The notes beneath the pieces were generated by a model that was not told the DNA's origin, made no database searches, and worked only from the letters and a program-made list of their open reading frames with translations. Below, piece by piece: positions 1 through 47,175 of a stretch of 47,175 nt of DNA; the stretch's first letter is position 1; each line of letters starts with the position of its first letter. The stretch is taken from NCBI GenBank assembly GCA_904390925.1, contig CAJFMB010000010.1, forward strand, positions 1-47,175, read 5' to 3'. The translations under genes and the position numbers were made by a program. This DNA comes from an uncultured Subdoligranulum sp. (GTDB lineage: Bacteria; Bacillota; Clostridia; Oscillospirales; Ruminococcaceae).

Positions 1-98
1 CAGGAGTAGCGCCGCTGACGCTGCGCCACTCCTGCTAAAACTGAATATTCCTGCCCAGGGGCTCTTTTTGTGCTGTCTGCACAATCTGGGGCGGTTCA
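1..98. repeat. Left copy of terminal inverted repeat with outer hairpin
   Basis: Bases 1-98 reappear, reverse-complemented, at 47078-47175 with about 8 substitutions and no gaps. The outermost 34 bases form a hairpin with 12-base arms (CAGGAGTAGCGC and GCGCCACTCCTG; one mismatch in this copy) around a 10-base loop. A smaller TTGTGC/GCACAA stem lies near 69-85. The similarity stops at base 98, just where the terminator of the first gene begins. No transposase is nearby and I saw no third copy inside the window. It is probably a dispersed intergenic repeat at which assembly ended. A true mobile-element end is possible but unsupported. Confidence 0.85.
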
Positions 99-116
99 AA
101 AAGCAGAGGGCTTTTG
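98..116 (-). terminator. Probable terminator of the Gfo/Idh/MocA gene
   Basis: Read on the minus strand this is AAAAGC-CCTCT-GCTTTTT, a short hairpin running into a T-run, 15 bases after the stop codon of the oxidoreductase. The stem is only six pairs and mostly A-T, so it is weak. It abuts the inner edge of the terminal repeat. Confidence 0.45.
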
Positions 117-131
117 CAAAGAATCGGTATC

Positions 132-1127
132 TTACGCCGGGTCAATCTCCTCGCAGGGATAGCGGATGCCCATCTGGGCGCGCAGATGGTCCATCAGCTC
201 CATCACATGCACCGTCTCCCGGTGGGGCATGGAGGGGCATTCCGGCAGGCCCTTGTGGATGGCATCGACAGTTTCCAGCACTTCGTATTCGTAGCCGGTC
301 AGCTGGGGCGGGCAGTCCACACTGTGGATCAACCGGTAGCCGTCATCATAGACCTTGATACCCTGGGGATTGTTGATGTTGTCCACCACCAGAAAGCCCT
401 TGGTACCGTAGATGACGCCGTTGCGGTCGGAAACACAGTTGGCCACCGCCGTCAGGTTGGCCACCCGGCCGTCCGCCCAGGAAAGGGTGATGCTGTCGGT
501 CAGATCCACCCCGGCGTCGTTTTTGGTGCAGAGGCCGTGGACGGCATCCGGATGTCCGAACACCATCTCGGCAAAATTCAGGGTGTAGACGCCCACGTCC
601 AGCAGAGCGCCGCCGGCCAGTTCCGGGTCGACAATGCGGCGGTTGCCGGTGATGAAGTATCCCAGATCGGCGGTGAGCAGCTGCGGGGTCCCGATGATGC
701 CGGAATCCAGGGTTTCCCGAATGATGCGGCGCATGGGCTGGTACCGGGTCCAGATGGCCTCGGTGACCAGAACCCCCTTTGCCCGGGCATAGCGGATGGC
801 ATCCTCGGCCTGGCGGGCACTGACGGTAAAGGCTTTTTCACACAGGATGTGTTTGCCGTGGTCGGCGCAGAGTTTGATGTGATGGTAATGGTGCGAGTGG
901 GGCGTGGCAATGTAGACCAGGTCCAGCTGCGGGTCGCTGAGCATCTCCTCATAGCTGCCGAATGCCTTCTGCACGCCGTTGGCTGTGGCAAAGGTCCGGG
1001 CACGGTCCAGGTCCCGGGCCGCCACCGCGTAAAGTTCCACCTCCGGGTGGCCGTTGGCGTTCAGTTCCCGGATGGTTTTTGCCATGACGCCGGCAATGTT
1101 TCCGGCGCCCAGAATTCCCAGTTTCAT
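132..1127 (-). CDS. Gfo/Idh/MocA-family NAD(P)-dependent oxidoreductase
   Basis: A 331-residue cytoplasmic dehydrogenase of the glucose-fructose oxidoreductase / inositol dehydrogenase / MocA family, which oxidises or reduces sugars, inositols or diols with NAD(P). The N-terminal Rossmann fold starts with a GAGNIA dinucleotide loop (residues 7-12). The conserved catalytic lysine is K98 in CEKAFT, where the more usual motif is EKP. The middle segment with W-T-R-Y-Q-P and a DLGY strand resembles the dihydrodiol-dehydrogenase-like subgroup, but substrate cannot be assigned. The start is ATG at 1127, preceded by AGGGAGGA; an in-frame 41-codon extension to 1250 crosses the promoter and was rejected. 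It stands alone with its own promoter, between the cyuA terminator and the left terminal repeat. Confidence 0.88.
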   Translation of the reverse strand: MKLGILGAGNIAGVMAKTIRELNANGHPEVELYAVAARDLDRARTFATANGVQKAFGSYEEMLSDPQLDLVYIATPHSHHYHHIKLCADHGKHILCEKAFTVSARQAEDAIRYARAKGVLVTEAIWTRYQPMRRIIRETLDSGIIGTPQLLTADLGYFITGNRRIVDPELAGGALLDVGVYTLNFAEMVFGHPDAVHGLCTKNDAGVDLTDSITLSWADGRVANLTAVANCVSDRNGVIYGTKGFLVVDNINNPQGIKVYDDGYRLIHSVDCPPQLTGYEYEVLETVDAIHKGLPECPSMPHRETVHVMELMDHLRAQMGIRYPCEEIDPA

Positions 1128-1154
1128 ACGGGTCCTCCCTGTTGTTTTTGCTTC

Positions 1155-1183
1155 AGTATAGCATGGCGGCCCGGCCAATGCAA
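1155..1183 (-). promoter_or_regulatory. Promoter of the Gfo/Idh/MocA gene
   Basis: On the minus strand TTGCAT (1183-1178) and TATACT (1160-1155) are separated by 17 bases. The -10 box is preceded by TGC (extended -10). Transcription would start near 1148, about 20 bases before the ATG. Identified by eye. Confidence 0.7.
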
Positions 1184-1238
1184 AGCGGCAGGCGCCGGCA
1201 GTTTTGGATTCAACCGGCAGTATTTTCCCCGGCACAGC

Positions 1239-1273
1239 AAAAAGCCGCATTCCGGCTGGGGAATGCGGCTTTT
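1239..1273 (-). terminator. Intrinsic terminator after cyuA
   Basis: AAAAAGCCGCATTCC and GGAATGCGGCTTTT form a near-perfect 14-15 bp stem with a 6-base loop, with T-runs on both strands. It follows the cyuA stop on the minus strand and would end the peptide transporter-cyuA operon before the oxidoreductase promoter. Confidence 0.85.
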
Positions 1274-1292
1274 GACAGAACTTGTATCGGGG

Positions 1293-2564
1293 TCAGTGCT
1301 GCAGCATGATCTGCAGAATCTCGCGGTCGGTTTCCTTCATGCCTTCCTTGCCGATCATACCCACACAGCTGATGGTTTCCTCCGCGCTCTTGCGCAGGAT
1401 GCCGGTGTAGGGAGCGTAGGCCTTGCCGTTCATCGACAGATGATGGGCCAGGAATGCGGCATCCAGACCCGCTGCGATCTTGGCAGCGCAGGAGATCTTG
1501 GCGCCGTCGCAGATGATGCCGGGGATGTTGGCCAGCGTGTTCTCAATGGTACGGCGGATGGCCTCCAGGTCACCGCCGCCAATGTAGGTGATGGCTGCAC
1601 CCACGGCGCAGGAGGCGGACACGGCGCCGCAGAAGGCGGACAGCTTGCCGATGTACTCCTTCTGGTAGACGGTGAGCAGATTGGAGAAGACCAGCGCACG
1701 ATAGAGGCAGCTTTCCGGCAGTTCCATCTCACGGGCATAGACGATCAGCGGGACCGAGCAGGTAATGCCCTGGTTGCCGCTGCCCGAGTTGATCACCACC
1801 GGCATGTCGCAGCCGCCCATACGTGCTTCCGAAGCGGCGGCAGCCAGGCTGCGCATCCGGGTCAGCAGGTCATTGTCGTAGGTTTCCCGGATGACACGGC
1901 CGATGCCCAGACCATACTTGCCGGTCATGCCCTCGTGGGCAATGGCCATGTTGTCCTGAATCTGACGGTCCAGCATGGGTTTGACATCATCCAGGTCCAC
2001 CGTGTCGGCAAATTCCTTGATCAGGCTCAGCTTCAGCAGCGTGCGGTCGGCCGCCACCGGACGGTCCGGGTCACGCTCGGTCTCGATCAGCACCTTGCCG
2101 TTGTGGATCAGCCGGGTCACGTTCAGATGATCATACTTGATTTCCAGCAGGACGCTGTCCTCACCGGCCTGCATCTCCAGAATGAAATGCAGCACCACCG
2201 GGGAATCCAGCAGCTCCACCTGGCAGATGTCCTTGTCCAGCAGCTCACGGCAGGTCTTGCGGTCCTCGTCGGTGACGCGGCTCAAGACCTCCATGTTCAG
2301 CGAGGAATCGCCGCCCACAGCGCCCAGCACCACGCTGGCGGCAATGCCCACCAGGCCGCCGGAGTTGGGGATCTGCACACAGCGGACATTCTTGACAATG
2401 TTGCCGCTGCAGCGGGCCAGGATTTTTTCCGGCATGCGGCCCAGCGTCTCGCGGGCGCGGGCAGCACCGTAAGCCAGGGCGATGGGTTCGGTACAGCCCA
2501 TCGCAGGGACCAGCTCCTCTTTCATGATAGCGAGGTAGCTGTCATACACATTCTTGTCAACCAT
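1293..2564 (-). CDS. cyuA: L-cysteine desulfidase CyuA (UPF0597 / serine dehydratase alpha-like)
   Basis: A 423-residue cytoplasmic enzyme of the UPF0597/CyuA family, related to iron-sulfur L-serine dehydratases. Known members break L-cysteine into pyruvate, ammonia and sulfide. The family hallmark MGCTEPIAL is at residues 22-30, a GSGNQG motif at 261-266, and C312, C319, C352 and C359 are candidate Fe-S ligands or conserved cysteines. Length is normal for the family. The ATG at 2564 has GAGAGGAG upstream, and the gene starts 15 bases after the stop of the peptide transporter ATPase gene, so it is the last gene of that operon. This placement suggests that imported peptides supply cysteine. 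A related dehydratase acting on serine or another hydroxy/thiol amino acid is an alternative. Confidence 0.85.
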   Translation of the reverse strand: MVDKNVYDSYLAIMKEELVPAMGCTEPIALAYGAARARETLGRMPEKILARCSGNIVKNVRCVQIPNSGGLVGIAASVVLGAVGGDSSLNMEVLSRVTDEDRKTCRELLDKDICQVELLDSPVVLHFILEMQAGEDSVLLEIKYDHLNVTRLIHNGKVLIETERDPDRPVAADRTLLKLSLIKEFADTVDLDDVKPMLDRQIQDNMAIAHEGMTGKYGLGIGRVIRETYDNDLLTRMRSLAAAASEARMGGCDMPVVINSGSGNQGITCSVPLIVYAREMELPESCLYRALVFSNLLTVYQKEYIGKLSAFCGAVSASCAVGAAITYIGGGDLEAIRRTIENTLANIPGIICDGAKISCAAKIAAGLDAAFLAHHLSMNGKAYAPYTGILRKSAEETISCVGMIGKEGMKETDREILQIMLQH

Positions 2565-2579
2565 GGTTGGTCTCCTCTC

Positions 2580-3545
2580 TCAATACTTATGACAGGCCAC
2601 CAGATGTCCCGGGCTCACTTCCCGAAGGGCAGGAACCTCTGTTTTGCACTTTTCGGTGCAGAAGGGGCAACGGTTGTGGAATTTGCAGCCGCCGATGCAG
2701 CGGGACTGCACACCGATATCCGTCACGATCTTGTCCAGCGTATGTACACACGGGTCCGGCACCGGGATGGAGGAAATCAGCATCTGGGTGTAGGGGTGCA
2801 GCGGGTTGGCATACAGGTCCTCTGCGCCGGACAGCTCCATCAGGTTGCCCAGATACAGCACACCGATTTCGTCACAGATTTTCTGGACCACCTGCAGCTG
2901 GTGGCTGATGAACAGATAGGTCAGGCCGTATTTTTCCTGCAGGTCCTGCAGCATCTGCACAATCTGGGCCTGCAGCGAAACGTCCAGTGCCGAGATGGGC
3001 TCGTCGCAGACGACGAACTCCGGCCGGACGGACAGTGCGCGGGCGATGGAAATACGCTGGCGCTGGCCGCCGGAAAACTCGTGGGGATATTTGCGCAGAT
3101 CGGTTTCCTTCAGACCGACCACATGGATCAGTTCCTTGGCCCGTTCCTTCTGCTCGGCAGGGGTGTACATCTTGTGGATCTGCATGGGTTCACAGATGAT
3201 GTCCTGCACGGTATGGCTGGGGTCCAGCGAGGCATAGGGGTCCTGGAAAACCGACTGCATTTTTTTCTCGAACGGCAAAAGTTCCTTTTTCTTCATCGAG
3301 CCGATCTCGGCGTCGCCGTAGTAAATTTTGCCGCCGGTGGGCTTGTGATAGCGCAAAATCGCCTTGCCGATGGTGGACTTGCCGCTGCCCGACTCCCCCA
3401 CCAGGCCGAAGGTCTTGCCGCGCTCAATGACAAAGCTCACGCCGTCCACGGCCTTGAGTACATCCGAGCGGAAGGACAGCGGCTTGGACGACTTTTGCTT
3501 GAAATAGATTTTGAGATCCTCCACACGGATCAGTGGTTCGCTCAT
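2580..3545 (-). CDS. Peptide ABC transporter ATP-binding protein (OppF/DppF type)
   Basis: A 321-residue ATPase that energises a di- or oligopeptide importer at the inner face of the membrane. Walker A (GESGSGKST) is at residues 50-58, the ABC signature FSGGQ at 157-161, and Walker B ending CDEP at about 177-183. The C-terminus is a typical oligopeptide-transporter extension with a cysteine cluster (CIGGC...CPFC...C), which in this family can bind an Fe-S cluster. The ATG at 3545 overlaps the stop of the preceding ATPase gene in an ATGA arrangement, with GGGAGGA upstream; a 33-codon upstream extension is not needed. It pairs with the next gene to form a heterodimeric ATPase. Confidence 0.92.
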
Positions 3546-4501
3546 TTGAAGTCCTCCCATCTGTGGCAGCGAATGGCATGTCCGGCACCGCAGGAGCGGA
3601 TTTCCGGCAGGCTGTTTTCGCAGGCGGCGTTGGCGTACTTGCACCGGTTCAGGAAGGGGCAGAGATTGCCGCTGTTATCCGACAGATCCCGCTCCAGGAA
3701 CTGTTCAAACCGGCCGCCCACCTTGGGCATACTGGCGATCAGCGCCTGGGTGTAGGGGTGGCGGGGATGCAGGAAGATCTCCTCCACGCTGCCCTGCTCC
3801 ACCACGTAGCCGCCGCACATGACGGCCACACGCTTGCAGGTCTGCGCCACCACGCCCAGGTCATGGGTGATCAGGATGATGCTCATGTCACTGGACTTCT
3901 GCAGATTCTGCAACAGGTGCAGAATCTGTGCCTGAATGGTCACGTCCAGCGCGGTGGTGGGCTCGTCGGCAATCAGCACCTTGGGTTTGCTGCTCATGGC
4001 CATGGCGATCATGACACGCTGCCGCATGCCGCCGGACAGCTCATGGGGATAGCTGCGCATGACCTTCTCGGCGTCGGCGATGCCCACGGCCGTCAGCAGT
4101 TCCAGCGCGTAAGCCCGTGCCTCCGCCTTGCTTTTTTTGCTGCGGCGGCGGATCAGCTCCACCATCTTGTTGCCCACGGTATACACCGGGTTGAGCGAGG
4201 ACAGCGAGTCCTGGAACACCATCGAGATGTCCCGGCCCCGCAGGTTGCGCAGCTCGGACTCGTTCATCTTGAGGATGTCGCCATCCTCGAACAGAATCTC
4301 GCCGCCCGTGACCTTGCAGTTGTCCGGGCCGAGACGAAGAATGGATTTGGTGGTGACGCTCTTGCCGCTGCCGGACTCGCCGACAATGCCGAAGAAATCA
4401 CCGCTGTTCACATAGAACTCTGCATCCTTCACCGCCTGGACTTCACCCAGCTCAGTGAAAAAGGATACCTTCAGATTCTTGACTTCCAGCAAATGTTCCA
4501 A
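3542..4501 (-). CDS. Peptide ABC transporter ATP-binding protein (OppD/DppD type), TTG start
   Basis: A 319-residue ATPase, partner of the OppF-type subunit. Walker A GESGSGKS lies at about residues 41-48, followed by the Q-loop ([11 protein letters not shown]), an LSGGM signature, and Walker B ending in ADEPTTALD. The C-terminal oligopeptide domain again has a cysteine-rich segment (CPF...C...C). The best start is TTG at 4501, because AAGGAGGG sits 8 bases upstream; an alternative TTG at 4528 overlaps the previous gene and has no ribosome site. The gene follows the OppC-type permease by 13 bases and overlaps the following ATPase by 4 bases, so the two are probably translationally coupled. 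Confidence 0.9.
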
Positions 4502-4514
4502 CCTGGTTCCCTCC

Positions 4515-5345
4515 TTACTTCGGTTCAAAGACTTTGCGCAGGACTTCGCCCAGGTAGTTGAAGCTGATGACGGTCAGCAGGATCAGCAGGCCGGGGAACG
4601 CCGCCAGATAGGGAGCTCTTTCAATGTAAGCCTGGGCGTTGCTGAGCATGCTGCCCCAGGATGCCGTGGGCGGGCGGATGCCCAGACCGAAAAAGCTGAG
4701 CGCGGATTCCATCAGGATAGCGTTGGCAATGTTCATGGTTGCCGCCACAATGATGGTGGGCATGATGTTGGGCAGAACATGGTGAATGATGGTGGAGATG
4801 GTTTTCTGGCCCGAGATCTTGGCGTAGACCACATACTCCCGTTCATTCAGCGAGATGGTCTCGCCGCGGACGATGCGGGCAATGTTCATCCAGGTCAGAA
4901 AGCCGATGATCAGCACCACGTTCTGGATACCGGGTTCCAGATAGGCGTTCATGACCATCATGATCAGGAAGGTGGGCAGGCTCATCAGTGCATCCACCAG
5001 ACGCATCAATACTGCATCCACAACACCGCCCACAAAGCCGCTGATGGAACCGATGATGATGCCCAGCAGCGTGGAGAGAATCATGGACAGAAAGCCCACC
5101 AGAAGCGAGGCGCGGCCGCCGTAAATGCAGCGTGCCAGATAGTCACGGCCCATATCGTCGGTGCCGAAGGGATGGGCCAGGCTGGGCAGTGCCCAGCGGT
5201 CCACACTGATGGCATCGGGGTCCACCGGGTAAAGGGGCGCCAGCAGCGAAATCAGTGCAAGCAGCAAAATCAGCACCACACCGGCAATGGCCAGTTTGTT
5301 GGTCCGAAAGCCGAGTTTGATGTTTTTCCAGATATTTTCCTTCAT
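4515..5345 (-). CDS. Peptide ABC transporter permease (OppC/DppC type)
   Basis: A 276-residue integral membrane protein, one half of the translocation pore of the peptide importer. The N-terminal membrane segment (about residues 17-37) is followed by the OppC-type extracytoplasmic stretch carrying HPFGTDDMGRD, a family hallmark, and then further hydrophobic helices. The cytoplasmic coupling loop near VRGETISLNEREYVVYA corresponds to the EAA-type region that contacts the ATPases. The gene lies 14 bases downstream of the OppB-type gene and 13 bases upstream of the OppD-type gene. Peptide length preference cannot be read from the sequence. Confidence 0.92.
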   Translation of the reverse strand: MKENIWKNIKLGFRTNKLAIAGVVLILLLALISLLAPLYPVDPDAISVDRWALPSLAHPFGTDDMGRDYLARCIYGGRASLLVGFLSMILSTLLGIIIGSISGFVGGVVDAVLMRLVDALMSLPTFLIMMVMNAYLEPGIQNVVLIIGFLTWMNIARIVRGETISLNEREYVVYAKISGQKTISTIIHHVLPNIMPTIIVAATMNIANAILMESALSFFGLGIRPPTASWGSMLSNAQAYIERAPYLAAFPGLLILLTVISFNYLGEVLRKVFEPK

Positions 5346-5359
5346 GCGTCAGTCCCCCC

Positions 5360-6310
5360 TTAACAGCCCGATTTGCGGATTCTGGGATCGAACACCGCGT
5401 ACAGCACATCGGCCAGCAGATTGCCGACCACCACCAGCACGGCGGTGAACATGGTGATGCCCATGATCAGCGGATAGTCGAACTGGGTAACGGCCGTGAC
5501 CGCCAGCTGACCGATGCCGGGCCAGGCAAAGACCTGCTCGGTGATGATGGCGCCGGACACCAGCGACTGCAGGCTCATGCCCAGGACGGTAATCATCGGC
5601 AGGATGGCGTTTTTCAGCACGTGGCGGAACAGAATGCCGGAGGAGCTCATGCCGTAGGCCTTCTGCACCATCACGTAGTCCGAGGACAGCGCGGTGATGG
5701 TACTGCTGCGCAGATATCGGATATACTGGGCCGCATTGGTAAAGGTCAGCACGCCGCATGGCATGATCAAATGCAGCATCAGGTCCCCGATATTTCGGGT
5801 GTCGGTGCCGTACATGCCATAGCTGGGCAGCCATCCCAGATGGACGCTGAACAGGTAAATGGCCATGATGCCGAACCAGAAGGTGGGAATCGAGATACCC
5901 ACATAGCACAGCACGCTGACAATCTTGTCCAGCAGGCCGTTTTTGTATTTGCCGGAGTAAAGGCCCAGCACAATGGCGATCAGAAAGCCCAGCAACATGC
6001 TGGAACCCATCAAAATCACGGTGGCGGGCAGACGTTCCAGAATCTGGGTCAGGACCGAGCGGCCATTCATCAGCGAGTTGCCGAAATTTCCGTGCAGGAC
6101 ACGGCCCAGCCAGAGGAGATACTGTTCCACAAGCGGTTTGTTCAGGCCCAGGCTTTCCCGCAGGCGCTGGATGTACTCTTCGCTCATGTTTGGCTCAACG
6201 TACGTGAGAACCGGGTCACCGGGTGCTGCCTTGGTCATGGCAAAGCAAAGGATCGATACCACAAACAGGGTCAGAACGCATTGGATGAACCGGCTGCCGA
6301 CTTTTTTCAT
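5360..6310 (-). CDS. Peptide ABC transporter permease (OppB/DppB type)
   Basis: A 316-residue membrane permease. The N-terminus has the typical OppB helix (FIQCVLTLFVVSILCFAMTKA) leading into APGDPV, then LGLNKPL and RLPATVIL, all recognisable family segments. Further membrane helices follow, with a coupling loop near RSSTITALSSDYVMVQKAYG. The ATG at 6310 has AAGGAGGG upstream; the longer open frame to 6403 runs back through the intercistronic terminator and was rejected. It is separated from the binding-protein gene by 211 bases that hold a hairpin, so it is probably expressed at a lower level than that gene. Confidence 0.92.
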   Translation of the reverse strand: MKKVGSRFIQCVLTLFVVSILCFAMTKAAPGDPVLTYVEPNMSEEYIQRLRESLGLNKPLVEQYLLWLGRVLHGNFGNSLMNGRSVLTQILERLPATVILMGSSMLLGFLIAIVLGLYSGKYKNGLLDKIVSVLCYVGISIPTFWFGIMAIYLFSVHLGWLPSYGMYGTDTRNIGDLMLHLIMPCGVLTFTNAAQYIRYLRSSTITALSSDYVMVQKAYGMSSSGILFRHVLKNAILPMITVLGMSLQSLVSGAIITEQVFAWPGIGQLAVTAVTQFDYPLIMGITMFTAVLVVVGNLLADVLYAVFDPRIRKSGC

Positions 6311-6389
6311 CGGGCACCCTCCTTCAATCAAAAGCAGGAAAAGCGGCCGCCGCCCCGGGCAGCGGGCAGTCCCGGAAAGCGCAGGCGGC

Positions 6390-6431
6390 AAAAAATCACC
6401 CAAAGGCGGCGGAAAACCACCTTTGAGGTGA
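6390..6431 (-). terminator. Intercistronic terminator between binding protein and permease genes
   Basis: On the minus strand TCACCTCAAAGGTGG and CCGCCTTTGGGTGA pair to a stem of about 14 bp with one bulge and one G-U pair, followed directly by six T. It lies inside the operon, about 90 bases after the binding-protein stop. Partial termination would give more binding protein than permease, as is common in ABC importer operons. Confidence 0.75.
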
Positions 6432-6521
6432 TCGTTTGGTATTTGCGCTTTCCCGGCAGCCGTGCGGACACGGCAGCCACTTTTGCTGTTTTACAGGTCT
6501 TTTGCGCGGACAGGATGGAAA

Positions 6522-8135
6522 TTACTGAACGCTGTAAATCTTGGAGTAATCGTAGTAGATGGTCTTGAGCAGGCACTCGTCAAAGCCGCCGAAGTTCTTG
6601 CTCACAGCGTAGAAGCCGTTGGAGTAGGCGATGGGATAAATGTACATATTGTCATTGATGGTGTTCTGGATCTGGGCATAGATCTCGGCACGCTTGGTTT
6701 CATCGGCGGTGCTGTTGCCCTCGGTCCACAATGCATCCAGATCGGTATCCTTCACATGGGACATGTTGGAGCGGCTGTCGCTGGTGATCATGTCGGCGTA
6801 CAGGCTCGGCTCCTCGCCCAGGGTGTAGTAGCTCAGCACCAGATCGTAGTCGGTGCAGGTGGGGTCCTTGGTCTTGTTCTTGAAGGTTGCCTCATCGGTG
6901 GGCACCAGCTCGATGTTGATGCCGATGTTGGCCAGGGTGGACTGGATGTAGATGGCCTGGCTCTCCTCGGTCTTGTCGGTGGAGACATACATCAGGCGCA
7001 GGGTCAGGTTCTGCTGTCCGGCCTCGGTCAGCAGCTCGGTGGCCTTTTCAGGGTCATTGTCCATCACGTTGTCCGGCTCGGTGTAGTAGAGGGTGTCCGG
7101 CGTGAGGATGGAGTAGGCGGGGTCTGCGTATTCCTCCGACAGGAAAGCAAAGTTGCACAGTTCCTGCTTGTTCAGGCCGTAGGCAATGGCCTGCCGGACC
7201 CGCACGTCCTGCAGAGCCGGCGTGGACTGGTTGAGGAACATGGCGTTCACACGGCCGGAGTTGTAAGCGTAGATATTCACATTGGAATACCTGGAAACGG
7301 TCTGGTACTCATCGGCGCTGATCAGGCGGGCATCCAGGTCACCGCTGGCCAGTGCCGCGTTGGCGGAGTTGGCATCCTTGATGATGCGGAAGGTGATGCT
7401 GTCCAGGTTGACATCGTTGAACCACTTGTCGTTCTTGACCACGCGGATGTACTCGCCGGACTTGTACTCGTCAAACTTGAAGGGACCGCAACCCACAGGG
7501 TTGTTGTTCAGGTCGCTGTCGCCGATGTTCTCGACGCCCTCATAAATATGTTTGGGGATGCAATAGACCTGGCTCAGGCCGCCCAGGAAACCCGCGGAGG
7601 ACTCCGGCAGGATCAGCTTGACGGTACGGTCATCCACCTTTTCGGCCTGGACCGGCTGACCGTCAATGAAGCCATAGGAGGAATACGGAACGTTCTGGTT
7701 TTCGTCCACCAGGACCTGCATGGTGAACACCACGTCGTCGGCGGTAATGGGCTCGCCGTCATCCCACATCAGCCCGTCCTTGAGGGTGAGGGTGAATTCG
7801 GTGGCGTCGTCATTGGAGGTAACGTTTTCGCACAGACCGTTACCATAATACATTTCGCCGTGGACAATCTCAAAGAAGGGGCTGTACAGCGCCTGCATGA
7901 CATCAAAGCTGGTCTGGTCCACCACGTACAGCGGGTTGATGTCCTGCGGGTCTGCCGTGATGGCAATGTTGATGTTGCCACCTTCCACCTTGGTGCCGGA
8001 GGTTTCCGGCGTCTGGAAGACCGTGTCGCCGGTTTCGGCGGTGCTCCCGGAGGAGCTGGTGGCAGAACCACAGCCGGCCAGCAGCCCGGCCGTCATGGCA
8101 GCTGCCAGCAGCAGCGATGTGATTTTGGTTTTCAT
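6522..8135 (-). CDS. Peptide ABC transporter solute-binding lipoprotein (SBP_bac_5 family)
   Basis: A 537-residue extracellular lipoprotein of the OppA/DppA family that captures peptides, or possibly other family substrates such as nickel complexes or sugars, for the OppBCDF-type importer. A signal peptide with lipobox LLAGC places the lipid-modified cysteine at residue 22, followed by a Ser/Thr/Gly-rich linker. The body has family segments such as the DGLMWDDGEPITADDVVFT region and the closing YPIAYSNGFYAV region. The ATG at 8135 is preferred: GAGGTG lies 8 bases upstream, while an in-frame GTG two codons earlier is too close. It is first in the operon, behind a strong promoter and a leader hairpin. 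Confidence 0.92.
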   Translation of the reverse strand: MKTKITSLLLAAAMTAGLLAGCGSATSSSGSTAETGDTVFQTPETSGTKVEGGNINIAITADPQDINPLYVVDQTSFDVMQALYSPFFEIVHGEMYYGNGLCENVTSNDDATEFTLTLKDGLMWDDGEPITADDVVFTMQVLVDENQNVPYSSYGFIDGQPVQAEKVDDRTVKLILPESSAGFLGGLSQVYCIPKHIYEGVENIGDSDLNNNPVGCGPFKFDEYKSGEYIRVVKNDKWFNDVNLDSITFRIIKDANSANAALASGDLDARLISADEYQTVSRYSNVNIYAYNSGRVNAMFLNQSTPALQDVRVRQAIAYGLNKQELCNFAFLSEEYADPAYSILTPDTLYYTEPDNVMDNDPEKATELLTEAGQQNLTLRLMYVSTDKTEESQAIYIQSTLANIGINIELVPTDEATFKNKTKDPTCTDYDLVLSYYTLGEEPSLYADMITSDSRSNMSHVKDTDLDALWTEGNSTADETKRAEIYAQIQNTINDNMYIYPIAYSNGFYAVSKNFGGFDECLLKTIYYDYSKIYSVQ

Positions 8136-8169
8136 GTTCACTTCACCTCTGAAATGTTTTTAATACAAA

Positions 8170-8207
8170 GACAGGGCAAAGGTGTTTCTAAGCGCCTTTG
8201 CCCTGTC
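8170..8207 (-). promoter_or_regulatory. Leader hairpin at the 5' end of the peptide transporter mRNA
   Basis: A perfect 13-bp inverted repeat (GACAGGGCAAAGG / CCTTTGCCCTGTC) with a 12-base loop. On the minus strand it begins only a few bases after the predicted transcription start and is followed by TTTGTATT. It is either a 5' mRNA-stabilising stem or a terminator-like attenuator. No known riboswitch aptamer was recognised. Confidence 0.6.
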
Positions 8208-8216
8208 ACAGTTGGG

Positions 8217-8245
8217 ATTATACTACATTCAATCGGGCCTGTAAA
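8217..8245 (-). promoter_or_regulatory. Promoter of the peptide transporter-cyuA operon
   Basis: Minus strand TTTACA (8245-8240), 17-base spacer, perfect TATAAT (8222-8217). The start site would be near 8210, about 75 bases before the ATG of the binding protein. Confidence 0.8.
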
Positions 8246-8486
8246 GTCCTGTTTTATAAAAAGATATTTTGTAAATTTGCGGTGGATGAACGACAGTTTC
8301 TCCCCGCTTTTTTGCCGCTTTCCTAAATTTCGACACGGGGTTTGTACCGGGTCTGTCCTTCTGTATTCTTTGCTCCTTCGCAGACATGTCTTTGTACGGC
8401 GGTCATTTTATGTATTAGCATAGCGTACACCTGCACTTTTGAGGGCTAAAGCGTTGCAAACTGCTTTCAACATGCGTACAACGGCA
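8246..8486. other. Intergenic stretch with no recognised feature
   Basis: This part of the 389-base gap between the FtsX gene and the peptide transporter operon is less GC-rich than its neighbours. I see no convincing gene, conserved hairpin or operator in it. It may hold upstream regulatory sites for the promoter at 8217-8245. Confidence 0.4.
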
Positions 8487-8522
8487 AATGCCCTGCCCGG
8501 GCAGCTTCCCAGACAGGGCATT
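8487..8522 (-). terminator. Terminator after the FtsX permease gene
   Basis: AATGCCCTG and CAGGGCATT form the 9-bp outer stem of a hairpin whose loop holds a further CCCGGGCAG-type pairing. It starts two bases after the permease stop on the minus strand. The T-tract is short and interrupted (TTTGCCGTTGT). Confidence 0.65.
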
Positions 8523-8524
8523 GT

Positions 8525-11116
8525 TTACAGGGATTCTTCGGTCCGGAAATCCTCGGCAGGCGGGTGTCTGGTCGCATGGAGCAGGGCCGGAAGCGCCGCC
8601 AGCAATGTCAGCAGCAGCATTCCCACGGCCGCGGCCACCATGGCCCCCCAGGGCAAAGAAAATGAAAAATAATACACCCGCATGACCCGGCGCCAGACCA
8701 GCCAGGACAATACCGCCGAAACCGGCAGTCCGATGACCAGCGCCTGGATGCCGTAAATTCCGCTTTCGAGAAACAGCATCTTGCGCAAGCCACCCGGCGT
8801 CAGGCCGTTGGCGCAGAGCATGGCGGTCTCCCGTCGGCGAAGCGCCATCCCGCTGGATACCGTGTTGGCAATGTTGGCGGCACAGATCAGAGAGATCATC
8901 GCCACAAAACCGTAAAGCACCACCCGCACCAGCATCAGCAGCGCTTTCACCAGCAGGTTTTCCGCCCGCTGATTGGTGACAAGCAGACTGGCCCCGGCAA
9001 TGGGGGTATCGGCATAGAGGGCGTTCAGCTCATCAGCCAGCGCCGCCGGATCATCGGTGACATAGCAGAGGTCAAAATACCGCGGGCAGTACTCGCCCCG
9101 TTCGGCGGCAAAGCGGGCAAACACCGCATCGGCGGCACTGCGACTGGTGGCCAGCGTCAGCACATAGGGGCTGCGGTTGGTCTGCACCAGTTCCTCCGGC
9201 GGGTCATCCGCCACCGCCGCCACCTGCAGGGTGACCGGCAGGGTGTTGAAGTCCCAGTCCATCCGGTCGCCGGGGGCAAGCTCCATCTGGTGTTCCACCT
9301 CGATCATACCGCCGTCGGCACCGGGCATATAACACCGGTTGATGACCACACAGTCAATGGTGCTGCCGTCGGCTGTCGCATCCTGCCCCGCCAGCCCGGC
9401 ATACATCTCGTCCGGCAGAACCAGCAGGTAGGGCTGCATGGCCAGGGTGTCACTGTCCTGCCCTGCTTCCACCCAGTAGTTGGCGGCGTCGTAGAGATCC
9501 GGAACCCGCTGGGCTGTGGCGTCCCAGCCAAGGCGCAGCGTCTGTTCCCCGATGCGGTCGGCAGGCAGAAGCATTCTGCCCCACTGGACATGTTCCCGCA
9601 GCTGTACCGCGTCGGCGTTGCGGGGATGCAGCAGTCCGTCCCAGATGGGCAGGGCGGCGGCATCCCGGGTGGTGTCATAGTTGGAGAGAGTCGCGGTCAC
9701 GTCATAGTCGGACGCCTGGTGCCCCATACCGTAGGAGCGTTCCAGGTAACCGGCAAAGGAGGAGGCGGTCACCAGCAGCACCACGCTCAAGGTCAGGGAA
9801 AGCAGCGTTGCCCGGTACCGGTGAACGCTGCGGCGGGCATTTTTGCGGGCCAGCATTCCTTCCGGGCCAAACACCAGACCGAACAGGCGGCCGCCCCGCA
9901 GTGCCCGGGCATTCAGGCGGATCTCCTTGGTGCCGCGGATGGCGTCGATGGGGGTGGTCCTGCCTGCCCGCTCGGCGGGAATCCAGGCGGAGGCCAGCAG
10001 CACCGCCGCGCTGAAGGCCCCGCTGAGAATCAGCCAGAAAGGTTGTATTTTCAGCGAAAGGTCCAGCGACATATCGCCGAACAGGCGCTCCGCCACCACA
10101 TCGAAGGCGGGCTGCAGCGTCAGGAAGGTAACAGCCAGTCCTCCGCAGGCCAGAACCAGCCCTGCGGGAATGCCGATCAGGCCGGCGGCCAGGGCCTCGT
10201 AGAAAATAACGCCGGATTTCTGGGCCGGGGTGGCGCCGGCACTGGCCAGCAGTCCCAGCGTCCGGCGGCGTTCCGCCAGGCTCAGGGAAAAGGCGTTGGA
10301 CACCATCAGCGCTGCGCCCACCCCGATGAGGACCAGCAGGAAAATGCGCAGTCCGCCGATCAGGCTCACCAGCTGGTCGCGGCTGCGGTGCGGCACGGAA
10401 ATGCCGGACCAGGCCAGCAGCGAATCATTGTAGCTGCCGTAAAAGATGTCATCCTCCGCTGTGAAGCGGCTGTCCAGCTGCTCCACCGCGTCAAAGAAGT
10501 TGCCGTCCGGCTGTGCCTCCCCGCCCCAGAAGGTGACGGTTTCCCCTCCTGCCGGGTCCTGCTGCGGTGTTTCCAGAAAGACCAGCACCACATAGGTCGT
10601 ATCGCTTAAATAAATCTGACGGGAAACGCTGCAATAGTCATAGACGCCGGTGACGGTCAGTGTCCTGTCCGGCAATGTCAGGGAACTGCCGGGAGACAGC
10701 TGATTGGCGGAGGCCATGTCGGTGGGGATCAGTGCCTCGTCCGGGGTCTCGGGCAGTCTGCCGTCGGTCAGGTGGGTGTTCATCATCTGCCAGGCGTCGC
10801 CGCCCATGCCGATGCAGCCCATGGAGTCGGTCAGCCCAGGGTCGCTGCCCCAGGGCAATTGCTGGGCGAACCCCTTGCTTTCAAACGGTTCGGTCTCCAT
10901 CAGCTGGCCGATGGTCTGTGCCCGGCCGCAGGCCTGCCAGATATAGTCGCCGGTCTGGGCCGCCACACCCCGGCGCATGGCGTCCATCACCGAGTCGCTG
11001 CCCAGCAGAACCGCTGCGATCATAGCCGCCGAGAGCATTACCCCGATGACCGTCACCACAAACCGGCTTTTGCTGCCGCGGATCTGGGCCACCGTCAGTC
11101 TGCGCAGTACGCTCAT
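8525..11116 (-). CDS. ABC transporter permease with two FtsX domains
   Basis: An 863-residue membrane protein with duplicated FtsX architecture. TM1 is at about residues 19-39, followed by a large extracytoplasmic domain (about 45-245), three helices (about 252-380), a second leading helix (about 437-457), a second extracytoplasmic domain (about 460-725) and three C-terminal helices. Cytoplasmic motifs RRRTLGLLASAGAT and RRRETAMLCANGLT occur at equivalent points of the two halves, which supports the duplication. MacB/LolE-like transporters of this form act as mechanotransmitters or export peptides, lipids or drugs rather than importing nutrients. The ATG overlaps the ATPase stop (ATGA). Placement after a two-component system suggests a role in envelope stress or antimicrobial resistance; substrate unknown. 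Confidence 0.88.
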   Translation of the reverse strand: MSVLRRLTVAQIRGSKSRFVVTVIGVMLSAAMIAAVLLGSDSVMDAMRRGVAAQTGDYIWQACGRAQTIGQLMETEPFESKGFAQQLPWGSDPGLTDSMGCIGMGGDAWQMMNTHLTDGRLPETPDEALIPTDMASANQLSPGSSLTLPDRTLTVTGVYDYCSVSRQIYLSDTTYVVLVFLETPQQDPAGGETVTFWGGEAQPDGNFFDAVEQLDSRFTAEDDIFYGSYNDSLLAWSGISVPHRSRDQLVSLIGGLRIFLLVLIGVGAALMVSNAFSLSLAERRRTLGLLASAGATPAQKSGVIFYEALAAGLIGIPAGLVLACGGLAVTFLTLQPAFDVVAERLFGDMSLDLSLKIQPFWLILSGAFSAAVLLASAWIPAERAGRTTPIDAIRGTKEIRLNARALRGGRLFGLVFGPEGMLARKNARRSVHRYRATLLSLTLSVVLLVTASSFAGYLERSYGMGHQASDYDVTATLSNYDTTRDAAALPIWDGLLHPRNADAVQLREHVQWGRMLLPADRIGEQTLRLGWDATAQRVPDLYDAANYWVEAGQDSDTLAMQPYLLVLPDEMYAGLAGQDATADGSTIDCVVINRCYMPGADGGMIEVEHQMELAPGDRMDWDFNTLPVTLQVAAVADDPPEELVQTNRSPYVLTLATSRSAADAVFARFAAERGEYCPRYFDLCYVTDDPAALADELNALYADTPIAGASLLVTNQRAENLLVKALLMLVRVVLYGFVAMISLICAANIANTVSSGMALRRRETAMLCANGLTPGGLRKMLFLESGIYGIQALVIGLPVSAVLSWLVWRRVMRVYYFSFSLPWGAMVAAAVGMLLLTLLAALPALLHATRHPPAEDFRTEESL

Positions 11117-11817
11117 GAGCCGATCACCTCATCTTTCACGATGCGGCCGTCCTCAATGCCGATCAGGCGATGGGCCTGCAGGGCAATCTCCGGGTCGTGG
11201 GTGATGAGGATCAGCGTCTGGGCATATTTGCGGTGGAACGTCTTGAGCAGCTCCACAATGGCAGCGCTGTTTTTCCGGTCCAGGTTGCCGGTAGGTTCGT
11301 CCGCCAGTACCAGCGCCGGGCGGGTCAGCAGGGCCCGGCCGATGGAAACCCGCTGCTGCTGTCCGCCGGAAAGCTGCCCGGGCAGTGCGTTCAGGCGGGT
11401 GTCGATGCCCAGTTCCCCGGCCAGTGCCCGGACCTGGGCCGGGTCGGGGCGGCGGTGGTCCAGCAGCATGGGCAGGGTCAGGTTTTCCGCCACGGTCAGG
11501 ACCGGGATCAGATTGTAAAACTGATACACCAGCCCGATCTGACGGCGGCGGAACACTGCCAGATGGGTTTCGTCCAGGGTGGAAAGTTCCACCCCATCCA
11601 CCCAAACCTGGCCGGATGTGGGTTTGTCCACCCCGCCCAGAATATGCAGCAGGGTGGATTTTCCGCTGCCGGACGGGCCGACGATGGAGACAAATTCTCC
11701 CCGTCTGACGGTGAGGTTCACATGATCCAGTGCCGTGACCCGATTGTCCCCGGCACCATACACCTTGCACAGGTCCTTGACCTGCAAGATGGGGCGTTCG
11801 CTGGCAGATGCAGACAT
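11113..11817 (-). CDS. ABC transporter ATP-binding protein (MacB/LolD/BceA type)
   Basis: A 234-residue ATPase partner of the FtsX permease. It shows Walker A GPSGSGKST (about residues 47-55), the Q-loop region VYQFYNLIPVLTVAENL, signature LSGGQQQR, Walker B LVLADEPTGNLD, and the H-loop LITHD. The Y-Q-F-x-N-L-I-P form is typical of this subfamily. The ATG at 11817 has AAAGGAGG about 10 bases upstream; a longer frame to 11883 runs across the internal promoter and was rejected. It is separated from the sensor kinase by 115 bases that carry direct repeats and a -10 box, so it probably has its own regulated promoter. Confidence 0.9.
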   Translation of the reverse strand: MSASASERPILQVKDLCKVYGAGDNRVTALDHVNLTVRRGEFVSIVGPSGSGKSTLLHILGGVDKPTSGQVWVDGVELSTLDETHLAVFRRRQIGLVYQFYNLIPVLTVAENLTLPMLLDHRRPDPAQVRALAGELGIDTRLNALPGQLSGGQQQRVSIGRALLTRPALVLADEPTGNLDRKNSAAIVELLKTFHRKYAQTLILITHDPEIALQAHRLIGIEDGRIVKDEVIGS

Positions 11818-11868
11818 CGCTTCACATCCTCCTTTGGCATTTACAGACAGTGTTTCTCTTACAGCTTC

Positions 11869-11912
11869 ATTGTATCCTGCCAAAGTGACGGGTCGGTGAC
11901 TGCCCCGGTGAC
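11869..11912 (-). promoter_or_regulatory. Putative regulated promoter of the ABC pair with response-regulator repeats
   Basis: On the minus strand three GTCAC copies (11912-11908, 11900-11896, 11889-11885) are spaced 11-12 bases apart, one helical turn, and stop 10 bases upstream of a TACAAT -10 box (11874-11869). No good -35 hexamer is present. Tandem direct repeats at this position are what OmpR/PhoB-family activators bind. GGTGACA-GTTT-TGTCACC also makes an inverted repeat at 11907-11924. The regulator encoded two genes upstream is the natural candidate. Confidence 0.55.
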
Positions 11913-11932
11913 AGTTTTGTCACCAAACCGGT

Positions 11933-12931
11933 TCAGACATTGGTCCGGTTCAGTTCCACCACAAAGCGGGCGCCGCCGGGGATATTTTCGGCGGTAAGAT
12001 TTCCGTCCTGGGCGCGCAGAATCCCCTGCGCCAATGCCAGCCCGATGCCCACGCTGTCCGGCCCTGCGTTGCGGCCGCGGTAGAACCGCTCAAACAGATG
12101 CGGCAGATCCTCCGGGTCGATGCCGCCCCCGGTGTCGCTGATGCGGATACGGCAGCACAGCGGGTCGTCGGTGACCTGAATGGTCAGGAAACCGCCGTTT
12201 GGCATCTGCTCCACACAGTTTTTGACCACATTCTGCACCGCCTGGACCGTCCAGCTTTCGTCCCCCTGCCAGACGATCCCCGCCGGGCAGTCGCACTGGC
12301 ACTGCACATTCTGCAGTTCCATCTGAATCTGCAAAGGGTCCAGCGCCCGGCGCAGCAGCTGCTCCACCGGGACCGTTTCCTTCCGGAACGCCACAGCGCC
12401 GGCGTCCAGCCGGGACAGTTTCAGCAGCGCCCCCACCAGCCACTGGATGCGCCCCAGCTGGCGGGAAAGCCGGTCGGTGAATTCGCGGCGGCGCTGTTCC
12501 GGCAATGAGGCATCCGCCAGCAGGTCGGTCATGACCAGCGCACTGGTCAAGGGTGTTTTCAGCTGATGGCTGATGTCCCCCAGTGCGTCGGCCAGGAACC
12601 GCTTGTCCGCCTGCAGCTGGTCGGCCTGCTGCTGCAATGCGACGGTGATTTTGTACAGATCATTTTTGAGAAGGCTCAGCTCCCCCTCGGTATTGTCCCG
12701 GATATCCAGCACCCGCCCGCCGCCATAGACCCGGGCCAGGTACGCGGTAAGAATGCTGATCTGCCGGTAGCGCCAGGCGGTAAAGACGCCATACCCGGCG
12801 CAGAGAAAGCCCCACAGGGCCAGCGCCAGCACCCCGGCCGCCGGGGCAATGGCAAAGCCGGCCAAAACCACCGCAAACCCCATTGCCAAACAAAAAACTG
12901 CCAGACATCTGATTTCCCGATTGCGCAGCAT
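11933..12931 (-). CDS. Sensor histidine kinase, intramembrane-sensing type
   Basis: A 332-residue membrane histidine kinase. Two helices at about residues 9-29 and 32-52 are joined by only a few residues, so there is almost no extracellular sensor domain. This is the layout of intramembrane-sensing kinases such as BceS, which read the state of a partner ABC transporter. H122 in the H-box ISHQLKTPL is the predicted phosphorylated histidine. The ATPase domain follows, with NVVKNCVEQMP (N-box), DTGGGI and GIGLAL motifs. The ATG at 12931 is 4 bases after the response-regulator stop and has GGAGG 9 bases upstream. It sits directly upstream of an ABC ATPase and permease, which supports a Bce/Vnc-like detoxification or stress module. 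Confidence 0.88.
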   Translation of the reverse strand: MLRNREIRCLAVFCLAMGFAVVLAGFAIAPAAGVLALALWGFLCAGYGVFTAWRYRQISILTAYLARVYGGGRVLDIRDNTEGELSLLKNDLYKITVALQQQADQLQADKRFLADALGDISHQLKTPLTSALVMTDLLADASLPEQRRREFTDRLSRQLGRIQWLVGALLKLSRLDAGAVAFRKETVPVEQLLRRALDPLQIQMELQNVQCQCDCPAGIVWQGDESWTVQAVQNVVKNCVEQMPNGGFLTIQVTDDPLCCRIRISDTGGGIDPEDLPHLFERFYRGRNAGPDSVGIGLALAQGILRAQDGNLTAENIPGGARFVVELNRTNV

Positions 12932-12935
12932 CCGC

Positions 12936-13607
12936 TCACACCTCCAGCCGGTAACCCAATCCCCGCACCGTGGCAATCAGCGCCGGTCCGCCGGGTGTTT
13001 CCAGCCGGGCGCGCAGCCGCTTGATGTAAACGGTCAGGGTGTTGTCGTTGACAAAATTGCCGCCCTCGTCAAACACTTCGGACAGCAGCTGGCTGCGGGT
13101 CAGCACCTGCCCCGGATGGGCCAAAAACACCAGCAGCAGCCGGTATTCCAGCGCTGACAGCGGCACCAGCTGATTGTCCCGGGTCACCTCCGCCTTTTTG
13201 GTGTCCACCCGCACGCCGCCGGGCAGCAGCGTCACCGCAGTCCCGGCACGCCGCCGGAGCACCGCCCGAATCCGGCTTTGCAGTTCCCGGATGCGGAAAG
13301 GCTTGGTCACATAGTCGTCGGCCCCCATGTCCAGCCCCAGGACAGTGTTGCCCTCGTCATCCCGGGCGGTGAGGAAGATCACCGCCGCATCGCCTTTGTC
13401 GCGGGCGAACCGGCAGACCTCAAAACCGCTGCCGTCGGGCAGGCCCAGGTCGATCAGCAGCAGGTCAAACCGCTGGGGTGTCTGCAGGGCGGCCTTGGCG
13501 TCGGCCACCGTGGCGGCAGTGGTCAGGGCATAGCCCTCCTGTTCCAGGGCATAGCGCAGTCCCTGGGTGATGGTATCGTCATCCTCGACCAGCAGAATTC
13601 GCGTCAT
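12936..13607 (-). CDS. OmpR/PhoB-family response regulator
   Basis: A 223-residue DNA-binding regulator. The receiver domain has the acidic pair at D10/D11, phospho-acceptor D53 in LLIDLGLPDG, and conserved K102 in TKPF. The C-terminal winged helix (about residues 125-223) ends in RLRARLE...VRGLGYRLEV, standard for this family. The ATG at 13607 has GGAGG 9 bases upstream; the 17-codon longer frame to 13658 overlaps the -10 region and was rejected. It is phosphorylated by the kinase encoded 4 bases downstream, and its likely targets include the GTCAC repeats before the ABC pair. Confidence 0.93.
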   Translation of the reverse strand: MTRILLVEDDDTITQGLRYALEQEGYALTTAATVADAKAALQTPQRFDLLLIDLGLPDGSGFEVCRFARDKGDAAVIFLTARDDEGNTVLGLDMGADDYVTKPFRIRELQSRIRAVLRRRAGTAVTLLPGGVRVDTKKAEVTRDNQLVPLSALEYRLLLVFLAHPGQVLTRSQLLSEVFDEGGNFVNDNTLTVYIKRLRARLETPGGPALIATVRGLGYRLEV

Positions 13608-13649
13608 GGCGGGGTTCCTCCTTCCGGGTGGGCAAACGGATTTGATTTC

Positions 13650-13678
13650 AGCATACACGATTTTTCAGGGAAATGCAA
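13650..13678 (-). promoter_or_regulatory. Promoter of the two-component/ABC operon
   Basis: Minus strand TTGCAT (13678-13673), 17-base spacer, TATGCT (13655-13650). The start site would be near 13643, about 36 bases before the response-regulator ATG. The -35 box abuts the terminator of the GH43 gene. Confidence 0.65.
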
Positions 13679-13711
13679 AAGGTTCCGCCCCATCAGTCAG
13701 GAAGCGGAACC
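13677..13711 (-). terminator. Intrinsic terminator after the GH43 gene
   Basis: GGTTCCGC and GCGGAACC pair as an 8-bp stem, followed on the minus strand by TTTTG. It lies 36 bases after the GH43 stop codon. Confidence 0.75.
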
Positions 13712-13747
13712 GGTCCTATTATTATATATAATGTAGCAATGCAGCTG

Positions 13748-15190
13748 TCACGCCAGGGTAAAAGCGTAAAAATCCATGGTGCCGGTGCCCTCATACCGGA
13801 AAAACAGCGGTAGGGTCCCGGCCGGCAGGGTCAGCGGCGCGGTGAACTGCCGGGGCTGGCCGTCCAGCCTGACCGGGACCTCCGCCGCCAGCTGTGTCAT
13901 GGCCTGGTCGCAGAACACCTGCACGGTGCCCTCCCCCCTGCCGCCGGCTTCCAGGGTGATCTCGCCGGAACCGTCAAAGGCAAAATATTTGAATCCGGCC
14001 GTGGCGCCGCTGCGCATGTTGGCGATGTACTGATCCCCGTCCCCGTTGCGGTCCCTGCCGGTCTGGGTGAAGTAGGGGTGCTCCCGGAAGGTACGGCGGG
14101 GATGGGGCCCGTCATACCGGCCGGTCCCCTGCCCGCTCCACAGATTGCAGGCGATACGTGCCTCGTACCGGCCATGTCCCGACAGCGGGCCGGCATTCAG
14201 CCCGCAGGAGGTGACCTCCGCCTGGAGAAAGTGCCCGTCATCGGTGCGGACCAGCTTTTCGGCACAGGCCTGGCGGGAATAGCCGTGGCGGTTGGTGTGG
14301 CGGTGGTAAAAAATGTACCACTGACCGTTCAGGCAGAGCATGCCGCCGTGGGTATTGCCCAGATAGTTGGCGGCGTGGCTCTCGTCGGTATTGCCCATGT
14401 ACAGATCCCCCAGATCCACCAGCGTCCCGCCGAAACGGAATCCACCGTCCGGGCGGTCGGACACCGCATAGCAGAGCTCGTGGTTATTTTTGGAAGAATA
14501 GACAAACAGATACCGGTCACCGTCCTTGCGGATGGAGCTGGCCTCGAAAAATTCATGGCCCGGGAAGGAGCCGGGGCCGGTTTTGGGGAAGATCACCTTG
14601 GGTTCGGTGCGGATGGTTTTCATGTCGGGTTCCAGTTCCACCACCACACCGCCGTCGTTTTTCAGCGCATGGAAGCCGCTGGCCACCGCCGGGCAAGGGG
14701 TATAAAATCCCGAATAGAGATACACCCGGCCGTCGTCATCCACCAACACGCCGGGGTCAAAGGGAAACTGGTCCCCCTTGCGCCGTCCCCAGATGGTGCC
14801 GTCGGGATAGCTGACCCAGCCGTAGAACTGATACTGCCCGGCCGGGGTATCACAGACCGCCACACCGATCATGCCGTAAAAATCAAAGGCATAGTACAGG
14901 TAATACCGCCCATCTGTGCCCCGGACCACATCCGGCGCAAACAGCAGCCGGAGGCCCAACGGATTTTTCGGGTCCTGATTTTTGCGGAAAATCACGCCCT
15001 CGCAGCGCCAGTCGGTCAGATTATTCACCGGTGCCGACCAGCAGACATAATCGTTCATACAGAAGATCGGCGCATTGAACCGGTCATGGGAGCCATAGAT
15101 ATAGACCCGGTCCCCGAATATCCGGGGTTCGGCGTCCGGAATATACTCCCAGGACGGAAGATAAGGATTGAATGCCTGCCGCTTTTCCAT
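13748..15190 (-). CDS. GH43-family glycosidase with C-terminal carbohydrate-binding-like domain
   Basis: A 480-residue enzyme with no signal peptide, so cytoplasmic. The N-terminal five-bladed beta-propeller of glycoside hydrolase family 43 has all three expected acidic residues: D19 (general base, PDAEPR), D146 (FDPGVLVDDDG) and E216 (HEFFEASSI, proton donor). Family members are beta-xylosidases or alpha-L-arabinofuranosidases acting on xylan or arabinan oligosaccharides. The C-terminal 130 residues look like a beta-sandwich carbohydrate-binding domain (CBM6-like: RDRNGDGDQYIANM, aromatic-rich strands). The ATG at 15190 follows AAAGGGA. It has its own promoter and terminator, so it is monocistronic. 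Exact sugar specificity cannot be read. Confidence 0.85.
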   Translation of the reverse strand: MEKRQAFNPYLPSWEYIPDAEPRIFGDRVYIYGSHDRFNAPIFCMNDYVCWSAPVNNLTDWRCEGVIFRKNQDPKNPLGLRLLFAPDVVRGTDGRYYLYYAFDFYGMIGVAVCDTPAGQYQFYGWVSYPDGTIWGRRKGDQFPFDPGVLVDDDGRVYLYSGFYTPCPAVASGFHALKNDGGVVVELEPDMKTIRTEPKVIFPKTGPGSFPGHEFFEASSIRKDGDRYLFVYSSKNNHELCYAVSDRPDGGFRFGGTLVDLGDLYMGNTDESHAANYLGNTHGGMLCLNGQWYIFYHRHTNRHGYSRQACAEKLVRTDDGHFLQAEVTSCGLNAGPLSGHGRYEARIACNLWSGQGTGRYDGPHPRRTFREHPYFTQTGRDRNGDGDQYIANMRSGATAGFKYFAFDGSGEITLEAGGRGEGTVQVFCDQAMTQLAAEVPVRLDGQPRQFTAPLTLPAGTLPLFFRYEGTGTMDFYAFTLA

Positions 15191-15241
15191 ACCGTTTTCC
15201 CTTTCCGAAGGCGGGATTTCCGCCGGATTCCTCTATACGGT

Positions 15242-15270
15242 ATCCTAGCACATCCAGGAATGTTTGGCAA
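15242..15270 (-). promoter_or_regulatory. Promoter of the GH43 gene
   Basis: Minus strand TTGCCA (15270-15265), 17-base spacer ending TGC, then TAGGAT (15247-15242). The start site near 15235 lies about 45 bases before the ATG. Confidence 0.6.
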
Positions 15271-15288
15271 ATGGCAGGGGTGAAACCT

Positions 15289-15328
15289 CAGACGGCCCGC
15301 ACAGGTGCAATGCTGTGCGGGCCGTCTG
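15289..15328 (-). terminator. Long perfect hairpin terminator after pxpA
   Basis: CAGACGGCCCGCACAG and its exact complement CTGTGCGGGCCGTCTG form a perfect 16-bp stem with an 8-base loop. It lies 35 bases after the pxpA stop and ends the 12-gene D-glutamate/5-oxoproline operon. There is no clear T-run on either strand, so it may work as a 3' protective stem as well. Confidence 0.7.
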
Positions 15329-15362
15329 CTCTATCTGTGAGGTGAAGTGAATGGCTGGATGC

Positions 15363-16118
15363 TCAGAAGTGGCGGACTTCCACCCCTGCGGCGGGCAGGG
15401 CTGCCTGAAGGTTCTTGACAAAGGCCAGCGCCTTGGGGCCGTCCCCGTGGACACAGACCGAATCCGCCTGCAGCTGGATAACGCTGCCGTCGTTGGCAAC
15501 GACGGTGCCTTCCCTGGCCATGCGCAGAACCCGGGCAATGGCCTGATCCTCGTCCTCGATCATGGCGCCGGGCTGCCCCCGGGGCACCAGGGTGCCGTCA
15601 GGCTGGTAGCCCCGGTCAGCAAAGACCTCGCTGGCCACCGGCAGGCCGATGGCATTGGCGGCGGCAACCATCTCGCTGCCGGCAAGGGCCAGCAGAATGG
15701 CGCCGGGGGCCGACTGCTGGACCGCCTGGCAGATGGCATCGGCCAGTGCCCGGTCCTTGGCAGCCATGTTATACAGTGCCCCATGGGGTTTGACATGGTG
15801 GAGCGGAACCCCCGCTGCCTGGCAGAAGGCATACAGCGCCCCCACCTGGTAGGCCACATAATCGGCGGCCTGCCGGGGTGTGATGGCCATTTTGCGGCGA
15901 CCGAAGCCCACCAGGTCAGGCAGGCCGGGATGGGCACCCACCTGCACGCCGTACTGTTTGCAGAGTTCCACGCTGCGGCGCATGATGGATGGGTCCCCGG
16001 CATGGAACCCGCAGGCAATGTTGGTGGAAGTGATGCAGGGCAGAATCTGTTCGTCGCAGCCGATGGTGTAGGCGCCGAAGCTTTCGCCCAGATCGCAGTT
16101 GAGATCAATGGATGGCAT
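15363..16118 (-). CDS. pxpA: 5-oxoprolinase subunit A (LamB/YcsF family)
   Basis: A 251-residue cytoplasmic protein of the LamB/YcsF family, now known as PxpA. With PxpB and PxpC it forms the prokaryotic ATP-dependent 5-oxoprolinase that opens 5-oxo-L-proline to L-glutamate. Family motifs are DLNCDLGESFGAY at the N-terminus, NIACGFHAGDP, VGAHPGLPDL and HHVKPHGALYN. The ATG at 16118 has AAAGGAGG upstream and lies 12 bases after the DUF1445 gene. It is the last gene of the operon; all three 5-oxoprolinase subunits are present, with a DUF1445 gene inserted between pxpC and pxpA. Confidence 0.93.
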   Translation of the reverse strand: MPSIDLNCDLGESFGAYTIGCDEQILPCITSTNIACGFHAGDPSIMRRSVELCKQYGVQVGAHPGLPDLVGFGRRKMAITPRQAADYVAYQVGALYAFCQAAGVPLHHVKPHGALYNMAAKDRALADAICQAVQQSAPGAILLALAGSEMVAAANAIGLPVASEVFADRGYQPDGTLVPRGQPGAMIEDEDQAIARVLRMAREGTVVANDGSVIQLQADSVCVHGDGPKALAFVKNLQAALPAAGVEVRHF

Positions 16119-16130
16119 GGTTTGCCTCCT

Positions 16131-16934
16131 TTACAGTTTGAGAGCCACGTTTTTCACGTCGGTGATCATCATGTGGCCCGGTGCATGGGTGATGCAGAAG
16201 GACGGCCGGGACGCCATGACCGCCGCCTGGGGGGTGACGCCGCAGGGCCAGAAGACCGGGACTTCCCACTCCCGGATAGTGACCGGGTCGCCGTAATCGG
16301 GATGGGCAAGGTCATGGATGCCGATGGCCTCGGGGAAGCCGATCTGAATCGGCATGCCGTGGACCCGGGGCATCTCGGCCGTCACTGCAACAGCAGCGGG
16401 CACCAGCCGGTGCGGGATGGGCCGCATGCTGACCACCATGTTGCCGTGGAAGATGCCGGCCGGCGCACAGGGAATGTTGGTGTTGTACATGGGCACGTTG
16501 ACGCCTTCCTCAATCTGCCGCACCGGGATGCCGGCCTCCAGCAGTGCACTTTCAAAGGAGAAACTGCACCCGATCAGAAAGCTGACCAGATCTCCCCTTG
16601 TCTCAAAATACTCACTCACATCGGTGGGTTCGGCGACCAGCTCGCCGTGGTCATAGACCCGGTAGCGGGGAATGTCGGTGGCAATGTCACTGCCGGGGGC
16701 GAACTGGGCAAAGGTCCGTTCGCCGGCGTCCGCCACCTCCAGCAGCGGGCAGGCCTTGGGGTTGCGCTGGCAGAACAGCAGAAAGTCCCAGGCAAACGCT
16801 TTGGGAAGCACCACCAGATTGCCCTGGGCATATCCGGCACAGAAACCGGTGGTGGGGCCGGTGATCTCGCCCCGGCGGATGGCAGCGCGGGCTGCGGCGG
16901 GGGCAAGCACCGAAGGATCAAACGAGGTATTCAC
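16131..16934 (-). CDS. DUF1445 protein, D-glutamate cyclase / hydro-lyase family (YcsI-like)
   Basis: A 267-residue protein of the DUF1445/UPF0317 family, often labelled putative hydro-lyase; B. subtilis YcsI is a member. This family forms the N-terminal part of mammalian mitochondrial D-glutamate cyclase (DGLUCY), which converts D-glutamate to 5-oxo-D-proline. Recognisable segments are the ARAAIRRGEITGPTTGFC start, GCSFSFE, NIPCAP-GIFHGNMVVSMRP, and the closing FWPCGVTPQAAVM...ITHAPGHM. The ATG overlaps the pxpC stop (ATGA) and pxpA follows after 12 bases. The C-terminal DGLUCY-like half is encoded separately at 18797-19867 in the same operon. Activity on D-glutamate is inferred from homology and context only. 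Confidence 0.9.
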   Translation of the reverse strand: MNTSFDPSVLAPAAARAAIRRGEITGPTTGFCAGYAQGNLVVLPKAFAWDFLLFCQRNPKACPLLEVADAGERTFAQFAPGSDIATDIPRYRVYDHGELVAEPTDVSEYFETRGDLVSFLIGCSFSFESALLEAGIPVRQIEEGVNVPMYNTNIPCAPAGIFHGNMVVSMRPIPHRLVPAAVAVTAEMPRVHGMPIQIGFPEAIGIHDLAHPDYGDPVTIREWEVPVFWPCGVTPQAAVMASRPSFCITHAPGHMMITDVKNVALKL

Positions 16935-17974
16935 AGAAACAGCCTCCCTGCATGAATGAATTTGGGTGTGGTGCGGGCAGCCAGGCGGTCCGCCACCTGT
17001 TTGAGGCAGGCGGCCTGGGTCCGGGCTGCCGCCACCGCCCGGGCGGGGTCGGTGAGGGTGAAGGCCACCTGCTGCCCCGGGCGCAGCTGTGCCAATGCCG
17101 GAAGATCCGCACTGATGACGGTGGCAATTTTGGCATAGCCGCCGGTGGTCTGGTGGTCGGCCAGCATGACAATGGGCTGGCCGCTGCTGGAAACCTGCAC
17201 CGAGCCTTCCACAATGCCGTCCGACAGAATATCCGACCCGTGTACCGTCTCGATGACAGGGCCCTGCAGCTTGCAGGCCATGCGGTTACAGTCGGCGGTC
17301 AGCTGATAGCTGCCGTGGGTGAAGGTTTGCTGTCCGGCGGGGGTGAAGGCCTCCCACTGGGGGCCCGGCACTGCCCGCAGAAGCGGCAGACGCCGGTTTT
17401 GTTCCCACCGCCACAGACGCGCCCCGGTGCAGGCGGCGGCGTCGCCCAGCGGGTGGTCCGCCTTGCAGCGGTGAATGGTTTTCCACCAGGCGGTGGCGCT
17501 GTCCCCGGGCATGGCGACGGGCAGCACATCCCCCTTGCAGAGTCTGCGACCCTGGAAGCCGCCCAGGTGACAGGCAAGGTCGGTGGAGCGGCTGCGGCGC
17601 ACCACCGGCACCAGAATTCCGCCCCACACCGCCAGGTAGCTGCGCAGGCCCTCCTTTGCCATGCCGATTTTCAGCACACTGCCGGCCGGCGCAAACAGCG
17701 GTGCAAAAAACGGCACCGGCTGGCCATCCAGCTGGGCAGGTGTCTCGGCACCGGTCAGGGCAAAGACCGTCGCGATCTCAAACCGCAGTTCCGGGCCGCG
17801 CAGGGTGGTTTCCAGAACCGCGTCTCCGGCAGCGTTGCCCACCAGCAGGTTGGCAAGCCGGGCGGAATAGCTGTCGGCGGCGCCGCAGCTGCGGTAGCCG
17901 TCGGCTGCAGAACCGCTGCGGCCCAGGTCCTGCACGATGGTCAGCGGGCCGGGGTCCAGAATGCAGATGCTCAT
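16931..17974 (-). CDS. pxpC: 5-oxoprolinase subunit C (biotin-dependent carboxyltransferase-like, KipA family)
   Basis: A 347-residue cytoplasmic protein of the KipA / AHS2 family (PxpC). It works with PxpB and PxpA in ATP-dependent 5-oxoproline hydrolysis. Hallmarks are DPGPLTIVQDLGRSG at the start, YRSCGAADSYSARLAN, and the C-terminal VSSSGQPIVMLADHQTTGGYAKIATV. It overlaps pxpB and the DUF1445 gene by 4 bases each (ATGA), so the three are translationally coupled. Older annotations name this family KipA, an antagonist of the sporulation kinase inhibitor, but the operon context here favours the metabolic role. Confidence 0.92.
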   Translation of the reverse strand: MSICILDPGPLTIVQDLGRSGSAADGYRSCGAADSYSARLANLLVGNAAGDAVLETTLRGPELRFEIATVFALTGAETPAQLDGQPVPFFAPLFAPAGSVLKIGMAKEGLRSYLAVWGGILVPVVRRSRSTDLACHLGGFQGRRLCKGDVLPVAMPGDSATAWWKTIHRCKADHPLGDAAACTGARLWRWEQNRRLPLLRAVPGPQWEAFTPAGQQTFTHGSYQLTADCNRMACKLQGPVIETVHGSDILSDGIVEGSVQVSSSGQPIVMLADHQTTGGYAKIATVISADLPALAQLRPGQQVAFTLTDPARAVAAARTQAACLKQVADRLAARTTPKFIHAGRLFL

Positions 17975-18657
17975 GGATTGGCCTCCTTCTCGGCCAGCGC
18001 AGCGAACTGCTCCGGCGTGATGGCCGAAAACTTGATCCGGTCGCCTGCCGCATAGAGGGGCGGACGCTCCGGGTCAAACAGTTTCAGCGGTGTGCGCCCG
18101 ATGAGCTGCCAGCCACCGGGGGATTCCACCGGATAGACACCGGTCTGTTCCCCGCCGATGCCCACCGATCCCGCCGGGATGCTGGTGCGGGGATTTTGCA
18201 GCCGGGGGGTGACCAGTGCCGGGTCCAGCCCACCCAGATAGGGAAATCCGGGCAGGAAGCCCAGCATATAGATGCGGTACTCCCGGCCGGTGTGGCGTCG
18301 GATGACCTCCTTCTCACTCAGGCCGGCATGCTCCGCCACAAAGGAGAGGTCGGGGCCATATTCCCCGCCATAGCAGACCGGAATGGTGACAAGCCGCCCC
18401 GCACTGGTATCCGGCGGGGGCAGATGCTCCGCCAGGCGGGAAATCGCCTGCGCCATCTGGTCATAATCGGTGACAAGCGGGTCATACCGCACAAGCAGCG
18501 AGGCAAACGCCGGGACAGTCTCGCCGGCGCCGGGGATTTTCGCCCCCTGCACCGCTGTGTTCAGGGCAGAAACCTGTGCGCCGATCTCCTCCGAGATCTG
18601 CTGTTCAAACACGGCCAGAATGCCGGTGTCCCCCACCGGGGCAAGTCGGACAGACAT
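17971..18657 (-). CDS. pxpB: 5-oxoprolinase subunit B (KipI/AHS1 family)
   Basis: A 228-residue cytoplasmic protein of the KipI/AHS1 family (PxpB), partner of PxpC. It shows GDTGILAVFEQQI near the N-terminus and the strong family signature GFLPGFPYLGGLD, followed by the PR-x(6)-RTSIPAGSVGI...YPVESPGGWQLIGRTPLKLFD segment. The ATG at 18657 has GGGAGG upstream; a 51-codon longer open frame is rejected on ribosome site and family length. It begins 139 bases after the DUF4392 gene. That gap has a GCCGCC/GGGCGGC hairpin (about 18693-18713) without a T-run and no clear promoter. Confidence 0.92.
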   Translation of the reverse strand: MSVRLAPVGDTGILAVFEQQISEEIGAQVSALNTAVQGAKIPGAGETVPAFASLLVRYDPLVTDYDQMAQAISRLAEHLPPPDTSAGRLVTIPVCYGGEYGPDLSFVAEHAGLSEKEVIRRHTGREYRIYMLGFLPGFPYLGGLDPALVTPRLQNPRTSIPAGSVGIGGEQTGVYPVESPGGWQLIGRTPLKLFDPERPPLYAAGDRIKFSAITPEQFAALAEKEANP

Positions 18658-18796
18658 GCCATCGGCCTCCCTTCGAAAAGTTGTTCCGTTCCGCCGCCCG
18701 CAAAACAGGCGGCAGATACACAAACCGGCGGGCGCCTGTCCTTCGCCAGAATGGCAGGAAAGCCGGGCGACGCGCCGGAAACTGTATGACAGGGAT

Positions 18797-19867
18797 TTAT
18801 TTGCCCTCAAAGAAGCCTTTGTCTAGAACCGGGCCAAACCAACGGTCGCTCTCATGGGAGCGGGTCAGCGCGTAGTTGGTGCACTGGCGCATCAGGCTGA
18901 CGATGCCCACATTCATGTGGGTGCTGAACCCGTCGATGCCGGGCAGCAGCGAACCGGTCATGCCGATAAAGCCGTTGCGGGATGCAACACGCATCACTTC
19001 CGACTCCATGTCCTCCCGCTGCATCACCTCGATGTCCCGCCGCAGATACGCCAGGGCGGCCATCAGTCCGTAGCAGCCCCAGTCAGAGCAGGTGGCGGTG
19101 ATGATGCTGTCGGCAGCGGTGGCACTGAGGATACCACCGCCGCAGCCGCATCTGCATTCGCCCGGTGCGGTGAGGGGCACATAGCGCTTGATGTGGTCGG
19201 CGATGGTGGCCATGCCGATCTCGTTGCCCAGGTCGCCGATGGCAATGTTGGGCACGCCCTTTTCTTTCAGCAGCTGCCACAGCGCATCGGTCTTGGCCTG
19301 CAGCTCGGTCACATCCTGGCTGAGAGCGTTGTGATAAACGCCCAGCGCGTTGGCGCCGGCAGCCTCAATGGCCACAACCGCGGCGGGATTGGCCTGCTCG
19401 TACAGCATCTGTGCCTGAGAGGGTGCCTCGGTCTTGTCCTTGGTGAATGCCACAACACCCATGCTCAGCGGCAGTTCCTTGACGGTGGCAATGTCCTCGT
19501 AGCAGTGCAGACCAACCACGGCGGCACAGCGGCGGATGGCCTCCACGCTGTCCTGGGGGCAGACCAGCACCGGCTTGGCGCCAAAGGCGCGGACCAGTGC
19601 CCGGGCCAGCAGGATGGAACCGACGGTACCGTCCATCTCGGGGACCTTGTGGGGCAAAAGCACAAAGCCCACCAGGATCAGCACCACATCCCCGGGCTTG
19701 ACGGCGTCACACAGCACCTTGGCCGAGTGCAGGGTCAGCGGCTCACCGGTGTATTTGCGGGCACCGTCGTACAGGATATGGCAGACGCCATAGCCGCGGG
19801 GGTCCAGCGTCATCAGGGCATCCAGGTTTTCGGCAACATTGCGCTCTTCCAGTTCATCCCGTGTCAT
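18797..19867 (-). CDS. DUF4392 protein, C-terminal-half homologue of D-glutamate cyclase
   Basis: A 356-residue soluble protein of the DUF4392 family, which forms the C-terminal part of mammalian D-glutamate cyclase (DGLUCY). Visible family features are EMDGTVGS (residues 77-84, cf. TDGPxGA), GDLGNEIGM (211-219, cf. GDGGNEIGMG) and a cysteine/glycine-rich segment CRCGCGGG (238-245). It has a nucleotide-binding-like alternation of strands and helices but no standard kinase motif. The ATG at 19867 has GAGGTG upstream and lies 10 bases after the aminotransferase gene. With the DUF1445 gene three genes downstream it reconstitutes both halves of DGLUCY. Whether both proteins are needed for activity is unknown. 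Confidence 0.85.
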   Translation of the reverse strand: MTRDELEERNVAENLDALMTLDPRGYGVCHILYDGARKYTGEPLTLHSAKVLCDAVKPGDVVLILVGFVLLPHKVPEMDGTVGSILLARALVRAFGAKPVLVCPQDSVEAIRRCAAVVGLHCYEDIATVKELPLSMGVVAFTKDKTEAPSQAQMLYEQANPAAVVAIEAAGANALGVYHNALSQDVTELQAKTDALWQLLKEKGVPNIAIGDLGNEIGMATIADHIKRYVPLTAPGECRCGCGGGILSATAADSIITATCSDWGCYGLMAALAYLRRDIEVMQREDMESEVMRVASRNGFIGMTGSLLPGIDGFSTHMNVGIVSLMRQCTNYALTRSHESDRWFGPVLDKGFFEGK

Positions 19868-19877
19868 GGCGCTCACC

Positions 19878-20741
19878 TCAATCCAGCACCGACGTCTTGC
19901 CGGTATAATCGTAGTACTCCTGCAGAACCGCATCCTGAATGGCCTTCAGGGTCTCGGGGTCCTTGCCGCCGGCCGGCTTGCCGTCCAGCTCGCAGGCATG
20001 CAGGCAGAAGTTGGAGGAAGAGGTGACGATGATCTCGTCCGCATCCCGCAGCTGATCCAGGGTGAAGGGCTTTTCCATCACCTGGATGCCCAGACGGTAG
20101 CAGGCCTGGATCATATGGGTCTTGGCGATGCCGCGCAGAATCAGCTCGTCATTGGGGTGGGAGTAGAAAACGCCGTCTTTCAGGATGGAAACGTTGGAGT
20201 GTGCGCACTCGGTGACAATGCCGTCGCGGTGGAAAACCGTCTCCTGCACGCCCAGATGCTTGGCTTCCTCGGCTGCCACAACGCTGGGGATCAGGTTCAG
20301 CGTCTTGATGTTGCAGTGATAGAAGCGGGTATCCGGCCGGGTGACCAGCTTGATGGGCTTGTCGGGATCGTTCAGTTGGTTGGGGCGGATCATGACCCAC
20401 AGCTTTCCGGTGATGTCATCATCATAGACATGGTTGCGGTCATTGACGCCGCGGGTAACCTGCCAGTAGACAAAATGGGTGCTGCCTTCCACCCGGGCCA
20501 GCAAGCCGGTGAGCAGGCTTCCCAGCTCGGTCTTGCCCATCGGGATGTGGATGTCCAGTGCCTTGGCGCTGGAATAGAACCGATCCAGATGGTCCTGCAG
20601 CAGATACACTTTGCCGTTGGCGCCGACCGTGGCGTCATAGACACCGTCACCAAAGAAGTGAACACGGTCATTGAACGGGATTTTGACTTCCTCCGGCGTG
20701 CCATATACGCCGTCATAATAGGCAAGTTCCTTGAGCAGCAT
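19878..20741 (-). CDS. D-amino-acid aminotransferase-like class IV PLP enzyme
   Basis: A 287-residue cytoplasmic fold-type IV aminotransferase. K146 in NIKTLNL is the expected PLP lysine, and E178 in VTECAHSNV is in the place of the conserved cofactor-contacting glutamate. NIK(S/T)LN and the Y-W-Q-V-T-R-G-V segment are characteristic of D-amino-acid (D-alanine) transaminases rather than branched-chain enzymes. Such enzymes exchange D-alanine and 2-oxoglutarate for pyruvate and D-glutamate. The ATG at 20741 has AGGGGAGGG upstream. Placed before the D-glutamate-cyclase-like genes, it could feed or drain the D-glutamate pool. A branched-chain or 4-amino-4-deoxychorismate lyase role is less likely. 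Confidence 0.85.
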   Translation of the reverse strand: MLLKELAYYDGVYGTPEEVKIPFNDRVHFFGDGVYDATVGANGKVYLLQDHLDRFYSSAKALDIHIPMGKTELGSLLTGLLARVEGSTHFVYWQVTRGVNDRNHVYDDDITGKLWVMIRPNQLNDPDKPIKLVTRPDTRFYHCNIKTLNLIPSVVAAEEAKHLGVQETVFHRDGIVTECAHSNVSILKDGVFYSHPNDELILRGIAKTHMIQACYRLGIQVMEKPFTLDQLRDADEIIVTSSSNFCLHACELDGKPAGGKDPETLKAIQDAVLQEYYDYTGKTSVLD

Positions 20742-20784
20742 GGGTTTTCCCTCCCCTTAATTTTGCGACAGAGTTCTGCCCCTG

Positions 20785-21432
20785 TCAGACGTTCGGTTTT
20801 TCCACCCCGAACCGCAGATACATGTACTCCTCGATCAGGGACACACAGTTGTCGAGGCCAAGGACCGCGGTATCCAGGCAGAGATCATAGTTGGACAGAT
20901 CCTTCCACCGTTTGCCGGTGTGATAGGTATAGTAATCGTTGCGGTACTTGTCGAGCCGGTCAATGTAGCGCTTGGCCTCCCCGCGGGAAATGCCCTGCCG
21001 GGTCATCTCCCGCTGGATGCGGTCGGTGTAGGATGCGTCAAGAAAAACCGACAGCACCCTGGGCTTATCCTTCAGCACAAAGTCGGCGGCACGGCCGACG
21101 CAGACATAGCTTTCCTGGTCCAGCAGCCGCCGGAGCACCTTGGCCTGGTGGGCAAACAGGGCCCGGTCGGACAGGAAGTTGCCGCTTTCCGGCGGGATGT
21201 CCCTGCCGTCGTAGACACTGCGGGATACCTTGTACAGCAGCCGTTTGCGGGTATCCTCGTCCGCCTGGGCAAAGATTGTCTCGTTGATGCCGCTGTCCTC
21301 GCTGGCCAGACGCAGCAGCTTCTGGTCGTAAAAGTCGATGCCGTAATCGGCTGCAATCTTGCGGCCGATGTAGCTGCCGCCGCCGCTTCCGCAGGTGCGG
21401 GTGATGGCAATGGCGAAATACTCCTGGGACAT
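20785..21432 (-). CDS. Cytidylate kinase-like family protein
   Basis: A 215-residue protein of the cytidylate-kinase-like family. The N-terminal P-loop segment ITRTCGSGGGSYIGRKIA resembles the family pattern ITI(S/T)RxxGSGGxxIG, and is followed by the IDFYDQKLL strand. Later, SVFLDASYTDRIQREM with R-rich helices fits the NMP-kinase lid region. It is not a canonical Cmk (too divergent, no rpsA neighbour). The ATG at 21432 has GAGGAGGGAG upstream, 11 bases after livF. Its place between transporter and pathway genes suggests a kinase or regulator for this pathway, but the substrate is unknown. Confidence 0.75.
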   Translation of the reverse strand: MSQEYFAIAITRTCGSGGGSYIGRKIAADYGIDFYDQKLLRLASEDSGINETIFAQADEDTRKRLLYKVSRSVYDGRDIPPESGNFLSDRALFAHQAKVLRRLLDQESYVCVGRAADFVLKDKPRVLSVFLDASYTDRIQREMTRQGISRGEAKRYIDRLDKYRNDYYTYHTGKRWKDLSNYDLCLDTAVLGLDNCVSLIEEYMYLRFGVEKPNV

Positions 21433-21443
21433 GGTCTCCCTCC

Positions 21444-22142
21444 TCACTGGCCCAGATAGGCCTTTTTGACCCGTTCATCATTGAGCAGGGCTTTGGCATC
21501 CCCCTCAATGGTAATATGGCCGGTCTCCAGCACGTAGGCACGGTCCGAGATGGACAGGGCCATCTGTGCGTTCTGTTCCACCAGCAGGATGGTGATGCCC
21601 TGCTTGTTGACCTCCTGGATAATGTCAAAGATCTCCTGCACCAGCAGGGGCGACAGGCCCATCGACGGCTCATCCATCAGGATCATCTTGGGCTTTGCCA
21701 TCAGGGCACGGCCCACGGCAAGCATCTGCTGCTCGCCGCCGGACAGGGTGCCGGCCAGCTGACGGCGGCGTTCTTTCAGCCGGGGGAACCGGTCGTAGAC
21801 CGATACCATGGTGTCGGACATACCCGCCGGATCGGCATAGGCGCCCATCTCCAGGTTTTCCTCCACCGTCATTTCAGGGAAAATATGACGGCCTTCCGGC
21901 ACATGGGCCAGTTTCAGGTTGATGATCTTGCTGGGTTCGGTTTTGCGCAAGTCATGTCCGTCAAAGAGGATGCTGCCGGAGGCAGCCTTCTCCAGGCCGG
22001 TGATGGTGCGCAGCGTGGTGGTTTTGCCGGCGCCGTTGGCACCGATCAGCGAGACGATCTCGCCGCTGTTGACGGTCAGCGAAATGCCGTCCAGCGCCTG
22101 CACAGCGCCGTAGTTGACTTTCAGGTCCTTTACCTCAAGCAT
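21444..22142 (-). CDS. livF: Branched-chain/hydrophobic amino-acid ABC transporter ATPase (LivF type)
   Basis: A 232-residue ATPase of the HAAT importer family. Walker A is GANGAGKTTT, the ABC signature LSGGEQQM, and Walker B ILMDEPSMGLSP; the last is characteristic of LivF. PEGRHIFPEMTVEENLEMGAY is the typical Q-loop region. The ATG at 22142 has AAAGGTGG upstream and overlaps the livG stop by 8 bases. It forms a heterodimer with LivG. Gene symbol is by family; the imported substrate need not be leucine, and the downstream genes hint at a glutamate- or 5-oxoproline-related compound. Confidence 0.9.
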   Translation of the reverse strand: MLEVKDLKVNYGAVQALDGISLTVNSGEIVSLIGANGAGKTTTLRTITGLEKAASGSILFDGHDLRKTEPSKIINLKLAHVPEGRHIFPEMTVEENLEMGAYADPAGMSDTMVSVYDRFPRLKERRRQLAGTLSGGEQQMLAVGRALMAKPKMILMDEPSMGLSPLLVQEIFDIIQEVNKQGITILLVEQNAQMALSISDRAYVLETGHITIEGDAKALLNDERVKKAYLGQ

Positions 22143-22950
22143 CGTTGGCCACCTTCTTTCCTGCTGCTTTGCCCAGATACGCCTCAATGACTCTGGGGTT
22201 GTTTGCCACTTCGGCGGGGGTACCGGAGGCAATGGTGGTGCCGAAGTCCAGAACCTGGATGCGCTCGCAGATCTTCATGACCAGGCTCATATCATGTTCA
22301 ATCAGCAATACCGAAATTCTGAAGGTATCGCGGATATAGTCGATGATCTCCAGCAGTTCCTCGGTCTCGGTGGGGTTCATGCCGGCGGCCGGCTCATCCA
22401 GAAGCAGCAGCTTCATGTCGGTGGCCAGGGCGCGGGCAATCTCCAGGCGGCGCTGCTGGCCGTAGGGCAGGTTGTCGGCCTCCAGATTTTCCTTGCCGGA
22501 CAGATGCACTACATCCAGCAGTTCCATTGCCCGCTGGGTGATGGCGGCCTCCTCCTTCCAGAACTTGGGGGTGCGGAAGATGGCCTGGGGCAGCCCGTAG
22601 GTCAGGTGCTCCGTCATGGCGGCCTTGACGTTGTCCAGAACCGTCATCTTTTTGAAGAGGCGGATGTTCTGGAAGGTACGGGCAATGCCCGCATGGACGA
22701 TCTGATGGGTCTTTTTGCCGTTCATCCGCTCACCGCAGAGGTAGAAGGAGCCCTCGGTGGGCTTGTAGACGCCGGTGATCAGGTTGAAGACGGTGGTCTT
22801 GCCGGCGCCGTTGGGGCCGATCAGACCAACCAATTCGGATTCACCGATCTCAATGTTGAAGTTATCCACGGCTTTCAGGCCGCCGAACTGAATGCCCAGG
22901 TTCTGCGCTTTCAGGATGGGGACCTTTTTCTCGGTTGTCTTTTCCGCCAT
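22135..22950 (-). CDS. livG: Branched-chain/hydrophobic amino-acid ABC transporter ATPase (LivG type)
   Basis: A 271-residue ATPase. It shows Walker A GPNGAGKTT, the LivG-type FNLITGVYKPTEG and GIARTFQNIRLFKKMTVLDNV segments, signature LPYGQQRRLEIARAL, and Walker B LLLDEPAAGMNP. These are diagnostic of LivG as opposed to LivF. The ATG at 22950 lies 8 bases after AAAGGGGAG; an in-frame GTG three codons earlier sits too close to that site. It begins 5 bases before the stop codon region of livM and overlaps livF by 8 bases. The C-terminus has a short lysine-rich tail. Confidence 0.91.
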   Translation of the reverse strand: MAEKTTEKKVPILKAQNLGIQFGGLKAVDNFNIEIGESELVGLIGPNGAGKTTVFNLITGVYKPTEGSFYLCGERMNGKKTHQIVHAGIARTFQNIRLFKKMTVLDNVKAAMTEHLTYGLPQAIFRTPKFWKEEAAITQRAMELLDVVHLSGKENLEADNLPYGQQRRLEIARALATDMKLLLLDEPAAGMNPTETEELLEIIDYIRDTFRISVLLIEHDMSLVMKICERIQVLDFGTTIASGTPAEVANNPRVIEAYLGKAAGKKVANDA

Positions 22951-22955
22951 CGTGG

Positions 22956-23999
22956 TCACTCCCCTTTCTTTTTGGCAGTCGCAGCGGCTGCTTTCGGCTT
23001 TTTGGCCGTTGCCCGGCTGAGCTTCTGGGGCAGCGTGGGCAGGGCTTTCAGGGCACGGGTGAGAGAGAACTCCCAGTGACCGAAGATTCCGCCGGGACGG
23101 AAGAGCATGACCAGCACCAGAACCACCGAGTAGCCCAGCATGCGGTAGGTGGAGAACTGACGCATCAGCTCAGGCAGGGCGGACAGGAAGGCGGCACCGA
23201 TGACAGAGCCGGTGAGAGAACCGGTGCCGCCGATGATGACTTCGGACAGCAGCTCGGCAGAGTAGTTGAAGTTGAAGTTGGTGGGGATCATGGCGGTCAT
23301 GTAATGGGCATACAGAGCGCCACCGACCCCGGCAAAGAAGGAGGAAATGGCGAAGGTCATGACCTTATAGAAGGTAACGTTGATGCCGGAGGCCTCAGCT
23401 GCGATGTAATCCTCGCGGATGGCCTGCACGGTGCGGCCGAAACGGCTGCGGACGAACAGGAACATGATGGTGACGCAGACGACCATGATCCAGAAGGTCC
23501 GGCCGAAAGTGGAAAGCTTGAGGATGCCGCTCATGGTACGGCCGCCACCGGTGATTTCCAGGTTGCAGAAGACCACGCGGATGATCTCGGCGAACGCCAT
23601 GGTGACGATGGCCAGGTAGTCGCCCCTCAGCCGCAGCGCCGGAATGCCGACCAGCATGCCGGCCAGGCCGGCCACAATACCGCCGGCCAGCACCGCCACA
23701 ATCAGCAGCGCCAGGTCCGACAGGCCCTTGCCTGCCAGAGCATTGGAAACAATGGCGGCGGTGTAGGCGCCCACCGAAACAAAGCCGGCATGGCCCAGGG
23801 AGAACTCGCCCATGAAGCCGACCACCAGGTTCAGGGACGCCACCATCACGATGGTGTAGCAGGCGGTTGTGCAGACGCCTTCCACGTAGGTGGTGGAATC
23901 ACCGAAGCCGTTGAAGGCAAACAGCGCGGACAGAATGGCAAAAACCACCGCCACACCGATGAAGTTCAACAGGTAACTGAACTTGCGTTGTTTTGTCAT
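22956..23999 (-). CDS. livM: Branched-chain/hydrophobic amino-acid ABC transporter permease (LivM type)
   Basis: A 347-residue membrane permease. Multiple hydrophobic helices run through the protein; the family-specific LNLVVGFMGEFSLGHAGFVSVGAYTAA segment and GDYLAIVTMAFAEIIRV loop are present, as is GGTGSLTGSVIGA. The last 30 residues are a lysine/alanine-rich cytoplasmic tail (AKKPKAAAATAKKKGE). The ATG at 23999 has AAGGTG 6 bases upstream; three earlier codons are possible. It starts 10 bases after the livH stop. It pairs with LivH to form the membrane channel. Confidence 0.92.
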   Translation of the reverse strand: MTKQRKFSYLLNFIGVAVVFAILSALFAFNGFGDSTTYVEGVCTTACYTIVMVASLNLVVGFMGEFSLGHAGFVSVGAYTAAIVSNALAGKGLSDLALLIVAVLAGGIVAGLAGMLVGIPALRLRGDYLAIVTMAFAEIIRVVFCNLEITGGGRTMSGILKLSTFGRTFWIMVVCVTIMFLFVRSRFGRTVQAIREDYIAAEASGINVTFYKVMTFAISSFFAGVGGALYAHYMTAMIPTNFNFNYSAELLSEVIIGGTGSLTGSVIGAAFLSALPELMRQFSTYRMLGYSVVLVLVMLFRPGGIFGHWEFSLTRALKALPTLPQKLSRATAKKPKAAAATAKKKGE

Positions 24000-24009
24000 T
24001 TGGATCACC

Positions 24010-24900
24010 TTACACTTTCTCGCCGGTGTTGCGGCCCAGGATGCCGGAAGGTTTGACCAGCAGGATCACGATCAGGGTACCGTAAGTAACAGCCTCGTAC
24101 CAGCCGGGAGCAAACAGACGGACGAACACTTCGATCAGGCCGATGAGCACGCCGCCCAGCATAGCGCCGGGGATGACGCCGATGCCGCCGAGCACCGCGG
24201 CGATGAAGGCTTTCATGCCCATCGTGGTGCCCATGTTATTGGTGACACGGGGATAGGTGGTGCAGTACATCAGAGCGGCAACGGCTGCCAGAGCGGAACC
24301 AATGGCAAAGGTGACGGTGATGATCTTGTTGACATTGATGCCGGCCAGGGTGGAAGCATCCCGGTCCTGGGGAACGGCGCGCATCGCCTTGCCAAGTTTG
24401 GTCTTTTTGACGAAGAGCTGCAGCGCCAGCATGATGACCAGGCCGATGACGATGGTGAGCACCACGTTGAGGGAGATGGTCACGCCGGCCACCGTTACCG
24501 ACGGCAGCGAAAAAATGGCGGAAACGTTGTGCGGGCGGGAGCCGAACAGCACCATGGCCAGGTTCTGCAGGAAGATGCTCATGGCCAGGGCGGTGATCAG
24601 GGCGGACATGGGGCCCGCCTTGCGCACCGGCCGGTACGCGAAGATTTCCACCAGCACGCCCACAATGGCGCAGACCACAATAGCGGCGATCACTGCCAGC
24701 CAGGCCGGCATGCCGGCATTGACCATCAGCGGTATAGTGTAAAACAGGGTGTAGGCACCGATCATGATGAAATCACCGTGGGCGAAGTTGATCATGCGGA
24801 TGATGCCGTAGACCATTGTGTAGCCCAAGGCGATCAACGCATAGGTGGCGCCCAGGTTCAGTCCGTTGATGATAGACTGAAAAAACAGTGAGAAGGTCAT
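24010..24900 (-). CDS. livH: Branched-chain/hydrophobic amino-acid ABC transporter permease (LivH type)
   Basis: A 296-residue membrane permease. The N-terminal INGLNLGATYALIALGYTMVYGIIRMINFAHGDF segment is the LivH hallmark; the VLGGIGVIPGAMLGG segment near the C-terminus is also typical. The ATG at 24900 has AAAGGAG upstream; a 19-codon extension to 24957 reads through a hairpin and was rejected. It is separated from livK by 236 bases with strong secondary structure, so it is probably transcribed at a lower level than the binding protein. Confidence 0.93.
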   Translation of the reverse strand: MTFSLFFQSIINGLNLGATYALIALGYTMVYGIIRMINFAHGDFIMIGAYTLFYTIPLMVNAGMPAWLAVIAAIVVCAIVGVLVEIFAYRPVRKAGPMSALITALAMSIFLQNLAMVLFGSRPHNVSAIFSLPSVTVAGVTISLNVVLTIVIGLVIMLALQLFVKKTKLGKAMRAVPQDRDASTLAGINVNKIITVTFAIGSALAAVAALMYCTTYPRVTNNMGTTMGMKAFIAAVLGGIGVIPGAMLGGVLIGLIEVFVRLFAPGWYEAVTYGTLIVILLVKPSGILGRNTGEKV

Positions 24901-24986
24901 GCTCCATTCTCCTTTCAGGGTGGGTGTGATGGCGGGAAGTGCTGTCTCCCCCATCACCCAGAGCTTGCGGGCTGGGTGCCAGGGAA

Positions 24987-25068
24987 AACAGCATTTCCCA
25001 AAACGTACGGCGGCGCATGGCCGGCAGATGTAGCCAAACCATGCACCGCCGTTTTGGAAAAAGCTGTT
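24987..25068 (-). repeat. Long imperfect hairpin between livK and livH
   Basis: AACAGCATTTCCCAAAACG...CGGCGGCGCATGG at the left pairs with CCATGCACCGCCGTTTTGG...AAGCTGTT at the right, giving an imperfect stem of about 30 bp with an asymmetric bulge and an 18-base loop. A second short pairing (GATGG/CCATC, 24923-24957) sits next to the livH ribosome site. It is probably an mRNA-processing or partial-termination element that sets the livK:livH ratio. A REP-like dispersed repeat is possible, but no second copy is visible here. Confidence 0.6.
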
Positions 25069-25093
25069 ATTGTATGGGACAGGATTTCAGTTC

Positions 25094-25125
25094 AAAGCAC
25101 CGGTATGGGGGACGCCTGTGCTTTT
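25094..25125 (-). terminator. Hairpin just after livK, weak terminator
   Basis: AAAGCACCGG and CCTGTGCTTT pair with one mismatch about 12 bases after the livK stop. There is no proper T-run downstream, so it may instead protect the 3' end of a livK mRNA. Confidence 0.4.
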
Positions 25126-25136
25126 ATCGGAAATGA

Positions 25137-26387
25137 TCAGGCATCACGCTTGGAAACAACCGATCCGTCGGGGCCAAGGGTCTCGTACCACTGGACCTGG
25201 CCATCCACGAAGGAGTTGACAACGATCTGCTTGGCAGGGTCGCCGTTCTCATCCAGCATGAAGGTGCCGCCGACACCGGTGAAGGTCATGCCGGTCATAC
25301 CCTTGACCAGGCTGGCAGTGTCAGTACCGCCGCCGTTCTGGGCTGCCTGGTACAGCATGTAGATGGCATCGTAGTACAGGGATGCGCAGGCGTTCAGGCT
25401 TTCAGTGCCGTACTTTTCGGTGTACTTGGTAACGAAGTTGACAACCGCGTCGGAAGTATCCTCGCTGGAGTAGTGGTTGGTGAAGTAGCAGTTATCGAAC
25501 TGGGTCTCCAGGCCGGTGGTATCCGAGCTGTCCCAGCCGTCGCCGCCCATGATGGCACCGGTGAAGCCGGCGCTGCGGGCCTGGTTGACAACCAGAGGCA
25601 CGGTATCCTGGAAGGCGGGATAATACAGGAACTCAGCGCCGGAGGCCACAACCTTGGACAGCTGAGAGGTGAAGTCGGTGTCGGTGGTGACGCACTGTTC
25701 GGTGTCCACAACCTCAATGCCCAGGGCCTCGCAGTTCTCAATGAAGGCATCCTTCAGGCCGTTGGAGTAGTCATCGTCGTTGGCGTACATGACAGCGACC
25801 TTGCTGTAACCCTGGCTCTGAACGAACAGAGCAGCCATCTTGCCCTGATACGGATCGATGAAGCAGTCACGGAAAACGGTGGGACGATCCTTGGTCACGT
25901 CCACGTTGGTGGCGCCGGTGGCCAGCAGCAACATATTATCGGTAGCGGCCTGGGCTGCCATGGGAAGCGTGACGCTGGAGAAGAAGCTGCCGACCACGGC
26001 ATCCGGATCATCCGCCATCACGCGGTTGTATGCGTTCATCGCCTGCTTGGCGTCCTGTGCATCGTCGGCAATCTCGCCGCCGTTGACGATCTCGACCGTG
26101 TAGGGGCCGCCGCTGGCATTGATCTCCTCCACGGCCATGTTAATGGCGTTCTGAGCGCCCTCGCCGTAGATTGCGGAGCCGCCGGTCAGGGGGCCGACAA
26201 CACCGATACGAATAACATTGTCTTCCTCACCGGCAGAGGCGGTATCCCCGGTAGCAGCGCTGCTGGAGTCACCGGAAGTAGTATCTGCAGTGCCGCCGCC
26301 CTGTGCGGAGGAGCTGCAGCCGGCCAGAAGGCTGACGCTCATGGCGCCGGCCAGAGCCAGAGACAAAACTTGGTTGCGCTTTTTCAT
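25137..26387 (-). CDS. livK: Amino-acid ABC transporter solute-binding lipoprotein (LivK type)
   Basis: A 416-residue extracellular lipoprotein. The signal peptide ends in lipobox LLAGC with C24 as the lipid-modified residue, followed by a Ser/Gly/Thr-rich linker of about 40 residues. The mature domain is a type I periplasmic-binding fold of the LivJ/LivK (peripla_BP_6) family, starting IRIGVVGPLTGGSAIYGEG. The ATG at 26387 has AAGAGGGA upstream. It is first in the 12-gene operon, with a 5' leader of about 220 bases carrying two tandem terminators. Substrate is not readable; the operon points to D-glutamate, 5-oxoproline, or a related amino acid or amide rather than necessarily leucine. Confidence 0.92.
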   Translation of the reverse strand: MKKRNQVLSLALAGAMSVSLLAGCSSSAQGGGTADTTSGDSSSAATGDTASAGEEDNVIRIGVVGPLTGGSAIYGEGAQNAINMAVEEINASGGPYTVEIVNGGEIADDAQDAKQAMNAYNRVMADDPDAVVGSFFSSVTLPMAAQAATDNMLLLATGATNVDVTKDRPTVFRDCFIDPYQGKMAALFVQSQGYSKVAVMYANDDDYSNGLKDAFIENCEALGIEVVDTEQCVTTDTDFTSQLSKVVASGAEFLYYPAFQDTVPLVVNQARSAGFTGAIMGGDGWDSSDTTGLETQFDNCYFTNHYSSEDTSDAVVNFVTKYTEKYGTESLNACASLYYDAIYMLYQAAQNGGGTDTASLVKGMTGMTFTGVGGTFMLDENGDPAKQIVVNSFVDGQVQWYETLGPDGSVVSKRDA

Positions 26388-26460
26388 GTGGTTCCCTCTT
26401 TTCAAAAATAAAATCAGGTGAGTGGCGGACACGGACGATCATCACAAACCGCAGGGAATG

Positions 26461-26501
26461 AAAAAGGCGCACAGACCGATTGCTCCGGTCCGCACGCCTT
26501 T
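26461..26501 (-). terminator. Leader terminator 2 upstream of livK
   Basis: As minus-strand RNA, GGCGUGCGGACCG and CGGUCUGUGCGCC form a 13-bp stem with three G-U pairs, then UUUUUCAUU. Because the three wobble pairs exist only in the minus-strand RNA, the orientation is clear. It lies between the livK promoter and the livK start, so it is a candidate attenuator. Confidence 0.75.
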
Positions 26502-26539
26502 GTGTCGCTTGCGCTTGTATAACAGATGACAGATAAGAG

Positions 26540-26574
26540 AAAAGGGCCGCACGCCGTCTTTGGCGTTGCGACCC
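26540..26574 (-). terminator. Leader terminator 1 upstream of livK
   Basis: Minus-strand GGGUCGCAACGCC, loop AAAGAC, GGCGUGCGGCCC, then UUUUCUCUU: a 12-bp stem with one bulged A. It is about 30 bases downstream of a small CAUCC/GGAUG hairpin at the start of the leader, and 40 bases upstream of terminator 2. Confidence 0.72.
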
Positions 26575-26614
26575 CGTTGTCCTCGTCTGTTCATCCGGTC
26601 TGGATGATGTTTGC

Positions 26615-26643
26615 ATTATAGCAGCGTGCTTTGGCGAATGCAA
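26615..26643 (-). promoter_or_regulatory. Promoter of the livK / D-glutamate operon
   Basis: Minus strand TTGCAT (26643-26638), 17-base spacer ending TGC, perfect TATAAT (26620-26615). The predicted start near 26608 gives a leader of about 220 bases before livK. Confidence 0.8.
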
Positions 26644-26895
26644 GTGATTTTTCCCGCTGAGGCCGATTTTTGGTAATGTTTTCGACTTTGCACCGGGTTG
26701 GCACCATTTGCTTTGTGCAAAAGCACAACAGCGAAAAGGAAAGTTTTCTATGTCACTTCGGCCATTTTACTTTGTTTATTTTTTGTATTTTTCTATTTCG
26801 CTTTATAATCTAAAGTTTTTCTCCGTTTGTTCTTTTCTCTTTCTCGGATGAAAGAATCAAATTGCTTTTCATTCGTTTGGATTTGTCCAATGGGG
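26644..26895. other. AT-rich divergent intergenic region
   Basis: The space between the divergent livK and gcv promoters is markedly more AT-rich than the rest of the window, with T-rich runs and a small TTGTGC-AAAA-GCACAA hairpin (about 26713-26728). A plus-strand TATAAT near 26806 has no good -35 box at normal spacing. No gene was seen. It probably serves as the upstream region of both promoters. Confidence 0.4.
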
Positions 26896-26924
26896 TTGCA
26901 TTTTGCCAAACGGGTGTGTAGAAT
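26896..26924 (+). promoter_or_regulatory. Promoter of the glycine cleavage operon
   Basis: TTGCAT (26896-26901), 17-base spacer, TAGAAT (26919-26924). Transcription from about 26931 would begin roughly 100 bases before the glycine riboswitch. Confidence 0.72.
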
Positions 26925-27027
26925 GAAGAAAACAAAGCCGGACGCCGGTATGTTCCGAACAGAAAGCGCATTCACTTTATTTTCTTTTGTGGACAGACCT
27001 TCCAAGGCTTTGTGCAATCCGTAGGAT

Positions 27028-27187
27028 GGATCGCGGGAGAGACCGCCGCTGGCGGAGCCGAAGGGGACGCAGAAACTCTCAGGCAAAAGGACCGGGTCCG
27101 GACGGAACTCTGGAAAGTCAATGGGGACGCCGAAGAGGCAACCCGCCCACCGGGTGGGGAATCTTTCAGGTATCTTGTACAGAGGCA
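27028..27187 (+). promoter_or_regulatory. Tandem glycine riboswitch
   Basis: Two adjacent glycine aptamers. The first shows GCGGGAGAGACCGC, GGCGGAGCCGAAGGGG, AAACTCTCAGGCAAAAGGACC and GACGGAACTCTGGA, which match the conserved glycine aptamer. The second (from about 27120) has GGGGACGCCGAAGAGG, AATCTTTCAGGTA and the closing ACAGAGG. The closing strand of the second aptamer overlaps the first bases of the terminator stem at 27181. Glycine binding would thus block the terminator and switch the operon on, as in the known gcvT riboswitch of Bacillus subtilis. Confidence 0.95.
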
Positions 27188-27231
27188 CGGCAAAGCGCAA
27201 AAACCGCGTTTTGCCGTGCCTCTGTTTTTTT
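27181..27231 (+). terminator. Riboswitch-controlled terminator before gcvT
   Basis: AGAGGCACGGCAAA pairs perfectly with TTTGCCGTGCCTCT, followed by G and seven T. The 5' arm shares its first bases with the P1 stem of the second glycine aptamer, so the two structures exclude each other. Confidence 0.93.
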
Positions 27232-27273
27232 GCGGTGTTCCCCTTGCACCGCCTCCAGGAAAGGATGATCGAT

Positions 27274-28359
27274 ATGGAAAAGAAAACGCCGTTGTACCAG
27301 ACCCATCTGGACGAAGGCGGCAAGATGGTCCCCTTTGCCGGATATCTGCTGCCGGTACAGTACCCCACCGGGGTGATTGCCGAACACATGGCCGTGCGCA
27401 CGGCCTGCGGACTGTTTGATGTCTCCCACATGGGCGAGATTGTCTTCCGGGGCGAGGGAGCGTTGGCGACCCTCAACCATCTGCTGACCAACGATTTCAC
27501 CAATATGACCATCGGCCGGGTCCGCTATTCTGTGATGTGTCTGCCGGACGGCGGCACGGTGGATGACCTGGTGGTCTGCAAATTTGGCGAGGACTGCTAC
27601 CTTGTGGTGGTCAACGCCGCCAACCGGGAAAAGGACTACGCCCACATGGCAGCCAATCTGCTGCCGGATACCGAGATCGAGGATATCTCCGATCAGGTGG
27701 CACAGCTGGCCCTGCAGGGTCCCAATGCCAAGGAGATTCTAGCTCACCTGATTGACCCGGAATTGCTGCCCCAGAAATACTACACCGCCGTGCGGGAAGT
27801 GATTGTGGCAGGCATCCCCTGCATGATCTCCCGTACCGGCTATACCGGTGAGTTCGGCTACGAGCTGTACACCGCCGCGGACGACGGTCCCAAGCTGTGG
27901 AAGCTGCTGCGCCAGGTGGGTGCCGAGCACGGGCTGATCCCCTGCGGTCTGGGTGCCCGCGACACTCTCCGTCTGGAGGCTGCCATGCCGCTGTACGGCC
28001 ACGAGATGAACGAGACCGTCACCCCGCTGGAAGCCGGGCTGAATTTTGCCGTCAAGCTGCAGAAGCCGGAATTCATCGGCCGGGATGCGCTGCTGGCGGC
28101 CGGTGAGCCCAAGCGGGTCCGGGTTGGCCTGAAAGCCACCGGCCGCGGCATCCTGCGGGAAGAACAGACCGTCTACCTGGGTGACACTGTCATCGGCACC
28201 ACCACCTCCGGCACCTTTGCCCCCTACCTGAAACAGGCCATCGCCATGGCACTGGTGGACGCAGACCATACCGCCCCCGGCACCGCCGTGGAGGTGGATG
28301 TGCGCGGTCGCCGCGTGCCTGCCGAGATTGTTCCGCTGCCGTTTTACAAGCGGGGATAA
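27274..28359 (+). CDS. gcvT: Glycine cleavage system T protein (aminomethyltransferase)
   Basis: A 361-residue cytoplasmic enzyme that releases ammonia from the aminomethyl group on lipoylated GcvH and transfers the methylene to tetrahydrofolate. Family landmarks include PFAGYLLPVQYPTGVIAEHMAV, the LFDVSHMGE stretch, ISRTGYTGEFGYEL, and LGARDTLRLEAAMPLYGHEM. Length is normal. The ATG at 27274 follows AGGAAAGGA; a 51-codon upstream extension runs through the terminator and riboswitch and was rejected. It is the first gene of the operon and is controlled by the glycine riboswitch. gcvH follows after 54 bases. Confidence 0.96.
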   Translation: MEKKTPLYQTHLDEGGKMVPFAGYLLPVQYPTGVIAEHMAVRTACGLFDVSHMGEIVFRGEGALATLNHLLTNDFTNMTIGRVRYSVMCLPDGGTVDDLVVCKFGEDCYLVVVNAANREKDYAHMAANLLPDTEIEDISDQVAQLALQGPNAKEILAHLIDPELLPQKYYTAVREVIVAGIPCMISRTGYTGEFGYELYTAADDGPKLWKLLRQVGAEHGLIPCGLGARDTLRLEAAMPLYGHEMNETVTPLEAGLNFAVKLQKPEFIGRDALLAAGEPKRVRVGLKATGRGILREEQTVYLGDTVIGTTTSGTFAPYLKQAIAMALVDADHTAPGTAVEVDVRGRRVPAEIVPLPFYKRG

Positions 28360-28413
28360 CTGTTCCCGTCCGCAATCATCCTATTTTTAATATATGACCA
28401 GGAGGAAATTACC

Positions 28414-28797
28414 ATGAACGTTCCCGAGACTTTGAAATACACCAAATCCCATGAATGGCTCAAGGAAGAGGCTGACGGCAGCTATACCATGGGCCTGACC
28501 GACTACGCCCAGAAGCAGCTGGGTGACATTGTCTTTGTCAACCTGCCCATGGAGGGCGACCCGGCCACTGCCGGCGAGGCGCTGGCCGATGTGGAGTCGG
28601 TCAAGGCGGTGGCGGACGTGTTCAGCCCGGTCACCGGCACGGTGGCTGCCGTGAATGAGGATCTGATGGATGAACCCCAGCAGATCAACCAGGCCCCCTA
28701 CGAGGCCTGGATCGCCAAGATCAGTGACGTGACCGACACCGAGGAGCTGCTGACCGCCGCAGAGTATGCAGACTTCTGCGAGAAAGCCAAGGGGTGA
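28414..28797 (+). CDS. gcvH: Glycine cleavage system H protein
   Basis: A 127-residue lipoyl carrier that shuttles the aminomethyl intermediate between GcvP, GcvT and Lpd. K64 in ADVESVKAV is the lipoylated lysine. The opening KYTKSHEWL and [19 protein letters not shown] are family hallmarks. The ATG at 28414 has AGGAGGAAATTACC upstream, a very strong ribosome site fitting a carrier needed in excess. Lipoylation can be supplied by the LplA ligase encoded three genes downstream. Confidence 0.97.
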
Positions 28798-28802
28798 AGA
28801 AT

Positions 28803-30131
28803 ATGGCAAGCTACGTTCCCTCCGCCAGGGCCGAGCGTCAGGCCATGCTGGAAACGCTGGGGCTTTCCAGTATGGCGGATCTCTATCGCGCCGTGCCGCC
28901 CGAGGCACGGGTGGAGACGCTGAACCTGCCCGACGGCAAAAGCGAGATGGAGGTCGTGGAGGATCTGACCGAAATGGCCGGGAAAAACCGGATTTTCCAC
29001 AGCGTTTTCCGGGGCGCCGGTGCTTACCGGCACTATATTCCGGCGGTGGTCAAGGCCATCACCGCCAAGGAGCAGTTCGTCACCTCCTACACCCCCTACC
29101 AGGCTGAGATCAGCCAGGGCATTCTGCAGTCGATCTTTGAGTATCAGACCCAGATCTGCGAGCTGACCGGCATGGATGTGGCCAATGCCTCGGTGTACGA
29201 CGGTGCCACCGCCGCAGCCGAAGCGGTGTTCATGTGCCAGGATCGCCGCCGCACCGGTGTGCTGGCGGCCTCCACCGCCAACCCTCAGGTGCTGGAGGTG
29301 ATGCGCACCTACTGTGAAAGCCGCGGGGTTCCCTTTACCCTGCTGCCCGCCAAGGGATATGCGCTGGACCAGGATGCCCTGGCCGGCCTGCTGACCGGCA
29401 GCACTGCCTGCGTCTTTGTGCAGAGCCCCAACTATTATGGTGTGCTGGAGGACATCCAGCCGGTGGCTGATGCGGTGCATGCCGCCGGTGCCAAGCTGAT
29501 TGTCTCCGCCAACCCCATCAGCCTGGGCCTGCTGAAAACGCCGGGCGAATACGGCGCCGACATTGCGGTGGGCGAAGGTCAGCCGCTGGGTCTGTCGCTG
29601 AACTTCGGCGGTCCCTACCTGGGCTTTATGGCCTGCAAACAGCCGATGATGCGCAAGCTGCCGGGCCGGATTGTGGGCCAGACCACCGACAACCGGGGCA
29701 ACCGCTGCTTTGTGCTGACGCTGCAGGCCCGGGAGCAGCACATCCGCCGGGAAAAAGCGTCCTCCAACATCTGCTCCAACGAGGCGTTGTGCGCCATGAC
29801 CGCATCGGTCTATCTGGCGGCGATGGGTCCGGAAGGCCTCCGCCGGGCTGCCGAGAGCTCCGCCAGCCATGCCCATTATCTGGCACAGCGCCTTTCGGAG
29901 CTGCCGGGCTTTGCCCTGAAAACCGACCGGCCCTTCTTCCACGAATTTTTGACCGAGTGTCCCATCGACCCGGAGCTTTTCTGCCGCAAGCTGGAAGAGA
30001 AGGGCATTCTGCCCGGCCTGCCGGTGGAGGGCGGCATTCTGTGGTGCTGCACCGAATTGAACCGAAAGCCCCAGATTGAGGAACTGATCACTGCCATTCA
30101 GGAGGTGTTGCACGATGCAGCTGCTGTTTGA
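28803..30131 (+). CDS. gcvPA: Glycine dehydrogenase (decarboxylating) subunit 1
   Basis: A 442-residue N-terminal-half subunit of the P protein, which decarboxylates glycine using PLP. It opens with MASYVPSARAERQAML, and carries the family segments FRGAGAYRHYIPAVV, TSYTPYQAEISQGILQ, FEYQTQI-ELTGMDVANASVYDGATA and REQHIRREKASSNICSNEAL. As usual for Clostridia the P protein is split in two genes. The ATG at 28803 has AAGGGG upstream; a GTG at 28794 that overlaps the gcvH stop is an alternative. It overlaps gcvPB by 17 bases, so the two subunits are probably coupled for equal synthesis. Confidence 0.96.
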   Translation: MASYVPSARAERQAMLETLGLSSMADLYRAVPPEARVETLNLPDGKSEMEVVEDLTEMAGKNRIFHSVFRGAGAYRHYIPAVVKAITAKEQFVTSYTPYQAEISQGILQSIFEYQTQICELTGMDVANASVYDGATAAAEAVFMCQDRRRTGVLAASTANPQVLEVMRTYCESRGVPFTLLPAKGYALDQDALAGLLTGSTACVFVQSPNYYGVLEDIQPVADAVHAAGAKLIVSANPISLGLLKTPGEYGADIAVGEGQPLGLSLNFGGPYLGFMACKQPMMRKLPGRIVGQTTDNRGNRCFVLTLQAREQHIRREKASSNICSNEALCAMTASVYLAAMGPEGLRRAAESSASHAHYLAQRLSELPGFALKTDRPFFHEFLTECPIDPELFCRKLEEKGILPGLPVEGGILWCCTELNRKPQIEELITAIQEVLHDAAAV

Positions 30132-31554
30132 ACGGTCCCACCCCGGCCGGGGCATGGAATACCTGCCCCCCTGCGATACGCCGCCGGCGGTCTTTGATGC
30201 CGATATGCTGCGTGCCCAGCCGCCGCGCCTGCCGGAACTGTCCGAGGTGGATCTGGACCGGCATTATACCGAGCTTTCCAAGCAGACCCACGGCGTCAAT
30301 GACGGCTTCTATCCGCTGGGTTCCTGCACCATGAAATACAATCCCCGGGTCAATGAGGCCTTGGCCGCGCTGCCGGGATTTTCCGAGCTGCATCCGCTGC
30401 AGCCGGCCGAGACCGCCCAGGGTGCGCTGGAGGTGCTGTTCCGCACCGAAAAGCTGCTGTGCGAGATCACCGGCATGACCGGTATGACCATGCAGCCGGC
30501 AGCCGGCGCCCACGGCGAGTACACCGGTCTGTTGCTGATCCGCAGCTACCACAAGTCCCGCGGGGACACCGCCCGCACCAAGATTCTGGTGCCGGATTCC
30601 GCCCATGGCACCAACCCGGCCTCGGCGGCGATGGCAGGCTTCACCGTGGTGTCGGTGCCCTCCAACGCCCAGGGCGGCGTGGATCTGGATGCCCTGAAAG
30701 CCGCCGTCGGCCCCGATACCGCCGGCCTGATGCTGACCAACCCCAACACGCTGGGCCTGTTTGACCCGAACATTCTGGAAATCACCCGCATTGTCCACGA
30801 GGCAGGCGGCCTGTGCTACTACGACGGTGCCAACCTGAACGCGGTGATGGGCCATGCCCGTCCCGGCGACATGGGCTTTGACTGCGTGCACCTCAACCTG
30901 CACAAGACCTTCTCCCCCCCCCACGGCGGCGGCGGTCCCGGCAGCGGTCCTGTGGGCTGCAAGGCATTTCTGGAGCAGTTTCTGCCGGGTCCCCGCGTGA
31001 AGTACGAGGACAACCGGTACAGCTTCTTCACACCGGAACACTCTCTGGGCCGGGTGCGCGGCTTCTACGGCAACTTTGCCGTCGTGGTTCGGGCACTGGC
31101 CTATCTGCTGACGCTGGGCCGGCAGGGCATCCCCGAGGCTGCCGAAAATGCAGTGCTGAATGCCAATTACCTGATGCACAAGCTGGCCGGGCACTATGAC
31201 ATGGCCTGCTGCGAAAACGGCTGCATGCACGAGTTTGTCATGGACCTGAGCCGCCTGAAGGAGGAGACCGGCGTGACCGCCATGGATGTGGCCAAGCGGC
31301 TTTTGGACTTTGGCATTCATCCGCCGACGATGTACTTCCCTCTGATCGTCCACGAGGCGCTGATGGTGGAGCCCACCGAGACCGAGAGCGTCGAGACACT
31401 GGACCATGCCGCCGATCTGTTCTTGCAGATCTGGCAGGAGGCCCACGAACAGCCCGACCTGGTCCACGGTGCCCCGCACACCACCCCCATCGGGCGTCCC
31501 GACGAGGTAACTGCCGCCCGCAAGCCGGTGGTCCGCTACGCCTTTGAAAGTTGA
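30115..31554 (+). CDS. gcvPB: Glycine dehydrogenase (decarboxylating) subunit 2
   Basis: A 479-residue C-terminal-half subunit of the P protein. K264 in NLHKTFSPPHGGGGPG is the PLP-binding lysine, and the glycine-rich loop right after it is diagnostic. Other landmarks are FYPLGSCTMKYNPR, MQPAAGAHGEYTGLL and DSAHGTNPASAAMAGF. The ATG at 30115 has AGGAGG upstream inside the end of gcvPA. Together with GcvPA it forms the decarboxylating complex that loads CO2-stripped glycine onto GcvH. Confidence 0.97.
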   Translation: MQLLFERSHPGRGMEYLPPCDTPPAVFDADMLRAQPPRLPELSEVDLDRHYTELSKQTHGVNDGFYPLGSCTMKYNPRVNEALAALPGFSELHPLQPAETAQGALEVLFRTEKLLCEITGMTGMTMQPAAGAHGEYTGLLLIRSYHKSRGDTARTKILVPDSAHGTNPASAAMAGFTVVSVPSNAQGGVDLDALKAAVGPDTAGLMLTNPNTLGLFDPNILEITRIVHEAGGLCYYDGANLNAVMGHARPGDMGFDCVHLNLHKTFSPPHGGGGPGSGPVGCKAFLEQFLPGPRVKYEDNRYSFFTPEHSLGRVRGFYGNFAVVVRALAYLLTLGRQGIPEAAENAVLNANYLMHKLAGHYDMACCENGCMHEFVMDLSRLKEETGVTAMDVAKRLLDFGIHPPTMYFPLIVHEALMVEPTETESVETLDHAADLFLQIWQEAHEQPDLVHGAPHTTPIGRPDEVTAARKPVVRYAFES

Positions 31555-31563
31555 GAATCTGCC

Positions 31564-32604
31564 ATGAATCAGCTGTTGTATCTCAAGACCACCTGCACCG
31601 ACCCTTACCGCAATCTGGCGCTGGAAAAGGTCCTGATGGACCAAGTACAGCCGGGGCAGTGCATCCTGTATCTGTGGCAGAATGCCAACACGGTGGTGAT
31701 CGGCCGCAACCAGTGCGCCCAGGCGGAATGCCGCATTGAGGCGCTGGAGGCGGCAGGCGGACACCTGGCCCGCAGGCTTTCCGGCGGCGGAGCCGTCTAC
31801 CACGACCTGGGCAACCTGAATTTCACCTTTCTGGTCCGCCGCGCCGACTATAACGTGACCCGCCAGACCGACGTGATTTTGCAGGCGGTGCGGGCGCTGG
31901 GGGTGCCCGCCGTTCGCACCGGCCGCAATGACCTGGCCGCAGACGGGCAGAAGTTCTCCGGCCATGCCTATTACCGCTCCGGCGACACCTGTTACCACCA
32001 CGGCACCCTGATGGTGAAGGTTTCGATGGACAAGCTGGGCCTTTACCTGAACCCCTCCCCCGACAAGCTGCGCACAAAGGGCGTAGCCTCGGTGCGGTCG
32101 CGGGTGGTCAACCTGACCCATTACTGTCCCGACCTGACCATCGACAGGCTGTGCGATCAGCTGCTGGAGGCCTTTTCCCGGCAATACCGGCTGCCGGTTC
32201 AGCCCATGCCGGAAGATCCCCAGCGGGATGCTGCCATGGAAGCGCTGGCCCGCCAGTTTGCCGACCCGTCCTGGCTGTACGGCAGGGTTCTGCCCACTGG
32301 GGACGGAGTCTGGCGGCGGCAGGAGCGTTTTGGCTGGGGCGGCGTCACGCTGCACTACACCCTGAAAGACGGTGCCCTGCATCAGGTGACGCTGCACTCG
32401 GACGGGCTGGAGGCCGATTATCTGGCCGGCGTGCCCGCCCTGCTGGAGGGCTGCCCCGGTACCCCCCAGGCAATCCATCAGGCATTGAACAGCACCGCGG
32501 ACACCCCGGTCCTGCGCCAGGTCGCCCAGGACCTGGCCGGGCTGATTTTGCTGCCCGCGTCAGAAGAGAAGGAGGCATCCCCATGCGATACGATCTCGCA
32601 GTGA
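31564..32604 (+). CDS. lplA: Lipoate-protein ligase A
   Basis: A 346-residue cytoplasmic ligase that activates free lipoate with ATP and attaches it to GcvH. It shows the RRLSGGGAVYHDLGNLNFTF stretch (residues 70-89) and K130 in GQKFSGHAYY, the expected catalytic lysine. The C-terminal accessory domain of LplA is present (about 245-330). The ATG at 31564 lies 9 bases after gcvPB, with a weak ribosome site, which suggests coupling. The end overlaps lpd by 22 bases. No lipA or lipB is in the window, so the system may depend on scavenged lipoate, although such genes could lie elsewhere. Confidence 0.94.
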   Translation: MNQLLYLKTTCTDPYRNLALEKVLMDQVQPGQCILYLWQNANTVVIGRNQCAQAECRIEALEAAGGHLARRLSGGGAVYHDLGNLNFTFLVRRADYNVTRQTDVILQAVRALGVPAVRTGRNDLAADGQKFSGHAYYRSGDTCYHHGTLMVKVSMDKLGLYLNPSPDKLRTKGVASVRSRVVNLTHYCPDLTIDRLCDQLLEAFSRQYRLPVQPMPEDPQRDAAMEALARQFADPSWLYGRVLPTGDGVWRRQERFGWGGVTLHYTLKDGALHQVTLHSDGLEADYLAGVPALLEGCPGTPQAIHQALNSTADTPVLRQVAQDLAGLILLPASEEKEASPCDTISQ

Positions 32605-33968
32605 TCGGCGGCGGCCCGGGCGGCTATACCGCTGCGGCGGCTGCGGCCCAGGCCGGGCTGCAGGTGGTCCTGTTTGAGAAGGACCTGCTGGGCGGCACCT
32701 GCCTGAACCGCGGCTGCATTCCCACCAAAGCCATGCTGCACACGGCGGAAATCTGGTCGGAGATGCAGCAGGCGGACACAATGGGCCTGCACGCCGAAGG
32801 GCTGGCCTTTGACTGGGCCGCCGTGCTGGCCCGCCGCAGCGCCGCGGTGGACACACTGCGCCACGGTGTGGAACAGCTGATGAAAACCGGCGGTGTTACG
32901 GTGGTTTCCGGCACCGCAGTGGTGACCGGCGAAGGTACCGTGCAATGCGGTGAGATCTGCTACGAGGCAGCCGATATTGTCATTGCCGCCGGGGCCGCAC
33001 CCGCCCTGCCGCCGATTCCCGGCCGGGAGCTGCCCGGCGTCTGCACCAGCGATGACCTGCTGGAGGGCGAAAGCAGTCGTCCGGCGTCGCTGGTCATCAT
33101 CGGCGGCGGCGTCATCGGCGTGGAGCTGGCCGGCGCCTACAGCGCATTTGGTTGCCAGGTGACCATTGTGGAAGCCATGGACCGGCTGCTGCCCGGTATG
33201 GACCGGGAGCTGGGCCAGCGTCTTGCCGCGCAGTTCAAAAAGCAGGGCGTCGGAGTTGCTGTGAAATCCTTGGTGCAGCAGATCACCCGGGAGGGCGAAC
33301 TGCTGACCGTCACCTACACCGATGCCCGCGGCAACACCGCCAGCGTCACCGCCGGGAAGGTGCTGATCGCCACCGGACGCCGCCCCCATGCCGAAGCGCT
33401 GTTTTCCGGCGAATACCGCCCGGCGTTTTCCCGCGGGGGCATTGTGGCGGACGAGGCCGGCCGGACTGCCCTGCCCCACCTGTATGTGATCGGCGATGCA
33501 AAGGCCGGCAACATCCAGCTGGCCCACCTGGCCGATGCGCAGGGCAAAAATGTGGTGGCTGCCATTCTGGGCAAGCCGCTGCCGGTGGACACCGCCCTGG
33601 TTCCTTCCTGCATTTACACCAATCCCGAGATTGCCAGTATCGGCATGAGAGAACAGCAGGCAAAGGAGGCCGGACTTGCAGTCTGCTGCGGCAAGGCTTT
33701 GTCCGGCGCCAACGGCCGTTGCGTCATTGCCGGATGCGGCGCCGGGTTTGTCAAGCTGGTCTGCGAGGCAGGTTCCGGCCGGCTGCTGGGGGCACAGCTC
33801 TGCTGGCCCCGGGCCACCGACCTGATCTCCGAGCTGGCACTGGCCATCCGGCAGCACCTGACCGCCGCCGAACTGGCCGGGCTGATCCACCCGCACCCCA
33901 CCTTCTCGGAAGGGGTACAGGAGGCAGCCTGGCAGGTGCTCCACCGGCTGGATGCAAGCCACAGATAA
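32583..33968 (+). CDS. lpd: Dihydrolipoyl dehydrogenase
   Basis: A 461-residue flavoprotein (L protein) that reoxidises dihydrolipoyl-GcvH with NAD+. The FAD-binding GGGPGGYTAA loop (residues 9-18), redox-active disulfide C40/C45 in GGTCLNRGCIPTKA, an NAD-binding GGGVIGVELAG loop, and the C-terminal catalytic pair H438/E443 in HPHPTFSE are all visible. There is no N-terminal lipoyl domain, unlike some clostridial paralogues. The ATG at 32583 has AAGGAGG upstream and lies inside the end of lplA; the longer frame from 32151 is only open sequence through lplA. It is the last gene of the operon. Confidence 0.96.
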   Translation: MRYDLAVIGGGPGGYTAAAAAAQAGLQVVLFEKDLLGGTCLNRGCIPTKAMLHTAEIWSEMQQADTMGLHAEGLAFDWAAVLARRSAAVDTLRHGVEQLMKTGGVTVVSGTAVVTGEGTVQCGEICYEAADIVIAAGAAPALPPIPGRELPGVCTSDDLLEGESSRPASLVIIGGGVIGVELAGAYSAFGCQVTIVEAMDRLLPGMDRELGQRLAAQFKKQGVGVAVKSLVQQITREGELLTVTYTDARGNTASVTAGKVLIATGRRPHAEALFSGEYRPAFSRGGIVADEAGRTALPHLYVIGDAKAGNIQLAHLADAQGKNVVAAILGKPLPVDTALVPSCIYTNPEIASIGMREQQAKEAGLAVCCGKALSGANGRCVIAGCGAGFVKLVCEAGSGRLLGAQLCWPRATDLISELALAIRQHLTAAELAGLIHPHPTFSEGVQEAAWQVLHRLDASHR

Positions 33969-33973
33969 ACATA

Positions 33974-34020
33974 CCAAAACAGCTGCATGCCGAATTACTT
34001 CGGTATGCAGCTGTTTTTGG
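33974..34020. terminator. Bidirectional terminator between lpd and the GH31 gene
   Basis: CCAAAACAGCTGCAT... and ...ATGCAGCTGTTTTTGG form a long stem (about 20 bp with one mismatch and a TTA loop), with T-runs on both strands. It lies between the convergent lpd and GH31 genes and serves both. Confidence 0.92.
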
Positions 34021-34033
34021 TTTTGTCCGCCGG

Positions 34034-36394
34034 TTACAGCGTGATGGTGACGGTTTTGCCCTGCGGGCGGAGAAGGAGCCCTTGCGGCGTGACCTCGCAG
34101 CCGGCAGCCTGCTCCATACAGATCACCTGCCGGATGTTCCGCAACAGAATGCTGACATTGCGGTTTTCCCCTTCCATGGTCAGCGTCACCACCCCGGCAC
34201 GGGTCTCGGCACAGGCATACAGCACCTCCCGGCCTTGGGTGTCCGCCACACGGCATTCGGCGCGGCCATCCTCCACGGGTTCGTACAGCTGAAGCTGCAA
34301 CCCGTCGCAGTAGTCATAGTCCGGCACATCCTCCCGGCTGCCGAAGGGAAGCAGGGTGTTCTCCCGCACAAAGAGCGGCAGCGACATAAAATCGTATTGC
34401 TCCCGGTACCATCTGCCTCCTTCCCGACAGACGCCGGACAGCAGATGGGTCCATCGGCCGGCGGGCAGGTAGTAGTCCACCTGTCCGTCCGCTGAAAAGA
34501 CCGGTGCCACCAGCAGAGAATCCCCCAGCATATACTGCATGTCCAGGTAGCGGACCGCCGGGTCGGTGCCGAATTCCAGCACCATCGGACGGAGTACCGG
34601 CACACCGGTTTCGTGTGCCTGGACCGCCGCCAAGTAGAGATAGGGCATCAGCCGGTTTTTCAGCTTAGCAAAGGCACGGCAGACCTCCACCGATTCCTCG
34701 TCAAAGAGCCACGGCACCCGGTAGCTTTTGGAGCCGTGCAGCCTGCTGTGGGAGGACAGCAGACCAAACTGCAGCCAACGCTTGTAGACATCCGCGTCAG
34801 CGGTCATCTCAAACCCGCCGATGTCGTGACTCCAGAAGGAGAACCCTGACAGCGCAAAGGACAGCCCACCCCGCAGGGTTTCCGCCATCGACGCATAGGT
34901 TGCCGAGGAGTCGCCGCCCCAGTGGACCGGGAACTGCTGGGACCCGGCAAAGGCACTTCTGGCAAAGAGCACCGCCTCCCCCGGGCCCTTTTCCGCTTCC
35001 AGCAGCTGAAAGACCGCCCGGTTGTACAGGAAGGTGTAGTAATTGTGCATGGCCCAGGGGTCCGAACCGTCGTGATAGACCACGTCGGTGGGAATCCGCT
35101 CCCCGAAATCCGTCTTGAAACAGTCGACGCCCAGATCCAGCAACCGTTTGAGCTGCTGCTGATACCACCGCACCGCATCCGGATTGGTAAAATCCACAAT
35201 GCCCATGCCGGGCTGCCAGTTGTCCAGCTGCCGCACGCCGCGCCCGTCCGCCCGCTGCAACAGATACCCGTTTGCCCGGGCCTGGGCAAAGCACTCGGTG
35301 CCCTGGGCGATATAGGGGTTGATCCACACACAGATTTTCAGGCCCATGTCCCTGTACCGCCGCAGCATGGCTTCCACGTCGGGGAAGATGCGCTCGTCCC
35401 ACTGGAAATCGCACCAGTGAAATTCCTTCATCCAGAAGCAGTCGAAATGAAAGACCCGCAGCGGAATGTCCCGCTGTTGCATGCCATCGATGAAGGAGGT
35501 GACGGTTTTTTCGTCATAGTCGGTGGTGAAGGAGGTGGACAGCCACAGGCCAAAGGACCAGGCAGGCGGCAGGGCCGGTTTTCCGGTCAGGTCACAGTAG
35601 CGCATCAGCACCTGTTTCATGTCGTCGCCGTAGAGGATATGGTATTCCAGTTCCTCGCCGGGGACCGAAAAGCCCACACACTCCACCTTTTCGCTGGCCA
35701 CCTCAAAGGAGACCGGCCCGGTGTGGTTGACAAAAACGCCGTAATGCCTGTCAGTGATGTAGAAGGGAATATTTTTGTAGGCCACCTGGGAGGAGGTTCC
35801 CCCGTCCTCGTTCCAGATGTCAACGGTCTGCCCGTTTTTCACAAAGGAAGTGAAGCGTTCCCCCAGCCCGTAGACGCATTCCCCGGGTGCCAGGCTGAGC
35901 TCGGTGAGCATGTAGGGGGTATATTCGGAGTGCATGTAATTGGCCCGTGGGTACTTGGTGGCCGGCGTCCGGCCGTACTGCATATAGCCCAGGTTCTTGC
36001 TGCCGATCTGGGTCAGAAGCTTTCCGTCCGCCAGAAACCGGATCAGGAACCGGTCCTTGCAGACCTCCACGCACATCCGGCCGCTGGACAGGGTGGCCGC
36101 CCGGTCCGTCTCGGAAAAGGTGACCGGCTGCGGCGCCCCGGTGAGGGGCAGCCGGGGGCTGTGGGATTCATACCCCTGAAAATGCCGGCTGGTAACCCGG
36201 ATCACATCCCTGGCCGGGAAGGTGAACTCGGTGGTGATGGTGCCCACATCCAAAGCGGCTGCCCGGTCGGGTACCAGGTGAAACGGCATGACCACCCGCA
36301 TTCCGCCCGGGATCTGCTGGACGGAAAAATTCTGCACCGCATAGCTGGCGTTTGCCAGCTCGTTTTTTTCCCAGTAGCCTTCGGTAAACTTCAT
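34034..36394 (-). CDS. GH31 alpha-xylosidase (YicI/XylS type)
   Basis: A 786-residue cytoplasmic glycoside hydrolase family 31 enzyme. The catalytic nucleophile is D429 in FKTDFGERIPTD and the acid/base is D495 in HWGGDSSATY. The GERIPTDV extension and the following HDGSDP motif match alpha-xylosidases such as E. coli YicI rather than alpha-glucosidases. Such enzymes remove alpha-1,6-xylose from xyloglucan fragments, for example isoprimeverose. There is no signal peptide. The ATG at 36394 has AAAGGATG upstream, 22 bases after the GH3 gene. It is the last gene of the LacI-controlled operon. Length and architecture (N-terminal beta-sandwich, barrel, C-terminal sheets) are normal. Confidence 0.93.
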   Translation of the reverse strand: MKFTEGYWEKNELANASYAVQNFSVQQIPGGMRVVMPFHLVPDRAAALDVGTITTEFTFPARDVIRVTSRHFQGYESHSPRLPLTGAPQPVTFSETDRAATLSSGRMCVEVCKDRFLIRFLADGKLLTQIGSKNLGYMQYGRTPATKYPRANYMHSEYTPYMLTELSLAPGECVYGLGERFTSFVKNGQTVDIWNEDGGTSSQVAYKNIPFYITDRHYGVFVNHTGPVSFEVASEKVECVGFSVPGEELEYHILYGDDMKQVLMRYCDLTGKPALPPAWSFGLWLSTSFTTDYDEKTVTSFIDGMQQRDIPLRVFHFDCFWMKEFHWCDFQWDERIFPDVEAMLRRYRDMGLKICVWINPYIAQGTECFAQARANGYLLQRADGRGVRQLDNWQPGMGIVDFTNPDAVRWYQQQLKRLLDLGVDCFKTDFGERIPTDVVYHDGSDPWAMHNYYTFLYNRAVFQLLEAEKGPGEAVLFARSAFAGSQQFPVHWGGDSSATYASMAETLRGGLSFALSGFSFWSHDIGGFEMTADADVYKRWLQFGLLSSHSRLHGSKSYRVPWLFDEESVEVCRAFAKLKNRLMPYLYLAAVQAHETGVPVLRPMVLEFGTDPAVRYLDMQYMLGDSLLVAPVFSADGQVDYYLPAGRWTHLLSGVCREGGRWYREQYDFMSLPLFVRENTLLPFGSREDVPDYDYCDGLQLQLYEPVEDGRAECRVADTQGREVLYACAETRAGVVTLTMEGENRNVSILLRNIRQVICMEQAAGCEVTPQGLLLRPQGKTVTITL

Positions 36395-36416
36395 GGTGCA
36401 TCCTTTCTGTCAGCGC

Positions 36417-38825
36417 TCACAGGGGTTCCACCGCACAGTCGGCATAGAAACCGCGGTGCCTGCCGTCGATCTGCTTTGTCTCGGTGATACGGAAGTCGGC
36501 CCGGCTGCGGATATCCACACAGGACCCGCCGCAGAGCAGCTCCATCCGGCCCCGTTCCACCACCCAGTGCATTTCCTCGTCCAGGAAGGCACACTGGGAG
36601 ATCTTCATGCGGAAGGTCACCCGCTTTTTCTCTCCCTGTTTCAGGAAAACCCGCTGGAAGCCGGCCAGCTCCAATGTGGGCCGCACCATGGATGCCACCG
36701 GGTCGGAGAAGTAGAACTGCACCACCTCGGTGCCGTCCCAGTTGCCGGTGTTCTCAATCTCAATGGATGCTTCCAGTTCCTCGGCGGGGGTCAGCTCGGC
36801 TCGGGAGAGGGTCAGTTGCCCGTAGCGGAAGCTGGTGTAGGACAGGCCATGCCCGAAATAGTACAGCGGGAAGGCGGTGTCGTTGATGTACCCGTTTTTG
36901 TTGCGGATCATGCCGGTATGTCCTGCCGCCACATAACCGCTGCCCCGGGGCAGCCCATAGTAGACCGGCAGCTGGCCCACATTGCGGGCCGCTGTGAGCG
37001 GCAGGTGTCCCGAGGGGGAAACCTCTCCGAACAGTACCCGGCAAAGGGCCTGACTGCCCATCTCGCCCGGCTGCCAGACTTCGAGAATGGCATCAAAGTG
37101 GCTGGCCACAAACTGGTTGGACAGGGGTCTGCCGTCGTAATGGAGCACCACCGTCTTTTTGTGCAGGGCATAGATCCGGCGGGCAAACAGCTCCTGCTGG
37201 CCCGGCAGGTCGATGTCGGTGGAATCCACCCCTTCGCCCACGGTGGAGGTGACGCCCCAGCCGTTTTTGCCGCCCAGCGTCAGCAGAACCACGTCGGCTT
37301 CCGCCGCCAGGTTGACGGCCTCCTCCATGGCGCTGACATCGAAGCCTGCGCAGTTGATACCCCTGGCACAGGTGATTTCGGCATCCGGCAGGTATTCCCG
37401 CAGGGCATCCGCCAGGGTACGGGACCGGGGAAATTCCTTCTGAATCCGCCGGTTGACCCGGGGAGACACTTCCCGCACGGCACCCACCGATTTCTGTTCA
37501 ATGTCGTAGATGATCAGGCCGGGCTCCTCAAACTGCTGGCCGTCCTCCTCCCGGGACATGGTCATGTCCAGCGCCGCCGGGTAGGAGAAGGTGCCGAACA
37601 GGCTGCGGATGTTGTCGGCATGGGGACCGACCACCGCAATTTTGCGGACCTTTTTGGACAGGGGCAGCAGATTGTGATTGTTTTTGAGCAGGATGAAGCT
37701 TTCCTCCGCCAGGGTTTCGTTGAGGCGGTCGGTGGCGGGCTGGTGCAGGGTCTTTTTCAGGCTGGCCAGGTCGGGGTAGGGATTTTCAAACAGGCCCAGC
37801 TCAAACTTGACCCGAAGCACCCGGCGCACCGCCTGGTCGATGGTGGCCATGTCCAGCCGCCCGTCTGCCACGGCCTTTTCCAAGGCGCCGGTGAAGCCTT
37901 TGGGCCGGGGCAGTTCCACGTCCAGTCCGGCCTTGATGGCACGGATGCCCGCCTCCTCGAAGGTTTCCGCCACCTGGAAGGGGTCCACCATCCGGTCCAG
38001 CGAGATATAGTCGGAGACCACAAACCCGGCAAAGCCCATCTGATCCCGCAGCAGTGTGGTCAGCATTTTCCGGGACCCAACCACCGGTTCCCCGTTGATG
38101 CTGCAGTAGGAGTTCATGACGCTTTTCAGGTCCGCCTCGGTGATGGCACTCTGGAAGGGCTTGCAGTGGACTTCCTGGAGTTCCCGCTCGGAGACCAGGT
38201 TGCGCGCCATATTCAGCCCTCCCTCGGTGACGCCGTGGCCGGCAAAATGCTTGGCGGTGGCGGCAATGCCCTTGGTCAGGTCATCGGTCTGCAGACCTTT
38301 GACAAAGGCGGTGGCAAAGGCGGAGGTCAGGGTCGGGTCCTCGCCGTAGGTTTCGGTGATGCGGCCCCAGCGGGGGTCCCGGGTGATGTCCATCACCGGG
38401 GAAAGCGCCTGGCGGAAGCCCACATACAGCATCTGCTGGCGGATGATCTCGGTCATCTGCGCCACCAGCGACGGGTCAAAGGTGGACGCCTGGGCAATGG
38501 CGCTGGGGAAAACGTTTGCCTCGGTGAACTGGGCGCCGGCGCTTGCCTCGCAGTGGATCAGTGCCGGAATGCCCAGCGGGGTTTCCTCCACCAGATACTT
38601 CTGCAGGGTCATCACATACTCGACAATTTTTTCCACATGGTCGGCAACGGTGAAGGCACCCACATTGCCGATGCCGTTGGGAATATACGCATGAAAATCC
38701 GGGATGTCGGGGCCGATGGTCACCAGGCAGGTGATCTGGTCGATTTTCTGCTGGAAGGTCATCCGCTGCATCAGATCGTCCAGCCGCTCCTCAATGGGAA
38801 GATCTGGATTTTTGTATCGCTGCAT
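36417..38825 (-). CDS. GH3 beta-glycosidase (beta-glucosidase/beta-xylosidase)
   Basis: An 802-residue cytoplasmic family 3 glycosidase with the canonical order: N-terminal barrel, (alpha/beta)6 sandwich, fibronectin-III-like domain. D272 in GFVVSDYISLD is the predicted nucleophile; DPRWGRITETYGED (150-163) and KHFAGHG (192-198) are the standard barrel motifs. The FnIII-like domain begins after FPLYYFGHGLSYTSF. There is no signal peptide. It starts 20 bases after the binding-protein gene and ends 22 bases before the GH31 gene. Together with the alpha-xylosidase it would dismantle imported xyloglucan- or xylan-type oligosaccharides. Specificity between glucose and xylose is undetermined. Confidence 0.92.
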   Translation of the reverse strand: MQRYKNPDLPIEERLDDLMQRMTFQQKIDQITCLVTIGPDIPDFHAYIPNGIGNVGAFTVADHVEKIVEYVMTLQKYLVEETPLGIPALIHCEASAGAQFTEANVFPSAIAQASTFDPSLVAQMTEIIRQQMLYVGFRQALSPVMDITRDPRWGRITETYGEDPTLTSAFATAFVKGLQTDDLTKGIAATAKHFAGHGVTEGGLNMARNLVSERELQEVHCKPFQSAITEADLKSVMNSYCSINGEPVVGSRKMLTTLLRDQMGFAGFVVSDYISLDRMVDPFQVAETFEEAGIRAIKAGLDVELPRPKGFTGALEKAVADGRLDMATIDQAVRRVLRVKFELGLFENPYPDLASLKKTLHQPATDRLNETLAEESFILLKNNHNLLPLSKKVRKIAVVGPHADNIRSLFGTFSYPAALDMTMSREEDGQQFEEPGLIIYDIEQKSVGAVREVSPRVNRRIQKEFPRSRTLADALREYLPDAEITCARGINCAGFDVSAMEEAVNLAAEADVVLLTLGGKNGWGVTSTVGEGVDSTDIDLPGQQELFARRIYALHKKTVVLHYDGRPLSNQFVASHFDAILEVWQPGEMGSQALCRVLFGEVSPSGHLPLTAARNVGQLPVYYGLPRGSGYVAAGHTGMIRNKNGYINDTAFPLYYFGHGLSYTSFRYGQLTLSRAELTPAEELEASIEIENTGNWDGTEVVQFYFSDPVASMVRPTLELAGFQRVFLKQGEKKRVTFRMKISQCAFLDEEMHWVVERGRMELLCGGSCVDIRSRADFRITETKQIDGRHRGFYADCAVEPL

Positions 38826-38845
38826 AAATCTTACTCTCTCTGCTT

Positions 38846-39793
38846 TCAGCTCAGGTACTCGCTCACATTCTCACTGGTGACGATCTGGAACGGAATGTTC
38901 ATGTCGGCAATGTCCTTGGGGTCGGTGCCGTTCTTCAGCTGCTCGAAAATGTCCGCACCGGCTTCGGCCTGGGCCTTGGCATCCTGCAGCGCCGTCATGG
39001 CCATCTCCCCTGCCTGGATCGCGGCGAGGGCATCGTCACTGCCGTCCACGCCCAGAACCTGAACCTCGCTGGCCTTGCCGGCAGACTTCAGCGCTTCCAC
39101 CACGCCCAGCGCGGCGTCGTCGCTCTGGCAGACAATGGCGTCAAAGGATTCATAGGACAGCAGGCAGTCCTCGGTGGTGCTCATGGCCAGGTCGCGGGCG
39201 TTTTCCACATTGTATTCGTCCAGAATTTCAATGCCGCTGCCTTCCAGTGCCTCCTCCAGGCCCTGCTTGCGGTCGATATACTGCTGGTCGTTGGGCGCGC
39301 CGGTGAAATACAGCACCTTGGCACCGTCGGGGAAAGCCTCGCACAGGTATTTGCCCTGCTGTTCGCCTGCGTCATAGTTGGTGGAGCCCACATAGATATA
39401 TCCGTCATAGTCGTCGCCGCCGGACACCGAGGTCAGGAAGCTGATATAGGGGATGCCGGCAGATCGTGCGGCTTCCAGTGCGGGAATGGAGCCGTCCAGG
39501 TCGTTGCTGATGGCGGACACCACATTGGCGTTCTGGGAGATGAAGTCGTCGATCTGGCCGTTCTGCACGTTGGTATCGCCGCCGGCGTCGGTGACGCTGA
39601 TGGTGATGCCCTTGGCCTCGGTGGCCTCGGTCAGATAGGCGCGGAACTTGGCACAGTAGCTGTAGGTGTCACTGTTGTTGGCAAAGCCCACCAGGAAATC
39701 GCCCCCGGACGGGGAGTCCCCGCCGGCGCTGCATCCCGCCAGAGCTGCCACGGTCGTCACGGAAAGAACGGCTGCCAGAAGTTGCTTTTTCAT
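38846..39793 (-). CDS. Sugar ABC transporter solute-binding lipoprotein (RbsB type)
   Basis: A 315-residue lipoprotein of the ribose-type periplasmic-binding family (peripla_BP_4). The signal peptide ends LAGC with the lipid-modified cysteine at residue 21. The mature start FLVGFANNSDTYSYCAKFRAYL and the later VLGVDGSDDALAAIQAGEMAMTALQD are characteristic. Members bind monosaccharides such as xylose, ribose or galactose, and occasionally small oligosaccharides or autoinducers. The ATG at 39793 has AAAGGAG upstream. Unusually the binding-protein gene comes third, after ATPase and permease, directly before the two glycosidase genes. Confidence 0.92.
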   Translation of the reverse strand: MKKQLLAAVLSVTTVAALAGCSAGGDSPSGGDFLVGFANNSDTYSYCAKFRAYLTEATEAKGITISVTDAGGDTNVQNGQIDDFISQNANVVSAISNDLDGSIPALEAARSAGIPYISFLTSVSGGDDYDGYIYVGSTNYDAGEQQGKYLCEAFPDGAKVLYFTGAPNDQQYIDRKQGLEEALEGSGIEILDEYNVENARDLAMSTTEDCLLSYESFDAIVCQSDDAALGVVEALKSAGKASEVQVLGVDGSDDALAAIQAGEMAMTALQDAKAQAEAGADIFEQLKNGTDPKDIADMNIPFQIVTSENVSEYLS

Positions 39794-39820
39794 TTTGTTC
39801 TCCTTTCGTTTTTGAAACGA

Positions 39821-40774
39821 TTACTGACTTTTCTTGTTTTCCTTGGTTTTGATGTCGATGATAACGGCCACAGCAATCAGCACGCCCTTGACGATCAGCT
39901 GATACTGCGTGGATACATGGAGAAGGTTGAGGATGTTGTTGATCAGGCCGATGATGATGGAGCCCACCAGGGCGCCGGTCACCGTGCCGATGCCGCCCAG
40001 GAAGCTGGTGCCGCCCACCACAACCGCGGTGATGGCGTCAAATTCATACCCGTCACCCACCGAGGGCATGCCGGCCATGAGGCGGGCCATCAGCACCACA
40101 CCGGCCAGGCCGGTCAGGGCACCGCTCAGGGTGAAAATAATCCGTTTGGTCCGCCGGGTGTTGATGCCGGAGGCAATGGCGGCTTTCTCGTTGCCACCGA
40201 TGGCATAGATGCTGGTGCCGAAGCGGGTTTTTTTCATCAGAATGGCGATGATGACCACCATCAGGATCATGATGATGACCGGGACCGGGATGCCCAGCAC
40301 GCTGCCCTGGCCGAGCCATCTTGCCTCGCCGACGCCGCCGATGGTCTGTCCGTTTGTGTACAGCTGGACGATGCCCTGGAGCACGTAAGTCATGGCCAGC
40401 GTGGCGATGAAGGGCTGGAGCTTGAAGTGGGTGATCAGGAAGCCATTGATCCAGCCGCAGGCGCAGCCGATGAGGATTCCCACCACCGCCGCCAGCGGCA
40501 GGTTGCCGGTGGCCGAGAGGATGCCCGCCGAGAAACAGGCCGCCGTGGTGCAGAGGAAACCGGCCGAAAGGTCGATCATGCCGGAGACAATCAGCATGGT
40601 TTCGCCGCAGGCGATGATGGTCACCACCGAGATCTGCTTGAGAATGTTGATGAGGTTCTGGGGCTTGAGGAAGTTGTGGTTGATGATCGCCGAGAGAATG
40701 AACAGGATGATCATAATCACGACGATGCCGTATTTTCGGTACAGCTCCCCTGCCGTCATCTTTTTATTTTTCAT
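39821..40774 (-). CDS. Sugar ABC transporter permease (RbsC type)
   Basis: A 317-residue membrane protein of the ribose/xylose/galactose permease family, with eight to ten hydrophobic helices. Family segments are GETMLIVSGMIDLSAGF, YVLQGIVQLYTNGQTIGG, RTKRIIFTLSGALTGLAGV and DAITAVVVGGTSFLGGIGTVTGALVG. The ATG at 40774 has GGAGG upstream and overlaps the ATPase stop (ATGA). It forms the channel for the binding protein encoded next. The C-terminus ends in a short lysine-rich tail. Confidence 0.94.
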   Translation of the reverse strand: MKNKKMTAGELYRKYGIVVIMIILFILSAIINHNFLKPQNLINILKQISVVTIIACGETMLIVSGMIDLSAGFLCTTAACFSAGILSATGNLPLAAVVGILIGCACGWINGFLITHFKLQPFIATLAMTYVLQGIVQLYTNGQTIGGVGEARWLGQGSVLGIPVPVIIMILMVVIIAILMKKTRFGTSIYAIGGNEKAAIASGINTRRTKRIIFTLSGALTGLAGVVLMARLMAGMPSVGDGYEFDAITAVVVGGTSFLGGIGTVTGALVGSIIIGLINNILNLLHVSTQYQLIVKGVLIAVAVIIDIKTKENKKSQ

Positions 40775-42267
40775 GCTTTTGCCTCCACAATCATTTTCAT
40801 CACTTTGTTCTGGGTTGCCTCGTCGTGGTCAAGAATGCCGCAGATTTTTCCCCGGGAGACCACCCCTACCCGGTGGCTCATGGACAACACTTCCGGCATG
40901 TCGGAGGAAATCAGCAGAATGGCCATGCCGTTTTCCGCCAGCTGTGCAATCAGGCGATAAATTTCTTCCTTGGCGCCCACGTCAATGCCGCGGGTGGGTT
41001 CGTCCAGGATCAGCAGCCGGACGTTGCGCACCAGCCACTTGGACAGAACCACCTTTTGCTGGTTGCCGCCGCTGAGGTTTTCCACCTTGGTGTCGGCGTT
41101 GGGGGCCTTGACCGAAAGCTGTTTGCAGATTTCCCCCACCCGGTCATTCACCAGTTTGGTGTTCCAGAATCCGTACCGGGTGAACAGATCTCCGTTGGGA
41201 ATCCGGATGTTGTCCCGGATGGAAAGCACCCCCACCAGGCCGTAGGTCCTGCGGTCCTCCGTCACCATGGCAATGCCGCTGCGGATGCCCTCCTTGACGG
41301 TATGGGAACCGATGGTCTTGTCCCCCACCGTCACGGTGCCGGCGTAGATCGGGTCCATGCCGAAGATGGCCCGGGCAATTTCGCTTCTGCCGGCGCCCAT
41401 CATGCCGGCCAGGCCAAAGATTTCGCCCTTGTGGATCTCAAAGGAAACGTCCTGGAACGCGCCGCCACAAAGTCCTGTCACCGTCACCGCAGGTTCCGGC
41501 ATGGCATGGGGCAGCGGCGGATAAATGTCCTGGATGTCCCGGCCCACCATCATCGAGATCAGGCGGTCGGTATCCACCTCGGATATTTTCCCGGAACCGA
41601 TCCATTTGCCGTCCCGCAGTACGGTGTACTCGTCACAAAGCTGGAAGATCTCCTCCAGCCGGTGGGAGATAAAGACAAAGGCAATTCCTTTGTCCCGCAG
41701 TTCCCGGACCTTCTGGAAGAACAGTTCGGTCTCCACGTTGGTCAGGGCGGAGGTGGGTTCGTCCATGATGATGATGCGGCTGTTGCGGGACAGGGACTTG
41801 AGAATCTCGATCATCTGCCGCTGTGCCACGCTCAGGTTGCCCATCTTCGCGTTGGGGTCGTAGTCCAGGCCCATCATCTCCAGCAGGGCCCGGGTCTTTT
41901 CCAGCCGGTCTGCCTTGTCCAGAAACACGCCGCCTTTTTTCAGCGGTTCCCGGCCGAGAAACAGGTTTTCGGCAATGGTCATTTCCTCCACATAATTCAG
42001 CTCCTGTGCCACAATGGAAATGCCATAGCGGAAAGCGTCCTTCTCGCTTTTCAGGTGGATTTCCTCGCCGTCGCAGAGAATCTGGCCGCCGTAGTTGGTG
42101 TAGGACCCGGACAGGATTTTCATCAGCGTGGATTTGCCTGCCCCGTTTTCGCCCACCAGCGCATGGATGGAACCGGAACGGATTGTCATGTTCACATGAT
42201 CCAGCGCCAGCACACCGGGGAATTCTTTTCGGATGTCCCTCAGCTCAACCAGTGCCTTTTGCTCCAA
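40771..42267 (-). CDS. Sugar ABC transporter ATP-binding protein (RbsA/XylG/MglA type), TTG start
   Basis: A 498-residue double ATPase, typical of ribose-type importers. The N-terminal domain has Walker A GENGAGKST and Walker B IIIMDEPTSALT; the C-terminal domain has the degenerate P-loop GMMGAGRSE and a good signature LSGGNQQK with LDEPTRGIDVG. The best start is TTG at 42267: AAGGAG lies 8 bases upstream, while an in-frame GTG at 42276 overlaps that ribosome site. It is the first gene of the operon behind the LacI operators. The substrate is unknown; the downstream GH3 and GH31 enzymes suggest a xylose-containing saccharide. Confidence 0.92.
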   Translation of the reverse strand: MEQKALVELRDIRKEFPGVLALDHVNMTIRSGSIHALVGENGAGKSTLMKILSGSYTNYGGQILCDGEEIHLKSEKDAFRYGISIVAQELNYVEEMTIAENLFLGREPLKKGGVFLDKADRLEKTRALLEMMGLDYDPNAKMGNLSVAQRQMIEILKSLSRNSRIIIMDEPTSALTNVETELFFQKVRELRDKGIAFVFISHRLEEIFQLCDEYTVLRDGKWIGSGKISEVDTDRLISMMVGRDIQDIYPPLPHAMPEPAVTVTGLCGGAFQDVSFEIHKGEIFGLAGMMGAGRSEIARAIFGMDPIYAGTVTVGDKTIGSHTVKEGIRSGIAMVTEDRRTYGLVGVLSIRDNIRIPNGDLFTRYGFWNTKLVNDRVGEICKQLSVKAPNADTKVENLSGGNQQKVVLSKWLVRNVRLLILDEPTRGIDVGAKEEIYRLIAQLAENGMAILLISSDMPEVLSMSHRVGVVSRGKICGILDHDEATQNKVMKMIVEAKA

Positions 42268-42286
42268 GAATATCACTCCTTTATAG

Positions 42287-42298
42287 TTAAACGTTTTA
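42287..42298. promoter_or_regulatory. LacI-type operator O1 (downstream of the start site)
   Basis: TTAAACGTTTTA, an imperfect palindrome of the LacI/GalR operator type with central CG. It lies about 20 bases downstream of the predicted transcription start and 20 bases before the start codon, so a bound repressor would act as a roadblock. Confidence 0.75.
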
Positions 42299-42325
42299 TT
42301 TTGTCATCTTTTCTGCCTTGCTGTT

Positions 42326-42354
42326 ATTATACTTAGTTTCATGATTTTACGCAA
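42326..42354 (-). promoter_or_regulatory. Promoter of the sugar ABC-GH3-GH31 operon
   Basis: Minus strand TTGCGT (42354-42349), 17-base spacer, perfect TATAAT (42331-42326). The start site near 42319 lies between the two operators. The surrounding DNA is very AT-rich. Confidence 0.78.
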
Positions 42355-42418
42355 TAGCTTTTTAAAATTTCTATAATTATTGTATAATGCGCACAATTAT
42401 TTGTTCTTTATTTTTATG

Positions 42419-42432
42419 ATTAAACGTTTAAT
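42419..42432. promoter_or_regulatory. LacI-type operator O2 (upstream of the promoter)
   Basis: ATTAAACGTTTAAT, a perfect 14-bp palindrome with the central CG of LacI-family sites. It shares the TTAAACGTTT core with O1, 133 bases away centre to centre, which is compatible with DNA looping by a tetrameric or paired repressor. The adjacent LacI-family gene is the obvious candidate. Confidence 0.8.
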
Positions 42433-42530
42433 TGTTCTGTCTTGATAAAAGTTCCCGGTTTTCTGAAATTTTACCCGTCAAATAGCACGGTATTCCGCTT
42501 TTTTTCAAGTTTTCCGCACCGATTCTGCAC

Positions 42531-42576
42531 AAAAAAAGCCGGGGAGTGTGCGCAATGCGCACACTCCCCGGCTTTT
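42531..42576 (-). terminator. Strong terminator after the LacI-family gene
   Basis: GCCGGGGAGTGTGCGC and GCGCACACTCCCCGGC form a perfect 16-bp stem with a 3-base loop; A-T runs flank it on both sides, so minus-strand RNA ends in seven U. It insulates the repressor gene from the transporter operon. Confidence 0.93.
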
Positions 42577-42596
42577 GCCCTTGTGAGGGCCCAACC

Positions 42597-43619
42597 TTAT
42601 CGTGTGATCTTTCTTGTGCTGGCCCGGAGCATCAGCTGCGGGCGGTAGACAATCTTTTCCCGTTCGGTCTTGCCGGTGTCGATGAACTCCACCGCCTTCT
42701 CCCCCAGCATCTGCCCCATCTCCTCCACCGGAACCCGGATGGTGGTCAGCGGCACCTCCATGACATCGGCAAAGGGCACATTGTCAAACCCGATCACCGA
42801 GATGTCCTGGGGGATTTTGACGCCGTAGTTGCGGGCCGCACGGTACAGGCCAAAGGCCATCTCGTCATTCATGGAAAAGATGGCGGTGACCTTCTGCCCC
42901 ATCAGGTAGGGAAACGCCTCGTACCCGCTGTTCATGGTGTAGTTGCCGTAATAGATCAGCTCCGGGTCATACTCCACCGAGAACTCGGCCAGCGCCTGGC
43001 GGTATCCGTCCAGCCGGTCCTGCGTCACCTGAAAGCTGCGGGTGCCTGCCACGCAGCCAATCCTGCGGTGTCCCAGCTCCAGCAGGTGCCGGGCCGCCAG
43101 ATAGCCGCCCTCCCGATAGTCAAAGCAGACATCAATCCCCGGACAGCTGAGCCGATACTGGTCCATCGTCATCACCGGAACCCCCAGACCGGTGATCTCC
43201 CGGTCCAGCTGCTGGGTTTGCTGTTCATCCATGATTTCCAGCGATTTTGCCCAGATGACCGCCCCCATGTTTTCCGAGGACATGCGGGAGATCAGGTCCC
43301 GGTCCCCGCCGGGCTCGCTTTCCAGAAAACGGCTGATCATCCCGCAATTGTTTTTTTCCAGAACCCGGCTGACTGCCATGACAATGGCAGAAATGTGCGG
43401 GTTGGTCAGATCGTTGGACACCATGGTGATCATCCGGCTTTTCTGCTTGACCAGACTGACCGCCGCATTGTTGGGCGTATATTTGTATTTTTCCGCCACC
43501 GCAATGACCTTCTGTCTGGTGGCCTGCGAAATCCGGTTGCTCTTGCCGGACAATGCCAGGGATACCGTCGCAACAGAAACCCCGCATTCACGCGCGATAT
43601 CCTTGATTGTAACTTTCAT
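42597..43619 (-). CDS. LacI/GalR-family transcriptional regulator
   Basis: A 340-residue repressor. The N-terminal helix-turn-helix with hinge is at residues 1-55 (VTIKDIARECGVSVATVSLALSG, then PNNAAVSLV). It is followed by a type I periplasmic-binding-like sugar-sensing domain, including GHRRIGCVAG, TAIFSMNDEMAFGLYRA and VIGFDNVPFADVMEVPLTTI. The ATG at 43619 starts the conserved MKVTIKDIA; the 21-codon longer frame overlaps the promoter and was rejected. The ribosome site is weak (GGAAGCGG), as expected for a low-copy repressor. It probably binds the TTAAACGTTT-type sites in front of the sugar ABC operon. The inducer is unknown. Confidence 0.93.
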   Translation of the reverse strand: MKVTIKDIARECGVSVATVSLALSGKSNRISQATRQKVIAVAEKYKYTPNNAAVSLVKQKSRMITMVSNDLTNPHISAIVMAVSRVLEKNNCGMISRFLESEPGGDRDLISRMSSENMGAVIWAKSLEIMDEQQTQQLDREITGLGVPVMTMDQYRLSCPGIDVCFDYREGGYLAARHLLELGHRRIGCVAGTRSFQVTQDRLDGYRQALAEFSVEYDPELIYYGNYTMNSGYEAFPYLMGQKVTAIFSMNDEMAFGLYRAARNYGVKIPQDISVIGFDNVPFADVMEVPLTTIRVPVEEMGQMLGEKAVEFIDTGKTEREKIVYRPQLMLRASTRKITR

Positions 43620-43653
43620 TTTGCCAACCGCTTCCGTAATGTATTTCCATTTT

Positions 43654-43682
43654 ATTGTAAACGATGCGGATAGCCTCTGCAA
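43654..43682 (-). promoter_or_regulatory. Promoter of the LacI-family gene
   Basis: Minus strand TTGCAG (43682-43677), 17-base spacer, TACAAT (43659-43654). The start site near 43647 is about 28 bases before the ATG. No TTAAACGTTT operator overlaps it, so strong autoregulation is not indicated. Confidence 0.6.
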
Positions 43683-43801
43683 GAGAGAAGGGTAAAATTA
43701 TAACGGTCAACCGGTTTTTTCTCGCTGATTCCTGCTATTTTTTTCCAGTTTTCATTTTTGTCCGGTCCCGGAAGAGCGTTTTTGTGCTTCAGGCAGCACA
43801 G

Positions 43802-43840
43802 AAAAAGCTGCGTCCCGAGTCAATTCAGAACGCAGCTTTT
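43802..43840 (-). terminator. Terminator after the membrane GH3 gene
   Basis: AAAAAGCTGCGT and ACGCAGCTTTT form an 11-bp stem with a 16-base loop; minus-strand RNA runs into UUUUUCUGUG. It follows the membrane-anchored GH3 gene after a structured 3' region and could work in both directions. Confidence 0.8.
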
Positions 43841-43847
43841 GTATTAT

Positions 43848-43962
43848 GACCGGCCGATGTTACGGCAGCCGGACCGGTGTGCAGGCATGGTCCCGCCCCC
43901 TGGCGTAAGGGGGATCGGCAGCGGGGCGCCGCCGGTTCCGGCCAGTGAGGGTCGGCCGGTTC
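43848..43962 (-). other. GC-rich structured 3' region after the membrane GH3 gene
   Basis: GACCGGCCGA at the left end pairs with TCGGCCGGTTC at the right end, enclosing about 95 bases with an inner CCCCCT/AGGGGG hairpin and several CCGG stretches. It lies between the stop codon of the GH3 gene and its terminator. No open frame with a ribosome site was found. It may be a folded 3' untranslated region or a small RNA; nothing known was recognised. Confidence 0.35.
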
Positions 43963-43984
43963 ATAACCGTTTCTGGGCAAACAG

Positions 43985-46858
43985 TCAGCTTTGCTGTTTG
44001 CGGCTGCGGTAGCGGCGGATGGTGATCCACTCGCAGACCGCCAGCACCACGATGATCGCTGCCAGGCAGAGGTAAAAGACCGTCTCCCAGCTGATGCTGC
44101 CGGCATCCTGTTCCGTCATGTAGGCGTTGCTGTTGGCCACCGCATAAAGGATGTTGTGGGAGGCATCCCGCATGGCCAGCACCGAGGTGGCACTGGTCTG
44201 GTCATGGACCGAGGTTTCCTCCACCAGGTCGGGGTTCAGGATGGCGTCGGTGCCGTTGCGGATGGCCTGGTCACCGTTGATGTAGTTATAGCCATCCAGT
44301 GCCGCATCGGTCAGAACCATGCCGTGGAAGCCCCATTCCTGACGCAGGACGGTCTTCATCAGTGCGGAGGAACCGCCGGCCCATTCATGGCCGATGTAGT
44401 TGAAGGCTGCCATGGCGGCGGTGGCGTGGCCTTCCTTGACGGGCAGTTCAAAGGCCTTCAGGTAGATTTCCCGGATGGCCTGCTCGTTGGCCCAGACACA
44501 GAGCTGGTTGTTGCGGTTGAGTTCCTGGTCGTTGAGGGCAAAGTGCTTGAGGAAGCAGTAGACGCCGCGCTCCTGAGCGGCAGCCACCGTCTGGGCGGCC
44601 ATCTCGCCGCTGAGCTGCGCATCCTCGGAGTAGTACTCGAAATTGCGTCCCGAGAAGGCGGAGCGATGGATGTTCATGGCAGGGCCGTACCAGCCGTTGA
44701 CCCCCACCTCGGAGGCTTCGGTGCCGATGAGCTCGCCCAGGCGGTGGGCCAGCTCCTTGTTCCAGGTGCAGGCCAGGGTGGTGGGCGCCGGGTAGGAGTA
44801 GCCCTTCATGTTGGGATTGAAGAAGGAATGCAGTCCGGAGGGGCCATCAATCTCGTTGGTGGCAACCTTGCCGATGGAGGGGATCTCGATGGTGGAGAAG
44901 CCCGCCTTGGCAATCAGTGTGCCCATATCTTCCACCGTCAGCTCGTCCAGCAGGTCGTTCCAGAGGGGATCGTCATAGTCCTTGCCGGCCAGGTCCGCCA
45001 GCATGACGCCGTTGCTGGCGCCGGTGGTGGGCATGACATCGTCGGGGTTGTTGTAGTCCTCGGGGTTGTAGGTGTCGTTGTTCAGGAAGACCGCCTTGAC
45101 ATCGTCGGGCATGCTGTAGGAGGCAGGCGCCGCGGTGGCCTCGGCATAGTTGGCAAAGTGGTCGGCGCGGCTCAGATAGGTCACATTGCCGCGGGCATCG
45201 TCAAAGACGTTGGTGGCTGCAATCTGATCGGTGGAGCGGGGATTGTCCTGGTCATACACAACGGTGGAATCCTTGACAAAGTCGCGGGAATCCAGCACCG
45301 TGTGGGAATCGCTGCGGATGCTGATGTTGTAGGTACCCTTTTCCAGCACGTAGGCGCGGTTGACCAGATCATCGTAGGATGCCAGATCCTCCTCGTTGAA
45401 GGTGAAGGTGAGGGTTTCGCTGGCGCCGGGGTCCAGCAGGCCGGTCTTGCCGAAGTCCAGCAGGTTGACCTCCGCCTTTTCAATGCCGCCGTTGGTGTAG
45501 GGCGGGGTGAAGTAGACCTCCACCACATCCTTGCCGGCCACATCGCCGGTGTTGGTGACGGTGACGTCAAAGGAAACGCTGCCGTCCTCCGACACCTGCA
45601 GGTCGCTCATCTTCTGTTCAAAGGTGGTGTAGGACAGACCATAGCCGAAGGGATACTGCACCGTGGTGTCGTAGTCGATCAGACCCTCCACCGCGGCGGT
45701 CTCGTAGAACTTGTAGCCCACATAGATGCCCTCGGTGTAGTTGACGAAGGAAACCAGGTTGTACAGGTCGGTGTCCTTGTCGGCAAACTCCTGGGTGTTG
45801 TCATAGAGGAAGCTGCCGATGTTGTTGAAGTTGTAGGTCTTGGTCAGGTCATAGACATAGGTGTCCGCCAGGCGGCCGGAGGGGTTGACCTCGCCGCTGA
45901 GCACGCGGCCCAGGGAGCCGAAGCCGTCCTGGCCGGGGCCTGCCACCGTGACCACACCACGGATGTTCTCGTACTCATCCACCCATCCCAGCTCAAAGGC
46001 ATTGGCGCCATTGTAGAGCACAATGACATTGTCAAAGTTGGAGGTGACCAGGTCCACCAGATCCCGCTCGGTCTTGCTCAGTTCCAGATAGGTCTGGCCG
46101 GCGACAAAGTCGCCCTCGTGGGCCATGCCGGGCTCGTCGGTGATGTACTTGACGGTGCTCATGTCGGTGGGCAGATCATCGCCCTCGCCGCCGATCCGGG
46201 CAATCACGATCAGCGCTGTGTCGGAGAAGGCCTTGGCGTTGTCCATCATCTCGGCGGTGTAGCTGTCGGCGGAGGGTTCAGGCAGCGTCCAGTTGGTGTT
46301 GCCGTCCAGACTGCCGGTCTCGCGGACGGTATTGTAGTCGGTGTAGAAGTCGCTGAGCTCGGTGTTCAGCTCAAAACCGGCGTTTTCCAGGCCTGCCAGC
46401 AGCGAGATGGACTGGGAGCTGTCCACACCGCCGGAGCCGGTGCCGCCGTAGCAGGGATTGGTGGAAGCCCAGCCGAACACATTGAGTTTTTTCTCGGTCA
46501 GGGGCAGGGTGCCGTCCTGGTTTTTCAAAAGGACAACGCCCTCGTCGCCGATGTCGCTGCTGAGCTGTTTGCCGGCGGCTGCGGTCTCATCGCTGAGCAC
46601 GTCGGCCGGCTGCATGACCAGGCTCAAAGACGAATACATGGGGCCCATGCAGATGCCGGTGACGCCCAGGGCCAGCGCCAGAAGTACGGCAATCACCGAT
46701 TCGCTGCGGATCAGCTTGCGTTTGGCTTCCGTCTTTTTCTTGGTGACGAAAACCAGAACAATGGCCACAATCAGAAGCAACAGAAACGGGATCAGATACG
46801 GCAGGCATTTTGAGCCGTAGTTGATGATGTCCTCCATACGGAGCATATCAAGTGCCAT
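43985..46858 (-). CDS. Membrane-anchored GH3 glycosidase with reversed domain order
   Basis: A 957-residue family 3 glycosidase whose domains are permuted. Two N-terminal membrane helices (about residues 18-39 and 53-73) come first, separated by a lysine/arginine-rich cytoplasmic loop. Then come the GH3 C-domain (VVLLKNQDGTLPL at 108-120 to about 400), the FnIII-like domain (from YPFGYGLSYTTFE at 402), and finally the catalytic barrel: LTVEDM (640), DGPSG (671), KHFALND (771-777) and predicted nucleophile D851 in MVLTDAA. A last helix (about 925-945) and a basic tail RRYRSRKQQS close the protein. Topology puts the catalytic part outside, held at both ends. The ATG at 46858 has GAGGAGG 7 bases upstream. 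Reversed GH3 enzymes are known from rumen bacteria. Confidence 0.9.
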   Translation of the reverse strand: MALDMLRMEDIINYGSKCLPYLIPFLLLLIVAIVLVFVTKKKTEAKRKLIRSESVIAVLLALALGVTGICMGPMYSSLSLVMQPADVLSDETAAAGKQLSSDIGDEGVVLLKNQDGTLPLTEKKLNVFGWASTNPCYGGTGSGGVDSSQSISLLAGLENAGFELNTELSDFYTDYNTVRETGSLDGNTNWTLPEPSADSYTAEMMDNAKAFSDTALIVIARIGGEGDDLPTDMSTVKYITDEPGMAHEGDFVAGQTYLELSKTERDLVDLVTSNFDNVIVLYNGANAFELGWVDEYENIRGVVTVAGPGQDGFGSLGRVLSGEVNPSGRLADTYVYDLTKTYNFNNIGSFLYDNTQEFADKDTDLYNLVSFVNYTEGIYVGYKFYETAAVEGLIDYDTTVQYPFGYGLSYTTFEQKMSDLQVSEDGSVSFDVTVTNTGDVAGKDVVEVYFTPPYTNGGIEKAEVNLLDFGKTGLLDPGASETLTFTFNEEDLASYDDLVNRAYVLEKGTYNISIRSDSHTVLDSRDFVKDSTVVYDQDNPRSTDQIAATNVFDDARGNVTYLSRADHFANYAEATAAPASYSMPDDVKAVFLNNDTYNPEDYNNPDDVMPTTGASNGVMLADLAGKDYDDPLWNDLLDELTVEDMGTLIAKAGFSTIEIPSIGKVATNEIDGPSGLHSFFNPNMKGYSYPAPTTLACTWNKELAHRLGELIGTEASEVGVNGWYGPAMNIHRSAFSGRNFEYYSEDAQLSGEMAAQTVAAAQERGVYCFLKHFALNDQELNRNNQLCVWANEQAIREIYLKAFELPVKEGHATAAMAAFNYIGHEWAGGSSALMKTVLRQEWGFHGMVLTDAALDGYNYINGDQAIRNGTDAILNPDLVEETSVHDQTSATSVLAMRDASHNILYAVANSNAYMTEQDAGSISWETVFYLCLAAIIVVLAVCEWITIRRYRSRKQQS

Positions 46859-46900
46859 GATGTTTCCTCCTCAAAATCGTTTGACAACCCGGAAAGACGG

Positions 46901-46918
46901 ATGCAAAAGCGTTTGCAT
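46901..46918. promoter_or_regulatory. LacI-family-type operator before the membrane GH3 gene
   Basis: ATGCAAAAGCGTTTGCAT, an 18-bp near-perfect palindrome with central GC/CG of the LacI/GalR type, 43 bases upstream of the ATG. The half-site ATGCAAA differs from the TTAAAC of the operators at 42287 and 42419, so a different LacI-family regulator (not in this window) is likely. A CcpA-like site fits less well. Confidence 0.55.
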
Positions 46919-46977
46919 GACAGCATTACGGCCGGTTTTCTGTCACATTGTCCGGTTTTCCGTTTGAATGTGTGGAA

Positions 46978-46986
46978 ATTCTAGCA
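46978..46986 (-). promoter_or_regulatory. Possible extended -10 promoter of the membrane GH3 gene
   Basis: Minus strand TGC-TAGAAT (46986-46978) is an extended -10 element. No good -35 box lies 16-18 bases upstream. A start near 46971 would place the palindrome at 46901-46918 inside the leader. The rest of the 46859-47077 gap shows no gene. Confidence 0.35.
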
Positions 46987-47077
46987 CACGTTTCCATTCC
47001 TGAGGGGAAATTTTCGTATCCTGTCGGTTTGGGTCCGTAGTCTGTCAAAGCAAAAGCTCCCCCGGGTGCCAAACCGC

Positions 47078-47175
47078 TGAACCGCCCCAGGTTGTGCGGA
47101 CAGCACAAAAAGAGCCCCTGAGTAGGAATATTGAATTTTAGCAGGAGTGGCGCAGCGTCAGCGGCGCCACTCCTG
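47078..47175. repeat. Right copy of terminal inverted repeat with outer hairpin
   Basis: This is the reverse complement of bases 1-98 with about 8 substitutions. Here the outer 34 bases (47142-47175) form a fully paired 12-bp hairpin, CAGGAGTGGCGC / GCGCCACTCCTG. Sequence similarity to the left copy ends at 47078. A short open frame beginning with M-C-C inside each copy arises from the repeat itself and is not considered a gene. Confidence 0.85.

Follow-up and report, generated by a model that had tools for sequence, protein, structure and literature searches.

D-glutamate is a general component of bacterial walls, and the locus described here raises the question of whether its genes form a bacterial route for using this compound. 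In the window (the whole stretch of 47,175 nucleotides analyzed, from an uncultured Subdoligranulum sp., a gut bacterium related to Gemmiger), twelve minus-strand genes at 15363–26387 follow one another in the order livK-livH-livM-livG-livF, a PF13189 kinase-like gene, a D-amino-acid transaminase (DAAT) gene, DUF4392, pxpB, pxpC, DUF1445, and pxpA. This unit had been proposed in a sequence-only reading, and all of its genes were recovered in that order by ORF translations and Pfam/NCBIfam scans. We consider it slightly more probable than even (about 0.55) that the conserved module within the unit converts D-glutamate (and D-alanine) to ordinary glutamate by way of 5-oxoproline.

The core of the unit consists of six genes. 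They encode the DAAT (19878–20741; PF01063, 133.2 bits; best solved match 3daa, 164 bits); a protein of the DUF4392 family, to which the C-terminal domain of D-glutamate cyclase belongs (18797–19867; PF14336, 279.7 bits); PxpB (17971–18657, ORF open to 18810; PF02682, 267.8 bits; TIGR00370, 209 bits, cut-off 145.6); PxpC (16931–17974; PF02626, 293.4 bits; TIGR00724, 274 bits, cut-off 230); a protein of the DUF1445 family, that of the cyclase N-terminal domain (16131–16934; PF07286, 229.6 bits; NF003969, 402.6 bits, cut-off 324); and PxpA (15363–16118; PF03746, 353.9 bits; NF003814, 370.7 bits, cut-off 226). All three 5-oxoprolinase subunits were thus present by both Pfam and NCBIfam, with PxpC scoring far under the cut-off of the equivalog model NF045499 (246.5 vs. 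500).

Likely gene starts were taken from the translations. Of the eleven joints in the unit, nine then showed an overlap or a gap of no more than 43 bases; wider gaps separated livK from livH (about 180–240 bases) and DUF4392 from pxpB (about 140 bases). A consensus promoter scan of the minus strand gave no match upstream of livK and a promoter-like match directly before the DAAT gene (20788–20760). Since the whole scan yielded 5 matches vs. 3.9 in shuffled sequences, it was uninformative, and the operon status is based on spacing and conservation. The complete set of twelve genes was also found in two congeners (L023 and L024) and, among named genomes, in 7 of the 80 DUF4392 loci retained, which argues that it is more than a chance arrangement.

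The importer genes encode a livK-type lipoprotein substrate-binding protein (25137–26387; PF13458, 175.1 bits), livH-type (24010–24900, ORF open to 24957) and livM-type (22956–24008) permeases, and livG-type (22135–22959) and livF-type (21444–22142, ORF open to 22232) ATP-binding proteins. LIV models were the best NCBIfam matches for LivK, LivH, and LivG, all of them under the cut-offs (123.6/477, 230/379, and 311/362 bits, respectively); LivM and LivF were assigned from their translations and their conservation in the twelve-gene operons, for LivM together with its position, and LivH was likewise kept in the other such operons. The importer can be placed by sequence within the LIV-type superfamily. 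The structures nearest to LivK by sequence and fold, with 3td9, 4gnr, and 4n0q foremost, are branched-chain amino acid binders and a GABA/alanine binder, and its pocket aligns with those of alpha-amino-acid binders. The earlier suggestion that it binds D-glutamate or 5-oxoproline found no support; a distant match, 8wch (rank 32), contains L-pyroglutamate. The cytidylate-kinase-like gene (20785–21447; PF13189, 166.2 bits) occupies the same slot in the other twelve-gene operons. Both the importer and the kinase-like gene are add-ons present in a minority of loci, outside the conserved core, and the proposal that they belong to a dedicated pathway was not supported in that form. In this lineage and some others, the LIV-type importer probably brings in an amino acid that feeds the module.

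The neighborhood search revealed the six-gene core DAAT-DUF4392-pxpB-pxpC-DUF1445-pxpA in 31 of the 80 DUF4392 loci, from Clostridia and spirochaetes, with the order of the window in 28 of the 31. DUF4392 and DUF1445 are also encoded by Caproicibacter fermentans (L131), a cultured host of the core, and by Eubacterium coprostanoligenes (L164). The proposed linkage of DUF4392, DUF1445, and PxpABC was therefore kept far beyond the source genome, and it extends to a transaminase with a D-type active site and to alanine racemase; the LIV transporter, which had been expected to share in this linkage, did so only in the minority mentioned. DUF4392 was found in 43 of 398 genomes of the phylum, and 32 of these also carried DUF1445 (6.9 expected); among the 121 genomes with pxpA, the two families occurred together in 31 (18.2 expected). 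As a control, 40 DUF1445 loci without a nearby DUF4392 were compared, a set that leaves out four genomes (G486, G512, G537, and G635) with both families in separate or distant places. Pxp genes were present in 37 of these loci, and neither DAAT nor the alanine racemase gene (alr) in any. Three further loci with the two families separate or distant (L068, L087, and L093), outside the 40, had pxp genes and no DAAT or alr. The comparison of core and control loci indicated that DUF1445 partners the oxoprolinase and DUF4392 the D-amino-acid enzymes.

On the PxpA tree, the operon proteins fell mostly into one clade, and the loci with DUF4392 required three label changes among 90 rows. The locus counts are therefore not independent and reflect much shared descent, and the comparison of DUF4392 with DAAT on this tree contained only three independent pairs, too few to give it any power. 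Such a pattern would also be expected if the cluster had been assembled once and then passively inherited, in which case its persistence would say little about a joint pathway. We regard this as very improbable, given that the core is kept at about 40–80% DUF4392 identity across Clostridia and spirochaetes and in two gene orders. It is further weakened by a second source of DUF4392: the core-operon proteins fall into two deep branches, a single clade was rejected by the topology test (p-AU 4e-7), and proteins of distant branches have thus entered the slot on two or more occasions. A related test, with all 47 DAAT rows forced into a single clade (p-AU 1e-53), was set aside in favor of this fairer grouping, as rows without DAAT are interleaved, some of them lacking it only because the contig ends there.

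The transaminase scored 211.3 bits against TIGR01121, under the cut-off of 277.45. In 47 aligned proteins of the 48 extracted, the five D-type residues identified by alignment to 3daa (Tyr, Arg, His, Lys, and Glu, which we take to be the active-site residues of Bacillus DAAT, by role) were kept without exception. Of the 45 loci that have both this gene and DUF4392, 44 carry the two side by side on one strand, no more than 400 bases apart. Among loci that have pxp or DUF1445 and enough sequence to include a DAAT gene, 5 of 44 lack it. An alr gene was added in 16 of the 31 core loci, and in 16 of the 27 loci with pxpA, DAAT, and more than 1.5 kb of sequence past pxpA; in this window, none was found behind pxpA. 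Elsewhere in the genome, two Alr genes are present, and a MurI above the TIGR00067 cut-off lies beside ddl. The supply of D-glutamate to the wall thus appears separate from the operon, and wall supply was rejected as the main reading of the operon.

The metal ligands of the DUF4392 protein TON_0340 (E59, D61, E115, D157, E161, and D246) align with residues kept in 118–119 of 119 DUF4392 proteins, including that of the window. The window protein is more distant from TON_0340 (67.8 bits) than the other deep branch is (135 bits, L065). TON_0340 was reported to be a weak Mn-dependent phosphatase (PMC5132392). DUF4392 lacked pxp and DUF1445 neighbors in 31 of the 80 loci, and 11 of the 43 DUF4392 genomes had no DUF1445 at all; the family thus also works outside such a module. 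The phosphatase activity of TON_0340 would suit an ordinary salvage of 5-oxo-L-proline, as by the pxp operon of Bacillus subtilis, in which DUF4392 would act as a phosphatase or a repair enzyme that depends on metal, and DAAT and Alr would be neighbors with their own task of D-amino-acid supply. This salvage would also suit the occurrence of DUF1445 without DUF4392 in 32 of its 64 genomes, nearly always adjoining pxp genes. This explanation seems quite improbable to us, since it does not account for the adjacency of DAAT and DUF4392 or for the lack of DAAT in the controls, and wall synthesis is covered by MurI and the two Alr genes elsewhere in the genome.

DUF1445 was present in 64 of the 398 phylum genomes, and pxpA accompanied it in 63. 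The claim that DUF1445 and DUF4392 are halves of one enzyme need not hold in bacteria, given the genomes in which DUF1445 accompanies pxpABC and DUF4392 is absent. Judged by protein length alone, a bacterial fusion of the two is not apparent in 119 of the 122 DUF4392 proteins extracted, which at 240–450 residues could not accommodate the two domains at full length. The remaining proteins have 236, 490, and 723 residues. The fold of DUF1445 matches 2pif and 3db9, both of unknown function, and weakly the NrpR-like MJ0159 (3nek; E 7e-5, TM 0.39). Two cysteines, C123 and C231, were invariant in 109 of 109 proteins.

Several known systems share parts of this arrangement. We know of no DAAT, Alr, or LIV genes in the ycs/kip region of B. 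subtilis, and the DUF4392 search gave no match in any of the 14 named control genomes. The B. subtilis operon pxpA-ycsG-ycsI-pxpB-pxpC likewise combines PxpABC with a DUF1445 gene (YcsI), which the DUF1445 search matched; unlike the present unit, it includes the Mn importer YcsG/MntG (PMC10448178). For pxpTABC of Corynebacterium glutamicum, growth on 5-oxo-L-proline is reported to depend on PxpABC and on an additional gene, pxpT, which from its name is presumably an importer gene; the main text of that paper mentions no DUF1445, YcsI, or racemase, and its sole "cyclase" is adenylate cyclase. The mammalian D-glutamate cyclase (9030617O03Rik/C14orf159, GLUCM, EC 4.2.1.48) consists of the same two domains, whose fusion is reported to have this activity in mouse (PMC5339696), and the metal acids of DUF4392 are kept here. 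GLUCM is one polypeptide, whereas here the domains are separate ORFs, set apart by pxpB and pxpC and, unlike GLUCM, linked to an oxoprolinase and a transaminase; the cyclase activity is predicted. The split state is shared with homologs of human GLUCM in gut bacteria, for which a published table entry gives six split and none full-length (PMC11580864); that entry makes no link to a pathway, transaminase, racemase, or oxoprolinase. Full-text literature searches found no bacterial route joining D-glutamate and 5-oxo-D-proline.

From the gene content, conservation, active-site residues, and partition of partners, we infer a pathway that likely runs, in outline, from D-alanine and D-glutamate to 5-oxoproline and on to glutamate; each reaction, its direction, substrate, and handedness, as well as the importer ligand, are predictions. 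Alanine racemase and DAAT would interconvert L-alanine, D-alanine, and D-glutamate. DUF4392, likely a Mn/Mg metalloenzyme, would close D-glutamate to 5-oxo-D-proline and so pull the reversible transamination forward. DUF1445 would act on 5-oxoproline: most simply it would, like its counterpart in the animal fusion, aid the closing of the ring, or else it would convert 5-oxoproline to the L form. PxpABC would open 5-oxoproline to glutamate using ATP.

The simple chain from D-glutamate through 5-oxo-D-proline to glutamate, as first proposed, ignored handedness. If PxpABC returned D-glutamate from 5-oxo-D-proline, the cyclase and the oxoprolinase would form a futile, ATP-burning cycle, avoided only by an inversion of 5-oxo-D-proline or by enzymes of differing handedness; if PxpABC is L-specific, the pathway has a missing inversion step. 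No inversion would be required if the flow on the D side were reversed, with 5-oxo-D-proline taken up or received and opened by PxpABC to D-glutamate, DAAT converting this with pyruvate to 2-oxoglutarate and D-alanine, Alr yielding L-alanine, and DUF4392 and DUF1445 serving as an overflow valve for D-glutamate. DAAT and Alr would then be fully accounted for, the low PxpC score and the grouping of operon PxpA mostly in one clade would fit a changed specificity, and the substrate is plausible in the gut, as people are reported to excrete 5-oxoproline mostly in the D form (PMC5339696). We nevertheless hold this flow to be rather unlikely, because the PxpABC step would be reversed by a cyclase encoded alongside it, and an optional valve would not demand that DUF4392 be kept and refilled from a distant branch.

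For the pathway from D-amino acids to ordinary glutamate, the inversion might be supplied by DUF1445, acting as a 5-oxoproline epimerase that needs no cofactor and perhaps uses two cysteines, C123 and C231, an assignment that we offer tentatively and regard as unlikely. DAAT, DUF4392, DUF1445, and PxpABC would then constitute an ATP-driven one-way route from D-amino acids through D-glutamate, 5-oxo-D-proline, and 5-oxo-L-proline to L-glutamate. If true, this would be a new means of inverting glutamate by way of the lactam, and YcsI of B. subtilis would gain a function as well.

In conclusion, the gene cluster points, on sequence grounds, to a putative bacterial route for using D-glutamate. It gives the little-understood DUF1445 and DUF4392 families separate partners, so that a small set of purified proteins, together with cultured anaerobes, would allow a direct test of how labor is divided inside animal D-glutamate cyclase, a matter still unsettled.

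Translations and profile scans bore out the twelve-gene minus-strand set that the sequence-only reading had proposed at 15363-26387: livK, livH, livM, livG, livF, a cytidylate-kinase-like gene (PF13189), a D-amino-acid transaminase gene (DAAT), DUF4392, pxpB, pxpC, DUF1445, and pxpA were all present in that order. The likely starts, taken from the translations, shortened several open reading frames (livH, 24900; livF, 22142; DUF4392, 19867; pxpB, 18657). Among the matches listed, the closest named relative of the DUF4392 protein was from Candidatus Gemmiger stercorigallinarum (79%), which points to Gemmiger as the probable genus. A glycoside hydrolase family 43 gene (13748-15190, minus strand) lies directly 3' of pxpA, where the named-genome locus L105 has the alanine racemase gene alr; a Trans_reg_C-type response regulator is encoded at 12936-13658 (minus strand), and divergent candidate glycine cleavage genes (T, H, P), named from translations, occupy 27121-32604 (plus strand). 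The host draft genome is 2.14 Mb and 85% complete, with the window as contig C10. Its MurI gene adjoins ddl, away from the operon; the sole further class IV transaminase match is on contig C28; and two alr genes are each 73–76% similar to the L105 alr behind pxpA. Thus, the operon is dispensable for wall synthesis in this genome. On contig C11, an amino acid racemase (L225, 1450-2190) scored 205 bits against the NCBIfam cysteate racemase (CuyB) cut-off of 190.

Within the family, DUF4392 was found in 7 and DUF1445 in 12 of 297 genomes (G134 among these, under the cut-off), and both occurred together in 6 vs. 0.3 expected from a hand-worked product. Three of those six genomes (the window's, G054, and G220) shared all twelve genes in identical order. 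In G165, DUF4392 lay approximately 5 kb from a DUF1445-pxp cluster on the opposite strand that had no DAAT, and in G012 and G130 the two genes were on separate contigs. G030 carried DUF4392 without DUF1445, and neither was found in G151 and G274, two more genomes of the window's genus. A second LIV-oxoprolinase neighborhood was seen in a different genus of this family (L029, 5750-10473; L030, 9692-14418), where LIV-type importer genes with 38–61% identity to the window for livFGHM and 34% for livK lie convergent to pxpB-pxpC-DUF1445 and DUF4392 is on another contig.

Across 398 phylum genomes, DUF4392 was present in 43 (42 over the cut-off), DUF1445 in 64, and both in 32 vs. 6.9 expected (Fisher p 2e-20); pxpA occurred in 121, including 63/64 DUF1445 and 35/43 DUF4392 genomes, and within these 121 both families occurred in 31 vs. 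18.2 expected (p 2e-7), both p-values assuming an independence that the genomes do not have. DUF4392 and DUF1445 lay within 10 kb in 18 of the 43 DUF4392 genomes, 17 of which are sound, the eighteenth (G332) depending on a fragment under the cut-off. Among the 40 phylum stretches (L065-L104), L074, L076, L080, and L082 contained the core genes, DAAT included, in a rearranged order, and nine (L065, L066, L069, L070, L071, L075, L077, L078, and L081) had DUF1445 near DUF4392 with neither pxp nor DAAT, pxpA being elsewhere in the genome in eight. A gamma-glutamyltranspeptidase gene shared the stretch with DUF4392, without pxp, in L067, L089, L090, L097 (PF01019 match, the only member scanned), and L104 (all except L090 in one DUF4392 sub-branch); this co-occurrence is a further tie to glutamyl compounds. 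TAXI/TRAP-type transporter genes occurred in DUF4392 stretches L090 (PF06808), L091, L095 (PF16868), and L096, and also in L032, which has DUF1445 and pxp; a passage of PMC12344293 describes one TAXI protein that binds glutamate and, less well, pyroglutamate.

The linkage of DUF4392, DUF1445, and pxpABC was conserved in named genomes: in the best 80 of 525 DUF4392 relatives, a sample skewed to the window's own branch, the six-gene core was present at 31 loci, 16 of them with alr. Any pxp gene was found at 47 of these 80 loci, all three at 39, DUF1445 at 45, DAAT at 42, and alr at 20. The order DAAT-DUF4392-pxpB-pxpC-DUF1445-pxpA was kept in 28/31 core loci; the remaining three (L116, L117, and L120, including C. 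tyrobutyricum) had DAAT-DUF4392-DUF1445-pxpA and then pxpB-pxpC, with alr in between in two. The LIV importer, which the sequence-only reading had counted in the linkage, was less constant: the full set recurred, yet in just 7 of the best 80 loci (L105, L106, L108, L109, L110, L113, and L118), including [Clostridium] aerotolerans and Mobilisporobacter; L112 had eleven genes, pxpA alone missing at the contig end. Four spirochaete loci kept the window's order of the core genes: L154 and L155 have the complete core, and contig ends truncate L130 and L153. When the neighbors in 52 loci were clustered, Pfam scans of one member each assigned cluster c1 to alanine racemase and cluster c4, seen in 6 loci, to an Lrp/AsnC regulator. 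Two or three neighboring DUF4392 matches were seen in L168 (one frame of 723 residues), L184, and L099 (Rhodobacteraceae, Enhydrobacter, and a phylum genome).

The control comprised 40 DUF1445 loci without DUF4392 within reach (stretches of 4.9 to 19.9 kb), from 32 genomes without DUF4392 and 8 of 14 genomes with it elsewhere or distant. Here pxp genes were found in 37/40, and DAAT and alr in 0/40 each, whereas in the DUF4392 set (best 80 of 525) 49 loci had pxp or DUF1445, and 39 of the 44 with 1.2 kb or more of sequence upstream of DUF4392 had DAAT. Therefore, DUF1445 partners oxoprolinase and DUF4392 partners D-amino-acid enzymes (in the window's branch and L074, L076, L080, and L082), and both also partner each other. 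Among the 31 loci of this set that lacked both pxp and DUF1445, DAAT occurred in two, both cut by contig ends (L119 and L140), and DUF4392 lay beside alr in L141 and L145. Beside the pxp genes of L213, L214, L215, and L216, DUF1445 was short, interrupted, or partial, and thus may be nonessential or in decay at these loci.

In a 90-row PxpA tree, DUF4392 presence required just 3 changes; therefore, the module is mostly one lineage, spread or diverged. On the DUF4392 tree (119 rows; 3 of 122 dropped for length), operon members fell into two deep branches, the window's and another with L074, L076, L079, L080, and L082, and a single clade was rejected (p-AU 4e-7, for groups defined after viewing the tree and with some long rows), so that the DUF4392 slot was filled more than once from distant homologs. 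The second branch is nearer to TON_0340, a DUF4392-family protein (135 bits for L065 and 115 bits for L080 vs. 67.8 bits for the window).

Residues were aligned without short or odd rows (122 DUF4392, 48 DAAT, and 113 DUF1445 proteins extracted). The six metal acids that a passage of PMC5132392 describes in TON_0340 were retained in 118–119/119 DUF4392 proteins. DUF1445 had invariant C123, C231, H192, H250, E128, and E224 (109/109), and C62 in 108/109. The active-site Tyr, Arg, His, Lys, and Glu of Bacillus DAAT were matched in 47/47 transaminases. LivK retains the binding-pocket Ala-Thr pair and acidic residue of 4n0q, solved with leucine, at the aligned positions; this makes an alpha-amino acid a somewhat likelier ligand for LivK than a lactam.

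D-Glu, D-Ala, and L-Ala are linked through DAAT and Alr, and Niehaus in 2017 reportedly described ATP-dependent 5-oxoproline opening by PxpABC. Such opening with ATP is also cited in a passage of PMC10448178, and part of PMC5339696 reports that the mouse DUF1445-DUF4392 fusion converts D-Glu to 5-oxo-D-Pro. DUF1445 beside pxp in B. subtilis and the fusion of the two domains in animal D-glutamate cyclase are already known, the latter also noted in a passage of PMC5132392, as are six split homologs in gut bacteria (a table row of PMC11580864). No description of this cluster was found in the open-licence full-text literature searched, and what appears new is the tie to DAAT and Alr, together with the separate partners of the two cyclase halves.

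Taken jointly, the genes are most simply read as a pathway that leads D-amino acids through 5-oxoproline to glutamate. Its weak joint is handedness: the cluster would be circular without inversion of 5-oxo-D-Pro, or if the oxoprolinase returned D-Glu. Because of this potential circularity, our second choice is the opposite direction, with PxpABC supplying D-Glu to DAAT. In the preferred route to glutamate, DAAT and Alr would connect the D-Glu, D-Ala, and L-Ala pools, ring closure to 5-oxoproline would provide the pull, and ATP-driven ring opening by PxpABC would be the exit to glutamate.
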